A stretch of DNA of 31,187 nucleotides. It comes from Spirogloea muscicola. Lineage: Eukaryota > Streptophyta > Zygnematophyceae > Spirogloeales > Spirogloeaceae. Shown here piece by piece: positions 1-31,187 of this stretch. The notes beneath the pieces are model-generated. The model had not been told where the DNA came from and made no database searches. It was given only the letters and a program-made list of their open reading frames with translations. A program made the position numbers and the translations under genes. The stretch covers positions 816,664 through 847,850 of the forward strand of contig WELB01000040.1 of assembly GCA_009602725.1 (NCBI GenBank), in the 5' to 3' direction. Position 1 is the first letter of the stretch; every line of letters starts with the position of its first letter.

Positions 1-2214
1 GCGGCGGCGGCGGCCGCCGGAGGGACCGTCTCGGCTGCGCTCGGAGCAGCCTACAACGGGAGCGCCGCGGCGGCGGCTGGGGACCCACCGGCGCAGCAGG
101 AGCGGGGACTGCCGCCGCCGCCCGACGCCGGCGGCGGTTTCAAGTACGGCAGCTACGCCATCCCGCCCGCGAATGCACGCTCCGCGGCGCTCGCGGAGTT
201 CAAGCGGCGGCCGCCCATCAACCAGGTGCGCCGTCGCCCCTCCGCTTGTGGCCCTCCCTCCCTCCTCTCCTCCTGCTCTCCCTCCTCCCTCCTTCTGACC
301 CCCCCCCATCTCTTCCCTCCTCCCCTGCTTCGCTCTCCCGGTCTCCACCTTCCCTTGCTGCCGCCCTCTCGCCGACATGGGCGCCCTGGTGGCCGCTGCA
401 GGACCTCTTCCCATCTCTGGCCCCCGACCGCGTCGTGCTCGTGCTGTATGTGCACAACCGCCCACATTACCTGCGCCCGATCGTCGACGCGCTTGCCAAC
501 GTGGAGGGCATCAACGAGACGCTCCTTATCGTCAGGTACGCAGTTTCAGTGTCTCGGGCTCCGGTCGCCTGTCTGAGGGTCCACAACTCGTGCAGGCTGG
601 TAGCGCGTCAACACCGCCTTCCCTTATCCCTCCTCTCCTTGCCTTACCTTGCCCAGTGGCTTTGCCTTAGAGGGCTGGACTTAGAGGGGAAGGGCAAGAG
701 AGGCCCGCATTTGCTGCTACCGTTGGCAGATGTAGTCTCTGAGTCACTCCGCTTGTTAGATTTGCGAATCATTGAACAAACGGCTAAGGCTTCACGATCA
801 GGGTTTTGACACCCGACGAGTCTAGTGGACATTTCGTATTCTAGTCCGCCACGGCCGCTGACACCGCACAGACGCGCGCTGGGCGGCGGCCGGGCGCGGT
901 GGCGGTGGCAGCCACGACGGGCAGTACGACGAGGTGGACGCTATCGTGCGCGGCATCCGGTTCTGCCAAGTGAAGCAGATCTACGCTGAGTTCTCGCCGC
1001 ACCTCTTCAAGGCCGGCGTTGCCGGGGAGGGATCGGCGGCGACCTTCCCCGCAGAGGCCCTCAACGACTGCCGTGATGCTGCAGACCGAGACGTGCGTCC
1101 CGGCTGCCACGGCAACCCGGACCGGTACGGGCACTACCGCGAGGAGCGCATTGTGTCGCTCAAGCACCACTGGTGGTGGCTCATGAACACCGTCTGGGAC
1201 GGCCTCCCTGGTGAGTTCCAGAGATTACTCATAGGCTTCAGGGGCTGTCAGAGTTTCAGGGTCCAGGGGGCTGTAACTCGGGTCAGGCCCTCACAAACAC
1301 TGGCAAGCCGGACATGCTTACCCGAGTACTATAACCTGAGGCTTAACTCACAAGCTGGCAAAGGAACATCATCAGAAGCGAAATTGCTGCGCGTGGACAT
1401 TGCTGACAATGTGAGAGGCTCAACCTGACAACAACTCCGCACTCCGCCTACAATGCCTTCCCTTGCATGCTCTGGTGCAAAGGGCAGATTGAGGGAGACA
1501 TCTCTGGGGGTACCTGCCCCCTCTCATCCCTCGTGCTCTGCTCACCTCTTGCCTCGTGTTGCAACGCTCTCAGAGACCGCGGGCTTCGACGGCCACATGC
1601 TGTTTTTCGAGGAGGACCACTTTCTGTTCCCCAATGCGTACCGCAGCGCGCAGGTGCTCGCTAGCCTCAAGGCTCCGCTGTGCCCCTACTGCATTGCCTT
1701 CAATCTGGCACCCTTTGATGTGAACTCGCGTGGCGAGCTAGCACCTGCGGGCCGCCTGGTGGCTGCCAAGATGAGCAACGTGGGCTATGCCTTCAACCGC
1801 ACCTTCTGGAACGTGCTGCGGGTGGCGGCGCCGGCCTTCTGCAATTTTGACGACTACAACTGGGACATCACAATGTGGACAGCAATTGCGCGCATACTGC
1901 CGCACCGCCACTCGCTGCGGGCCGCACGCTCGAGCGCTGTGCACCTGGGCAAATGCGGCCTGCACCAGAAGGCCGGCCAGTGCGGCAGTCCTGGCGACCA
2001 GCTGGATTTGCCTACAGTTGAGGACGCCGACCTCGTGCCATGGGTGGCGAGCGCTGTTGATGTCACAGATGTCAAGCAAGACGTCGTACCGGTCGGCGAT
2101 ACCAGCTTCCAGGGCTATGGTGGCTGGTCAGATCGTCGGGATCGCGAGCTCTGCCTCTACATGGCGCAGATGTACCGGCGTTCACAGCCACAGCTGCGAT
2201 TGAAACATCGATGA
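1..2214 (+). CDS. MGAT2: Alpha-1,6-mannosyl-glycoprotein 2-beta-N-acetylglucosaminyltransferase (GnT-II), 5'-partial
   Basis: Golgi enzyme that adds a beta-1,2-GlcNAc to the alpha-1,6-mannose arm of N-glycans after mannosidase II has trimmed it. Model: <1..225, 402..535, 912..1210, 1574..2214; all introns are GT-AG and the joined frame is open for 432 residues to TGA. The family signatures lie in order: VLVLYVHNRPHYLRPIVDAL early in exon 2, a VSHDGQYDEVD stretch created across the exon 2/3 junction, GHYREERIVSLKHHWWW in exon 3, the metal/donor-binding EEDH motif at 1609-1620 (LFFEEDHFLFP), and a VHLGKCGLHQKAGQC stretch near the C-terminus. The start and the expected transmembrane anchor are outside the window; the visible N-terminus is an Ala/Gly/Pro-rich stem encoded by GCG triplets. 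Its stop lies 84 bp from the stop of the convergent mannosidase II gene, the preceding step of the same pathway. Identity is secure; the very first exon is incomplete. Confidence 0.95.
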
Positions 2215-2298
2215 TGCCACTTGCCATCGTCGCAGCCAAAAAGTGCATGCCGCTGAGTCATTTAAACTCTTGCTAAGTGCGTGTCGCCTTCGGTGGTG

Positions 2299-5200
2299 TC
2301 ACAAAGCAAGGTCAAACTTGACCGCCACGATCTCCATGGGGTCCACCTGGAGAGAGCCCTGCACAGCGCGCGACTGCCGCAGAAGGTCCTTCCGATGGGT
2401 GCTGGCGCTGATGTCAGCCTCGCCCACCTTGGGGGCATCCAATGCCTCTGCGGGCATTGTTCCCTCGTTGTGCACCAGTGAGAGCGGCATCTCCCGGAAG
2501 TCAGACGCGATCAGACTGCAAGCACAACTCACATCACGAGCATGAAGACATGCATCAGAGCTTGGAGAGAAATGCCACAAGATGGCTGCATTAGAGCAAG
2601 ATTCCGCTGCAAGACGGGACGTTCGCCAAGCATAGTCCTGTGATGGTTCACCTGGAGAACATGGCCTGCATGCTAAGGCGGCCATCGAGGGTGGCACTGC
2701 AGGCCATCCTTCCAGGCCTTGCCGCGGCGCTGCACCAGCCAAATCACAGTCAGCCAAAGGGCAGACATTTGACTGGTGGTGGGCATAGTACTTGACCCGT
2801 TTGCCATACAAATGTGCGTGAGCCTAGTGACGTCAATGCCGCTGCTGGAGGGCTTGCGCACCTATATGCACAGTCCCAACCGCGTCGCTGCAGGAGCAGC
2901 GCCGTGCTGGGCTCTGCCTTGGAGCCCTTGGCATCGCCGTCGGTAGTATCCTTGTCCTTGCTGAGCGGCCGGTGGACCTTCATATTCACAATGTGGAAGT
3001 CACATGGGAGGCTCCCTCGTAGCGGCGCAAAAGTGGGCCTCATTGCTGAATGCTTCTGAGCCCTCGTCTGTTGCCAAAGAGGCGCTTCAGGGTGTCAGAA
3101 TTTGCATGTCGAGACCATACCTTGGAATCTGCCCGAAGTCTGCGAGCTCACAGAGACTTTGCCAAAATGATATGATAATGTTCACAGGATCGCACATGGC
3201 AACATTTATATTTGCAATGCAGTCCTAAAAACTACTCTTTACTCTTACCTCAAGTACTTCCACGGCCTCTCGCCTACCCACAAAAATGTGAAGAGGATAA
3301 TTGAGCTGCGCCCCCACTCGGTGGGAAAGGAGGGAGGGGAGGAGGGGCGAGGCGGCTTGTGCCAGTGGCTCCGCCCTGCTGCTGTTGCTCTCAAGCAGGA
3401 GATGGAGCACATTCTCTACTGGGTGATTGTCTGTGACTCCCTGCATCAGCCGGAAGCGTACTTCACATACAGGGCGGCATTTTTGCGTCACTGCTAGCAA
3501 TGCTATATACTGAGTCTTTATCCATTGAAGGCAAAGGGTTTGCAGCAATGAGAGTCGGACGCCACTCAGTGGCAGACGAGGACCTGGCCCAGCCCGCGGT
3601 TGTCATCGCTGAGGAGGCGCCGGTCAAGCATCATCTCCAGCCAACCAGACTGCCGCAACATAGCCAAAAAGCATTGGCAGCAGGTGCACTGTCAGTTTGA
3701 GTTAGAGGGCATAATTGGTGACTGCGCTGATGGCATTGCGTGAGTATTTGTTTGACTGACTGCATCGAGGGGAAACTTCAGACCTGTAGGCTGGCCACCC
3801 CCACTGCCTGCCGTGAGTGGACAGAGAAGCGGGCCCCATTGGCCCCCTGCAAGTGATCAGCCAATGTTCATGTCGTATAAGGGCTATGAAAGAGCCAGCT
3901 GAGTGCTTGCATCAAGATGGACACAGACTTACCTACAGTTTACCTAGCTAGCCATCAACAAGAACTGTGACAACCTATGCTACATCTTGATAGACACATA
4001 ACCTATGAAACCATGGTTGTGCTTTCTGGTTGTTGCACCCCCACAGACAGGTGCTACAAACAATGGATCACTTTTTTTGTCAGGTGAGGCTCCTACCTGA
4101 AGAAATGCAAGCGAAGGCATGGGGTAGTAGTTCCCCTGCAAAGGTATCTTGTCCAATGTTTCTCGGCGAACAGTCTGCAGCCATACCATCGAGATGGTGC
4201 CGGATGTGACTGAGGACTGGCTTTTCCTAATGAGGATGACCACGTGTTTCTCGCATGGCATGACATTGCCGTATGGAGAAGCATAGAGTGAAAAGTAGCC
4301 GCGTTTGAAGGAGAAGCTTGCCTGGAAACCATTGAGGTCTGAGTAGAAGACTTTTCCGCTCTGCACTCCAGTCTGATACCTGACAACAAGCTCAGAGTTT
4401 GCTTGGCGCAGCTCCACCCTGTGAGCCATCTCGACGATAGCAGCCTGGACTGTGTTGCCCTCGTACAAACGGGCCCTCCTGACAACCGGTGCAAAGCCGC
4501 CATCTGTTGATCTGAACGAGCTGTACACCTCATGCACCAGAGGTCCAGTTGTCACAAGACTCAGTCCCCCTGCCTTGACAATGGGCACTGCTTCTCCATT
4601 TGGGGTGAAAAGATATGCTCCACTGCTAGTGTCTTTGTATATCAAAAATTGCTCCTGAAGTTGGTATTCGGCTCCGCTTGCCAGGACCTGATAACAGGCA
4701 TGTCAAGCCTTAATGTTTGCAGGGGTCATTTGTGGAACCAGCAGCTGATTGCTTGCAAGCTACATCACGGCGGCAGTAAGAAAGCGCTCATTTCAAGTGC
4801 CGCTGACTACAGCGGAGACTGCAATGCTACTCATATTGATGAGATTCTGTGCCCCCTTCATGCACTGCCATATAGCACCTTGGCATGACGAAGGAGGCCG
4901 TCAGCCATGCCAAAGAACAGCTCGAGGTGAGTGTTCTGTATTGATGCCAAACTGTCATTGGATGGAGACGTGTGGCAGAGGTAAGAAGAGGGGCACTGGA
5001 AGTCTTGGGGAGCATTGTACACAAATATAGTGGACTCCTGTGACGACGTGCAGCGATGAACGCCATTCTGCACAAGGAAGTAGGTCTGCCCATGCGCAGC
5101 CGGGTCCATGGAGTCAGCAGGTCTTGGTCACCCCAACATAAGTGGAAAGGATTATCAACGGTGACAGTATAAGAGCAGTGCCTCATTTAAAGCAGCTGTA

Positions 5201-8200
5201 CAAGCAGACTGCAACCTTATCATAGGCCAGCTATGCGGGACTTAGTGGGCAAGACATCTGGACCTGGAGGCCAAGCGGTGGAACTTTTGCCATCCAGTGG
5301 AGGATGTGTTTCCCTGTACTTTGTCCCTGGCTGTGTAGCTTCCACTGCGGAGTCCTCTGATACAGGGATACGCGGATACATCCATCAGTACGCGTTGCAC
5401 AAGGAGTTGGTGAGAATGATGTCATGTCAATTGCCATTCAAAATACAGCATAGTAACGAGGAGGTTCTCTTGCCAGCTATGCTATACTGACAAGTGTACT
5501 TATGTAGGCCAGCCAGCTGTCTAGTGCTGTCAATGGCACGGATGGCCCGTGGAAGCTGCACACACTCTGGACCATGCAGCCAATTCAATAGACGTAGCCA
5601 ACGTAGTCATTACATTGGATCTGACAACAGCGAGCTAGTCATGAGCATTTTGCTTGCTAAACAATTCTCCTTATGCCATTCTCAAGGAGCTTGGAATGAT
5701 ATTGGTAAAGCTGCATAATAAATATGCTCATGACCAGCTCGACTTTCCTCGACCACGAAGAATGTCCTTGCTTATTGGCTGCAGTCTTAATAGCTATGAA
5801 GCTCTTCATCAGCAGACCTTACTTATGTCGGCGCTTCAGGGCTAGCCTGCACACGGTGAGTGCAACACTAGAGAACGTTCTTTCCCTTCACCATGCAAGC
5901 ACATATCTTCGACTACGTACGTATTCGAGGCTGGACATATAGGAGGCAACTATTCCCAGACTATGAGGAAGGGCGAGACCTCTAGCAGTCAGAAGCAACT
6001 CATATGGAAACAACGTTCCTGAAAAAGGCTGCCCGCAAGTGTAATCTATTACCGGACCACTGACTGAAGGACAGCCCATAACCTTGGCCCTCCTTGCCAG
6101 GGGACCATGCGATTTTCCATCGTCAGGGGAAGCGTCAGATCTGACAGTTCCTTCAGATGATGGTCGAGGGGACTGACATGAATATTCGCAACCCACACGG
6201 GTACTAATGCGTACAAACGCCTTCGCGGCGACTTCCCTGACACTAGACTGCGAAGAGCATGTGCTGTGGTCGAATTTATGGCACTTGCTGAGAGTTGCAG
6301 AGAACGCACCTGGCTCATGACGCATTTCATGTTGGAATCGAGGACTCCATAGAGGTGGTGATCAACAATTATGCTAACCACCTGCTCTGCGGTTTCCTCT
6401 GAAGGATTGTAGACAACCACTCTTTTGGTGCCCTCTACGTCCACTTCTACAACTGCTCTCTCAGGCAGGACATTATGTTCACTCCGAATCTGATAGACAA
6501 ACACCCCCCGCATGTTGATTAAGATCACGCTCCTCTAAGTGGAAGCACCTATCAGAAACTTGAAGCAGCAGGTGCTTGCAGCTGCAAGTGCATGATATAA
6601 TGGAGCATACCTCCTGTGACGTGAAGAAGTCAAGAGCAGAATTTGAGCAGATTCCTTTCTGGGATGATCTCTGAAGCATTGCTGTCATCGCAGTCTCCAT
6701 GAGCTTCTGCAAAGCCCTTAGAGAACCATGCATCCTTCTCCCATAGTCTTCCATCACATGGTCCTTTGCTGTTCCCGTGATACCATCGTGATGCTGTTAT
6801 GGCATAAAGAAACCATCATTGACCATCATTTGCTATGTCCTGCATCAAGCATCGCTTGGTGCCTGGCTGGTCAACTGGAAGGATGATACTAGGCAAACCA
6901 CACAGAGATTCAGGAAGGAGGAGCAGCCTTCACAAGCTCTCATTGTAGCAGTCAATTGAGGTGCTGCTTTCCTACATCGCATGTAGTCTTGCCAAGCATG
7001 CTAATACGAGCCTTTAGAAGGAGTCCTGCCAATTGCAGCTGAGCACTAACCTGGAATAGGGCCAAGTTGCGACGGGCCTCCAGCAGCTGCTCTGCATCCC
7101 TATCAAGAAACAGGGGTGCTGATGATTCGCTGTTCCGAGAACAGTAGGCCTTAGAGAGCGAGAAGAGGATCTCTGTCGCTCGCAATGTCTGCTCCAGGAC
7201 TCTGTCAACAGCCTGAACAAGGATGGACAAGCTGTAAGCCAGAGCAGTCACTGCCCATGCACCCTCCCTATGACTCCTTGCTCCCTCCACCTTACAAAAT
7301 GAAGTTGCCAGGTGACAAGCCCTGAGCAGGTTAACAGAACTTGGATCTTACAATCAAAGGCTCCACTGGTTGAGTAGGCAGTGCAGCTACCTACGCTACT
7401 TGAAGGGCACATGCAGATATCAACCTTGTAAAAGGGACGGGATGTGAAGTAGCCGCTCCAGTAGTCCTGCACTCTGTCTGAGTAGGTGAAGAAATCCCCT
7501 GACAGAGACGGGAACCCGGCAACCGCAGTCTTCCTGTGAAGGTGTTCAGGTGCATGAGCCACTGCACCGCCATTGTCAGCAGTATCATCATCGGCCACGG
7601 CTCCAAGAACTTGAAGCTTGTGTGACGCTTTGGCCCGCACGCTTGTGAAGTAGTCTTCCAGAGTCCCAAATTGCGCCTCCACATTCCAGTCTGACCTTGC
7701 ATTCATGTACTATCAGAGGAGGAAGATGGTCAGAGGGGATTCCTAATTATCTGCGACTTGAATTGGGAAAGCAACACTCCATGGACACAGCGACGTGTTT
7801 GTTGATAACACCTGTGCTGTCAAATCATATTCCAGCCACCAATGGCAGCCACTAATGAATAGGACACAGATATAATAGAGAGAGAAGACAGGTTATATGA
7901 CAATATACACACATATATGAGTACCGAATCATATCTCTTGATGGGCTTAGTTACCCTTTCCTTGAGAACAAGTGCTAATGACCACCATTGTGCCCAGCAC
8001 CCCAGACGAAGAATCATGCTTCTTGAGTCAAATGAAGTTTGCTGGAGCCACAAACTCACATCAAAGAGCCTCCCATAGTTGCTGTACTGAACGTCGGCCT
8101 CCACATTGCTGAAGTAGCGGAAATCATCACCTAAGGGTACCAACAAGGAGTTTGTCTGGTAGAGCATTGACTTCTTGCGATATTGGTCCAGAAGCATCCA

Positions 8201-10816
8201 CGCCCTGTCGTGCACATTCTCGTCTGTGATCTCCACTGGCGAAGTGCCCCAAGGGCAAGTATATCCACTCCCTGTTGAAGGCATTCTGAAAAAGTCAAAC
8301 TGCACAGGCACACAGACACAACAGGGTGAAGCAGTTGATAAAGCCCCCAGGCTTTGTAGCTCTATCATGTGCCAAAAAGTCTGAGATTACAACCAGCAGC
8401 TAACCCTAAACCCTAAACCCCTACACCCTAAACCCCTTAAATCCCCAAACCCTAGACCCAAACCCTAGACCCTAGACCCTTAGACACTCTTTCATCATAC
8501 AAGCAATAGCCACAAGCCATGTATAGTTGGCACACCTGGCAACAAATGGCAGGGTCCGGTCCACAGCTATGTGGGGCATCGTAAGAGTAAAATGGCATCA
8601 TGTGGCAGAACATATCTGTGTCTCTTTGTGAATCCCAGGCCTGTCTCCAGTTGAATTCCAGACTGCGGTTCCTAGCAAGCACTCTCTTGACCTCGTAATG
8701 AGTCCTCTGCATCAGAGCAGGGAATGTCAAGCAAGGTTTGCGGAACATCTGGTATCTGGAGAAGCAAGGGCCCTGTTGCAGCCATCCACCTCTGATCTCA
8801 TTTCTCTTCCTGAAGTCCTTCTAAGAGGGCTACATTGACAGACATGGAGACCCACATATGCCACAATACAACTAGATCCATTGTAGCACAAGTACACATA
8901 CATGCCACGACCAAGGTCCTGCAAGAACTTATCCCCTTGAGATGACTGAGCTGACCAAACGTTTTGTCAGACACATGACAAGCAATGATGGAAACACTCT
9001 GCAGGGGAATGAATGGTAAATTCTCGTCTGACCTGTATGAGCATGTTACTGAAACCCATGCGGCGGTATATGTAGGCCATTGTGGGAGAGTGTCCGAATG
9101 GATCAATGGCCCATGCATTCTTAGGAACAACGCCCACGTTGTCAAAAAGCCAAGTGTTGCCCTCCATGATCTGCCATGCATGCAATTGTATATTGACTTT
9201 GTCAGGGAGATGGTGCCAGAGGTACTTGATCAACCAAAAAATTGTACAGTGCTCACATCTGTGTATTCAGAAGGGGCAGCACAAGAGTCAAAGTACCAAG
9301 TTAGTAACACTTAATCTAAGTTTCGCGATGACATTGAGCAGTTTGGCAAAGTATCCCTACAAAGGTAGTAACAGGGCTGTGAACAAGGAATCCACCTGGT
9401 CAATGATAGCAAAATAGTGTGAGTTGGCCTGTGCAGTAAACCAGAAACTAGATTAGCTACACAAAGCAGCAGTCGTCCAGCAAAATCTGCCTTCTGCAGT
9501 CGAAAATTGCGCACATGCTTCTCCTAACAAGGTCTCAACACACTTGGTTTGGGCCATTGCCAACTGTCCATGACTCAGTAGCTCGTAAGTACAACGGGAC
9601 AACTACCAGGAAGTTGTTACTTGTCAAGGGCAGCGGGACGACCTCGTCATTCATGACCCAACCGCCCCCCACGATCTCGAGTTGACCATTCCTCACTAGA
9701 GAAATGAAGTCTTGCTTTTGCTTCTGGGTTGCATCTTGCCACCATCTCTTCAAGTATGAGATCTCCTCCCATATGAACTTCCGCCTGCGATCCTGCAAGA
9801 AGGATGGTCTCCCTTGGAGGAATTATTGATTTTACGTGCTGGGAGCACAAGCCTAGCGCTTCTCGACAGCAAGACAGATAAGAATTCTTCACTGCATCAC
9901 ACACCTGCTTCAAAGCAGCCACCATAACATTGAGGATGTTCCGTGTTCGCTCATTGTAGTACTCTTCAACAGTTCGCAACCAGCCCGGATCATTGTGCGA
10001 ATGGGGCACTACAAAGACTTGCAGCTTTTCGTCGTCCCACTCTGTACCCTGAAGGACAGAGCGTAAGTCCTAGGTATTACTGTCAAAATCAGTGCAAGAA
10101 GATTCTAATAAGTGACCATCTCATACCCGCTGCTAGCACATAGCAAGACATAGTGCAAGAATAGCTATTCCATGCCTTTCCACAGTGCAAAATAGAATGT
10201 CTAGTCTGAGACAGGGAGAGAAAGATAGATCTATTAGAGTGATGGACGGGCCCAGCAGGACGGAACCCACAAAAAGGCAGCTTAATGAAGTCCAGACAAG
10301 TTACACTGCAAACTGGTGCTTACTTCGTATTTGACATTCCACCCCTGCCTCCAAACACCCCCCTCAGCATTGTCAAAAGCTAAGTTGTCATATAGAGTCT
10401 TGGTTGTGATGTCGGCGACAGCCTCTTGCCCAGCCCTTAGGGGACAGGCTCGCAACCAAATCGCAGAATCCCTGCAGTCAGCATATAATCATGAGTGGAA
10501 ATTAAATTGATATAGTCCGCTCAGTGCCACGTCAAGCAGGTCCAATCTCCACAAGCAGCCCCTGCCTGACAGAACGTGCAACCAGTGAGTCTTTGGCGCC
10601 CAGAAACACAATCAACGTTTAGCTCAAAGCCACAAACCTTGTAAACTTGCTCCCGACGAGAACTGACGGGTAGCGGAGGACGATGTTGTAAAGAAGGACG
10701 GCAATGACGCCAAAGATGATCAGGAGGGCCTTCGGCAAGGACACTCGGCGAGGCCTTGCTCGGGAGCTCCGCGAGGGCAGCCTGCCCCTGCCACCGAGCC
10801 TCTTGTGGCCCTTCAT
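2299..10816 (-). CDS. MAN2: Golgi alpha-mannosidase II (GH38), complete, 22 exons
   Basis: Trims two mannoses from GlcNAcMan5GlcNAc2 in the Golgi before GnT-II acts. Exons, written low to high: 2299..2515, 2652..2729, 2862..3067, 3249..3440, 3584..3649, 3784..3846, 4097..4174, 4322..4654, 4879..5085, 5264..5344, 6310..6489, 6611..6793, 7051..7212, 7425..7709, 8060..8299, 8536..8706, 9033..9170, 9396..9428, 9643..9792, 9905..10048, 10324..10471, 10638..10816. They join to 1177 aa, close to plant GMII. Residues 1-29 are an Arg-rich cytosolic tail and 30-47 a signal anchor ([17 protein letters not shown]), so a type II Golgi protein. Zinc motif HSHNDPGW is at 125-132, nucleophile Asp206 is in [14 protein letters not shown] is at 378-382, and HHDGITGT is at 551-558. 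The C-terminal SPMEI-type strand is present as DPMEI. An in-frame TGA upstream of the ATG fixes the start. Odd points: a GC-AG intron (donor 4321-4320), a 33-nt exon, and a 965-nt intron (5345-6309) in which I see nothing coding. The acceptor at 3067 is the least certain junction. Confidence 0.95.
4320..4321 (-). other. GC 5' splice site in MAN2
   Basis: The minus strand reads GGTTTCCAG|GCAAGC. Ending the exon here keeps phase 0 into exon 4097..4174 and preserves the conserved DLNGFQ then RRET sequence. No GT donor nearby gives a compatible phase. AG|GCAAG is the classical GC-AG consensus. Confidence 0.8.
8401..8484. repeat. Interstitial telomere-like tract (CCCTAAA-type) in a MAN2 intron
   Basis: The forward strand carries two perfect CCCTAAA heptamers followed by degenerate variants (CCCTACA, CCCCTTAAA, CCCTAGA repeated). 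It lies wholly within the intron 8300-8535, upstream of exon 8536-8706 in forward orientation, so the pre-mRNA contains the G-rich TTTAGGG strand. It has no coding role. Confidence 0.85.
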
Positions 10817-11356
10817 CTCGTTGGAGTCTCCAGTGCCTCAGCTCATTGCCACTACACCGCCTCGGTCATGTGAACTGGACCGGGGGCTGTGCGGTCATGG
10901 CCCAGGCGCAGGAGCAGCTGCGACGTGGTCGCCGCCGCTGTACTGGCTCTGTGTCCGCGCCGCCGCTGCGCCGGAGCTCGCGCCGCATTGTCCGCGGCGG
11001 CGGCGACTGCGCAGGTCGCCGCTGGCTCTGAGGCTCCCGGGGCTAGCTGGCGGCTGTCCGATGGCCGCGGCCGGCGAGGACTCGCTCCACCAACCCTGGC
11101 GCGGCGGCGGCGACGCCAATGGCGCCGCCAAGACGTCAGCCGCCGCCGCCGCCGCCGTCGCCGCCGCCGCCGCCGCCGCCGCGAGTGGCGTAGACGCTAA
11201 CGGCCAGCCGGCCACTGATTGATCTGCAGTTGAGTGAACTCAATTAGACCGGCCAACACCAGATGACAGAGAATCTACGGACAAGTGATCTACATTAGGG
11301 CCGGCTTTAGCGTCTGGCAACCCCGTCGTCACTGCGCGCCTCTTCTCCCTCGCCGG

Positions 11357-11391
<35 letters not shown>

Positions 11392-11526
11392 CTCAGGCCG
11401 TCGCCCGCACCGCACCGATCGGGGCTCGCCGGAGGCTCGCCAGCCGTGCGCCCTCGCATTCCTCCGAGAGCGCAGAGCCTTTGCTCGCTGTCCTTGCAAG
11501 TCGGCCGAGCGGGGCGGTGGACCTCC
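10817..11526. promoter_or_regulatory. Divergent GC-rich intergenic region between MAN2 and UPP
   Basis: These 710 bp separate the MAN2 ATG (reading left) from the UPP ATG (reading right), so they must hold both 5' UTRs and probably a shared bidirectional promoter. Composition is strongly GC-rich, with long triplet tracts at 11138-11183 (GCC) and 11351-11392 (GGC). I see no clear TATA box. A short ORF at 11061-11222 is listed separately. No other gene is supportable here. Confidence 0.6.
11061..11222 (+). other. Short ATG-initiated ORF (53 codons, poly-Ala) in the UPP 5' region, possible uORF
   Basis: An ATG at 11061 opens a 53-residue frame closed by TGA at 11220-11222. It begins MAAAGEDSLHQPW and contains a run of about 16 alanines interrupted by one valine, encoded by the GCC tract. 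It ends about 300 bp before the UPP ATG and on the same strand, so if transcription starts upstream of it, it would be an upstream ORF. It may equally be a chance product of the triplet repeat. No homology recognised. Confidence 0.25.
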
Positions 11527-14380
11527 ATGGCGGCCCTGGTCGGCAGGCCGCTGGCGGCCGTCGCTGCTCCAGCGGCAGTGGGTCGTCCGAGGAGCGACCA
11601 CTGCGCGAGCCTGGTGAGCACGACTGCACGAGCTTGTAGTGAGATGACGTTGCTCGGTCGCTGCCGTCCTCCTCCAACGGCGGCCACGGTGCCTCCGACG
11701 TCTCCCCTCGTGCTGCTCACATGTCATTAGCGCTTTCTCTAGTCTCTTTTTGTTGTCAGTGTTGCTCCTGCTCAACTATGTGCTCTTGTGGCTTCTCCTG
11801 TCAGGTGAAGACAGCTGGAGGATCTCAGCAATCGGTAGCAGTTGCAAGAGGTCCTATAGCCGCCACAGGAAGGACCTCGTCTCCTCGGAAGTCTCGGGCT
11901 AGGACTCGGACAAGGTGTTCGATTGCGGCAGCAGACAACCGGCGTGTCGGGAGTGGACAGATGCTGGTAAGGGTGCAGTTGCCTGTCCTCATGCAGTACT
12001 GCAATGCAGGCTCAGGGCTGCCTGTGGCAATATCCTGCATGCTACAACCATTTTGTACGTGAATGGCAGCCCATTGTGCTTCTTTGAACAGATGAAAGCA
12101 CAATGAGCAAGCGTCAGGTCATAAAGGGAGGCTCCTATGGTCAGCTTGCACCACTGAGTGCAGGTCTTTGTGCCCCCACACCCTCTCGTCAAACACCTGG
12201 TTGCGATTTTGAGGAACTCAGCAACCCCATCGCCATTATTCAGTGAGTATCCGTTCACCATCACACTGCATCATTGTGTTCGGCCAGGCCTTGTCAATGA
12301 TCTGGAGTAAAAGGATTCGAACCTTTGTAAGAAAATTGCACCTTCTACACACGGCAATGTGATTAGAGTGTTTCATAGCACTGCAGAATCGGCCTTGAGC
12401 GAGTTGGGACGAATTCTTACATATGAAGCTTCGCGAGACTGGCTGGTAGGCTACGATTCCTTCGGAGCTGTGTATTACCCTCAGCACTAAGGTTAAAACA
12501 GGACAGGACTTGCTATGGGAGGTCTACTTCAATTGCAGGCACGAGCTAAATTGAAAATGAGACAGAGAAGAGCGACGTATTGTTGTTGTTGAGATGATTC
12601 ATAGACGGGATACATTCTACCACTACATTGTTGCAGGTGACTCTGGAAGGTCAGGTAGAAACTCCATGCGGCCAAGCTGACATTGAGTTTGTTGATCCAA
12701 GAGAACCTGTCAAGGTGCATGAGTGCCAGCCTTCACTTTCCCTGATAAAAGGGTGTTGATTTTGATGCTAAGATCTCACCTGAGCATTCCTCTGACCTCT
12801 TTAAGATGCGTGCGATGTCAATTGCTGACGTGTGTAGAGGTCTGTCTGTGCTTGATCAAGTGACAGGTGGTCCCAATACTGAGGGCAGGTCTGGTACTTG
12901 TGGAGCACATGGCCTCAGTTCTACCTGCAATGCAGACCTACCATCTCGGTAAAGGTTATCTAGTAGAGGCATGCTGAAGTAAGCTTACAGTTGCATCTGA
13001 TTCTATCACTGTGGGCTTTGCACGCGCCGGTTCAGTCTTCCTGCGATCGGAGGTTGGAAGAAGCGTTTGAATGTGCCTAGTGGCAATCTATATGTGCAGG
13101 ATATGCAAGAGATGAGGAGACATTGCAGCCTTCTATGTATCTAAACAAGTGGGTCTTCAGAGCAACAAAAGAGCAACAAACAAATATATGACATGACATG
13201 CTGGCTTGTTTGATGATTATGCTCGCTGCAGGATGGCTAATTCACTATGCCTGCTTTTGCAGGTTGTGCTTGTCAAGTGGTTGCAGTAGTTTATGACTTG
13301 TGAAGCTTTCAGCGTGTGTGCTGCAGTGTAGGCTTCCCACCACATTCCCAGAAGGATCAAGAGTCCTGATAGCTGACCCTATGCTGGCCACAGGTATGCA
13401 GACTAGAACCAACAATGTCAATTTCGGTCTAATATGACAAGATGTGCATGTACTAGTGAGGAGGAGCGCACTTTGTCAACTTACTCAATGGCTACTGATG
13501 ATTACGGGGTGTAGCTTCAATATTAAGTACTGGGTTTTCATAAATTGACCAGCTCATTAGAAACTGTCTGTTACTTAGGAGGTACTATTGTGGCTGCCAT
13601 CGAGGAAGTTGTGAGAAGGGGTGCTGATGTTAAGCTGATGCGAGTGGTGAGACTGCAAGATATAGTAGAAGATGGTAGAGGATGCCTGCTTATTGCATCT
13701 CAGAGACCTTGACTAGACCCAAATGCATTCAGATTTCTCTGTATCATTGTGGAATCATTTTCTGCACACTTCAAGCTCTGACGCGGATCAGGTGCCCGCC
13801 AGGTCTCAGCAGTTGCTGCCCCACCAGCTCTTAAACAGCTTGGCGAGAAGTTTCCAGGGTAAACATCAGATTCCTGAGAACCTCTAGCCAAACGATTTGG
13901 TCCAGTATAAAATGCTCTGACAGGTCTCTGTAGTCACGGGCATCATTGTGCATTCAGGTCCTGTTGTAATCAAGTTAAGATTTTGCTCACATCACAATGT
14001 GAGCTCGGGTGCAGAATGCACAAAGCCAAGCCCAGGTCTATTGGGTGACGCTTGAAGCAGGTTTAATTGGACTGCTTATGTGACGGCATCTTACACTGGT
14101 GTGTTTGCATGGTCTGACTGCTTGCTGCTGTTGGATCTCGCAGACTCCACGTCTACACGGGCGTCATTGATCCTGAGCTCAATGACAAAGGGTACGTGCG
14201 GGACTTTGATCTAAGTACCACAATATCCATTATCATAATATCAACCCCTGTGAGAGATGGGACTTTTCTCCAAGCCACCTTGCAGGGGCTGACCACGACT
14301 CTTCATGTGTTCCAAAATTGTGCAGGTACATCGTGCCAGGTCTTGGAGATGCAGGGGATCGCAGCTTTGGCACCGAGTAG
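11527..14380 (+). CDS. UPP: Plastid-type uracil phosphoribosyltransferase, complete, 12 exons
   Basis: Converts uracil plus PRPP to UMP in pyrimidine salvage. Exons: 11527..11613, 11805..11966, 12164..12242, 12387..12445, 12637..12714, 12867..12948, 13100..13148, 13332..13393, 13579..13646, 13803..13858, 14144..14191, 14326..14380; all GT-AG, total 885 nt, 294 aa. Residues 1-83 are rich in Ala, Ser, Arg and poor in acidic residues, as expected of a chloroplast transit peptide. The catalytic core starts at VFVPPHPLVKH (84 on). The PRPP-binding loop DPMLATGG is at 214-221 and the uracil-binding YIVPGLGDAGDRSFG is at 278-292. No uridine-kinase domain is fused, unlike plant UKL proteins. The ATG at 11527 is the first in frame; the frame is open upstream but without ATG. 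It is divergent from MAN2 and convergent with the coiled-coil gene, whose stop is 94 bp away. Confidence 0.95.
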
Positions 14381-14474
14381 TGGTTGCTCACTGCCGTTTT
14401 AACGGTCATAATTTGGCCTCGCTTGGCCCGTACTTACGTAAGCAATAGCAGCCTGCCGGTAGACGCGACGACCC

Positions 14475-15377
14475 TCAGGCATCCTCATCAAATCCCGCCT
14501 CCAAAACAGCCTCCAGCTCTGCAGCCAGCGCGTGCTCTGAAGCCAGCTCCTGCTCTGCTGTTACTGCCTGCTTCCGCTGCATTTTGGTCAAGAAGTAGTC
14601 AGTGCACTGAATGAGCTCGCAGCCCAAAGTCAGCTTTCAATTGCAGCTGTCTTTAAACTTATCTGCGCACAAGCGAGTAATGAGTTACATAATGACACTC
14701 ACTGAAGTGGCCAGCAATTGCGGCATAACAACTGCTACCTGAATTGTAATTTGTGGACACCGGCTTGCAGCCTCACCTTGTTGCCGCCCTTCCCCCTGCC
14801 AGCTGCTGCATCCCCACCGTGGGTGCCCCTCAGCTGTGACGCCGTGGCTTCCCGCTGTTGTTTCAGCAGGGCCTCCTCGACCTGCTCAAAGAGGGCCCCT
14901 CCTGAGTGCAGCTTCTGGTGAACAAATTATGGGGCTCATAAGGCTGAGCCTGCAGCTGTCCCGTAATGCAGCAAAGCCAGGTGCAAGCAGGGGCGGGCTG
15001 AGGCTTCGAGGGGGCAGCCTCAGCGCCACGAAGGCCTTGATGACCTGGAGATGATGGAGCTCCATGTTGATGTCGGACTGCATCCTGGCGAGCGTGGCTG
15101 CCTCTTCCTCCAGGAGCCTGGCGAACATCGAGCACCGTCAACAAGGCGTCCAGTACAATGTCCCAGTGAAACGCTCTGGGGTCCTAATTGAGGGGCTAAG
15201 CTGAAGGCGCAGGCGCGACCAGTCACGGACGCCAGGGGCGCCCGAGGGCCAGCCACCTGCTCGCAGGGCATGGGCTTGAGCGTGCGCACGCACCGCTCCC
15301 ATTGAGCGTAAGGCGGCGGCCTCCCAGGTGGCGGTGCGAGCTGACCTGATCATCTCGGGGGCGCTGAGGTGATCCAT
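14475..15377 (-). CDS. Small coiled-coil protein of unknown function, 4 exons
   Basis: I do not recognise this gene. Model: 14475..14606, 14777..14881, 15045..15117, 15346..15377 on the minus strand, 113 aa, all GT-AG with matching phases (2, 0, 0). The protein starts MDHLSAPEMIRLLEEEAATL, continues as a heptad-like, Glu/Gln/Leu-rich helix, has a Gly-rich hinge (DAAAGRGKGGNK) and ends in a second helix closing with EAVLEAGFDEDA. Two helices joined by a flexible hinge suggest a structural or complex-scaffold role, but no family was identified. The exon 4 acceptor is ambiguous: CAG before 14606 was chosen, but two AGs slightly upstream are also in phase. The reading frame is open without ATG for about 55 codons upstream of the chosen start, so an additional 5' exon is possible. 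Its start is divergent from SMU1. Confidence 0.5.
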
Positions 15378-15906
15378 GACGAGCGCCGCGGTGGCCGCCT
15401 CCGCTGCTGGGCGACCCTCATCTAGGCGTGGAGTGCAGTCTGCTGCCGTGTAGTAGCCCTTCGAGTGGGCACCGCCACCGGAGCGACGCACGGGGAAATC
15501 ACTCTCGCAGACTAATGCAGCGGATTTCAAGTCCAATAGAATTTGGAGTCAAAGGATCTCCGGGGCGGGCGCCGCAAGGGGACGGCGCTGACAGCGCCGT
15601 GCTGCCGTGCCGCCGGTCGTGGTCGTCGCCGCCGGCGCTCAACAAATAGGCCTGATGTCTCGCTGCGGCACTGGTGGGCCGCCGCCGAGCTGCCGCCGGA
15701 GGCGGCTGCCGCCGGAGGCTGACGCCAGGCGTGAGGCCCGCGCGCTCGGGAGGGGCCTTCGAGCGCCCAGGTCTCGAGGCCCTCAGCGCGAGCTCACGAG
15801 GTGCCGGCCATGGAGTGTCTGGCGCCCGGTTGGCCCGCGAAGTTTGGGGTTTAAGGCTCGGGATTAGGGTTCTTGCAAGCCCTAGACCCCCCCTCACAAC
15901 ATCCCA

Positions 15907-15943
<37 letters not shown>

Positions 15944-15993
15944 GTCTCGCGCAAGCGCGCAGAGCGGGAGGTTTGCTTGACAGCAGCGGCGGC

Positions 15994-16031
<38 letters not shown>

Positions 16032-16181
16032 CGGCGGCCGTGGCAGGGGGCTGCCGTGCGATGCTCCCAGCTGCTATGGGGCCAGCGACGCCGCTTGGCT
16101 TNGCCGGCGGCGGCGGCAGCGGCGGCTGCGGCGGCGACAGCAAGCCGGCGGGGCTGAAGGGCCTGCCTTCTTGCCGGTGTC
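15378..16181. promoter_or_regulatory. Divergent GC-island between the coiled-coil gene and SMU1
   Basis: These 804 bp hold both gene 5' ends. They contain (CGC)n at 15908-15944, (GGC)n at 15981-16027, a degenerate telomere-like stretch at 15843-15889, and an ambiguous base N at 16102 in another GC triplet tract. Long ORFs here encode poly-Ala, poly-Arg or poly-Gly in all frames and are repeat artefacts. No extra gene is supported. Confidence 0.55.
15843..15889. repeat. Degenerate telomere-like motif in the SMU1 upstream region
   Basis: The stretch reads TTTGGGGTTTAAGG, then GGATTAGGGTT, then GCCCTAGACCC, so it carries G-rich and C-rich telomere-like units on the same strand. It resembles telo-box promoter elements (AAACCCTA), but no perfect tandem heptamers are present. 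It lies about 300 bp upstream of the SMU1 ATG. Confidence 0.45.
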
Positions 16182-19100
16182 ATGTCGACGCTGGAAATCG
16201 AGGCCCGGGAGTGAGCACGACGCTCGCCGCGGACGCGCCATGGACGCGCCATGGACGCCGCTTGGCGCTGCATACGCTGCAGCCTGGCCGCCTGACACGC
16301 TTGGTGGCTGGTGGCGGCGGTGGCGCGCAGCGTGATCAAGGTCGTGCTGCAGTTCTGCAAGGAGAACTCGCTGGCGCAGACGTTCCAGACGCTGCAGGCG
16401 GAGTGCCAGGTGTCGCTCAACACCGTGGAGAGCCTGGAGCCGTTCCTGGCGGACGTCAACCACGGGCGGTGGGACGCGGTGCTGCCGCAGGTCGCGCAGC
16501 TCAAGCTGCCGCGCGCCAAGCTCGAGGACCTCTACGAGCAGGTATCTAGATGATACAATATCTATATTAAAATATAACTTCAAATGGCGTGCTGTAGGAG
16601 CTCCTGCCTTTTCAGCTTGTCCACGTGACTGTCATCTAGCTCTCCTGGTATCAGGTTTGCGTTTCAAGAGTTATTGCAATGTCTGCTGAAGGTAGCCGCA
16701 GTAGCTGCACTGTGGGTCTCGTCTGCCCACTTTGGGCGATACTGGTCATCTGTCTCCTGCTCAAGGTTTTCCCACTTTTCCCACTACTTCAGTCTGCTGC
16801 TAAATGTTACTCAACACGAGCCAGGCTATCCGTTTCGCGACCTTCAGATTGTGCTCGAGATGATTGAGCTGCGGGAGCTGGACACGGCGCGAGCCATCCT
16901 GCGGCAGACGCAGGCCATGGGCCACATGAAGCAGGAACAGCCGGAGCGGTACCTGCACCTGGAGCACCTCCTGGTCCGGACTTACTTCGATCCCCGAGAG
17001 GTACAAGACTCCCAGATTGCAACAGTGTGCGAGCGTATTGTCAACTTGCCTCCGACACGCTAGTGGTGCAATGACCGTCGGCAGTGCCAAGATATTTGCC
17101 ACCTTGACAGCCCATCCCAAGTTCATCAGACTTTGCTGGGATTTTCAGTGACTGCAGGTCACATGATGCTAAACTTGGGGTCGTCTCCTACTTCTTGCTT
17201 AACCTTCAGTGTAGGAATATGGAGAAAGTTGGCCGTAAGACGCATTAACGGTCTTTGTGCTATTTCTTGCCAGGCCTACCAAGACTCTTCCAAGGAGAAG
17301 AGGCGTGCGCAAATAGCTTTCAGTGAGCCCCTCCTTACCTTGAGATGACTCACAAACTTAGACCTTGAGCCTCTTGCTCGGCAGAGTAGTAATGTGGCCA
17401 TCATTATGGACTATTTTGAGAGTTAGACGATTTAGACTCAAGCAGACTGGACCTGTCCGACATTCATTCTCAATTTCCAAGCAAGGTAACGAATACAAGA
17501 ATAATGCACACTGTCAGTTTAGTGACGATGAGTCTTTCAACAAGATGCATGCAGTAGTTCTCAGCAATCAGTAGACTGAGTGTGTAATAAGGGCCTGGTG
17601 TTACAAGTGCATTCTAGCTGACGTGCTGATCTTTGTTGCTACAGTCGTGAGCAGCCGGTCTGCTCCGCTTGCTAGAGCCTAGATGTCATTGCTTTTACTA
17701 CAAAGTCGTACCTGTCATATGCACGCCACCAACCTGAGGAGAAACAAGCTTCTCACTTTCATACAAGGACAGGTCCTCACAGTCCATACATAGACACAGA
17801 GTCCCTTCAGTGAATCCCTCTGGCAAGCAATTTATTCACCGAGCCAGGGGCTTAAGGGAGCCTGCCGAAAATGTCCATAATGCTCACTCCTGACCTTCTC
17901 ATCTTCGTGCACTATGACAATAACAGGCTTGTCGCAAGAGGTCACTGTGGTGCCACCGTCGCGCCTCATGGCCCTCATTGGCCAGGCTCTCAAGTGGCAG
18001 CAGCACCAAGGCGAGACATCTGTCCTTTGCTGCACTTTCTGGCAAATTCTCTATAGCAACTTGACGAACTTGATCTCTTATTCTGTTCTTGTTAAGGTAC
18101 TAGTGCCAGTAGCCAACGGGTAAATGACATGCTGTGGCTTGTGGCACATACAATTCTTGATTGAAGTAGCCTTCCTTGGGCCGCCCGGTATGTTCCAACT
18201 TTGGCTTGGCTTCAGTGGAGCCCATGAGAGTTGGTATGAGAGCTAATATATGACTGCTTGACCATACCATGTGCAGGCCTCCTGCCTCCGGGGACCCAAT
18301 TTGACCTCTTCCGAGGTGCAGCAGCTGTGAAGATGGACGAGGAGGAGATCTTCCCCACACAAGTCATGCACACTATCAAGGTCGGCACATGGATTGTGCC
18401 ACCCTCGCTGCTCACATTCCGTTGGATCTCAGAATAAGGAAAGGAAGCTGAGGTTATGCATGATCCAGCTCAGATTATTAAGAATTTACTTGAGTATCAA
18501 AGCTCCCACAGCCTTCAGAACTCCAAAACCCTGTCTAACTATTCCTCGGTCGGAGATCCCCTTGATATGTTGCAGTTTGGTAAGAAGAGCCACCCGGAGT
18601 GTGCTCGCTTTTCGCCAGATGGCCAGTGCCTTGTCTCCTCCTCAGTGGATGGCTTCATTGAGGTTAGTCTGCAAGAGGAGGAGACAGGCTAGGAGAGGCC
18701 TCAGAATACACGGTGGAAATATTGCAAAGCACTGCTGCAGTAATGTACACATCTCTCCGACATACGGCAGGCCCGTAATCCTCTTCAACGTTTTTGGGCT
18801 CTCAACTTTACGCAGGTCTGGGATTATGTAACAGGAAAGTTGAAGAAAGACCTGCAGTATCAGGCCGACGTGAGTCCGATCATTTCAGTTACTAAAGCTG
18901 AGTAAATGAGTGTCTGACCAAGTCTTCACATCCTCAGAAGCTGCATACCTCAGCAGGCCCCACAATCACTTCAGTGGTGTCAGCTCTCTTGGTACACGGA
19001 CCTGCAGTGTATCTAAGGCTGGCAACAAAGTCACGCCAGCTGTCTTGCTTTGCGCTCTCCATCTCACAGGACTCCTTCATGATGCACGAAGAGGCTGTGC

Positions 19101-21351
19101 TGTGCGTAAATTGGAGCAAGGACTCGGAAATGCTCGCGTCCGGCTCTCAGGATGGAAAAATAAAGGTAGCGATGCCAACGTTATCGAGAGGCATCATGCA
19201 GTGTGTCACTGCCATTTTTGAGGAGCCTCAGGACCCAGGCAACAGTCTGATATTGCAATTCCGTCAGACCAGCTTCTCCTGCAGTATCTCTTTCTCCACA
19301 GGGCTTTCTGTTGTGAAATGCACGAAGACTAGCTCTTGCAACCAGGACACTTGCTGAAATTGCGCGGCACGAGCCCTCGCCAGGTTTGGCGGCTGAGGAC
19401 AGGCCAGTGCCTGAGGCGGTTCGAGAATGCGCACTCGCAGGGAGTTACTTCAATCTGCTTCTCTCGGGACAGTTCCCAGCTCCTCTCTGCCTCGTTTGAC
19501 ACCCTTGCCAGGTTGCAAGCCATTCATTGTGCTGCACACCTACTTCATTACTGCTTAGTGTCTTGCTTATTCATAACATAAACAGTACTACTGTGATCAC
19601 CTGAATGATGCAGATACTCATTCAAGCATGGAAGTGCACAAGCAGGTGTCTGTTCCATAGTCTGCCCTTTTGTTTTCCATCCATTCATGCATACTCGTGG
19701 AAGATGCCACTATGCTTGTCTTATGTCTTGCTCTTACCTCCTTGCTTGCAGAATACACGGCCTCAAGTCGGGCAAGACCTTGAAGGAGTTCCGTGGCCAC
19801 AGCTCCTATGTGAACGATGCTATATACACGAGCGACGGCGGGAGAGTTGTCACTGCGTCCAGTGATGGCACTGTAAAGGTACTGTGCCTCAAAGACATGG
19901 GTGCTGAAGCCAGTTTGGCCGTCCAGCACAAGGCCGCCACTGTGTGGCACTCACTCCCTTTGCTACTGCTTGAGAGTACCTGTGTGTTGCAAGGACTGGG
20001 GTGTTTTGTTCCTCATTGCTGAATCTTGATTAGGCTAAGCTTGGCATGCGACCCCCTGCAACCGCTTGCATAGTGACAGCTGAGCTACAATTGGCAGGTC
20101 TGGGATGCCAAGAGCGCAGACTGCCTGCAGACTTTAAAGCCCCCACCACCTTTACGGGTAAGGGATAAGGGATGAATGTCATGCCCACAACCCATCTTTG
20201 ATATTGTTTACACCTAACTCTCCAGAGCCCTGGAACATCACTGATTGTCAATTACAATTTTATCGTCATTCAAAGTCCAGATTGCACCCCAGGCATTATA
20301 TTGACGGCAAAGAGAAGTATTGGCTGTGCCGCTTGGGCAGCCACCACTGGAGGTCACTGTACTTGTGGCTCAGAATTTTGATGTCTTGCCAGTGATTTGC
20401 AGGGCGGGGATGCTACAGTCAATTCTGTGCATGTGATGCCCAAGAATCTGGACCACATTGTCGTTTGCAGCCGCTCTTCCACCATCTTCGTCATGACACT
20501 GCAGGGACAGGTAGTTGTAGGCCATATTGCTGCACTGCTCGTAGTCTTGTGCTCTCATTCTTGGCCAGTACTGAGCTTGGGTGCAGTGTGCCATGCACTC
20601 TCTTGTATAGAACATAGAATGTATGCTCTGTTGTAGTATCTACTGTGTGAGCTGCTGTTACAGGTTGCTTGGCGGTGCTTCAAGTGGTCATACCCTTCTG
20701 CTACTACTTCCACGCACAGGTGGTAAAGAGCTTCTCATCCGGCAAGAGAGAAGGTGGCGATTTCGTGGGGGCGTGCGTGTCACCAAAAGGCGACTGGTTT
20801 TACTGTGTAGGAGAAGACAGGTGACCTGACACTAACGTCAACATTTATCTGACCCTTTTCTACCAAGTCTGACATTATGGCACTACACTCTTGCGTTGAG
20901 ACTTGCGCCTGCATAGTCTGGTCGATGTGGAACTCTTGTGGATGCCTCTCATGTCTTGCATCGCTCGTGCTTCATGACGTGCAGAAACCTGTATTGCTTT
21001 GGCTACCAGTCTGGAAAGCTTGAGCATCTCATGAAGGTAAGTTGCAAATAGCAATCCACTGAGCAGGATCAATTGCTTCGTTTGTTTGTGGAAAGTGGCA
21101 GCCAAGCCTGGTGCTTGTGAAGGTTAGCTACTTCTTGTAAGCTGCATCATTAGGGGCACTGATGCTGTTGTGCTGGATTGTATATCATGCCTAGCGGGAT
21201 CCAAGTGTGAATCCTTTTTTATGCCTTCTCACTCTGGCGGGTGCCCTCACAGATTCACGATAAGGAGGTCATAGGCGTGGCGCACCACCCACACCGGAAC
21301 GTCCTTGCGTCTTATGGCGAAGATCCAGTCCTAAAGCTTTGGACCACATAG
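16182..21351 (+). CDS. SMU1: SMU1 spliceosomal WD40 protein, complete, 16 exons
   Basis: Nuclear spliceosome B-complex factor, the partner of RED/IK. Exons: 16182..16210, 16331..16541, 16848..17000, 17274..17322, 17927..18010, 18277..18380, 18576..18662, 18816..18869, 19070..19165, 19384..19511, 19752..19878, 20098..20157, 20403..20510, 20720..20820, 20985..21036, 21253..21351. They sum to 1542 nt, 513 aa, the same length as human SMU1. The N-terminus has a LisH helix pair ([14 protein letters not shown]) and a CTLH segment ([20 protein letters not shown]). Next come FDPRE and [11 protein letters not shown], then [20 protein letters not shown]. The C-terminal half is a WD40 propeller, for example [40 protein letters not shown] and [20 protein letters not shown]. 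The 29-nt first coding exon (MSTLEIEAR) is supported by the conserved junction codon that creates DVIK. Intron 5 has a GC donor (18011-18012). The stop lies 223 bp from the BGAL stop on the opposite strand. Confidence 0.97.
18011..18012 (+). other. GC 5' splice site in SMU1
   Basis: The sequence reads CACCAAG|GCGAGA. Ending exon 5 at 18010 (phase 1) joins to 18277 and gives the conserved QQHQGLLPPG. The next GT downstream is out of phase. Confidence 0.8.
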
Positions 21352-21574
21352 TGCCAACCTTAGATGTCTGCCAAGCTTGAGCACTGCTTGAGCCCATTGG
21401 TCACCTAATTACTAAAGAAGATCACACGCTTTTTGAGCAAAATTGATTGAGGCATAGTACCTTCACATGCTGTGTTAGGCAGGACAAAAGAGTCCTCTCA
21501 TCGACTAATGTGTCACGTAACTGTCGGGTGTTCTGCACTTGGCACTTCCACATGCATGTCATCAGGACACGGGA
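21352..21574. other. Convergent 3' region between SMU1 and BGAL
   Basis: A 223-bp tail-to-tail spacer holding the 3' UTRs of both genes. I see no gene and no distinctive poly(A) signal in it. Confidence 0.5.
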
Positions 21575-24500
21575 TTACTGAAATCTAGGGTGACCTTTAC
21601 TTCCTCGACTCGCACTCTTCGAGCCCCATGCAAGGAGGTCGCTCTCGAAGGGCCTCTGCCACCGTAACCCGCTCCTCTCCCACCACGCACTTCCCTGGCT
21701 CTGCAAGACCTTGTCTAGTGGGCTCGTCATTCCATTTGCATCATGGCTGTCTGCATCTGTGCACCTCGCTTGGACAACGAAAACCTTGGCCTTGCCTTCA
21801 CATCGAACTTTGCCGGAATGATAAGCGTCTCCGCGTGACGCAATCAAGCAGCGCCGGTGGCCCAGGCACTGCTCCTCGGCATCCTGCAGACAAGCAAGCA
21901 GAGCTAGCCATGAAGTGAGGCAGCCATTAAACCGCCAAGCGCACAGCTATGCTGGCAGCAATCTGAAGGCTGGTAAAAAACCCGCAAACAAAAAGCACAA
22001 TAATGTCACATTTTTCCTTCCTTAGTTGCAAAACTCTATCTCTGTACTTTTCTGTCACGTTGGAACTGCAGCCTCCACTATAGATTACAATTCACTCTAC
22101 GACCAATGCAAAGTGGGCACCTCCTTTGCGCTGGTGTCAGGTGCATAGCAGTCGCCCTTGTCCAGCCGGCCGCACACGGCAGCAGGGTCAGCGTATCCGA
22201 CAAAGTCAAGGGCGCCAATCTCCTGGCCAGGCCCGCAGCTCAGCTCCAGCTCCTCCTCCTCATCACCCGCAACCATGCTCACGCTGAGACTGTGATTGCG
22301 GTCGGCTTTGGTGGCAGAGGATCCGAGCCACAGGCTCGCGCAGATTGTCTTGGGCGCCCGCTCGACAAGCGAGACCAGTGATGGGTCCCCGCCCATCTCC
22401 TCAAAGAGCACCAGTAGGTTATCCTCAGGCCTCAGCCACTCCCGTGGTACGTGGTACCTGTGGAAGTAAGCACGTCGGCCTTGCTTGAGACCACTGCGCA
22501 TACAAAACTGCAGTGAAGCAGAGCTTGCTTGGCTGTGCTGCATGCATAGAGTACCAAGCCTATATGGGTGTTGAGGTACGAGTCTCTTACCAGCGCTGAG
22601 TGGGCTGGCCGCAGCTGTGGCGGCATTTGGCAGGACTGTAGGACCCTTGGTAGGAGCATGTGCTGTCGCACGGTGCACCTGCCGGCTGTGCGATCATGCT
22701 CGGCCAGAAGCGGCCGAGCGCGTGTCCGTTGACCCACGCGAACCCCTTGCCCATGCTGCCCAGGTCGACCGCAAGGGGTCGGTTGCCCTCGGGCTCGTCA
22801 AAGTCGACCTGCGTCACGAGCTATTTCATCGCTAGGTGTACGCTGCAGCTCTAGTAAGTCAAACGCTAGTGCTCGAGAAATATATGACATTGTTCAACAA
22901 TTCTGAGGTGTGCGTGTGCCCAGTTCAATGGTGCCCATCTTAGGGAGGACTATTGACAGGTCACACTGCAAGGGTTGCCAGAAGCTAGAATGTTTGCTAA
23001 GCACTGACTTGTGCGTTTTGAAGTGACAGCAAATGGTCATTACCTTATACCAAGTCAGCGGACGATTGTTTGCCGGAGACGAGTGCCACCTTGCACTCCT
23101 TGAACGACTGGGCCTGTACAGCTCGAGCGCCTCACCACTTAACCCCACCTACAGGATTCGGCTTTTTCAGGTTGGTTAGTCGTTTAACTGGTTGTAGGGT
23201 TGGTTGTTGACATAGGTAATCTGGGTGATTTATCAGTTGCTTGATTGGCCCCATTGAATTGGTTGCTTGATTCCTTGCGTGCTTTAGTAGGTCTGCTGGG
23301 GACACAGCCTCGTCTGTATTCTGCATCGACGTGGCACACATTCTGCTCGGATGTATGTGTTTCCCTTTGAAGAGGCCGCCGACATCAGCCTGCAGATTAC
23401 TCTAAGTTGGTGACCTCAAAAGTGCAAAATATATGTCAAGAGATAGCCACAATGTCACCAACCTGATGGTACCAGCATCCTGTAGAGCTGACATCTAGGT
23501 CCCCTGTAGGCAGACCCCTGACAATCACGCTTCCACGGATCCCAGCTTCCCAAGCCTCGAAGTGGGCAAAGTAGTTCTGCAATGCAGAGGTTCCAATCAA
23601 TCTTGGGCAAAGTAGTTCTGCAATGCAGAGGTTCCAGTCAATCTAATCTTTGTCAGACGTCAAAAGCTGCTACCTTAAGAGGCCTGTGTGGACAACCGGT
23701 GAGCTTGCTCAAAGTTAACTAGCAGGTGTCTGCTTGGTCTTCAGCCCTAGACTGTAGAAATCTCAGGGGGCTTGGACACCTTAATAACAATGTCAACCTG
23801 AGGTTCGATCATGCAAGTGCATGGACTCTACCGCAAGCATCACTCCTCCAGCCAGTCCTTAGATAAACTGCTGCATCAGTGACCTGCACATTGAGTAGTC
23901 AGATAGATAAGAGGCTCTGTAGAAGCTCACCCAGAGGCCCACGGTCATACTGAGGATGGCAATATCGTTCTTGCCTCCTCTTAGGCTAATAGGGAGGGTA
24001 ACAACGGCCCCACCTATGGCACTTCCTGTCCACGTCATTGTGGAGCAATTTGGTTATGTGAGATTCACGCTACTTCTCCAGCCATCATTCAAATATCCCT
24101 GAGATACCTTTCAATCACCTAGAACAGCAACTCTGCACCCTGTTACCAAGAGGGGGCAACACAACTGACATATAATATTGCAGCACACTTGGGACAGGTG
24201 AGTAAGTAATCTGGTGGACATGGACCACAAGGCAAGAACCTGAAAGATCCCCGTTGATGAAAGCGTGGAGCGCATGACCGACGCTTGTGATCTCCAAGGT
24301 CACATTCACAGGCCCGAGCTCCTCAGGAAGCTCCAGGCTGCAGCCAGGAAAAGCTTCGTAGAAAATGAACCAGAAAATAGTAGGAGACTCGAGCGACTCC
24401 CTAGGTAGCATTTGTTTGTACACATTGTTGTAATTCAGAAAAAATCTCAGCTGCGCCCTGACCATACCTGTGAATGTACCACAAGTAGTCGGTGGAGTCC

Positions 24501-27500
24501 CGGGTGGTGACAATCTGCTCCAGCGGCAGTGGCGAGGACGTGACGTTGCCCCACTGTCCCACTGGCTCTAATGCCCATTTCCAGGCCCAGGCCCTGGAGG
24601 CCCTCGGCAGCCTCTGGGTGCTCGAAGCGGTGATAGCACGCAAGACCTTCCCCCTCCAGTTGTCCACAACGGCAGCTCCACTACGTCTTGAGCCTTCTGT
24701 GTCGACGGCAGGAGTCCAACCCATCAACGTCGTCTGGTTCTTCACCTGCAATGCAAAGTCCGTCTTTATGGGTTGCAATGCTGTGATGAGGGTAGGCAAG
24801 GATAGCGAGGATTCACTGAGAAAGACATGATGCTGTTATGCTGGCAACGAGCTCCTGAAGCAGGCGCACATCCTGTGCCGCTGCTGCAGTGGCACTGATG
24901 CGAGGGAGGCCTTACATGAGCAGTGTTGAAGGCCACGTTCCTGCAGTCGGGCAGAATGCTGACAGACCACTCTGGCAGAAAGTATTCTCGTCCTCTGAAG
25001 ACAACCGTCTCTGACGAGCCCCCAAAGTTTGACAGGAATGCCACGCATGGCGTTGCCTGAACGGCAGCCCCCGACCATGCGTCTAAAAGTCGCCCGTAAA
25101 GATGTACCTGACACATGGAGGCCCAATGTTAAGGGAATGGTCAGGATTGTCACAACATCTTCAGCAAGGGCACACATGCTTGAGCATACCTGGAAGAGAT
25201 TTTTGGCAGCCACAGTTGACAACTAAGTTGCCAGCCATGCACCAGGTAAGCAGAACAAGGACAGCATATGACAAGGCTAATGCGACTACAACTGCAACTG
25301 AGTTAGACAAGCAACCTCTTGTGCTTCCCCCAGCATGGCTTGCAAGGGCTCCTCCGACACGATGAGTGCGTCCTCGCAGTCTTGAATCACTTGGTGCAGA
25401 GCAGCGAGATGGCTATATGTCGGCTCCTTCGGCAAACCTGCATGCAGTATGTCATCTTACCAACTGTGTGCACGTGCTTTGCTGGCATCAATTGACGACA
25501 CATTGTAAACCACCAAGGCAACACATGCAAGAAGGCCTTCTCACATACCGAATTCGTCTAACGGTGCGCTGTAGTCATATGATGTTGTCAGGTAAGGGCC
25601 TCCTGTGTAGCGTCCAAAGGTGGTGCCGCCGTGGTACTGTTTAGCCAAGCAGGAGACGCAAGGGGCAAATGAGAGAGCACCACTGGAGTAGCTGTGATAC
25701 AAGCAGCTGCAGCAGCGATTATGGATGTTTCATGCTAGGACTCTTGAAGCAAACCATGTAATAAGCGATGTAGGAGCCTCCACGGGCAAACCACCGGGCA
25801 GTAGCAAATGCGAGGTCTTCTGTGGGGCGGTCTGGGAGTGATTGGCCCCAAGCTACAAACCTTGCAACACAGCAGAGAGGGAAAAAGGAGCTGTAGTCTC
25901 ATTGAAATTTTATTCTGAAAGGCAGTGCAATGATGCGGTGGATGAGAGAGTGCCCATGACAGCCACAGTTGCTTGATGCAAGTGTGTACCAGCCACTCCA
26001 ATTCTCTGTGAAGAGATTCGGCTTGGACCAAGAGTTGGACCTCCAACCATCGCAATAAAACCCATTGCACGTGTTGATCTGCCGCAACCATCATTGTCAA
26101 GCACGCAATGTAAGTTGGAGCATGTAGTGTCTCATGATCAGGATCACATTCTTAGGCTAATATGCTCCTCATAATCTATAAGCTTGCTTGAGAGTAACTC
26201 AGATCTGATGCTGGAGCATTAAGCGAACAGCACAAGTACAATATTCCATCTAAGAGTAACTCAGATCTGATGCTGGAGCATTAAAGAATAGCACAAACAC
26301 AGTTTCCATCCAAGCAATGGATGCTTGGATGGAATGACTTTTGGACCAAGTTGCATCGAAAGCTGTGGCCCGGTGTCCTGACTGTACTTAATCGTAGGAG
26401 TGCGATACCAATAGTGCATTCCCAAGGCAACAGAGTGAGATTCCGTAGTAGACCCCAACTTGTACCTTACACCCTTCCTATGAGTACCCAAGAGAGCACA
26501 AATCAAAGACAAAGTCAACATCCTCTCGTGTGGAGAAGGTGCTGAGAGGATGTCCTCTTACCACGTCCTTTGGAGCATCAGGCTGAGCGCACATCATCCA
26601 TGGCGTGCGCGTATCCAGGCTGAGCGCCATCTCCGCAGCCCACTGCGCATATATTGCACCTCCTGGTCCGAAATCCGCCTCCACGTTGCCATACTCATTC
26701 TCCACCTGCAGAATTATCTACGACAGCCTCTCACTTTGCACTTGTTTGACTTCCTCCTCACGATTCTACTTAACGGCAGCAGCTTAACAATACATGTTGT
26801 AGCCTTTAAGGTGGTGGTAACTCTAAGTAACACAAGTGAGGAGTGAGGAGCAATTGGCACTACTGCAAGTCAGTAGCTAGCCATTTCACATGGATACTTG
26901 AAAGCCGCAGCTTCCGTGACTGTATTACAATGACGCAAGTCATGCCCGTGGATGCTGCACATAAGCACCTGAGTAAGTATGATGGGGCCACCTTGCCAGG
27001 AGAAGAGCTTGTGGCGCTTCAGCTTCCTGACGACAAACTCCATGTATCGCCGCATCTCCGCCTGAGTAACCAGAGCAACAGAGCGCAGGACCACTTAGAG
27101 AGGCAAGTGCTCAAAGTCATATGGCAACGGCTTTTGTCAAGTGCCACACAGTTGGCCTTCCCAAGCATGTTCACTCTGCACTTCACAATGAACAGTTCAA
27201 GTAATTAGTCAAGCATGGATCTGCGCTTTGTGCTGCAATACTTGACCAGCAAACGCATGTCACTCATCCTTGACTGATACCTTGAAGGGCTCGTTGTCAG
27301 TGCGAAACTGCATGCCAGGGATGTCCCTGAGCCAGAAGGGCAGCCCGCTGCATCAAATAGATGGGGCCCACGGCTGTAAGTATGAGGAGAATTTAACAGC
27401 ATTTGCAAGCCAGGAGGTGAGTCTCTGGACTTTATGAAAGATTTGTACCTTGTTTACATGATCGTGACTCAGCGCAACCCCTAGGCTATATACTTGTCCT

Positions 27501-28379
27501 TGATCGTGCACTGCGACCCTACTTGTGCACGTCAGGAGCGGTTGCCGAATCTGCCCCAACAAAACATGCAGCCCTCCAAGCTTTGTCGTCATTGTCATGA
27601 TCCTGCCTCACCCATAGTTCCACTCGGCACAGGCGTAGGGCCCAATCCTCAGGTTCACGACAAAGCCATAGTCAGCCGCCAGCTCGAGGAAGCGCACAAC
27701 GTCAAGGCGCCCGCTGAAGTCGTACTGGCCACCATACAACGGCCAATAGGATCGGCACAACATTCTCGATACAATTAAGTTCGACAGGCAATAACCAGGA
27801 TTGTCAACTAAGACCCAGTGCTCAAATTGGACTTGGTAAACGACCGCTTTGTAAAGACCAACCTCAGATTTCCATCTCCAGCATATGCAGCGAGTGCAAT
27901 ATGACCGAGCTTACCTCGCCTCTGCGGGGCTCGTGTGCATTCCAGAACATGTATGTTTGGATGGCGTTGATGCCGCCGGCCCGGGCCCTGGCGAACAGGC
28001 CCGGCCACATCTGCAGCGACGAATAGGGTTTAGGGTGTACAGTTAGGGCCTAGGTTTGGGATTTAGAGTTAAGGTTTAGGGTTCAGGCATTCTCTTCAGC
28101 TTTTAGCCAGCGACTGTAGTCCCAGTCCAGGAGCCGACAAAGGCGCTCACGGCTCAACAAAATACTGGCGGCCATTCATTAAGCTATGGAAAACGTTAAC
28201 GGCTCGTTGACGGCGGCCGTGCCTGCGGCGTGCTCCTGGCGTAGTGGACCACGCCGGCGACGAGGATGCGGCGCTCGCCGCCGACGAGCAGCGCCCGGTG
28301 GTCGAAGCTCGCGTTCGCCGCTGCCGCCGCCGCCGCCGCCGCCGCCGNCCGCCACGGCCGCGGCCGCCGCCGCCGCCAT
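21575..28379 (-). CDS. BGAL: GH35 beta-galactosidase with C-terminal SUEL lectin domain, 19 exons
   Basis: Plant-type secreted or cell-wall beta-galactosidase. Exons, low to high: 21575..21883, 22121..22457, 22591..22808, 23044..23148, 23463..23576, 23931..24025, 24240..24337, 24468..24745, 24916..25107, 25316..25437, 25549..25636, 25755..25860, 25990..26078, 26562..26705, 26969..27061, 27281..27347, 27612..27724, 27915..28010, 28223..28379. About 939 aa. The N-terminus is poly-Ala, a plausible signal peptide, followed by [17 protein letters not shown]35 motifs: [23 protein letters not shown], acid/base Glu near 179 in [14 protein letters not shown], nucleophile Glu near 248 in [17 protein letters not shown]. 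The galactose-binding domains follow, and a SUEL lectin domain spans about 795-878 (LSCGPGQEI through CGRLDKGDC to VVQARC) across the last intron. Exons 2-19 are exactly in frame; exon 1 from the ATG at 28379 is one base too long, matching an N at 28348. Intron 1 uses a GC donor. Confidence 0.94.
23563..23644. repeat. 41-bp tandem duplication spanning a BGAL 3' splice site
   Basis: Two nearly identical 41-bp copies (23563-23603 and 23604-23644; they differ at two positions near one end) begin TGGGCAAAGTAGTTCTGC. On the gene strand each copy contains the same polypyrimidine tract, the acceptor AG and the first codons of exon 23463..23576. Confidence 0.9.
26191..26313. repeat. Imperfect 62-bp tandem duplication in a BGAL intron
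   Basis: AGAGTAACTCAGATCTGATG starts at 26191 and again at 26253, followed in both by CTGGAGCATTAA and a diverged tail ending TTCCATC. It lies within the intron 26079-26561. Confidence 0.85.
26304..26334. repeat. Perfect 13-bp hairpin at the end of the tandem duplication
   Basis: TTCCATCCAAGCA, a 5-nt loop ATGGA, then TGCTTGGATGGAA. The stem is perfect. It overlaps the end of the second copy of the 62-bp duplication within a BGAL intron. Confidence 0.85.
28023..28086. repeat. Degenerate telomere-like tract in BGAL intron 1
   Basis: The forward strand reads TAGGGTTTAGGGTG, then GTTAGGG, TTTGGGATTTAGAG, GGTTTAGGGTTCAGG. On the gene strand it is C-rich (CCCTAAACCCTA) and ends within about 15 nt of the acceptor of exon 27915..28010, so it supplies much of the polypyrimidine region of that splice site. 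Confidence 0.8.
28221..28222 (-). other. Probable GC 5' splice site, BGAL intron 1
   Basis: The minus strand reads CCGCAG|GCACGG. Only this boundary gives phase 0 into the next exon and yields the conserved RSTPQ then MWP sequence. The intron positions after GC are a weak donor match, so this is less certain than the other two GC donors. Confidence 0.6.
28322..28350. repeat. GCC triplet tract with ambiguous base in BGAL exon 1
   Basis: (GCC)n with an N at 28348. On the gene strand it encodes the poly-Ala start of BGAL. The reading frames on the two sides of N disagree by one base, so this position is probably a sequence or assembly error. Confidence 0.75.
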
Positions 28380-29002
28380 GGCCGCTCGGCAGTGAGCGCC
28401 GCTAGCAACCGGCAGCACGAGGTCAGTGGAGTTGGCACGACATAGCCGCGCCACTGTGGCTACTGCAGGCGTACTGCAGCTTGCTGCGGCTGCTCAATAC
28501 GTGATAATGAGAACCAAGTGGCCATTTAATTCACTGAGGGCTTTAGCGCTTTAATGGCCCCTTCGGGCTTCGTTCATTCTTCTTCCTGTGCTGGCCGATC
28601 AATGCCATCGCCCTCTACTGGAAAATTCTTACGTTGCGTTAGCGCAGTGTGGTGTGGCGAAGACGAGCTTCTGAACCCGAAGGCCCTGCACCGGCTGGAG
28701 CTAAAACCAAGACCAGAATGCAGGTCCGAAGGTGGTCTCGCGCTCGGAGGTGCCGAGAGCTGCAGTCCTGCGACAGAGTGCCGGGCCACCAGCCTGCAAC
28801 GACAAGCGCTACCGCTGCAACGATCTCTCCATGTCGTCGCGTTTTGTGCATACTTGCAGGGAGAGTCCCAGTAGCAATCGCCGCCCAAAGCATTGTAAGC
28901 ATGCGCATATGAAAGCGGTGGGAATTATATTGCCCGCTGACAGCAGGACTACCGTCTGTACCGCGGGCAAATTTGTGGCGACCAGAAGATATGCTGTGCA
29001 AG
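28380..29002. promoter_or_regulatory. BGAL upstream region and PTAC6 3' region
   Basis: A 623-bp spacer between two minus-strand genes. It holds the PTAC6 3' end (high-coordinate side from the BGAL viewpoint) and the BGAL promoter and 5' UTR. ORFs here have no recognisable product and no splice-consistent continuation. I see no clear promoter element. Confidence 0.5.
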
Positions 29003-31187
29003 CTAGAACCAGTTGGACTTCTCATAGTCGCGAAAGCCCCGCAGATAATTCTCCATGGTCTCCCGCGTCTTGTCCCACTGCATCTCCTGCAGCACATCGT
29101 CCGGAGTCTTCCGCTCCTCCTGGACCATCCCGCTCACGATCGTCATCTCAACTGGCAAAGTGCCACCAGCTTGCGAAGGCCACACTAGCAGCTCCTATAA
29201 GCAAAAGGTTTACCAGCACTTCCAGGGATAGGTTCACTTGTTACGCGTTTGCCTGACCTGGGGAATGACTTTGAAGCTTGTCCCGTCGTCCCGCACCACG
29301 AGTACCTCGTCCAAGCGGTCCCGCTTGCGGCCCTGTGGCAAGGCCAACTGCAGACAAGGACATGCACTTGGGTACCTCTCAACTTTAGCCCCACTAGGCA
29401 AAAAGATGGTCTCCATAGGGTTATTGGCGTGAGAGTTGAAGCCTGCAGGGCTGTGTGATGTTGACACACTGTGATTGGAGGGAGGAAGCTCAGGGGACGC
29501 ACCTCCACAGGAGCCCTATGAATCGACTTGGTCTTGGAGTCGAGAACGTAAATCTCGTCAAAGTCCAGCATGAAATTGTCAGCTTCAGCACGCCGATTTC
29601 CACAGTGCCGGATGAGGAATGCCTGAACCCAAGAGCCAATCGGTTCATGATCTTGCAGTGAAAAGCGTCCACCATGAGGTGCCAGAACACTTGAGAGCTG
29701 CCAGAGGGGCTTAATGGGAGAAGAATAGAGAGCTGGAGCTAGTTGTGGAGTATGCTTGGTCGAGTTTCACAATGCCCTGGAACAAACAGATGCAACGTAT
29801 GTCTGTATGTCCTGTCAAGAGTCAATGTGGTGGCCGTACCTTCATGGCCTGCCTCTCTTCCTTGGCATATGGGGCGCGCGGTGAGTCGAGAGGCGGCAGC
29901 GTTGTGACAATCACATCCCACTCGCTCTTGGTGCAACGTACCGGCTGCCACCACAGAGGTCCACGCCAAGAATAGAAGGACAATTCAGCCGCCGTCAGCT
30001 CCTTGCCAATGCGTAGGTCATGACCGTGAGTCCAAGACTTTATTCCTGACAACACAGGTCGTCATAGGCATGAGGTGGACGAGCTTGACTGAGAACTATG
30101 ACTTTTGGGAGTAAAGTAAATACGTTGGAGATAAATAATCCAGACAATGCTGAGCTATATATTCAGCCCAGAATGCCGCACGTCAAGTAGCGCCTGCAAG
30201 CCTAGCAGTGTGATGTGCACAGCACCACAACGGAATAAGCCAAGCTTGGTTTGTATGCCAACGTGCCAGAGCAGAGCACCACGGGAGGAAGGGGGAAGAG
30301 AGAGGGACAAGGAGGAGCTGCCAGAATTGTGCACCTTCTTTGGCATGTTGCCCTGAACGCGCGGCACGGCGTACACATCCGAATCGGGCGCACTCACGTA
30401 CATCTGCAGCAGGGGCAGGCGGGAGGGAGCACAAGACAGTGTTGGTCACCGGCTTCAGCAGGAGCATTGCCGGATAGCCCTGCTACTCCCAGCCAAGCCG
30501 CAATGTTGCAAGGCCGACAACAAGAAGCTCACAGCAAGCAAAGCCGCCAATGCCAAGGCGTTCATCCCCAGCAACAAGCCGCCATATACTGAAGCTATGA
30601 GTTTCACAGTCTGACATGTCGGATCGACTCAATGTATGTTTTGTGACTGGAAGTTTCTGATGGGTTTCAGCTTCTGATGAATCAAGTGCAAGCAGCGAGG
30701 GCCCAGAATTACTGAGAGGCTCTCAACCCGAGAGTTGTTTCACTGGTAAGAGCAGTAGCAGTGACTGCAGGCGACAGGGTTTAGGTTTCTGGACACGGGT
30801 TCGAGTCTTCGACTAGCCTACCAAACTCGTGGATGGGTCTGAGTCACTGGTCAGTGTGCCCAGTGTTCCTAATGCAATCGAGGTGGACATCTAATCAGAT
30901 TGTGGGGCTGAGCCATATTTACAGGCCTAGAGAGTCGTGTAATTTGCCTCAGATTAACATTGATTGACATTGTACAGATGTATAACGGGAGCAAGGCTTT
31001 CGTCACCTCGCGGAAGTCGTAGAGGTCGCCGTCGGGGTCGGGCACGGCGCGCACGAAGAAGTCGCAGGCGTGGAGGCGGACGCGGTGGAAGTCCTCCTGG
31101 GCGATGCGGTGGTCCACCGGCTGCTCCTCCTGCCACTCGTCGGCGCCGCGGGCGCCGCCGGCGCCGGCGTTGTCGCCGCCGGCGGCG
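29003..31187 (-). CDS. PTAC6: Plastid-encoded RNA polymerase-associated protein PAP8/pTAC6, 5'-partial
   Basis: Subunit of the plant PEP-associated protein set, needed for plastid transcription and chloroplast development; in land plants it is dually plastid and nuclear. Model, low to high: 29003..29119, 29258..29347, 29503..29622, 29840..29944, 30335..30403, 31007..>31187; all phase-0 GT-AG introns, 226 residues visible. Recognised segments: QEDFHRVRLHACDFFVRAVP then DPDGDLYDFREMYVSAPDSD in the first exons, AVPRVQGNMPKK, FMLDFDEIYVLDSKTKSI, a basic cluster QGRKRDR (a candidate nuclear signal) leading to VRDDGTSFKVI, and a C-terminus ending NYLRGFRDYEKSNWF. The spacing between these blocks matches the family once the internal acceptors at 29944, 29622 and 29119 are used; longer in-phase alternatives exist for each (30037, 29697, 29194). 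The transit peptide and start lie beyond the window. The 603-nt intron 30404-31006 shows nothing else. Confidence 0.85.

What the first reader, a model, noticed from the sequence alone, without database searches (positions are those of the whole stretch)
1..10816. GnT-II and Golgi mannosidase II are tail-to-tail neighbours, 84 bp apart
Seen: MGAT2 (stop 2214) and MAN2 (stop 2299) converge. Known: these enzymes act consecutively in complex N-glycan maturation (GnT-I, then mannosidase II, then GnT-II). Physical linkage of pathway genes for core N-glycan processing is not something I know from land plants or animals, where they are dispersed. Chance is possible, but the pair, together with a beta-galactosidase 11 kb further on, could be a small glycan gene cluster. 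The near-touching 3' ends also allow overlapping UTRs and antisense coupling.
Basis: partly seen in the sequence, partly recalled or inferred. Interest (0 to 1): 0.72.

Follow-up and report, generated by a model that had tools for sequence, protein, structure and literature searches.

The report
Neighbouring N-glycan genes, probably by chance

Summary
Plant-type genes for GnT-II (MGAT2, + strand, stop at 2214, 5' end cut by the window) and Golgi alpha-mannosidase II (MAN2, - strand, 22 exons, 10816 to 2299, 1188 aa) converge with 84 bp between their stops. Domains, solved-structure matches and catalytic motifs support both names.

The "small glycan gene cluster" is not supported. Uracil phosphoribosyltransferase and SMU1 lie between MAN2 and the GH35 beta-galactosidase. 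No other N-glycan enzyme was found in the parts scanned. No relative of either gene could be fetched, so conservation of the pair is untested.

Random order makes one named pair neighbours in about 1 to 2 of 10,000 cases. Over all pathways, though, 0.04 to 0.67 adjacent consecutive-step pairs are expected per genome (assumed numbers). One precedent keeps the linkage idea alive: diatoms encode Man II and GnT II fused in one protein (PMC12507850). That fusion is head to tail, so this pair is not simply its unfused form. Overlap of the 3' ends is plausible but not shown.

Verdict: two ordinary enzymes in a striking but probably accidental adjacency.

The parts
1..2214 (+). MGAT2 / GnT-II gene (GT16), 5' end outside the window; exons 1-225, 402-535, 912-1210, 1574-2214
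2215..2298 (.). 84-bp spacer between the two convergent stop codons; GC 0.54; no TGTAA or AATAAA on either strand; 131-nt stretches that contain it fold no better than shuffles (z -0.52 and -0.24)
2299..10816 (-). MAN2 / Golgi alpha-mannosidase II gene (GH38), 22 exons, 1188 aa, N-terminal hydrophobic anchor about residues 29-47; motifs [31 protein letters not shown]
8402..8480 (.). degenerate plant-type telomere-like repeat (CCCTAAA) inside MAN2 intron 7
11527..14380 (+). uracil phosphoribosyltransferase gene (approximate limits), between MAN2 and the beta-galactosidase
16329..21351 (+). SMU1 splicing-factor gene (LisH plus WD40; 5' limit approximate), between MAN2 and the beta-galactosidase
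22097..28300 (-). GH35 beta-galactosidase gene (GH35, GHD and galactose-binding domains; both limits approximate)
29003..31187 (-). PAP8/pTAC6 (plastid RNA polymerase-associated protein) gene, 5' end outside the window

Best explanation
Two plant-type Golgi enzyme genes, intact as far as the window shows, happen to be neighbours, tail to tail, in a gene-dense and intron-rich nuclear genome of the green lineage (probably a streptophyte). Each has its own promoter at its far end and works as usual: after GnT-I, mannosidase II removes two mannoses and GnT-II adds the second GlcNAc (established pathway; activity of these copies is inferred from conserved motifs). The 3' ends are so close that the two mRNAs may overlap by some bases (inferred); no regulatory role is needed to explain the arrangement.
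For: Complete domains and catalytic motifs. The next genes are functionally unrelated: UPRT, SMU1, GH35, PAP8. No other N-glycan enzyme in the parts scanned. Convergent genes share no promoter. The two genes differ in base composition: GC3 0.80 for MGAT2 and 0.62 for MAN2. Over all pathways 0.04 to 0.67 adjacent consecutive-step pairs per genome are expected from random order (assumed numbers). In ten green algal genomes conserved neighbourhoods hold only 1.2-2.8% of chlorophyte genes, with 0.5-1.9% of genes in neighbourhoods conserved in Klebsormidium nitens (PMC7826186, passages).
Against: For this one named pair the chance is only about 1 to 2 in 10,000, and if the pair must be convergent the genome-wide expectation falls to 0.01-0.17. 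The same two activities are fused in diatoms (PMC12507850, section 9), and MGAT1, MGAT2 and MAN2A2 are reported in joint Golgi assemblies in animals (PMC12616123, passage), so linking them could be favoured. Conservation was not testable, so chance is the default and not a demonstrated result.
Confidence: 0.75

Rival explanations
1. The adjacency is kept or was favoured because linked inheritance or shared chromatin helps balance two consecutive Golgi steps; it is a minimal two-gene N-glycan neighbourhood.
For: Consecutive steps of one pathway, 84 bp apart. The same two enzymes are fused in one protein in diatoms (PMC12507850, section 9). Animal MGAT1, MGAT2 and MAN2A2 are reported in joint assemblies (PMC12616123, passage). 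Functional gene neighbourhoods exist in green algae: 317 in ten genomes, 169 of them shared by the streptophyte and chlorophyte genomes compared (PMC7826186, abstract and passages).
Against: No third pathway gene found in the parts of the window scanned, and unrelated genes follow on the right. The main text of the green algal survey has no match to glycos-, glycan or mannos- (its supplement was not read). Arabidopsis genes are on chromosomes 4, 5 and 2 (locus names). Convergent orientation gives no shared promoter.
Confidence: 0.15
2. The near-touching 3' ends act as a regulatory device: convergent transcripts overlap and couple the two genes by antisense pairing or transcriptional interference.
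For: 84 bp between stops. [quoted passage not shown]
Against: No RNA data. The lack of TGTAA near both stops is uninformative, since only about 0.5 per stretch would be expected from the 21 and 19 in the window, SMU1 lacks it too, and a TGTGAA lies 113 nt past the MAN2 stop. No unusual fold at the junction. Antisense coupling would tend to oppose, not to coordinate, genes that should act together (inference).
Confidence: 0.1

Closest known systems
Bifunctional Man II/GnT II protein of Phaeodactylum tricornutum and other diatoms (PMC12507850, section 9)
   Same: The same two consecutive enzymes are physically linked.
   Different: One fused reading frame, Man II first and GnT II second, head to tail; here two separate genes on opposite strands, so neither turns into the other without an inversion.
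Dispersed GnTI, GMII and GnTII genes of Arabidopsis (PMC5225481 table)
   Same: Same families with the same Pfam domains.
   Different: There on chromosomes 4, 5 and 2; here two of the three adjoin (the position of GnT-I is unknown).
Conserved green algal gene neighbourhoods (PMC7826186)
   Same: Functionally related genes close together in a green genome.
   Different: Those were called by conservation across genomes; conservation is untested here, and the survey's main text has no match to the glycan terms searched.
Convergent gene pairs with overlapping 3' UTRs (yeast PMC3900390, Arabidopsis PMC3032780; search listing only)
   Same: Same geometry.
   Different: Transcript overlap is not shown here.

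Membership tests
Golgi alpha-mannosidase II (GH38) | GH38 N-terminal, middle and C-terminal domains in order | tested here: met
   residues 119-429, 484-589, 751-958
Golgi alpha-mannosidase II (GH38) | closer to Golgi than to lysosomal/vacuolar alpha-mannosidases | tested here: met
   728 bits alpha-mannosidase II; 241 jack bean; 140 best lysosomal chain. Scores only; no tree was built
Golgi alpha-mannosidase II (GH38) | zinc and catalytic motifs [24 protein letters not shown] | tested here: met
   present at residues 125, 239, 376, 550, aligned to the same motifs (roles recalled)
Golgi alpha-mannosidase II (GH38) | type II membrane anchor | tested here: met
   highest hydropathy window at residues 29-47, mean 2.47; location in the Golgi not tested
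GnT-II / MGAT2 (GT16) | full MGAT2 domain | tested here: met
   profile 14-349 of 349, E 7.5e-83
GnT-II / MGAT2 (GT16) | EED metal motif and DDYNWD motif | tested here: met
   EEDH at residue 232 and DDYNWD at 312, aligned (roles recalled)
GnT-II / MGAT2 (GT16) | N-terminal membrane anchor | not testable with these tools
   5' end outside the window
conserved functional gene neighbourhood | adjacency kept across distant genomes | not testable with these tools
   no relatives found; no eukaryote genomes held
conserved functional gene neighbourhood | further pathway members close by | tested here: inconclusive
   none found to the right in the parts scanned, but split genes can be missed and the left side lies outside the window
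convergent pair with overlapping transcripts | mapped overlapping 3' ends | not testable with these tools
   no RNA data; only a signal search

The most novel reading that the evidence does not exclude
MGAT2 and MAN2 are a selected two-gene unit in this green lineage: linkage of the two late N-glycan steps evolved here independently of the diatom Man II/GnT II fusion, and GnT-I may lie just to the left of the window.
Probability: 0.12. Interest if true: 0.55.

Novelty: new member of a known kind. Interest (0 to 1): 0.25.

Why it matters
If the linkage were conserved it would be, with the diatom fusion, a second independent case of Man II and GnT II becoming physically linked, and it would make co-selection of consecutive Golgi steps testable. 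As it stands, it documents that this green lineage carries plant-type genes for the last two core steps of complex N-glycan formation.

Tried and rejected
Glycan cluster with the beta-galactosidase: rejected because UPRT and SMU1 lie between. Lysosomal or vacuolar mannosidase instead of Golgi MAN2: rejected by scores. Pseudogene: rejected, as both joined frames are open with proper splice sites. Structured bidirectional terminator at the junction: no support. The bacterial-style terminator scan found 2 sites in 2100-2600 against a mean of 0.4 in shuffles, but it is not meaningful for a nuclear gene, and the site at 2310-2323 is inside the MAN2 reading frame. RNA families and tRNAs: none found.

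Synteny by sequence: MGAT2 (432 aa) in viral contigs, no pattern match; a 488-aa part of MAN2's 1188 in viral contigs, no pattern match, and in genome contigs, 5 pattern matches of which 0 were relatives; MGAT2 DNA motifs in genome contigs and viral contigs, 0; a 343-aa part of MGAT2 in phage records, no match. These collections are not eukaryotic, so absence says nothing.

Papers: searched for these genes in algae and for their linkage, fusion or synteny. Of the listed papers I opened passages or sections of eight: PMC12507850, PMC7773692, PMC5225481, PMC4135232, PMC7826186, PMC7614267, PMC12616123 and, others on PAP8. In what I read only the diatom fusion links the two genes; [quoted passage not shown] elegans (passage) without naming this pair there. 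PMC12616123 (passages) showed no linkage of MGAT2 and MAN2A.
Full report
WHAT IS THERE. The first 10.8 kb hold two convergent genes. On the + strand four exons (1-225, 402-535, 912-1210, 1574-2214) give 432 residues of GnT-II, the 5' end being cut off by the window. The protein matches Pfam MGAT2 over profile positions 14-349 of 349, E 7.5e-83, and the solved GnT-II 5vcm, E 1.1e-50. On the - strand 22 exons from 10816 to 2299 give 1188 residues with all three GH38 domains. The best solved-structure matches are entries named alpha-mannosidase II (fly Golgi enzyme, species recalled) at 728 bits; jack bean alpha-mannosidase gets 241 and the best lysosomal chain 140. The motifs that carry the zinc and catalytic residues in the family (roles recalled) are present and aligned with the solved enzyme. 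A hydrophobic stretch at residues 29-47 fits a type II anchor. Of 21 MAN2 introns, 20 are GT-AG and one is GC-AG. The stops end at 2214 and 2299, so 84 bp lie between. The models rest on splice signals and similarity; there are no RNA data.

SURROUNDINGS. Rightwards follow, on the + strand, uracil phosphoribosyltransferase (about 11527-14380; hand-joined pieces, Pfam UPRTase E 8.5e-44; pieces located) and SMU1 (about 16329-21351; LisH domain, WD40, solved SMU1 chain 6q8j E 4e-50). On the - strand follow a GH35 beta-galactosidase (about 22097-28300) and PAP8/pTAC6 (29003 to beyond the window end; solved PAP8 chain 8w9z_K E 3.4e-52 with hand-joined pieces). Pfam scans of all three frames covered the + strand from 2100 to 31187 and the - strand from 12100 to 31187, with chosen frames elsewhere. 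They showed no GnT-I, fucosyl- or xylosyltransferase. The scans are insensitive to split genes: GH35 and WD40 came through, UPRT appeared only below its curated cut-off, and PAP8 has no Pfam match even when joined. The - strand of 1-12100 was not scanned as a whole.

WHAT ORGANISM. No genome is held for the window. Plant-type telomere-like repeats, the enzyme set and PAP8 point to the green lineage. [quoted passage not shown] A streptophyte is therefore likely; the species is unknown.

IS THE ADJACENCY MORE THAN CHANCE? Under random gene order one named pair adjoins with probability 0.8 to 2.2 in 10,000 (for 25,000 to 9,000 genes); any pair among GnT-I, Man II and GnT-II does so in 2.4 to 6.7 in 10,000; any pair among 40 N-glycosylation genes in 6 to 17% of genomes. 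The finding was, however, picked from everything that could have been striking. With 500 to 3,000 consecutive-step enzyme pairs assumed in a genome, 0.04 to 0.67 adjacent pairs are expected per genome, or 0.01 to 0.17 if they must converge. So chance is an adequate but not a proven explanation. Conservation would decide, but the collections at hand are not eukaryotic: searches found nothing, and one search found 5 pattern matches and 0 relatives.

PRECEDENT. [quoted passage not shown] This is the strongest argument that linking these two steps can be useful. Animal MGAT1, MGAT2 and MAN2A2 are also reported in joint Golgi assemblies (PMC12616123, passage). Neither explains the present pair, which is tail to tail. 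In Arabidopsis the genes are dispersed (PMC5225481, table passage). A survey of ten green algal genomes found 317 conserved neighbourhoods holding 1.2-2.8% of chlorophyte genes (PMC7826186, abstract and passages). Its main text contains no match to glycos-, glycan or mannos-; its supplement was not read.

THE JUNCTION. Neither strand has TGTAA or AATAAA within 686 nt after the MGAT2 stop or about 900 nt after the MAN2 stop; one TGTGAA lies 113 nt after the MAN2 stop. The window holds 21 and 19 TGTAA on its strands, so only about 0.5 would be expected in each stretch, and SMU1 lacks these signals within 800 nt too. The absence is therefore weak evidence. With 84 bp between stops the two mRNAs may overlap, but this is inference. 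RNA folding of the junction is ordinary (z -0.52 and -0.24).

VERDICT. Observation confirmed; cluster reading not supported; adjacency probably accidental (0.75), with a minority chance of selected linkage (0.15) or antisense coupling (0.10).

Noticed in passing
window 29003-31187 (- strand): PAP8/pTAC6, a plastid RNA polymerase-associated protein; papers seen in passages place the origin of PAPs around fresh-water algae and mosses, so if this genome is an alga the gene bears on when PAP8 arose.
   Followed up: partly
window 8402-8480; also 28029-28081: Short degenerate plant-type telomere-like repeats: 3 exact CCCTAAA units at 8404-8432 in MAN2 intron 7 and 2 exact TTTAGGG units at 28029 and 28075 near the 5' part of the beta-galactosidase.
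   Followed up: no
window 11139-11182, 11354-11391, 15908-16038, 16105-16136, 28316-28377: Long GCC/CGG trinucleotide runs, mostly near gene starts; the two ambiguous bases of the window (16102, 28348) lie in or beside such runs.
   Followed up: no
window 23563-23644: Tandem duplication of a 41-bp unit, 97% matching, inside the beta-galactosidase gene region.
   Followed up: no
window 4175-4321: MAN2 intron 15 has a GC-AG boundary, while the other 20 are GT-AG.
   Followed up: yes
MAN2 protein residues 427-458 (within window 7425-7709, - strand): About 32 residues without a counterpart in the solved alpha-mannosidase II, between the N-terminal domain and the [10 protein letters not shown] stretch.
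   Followed up: no
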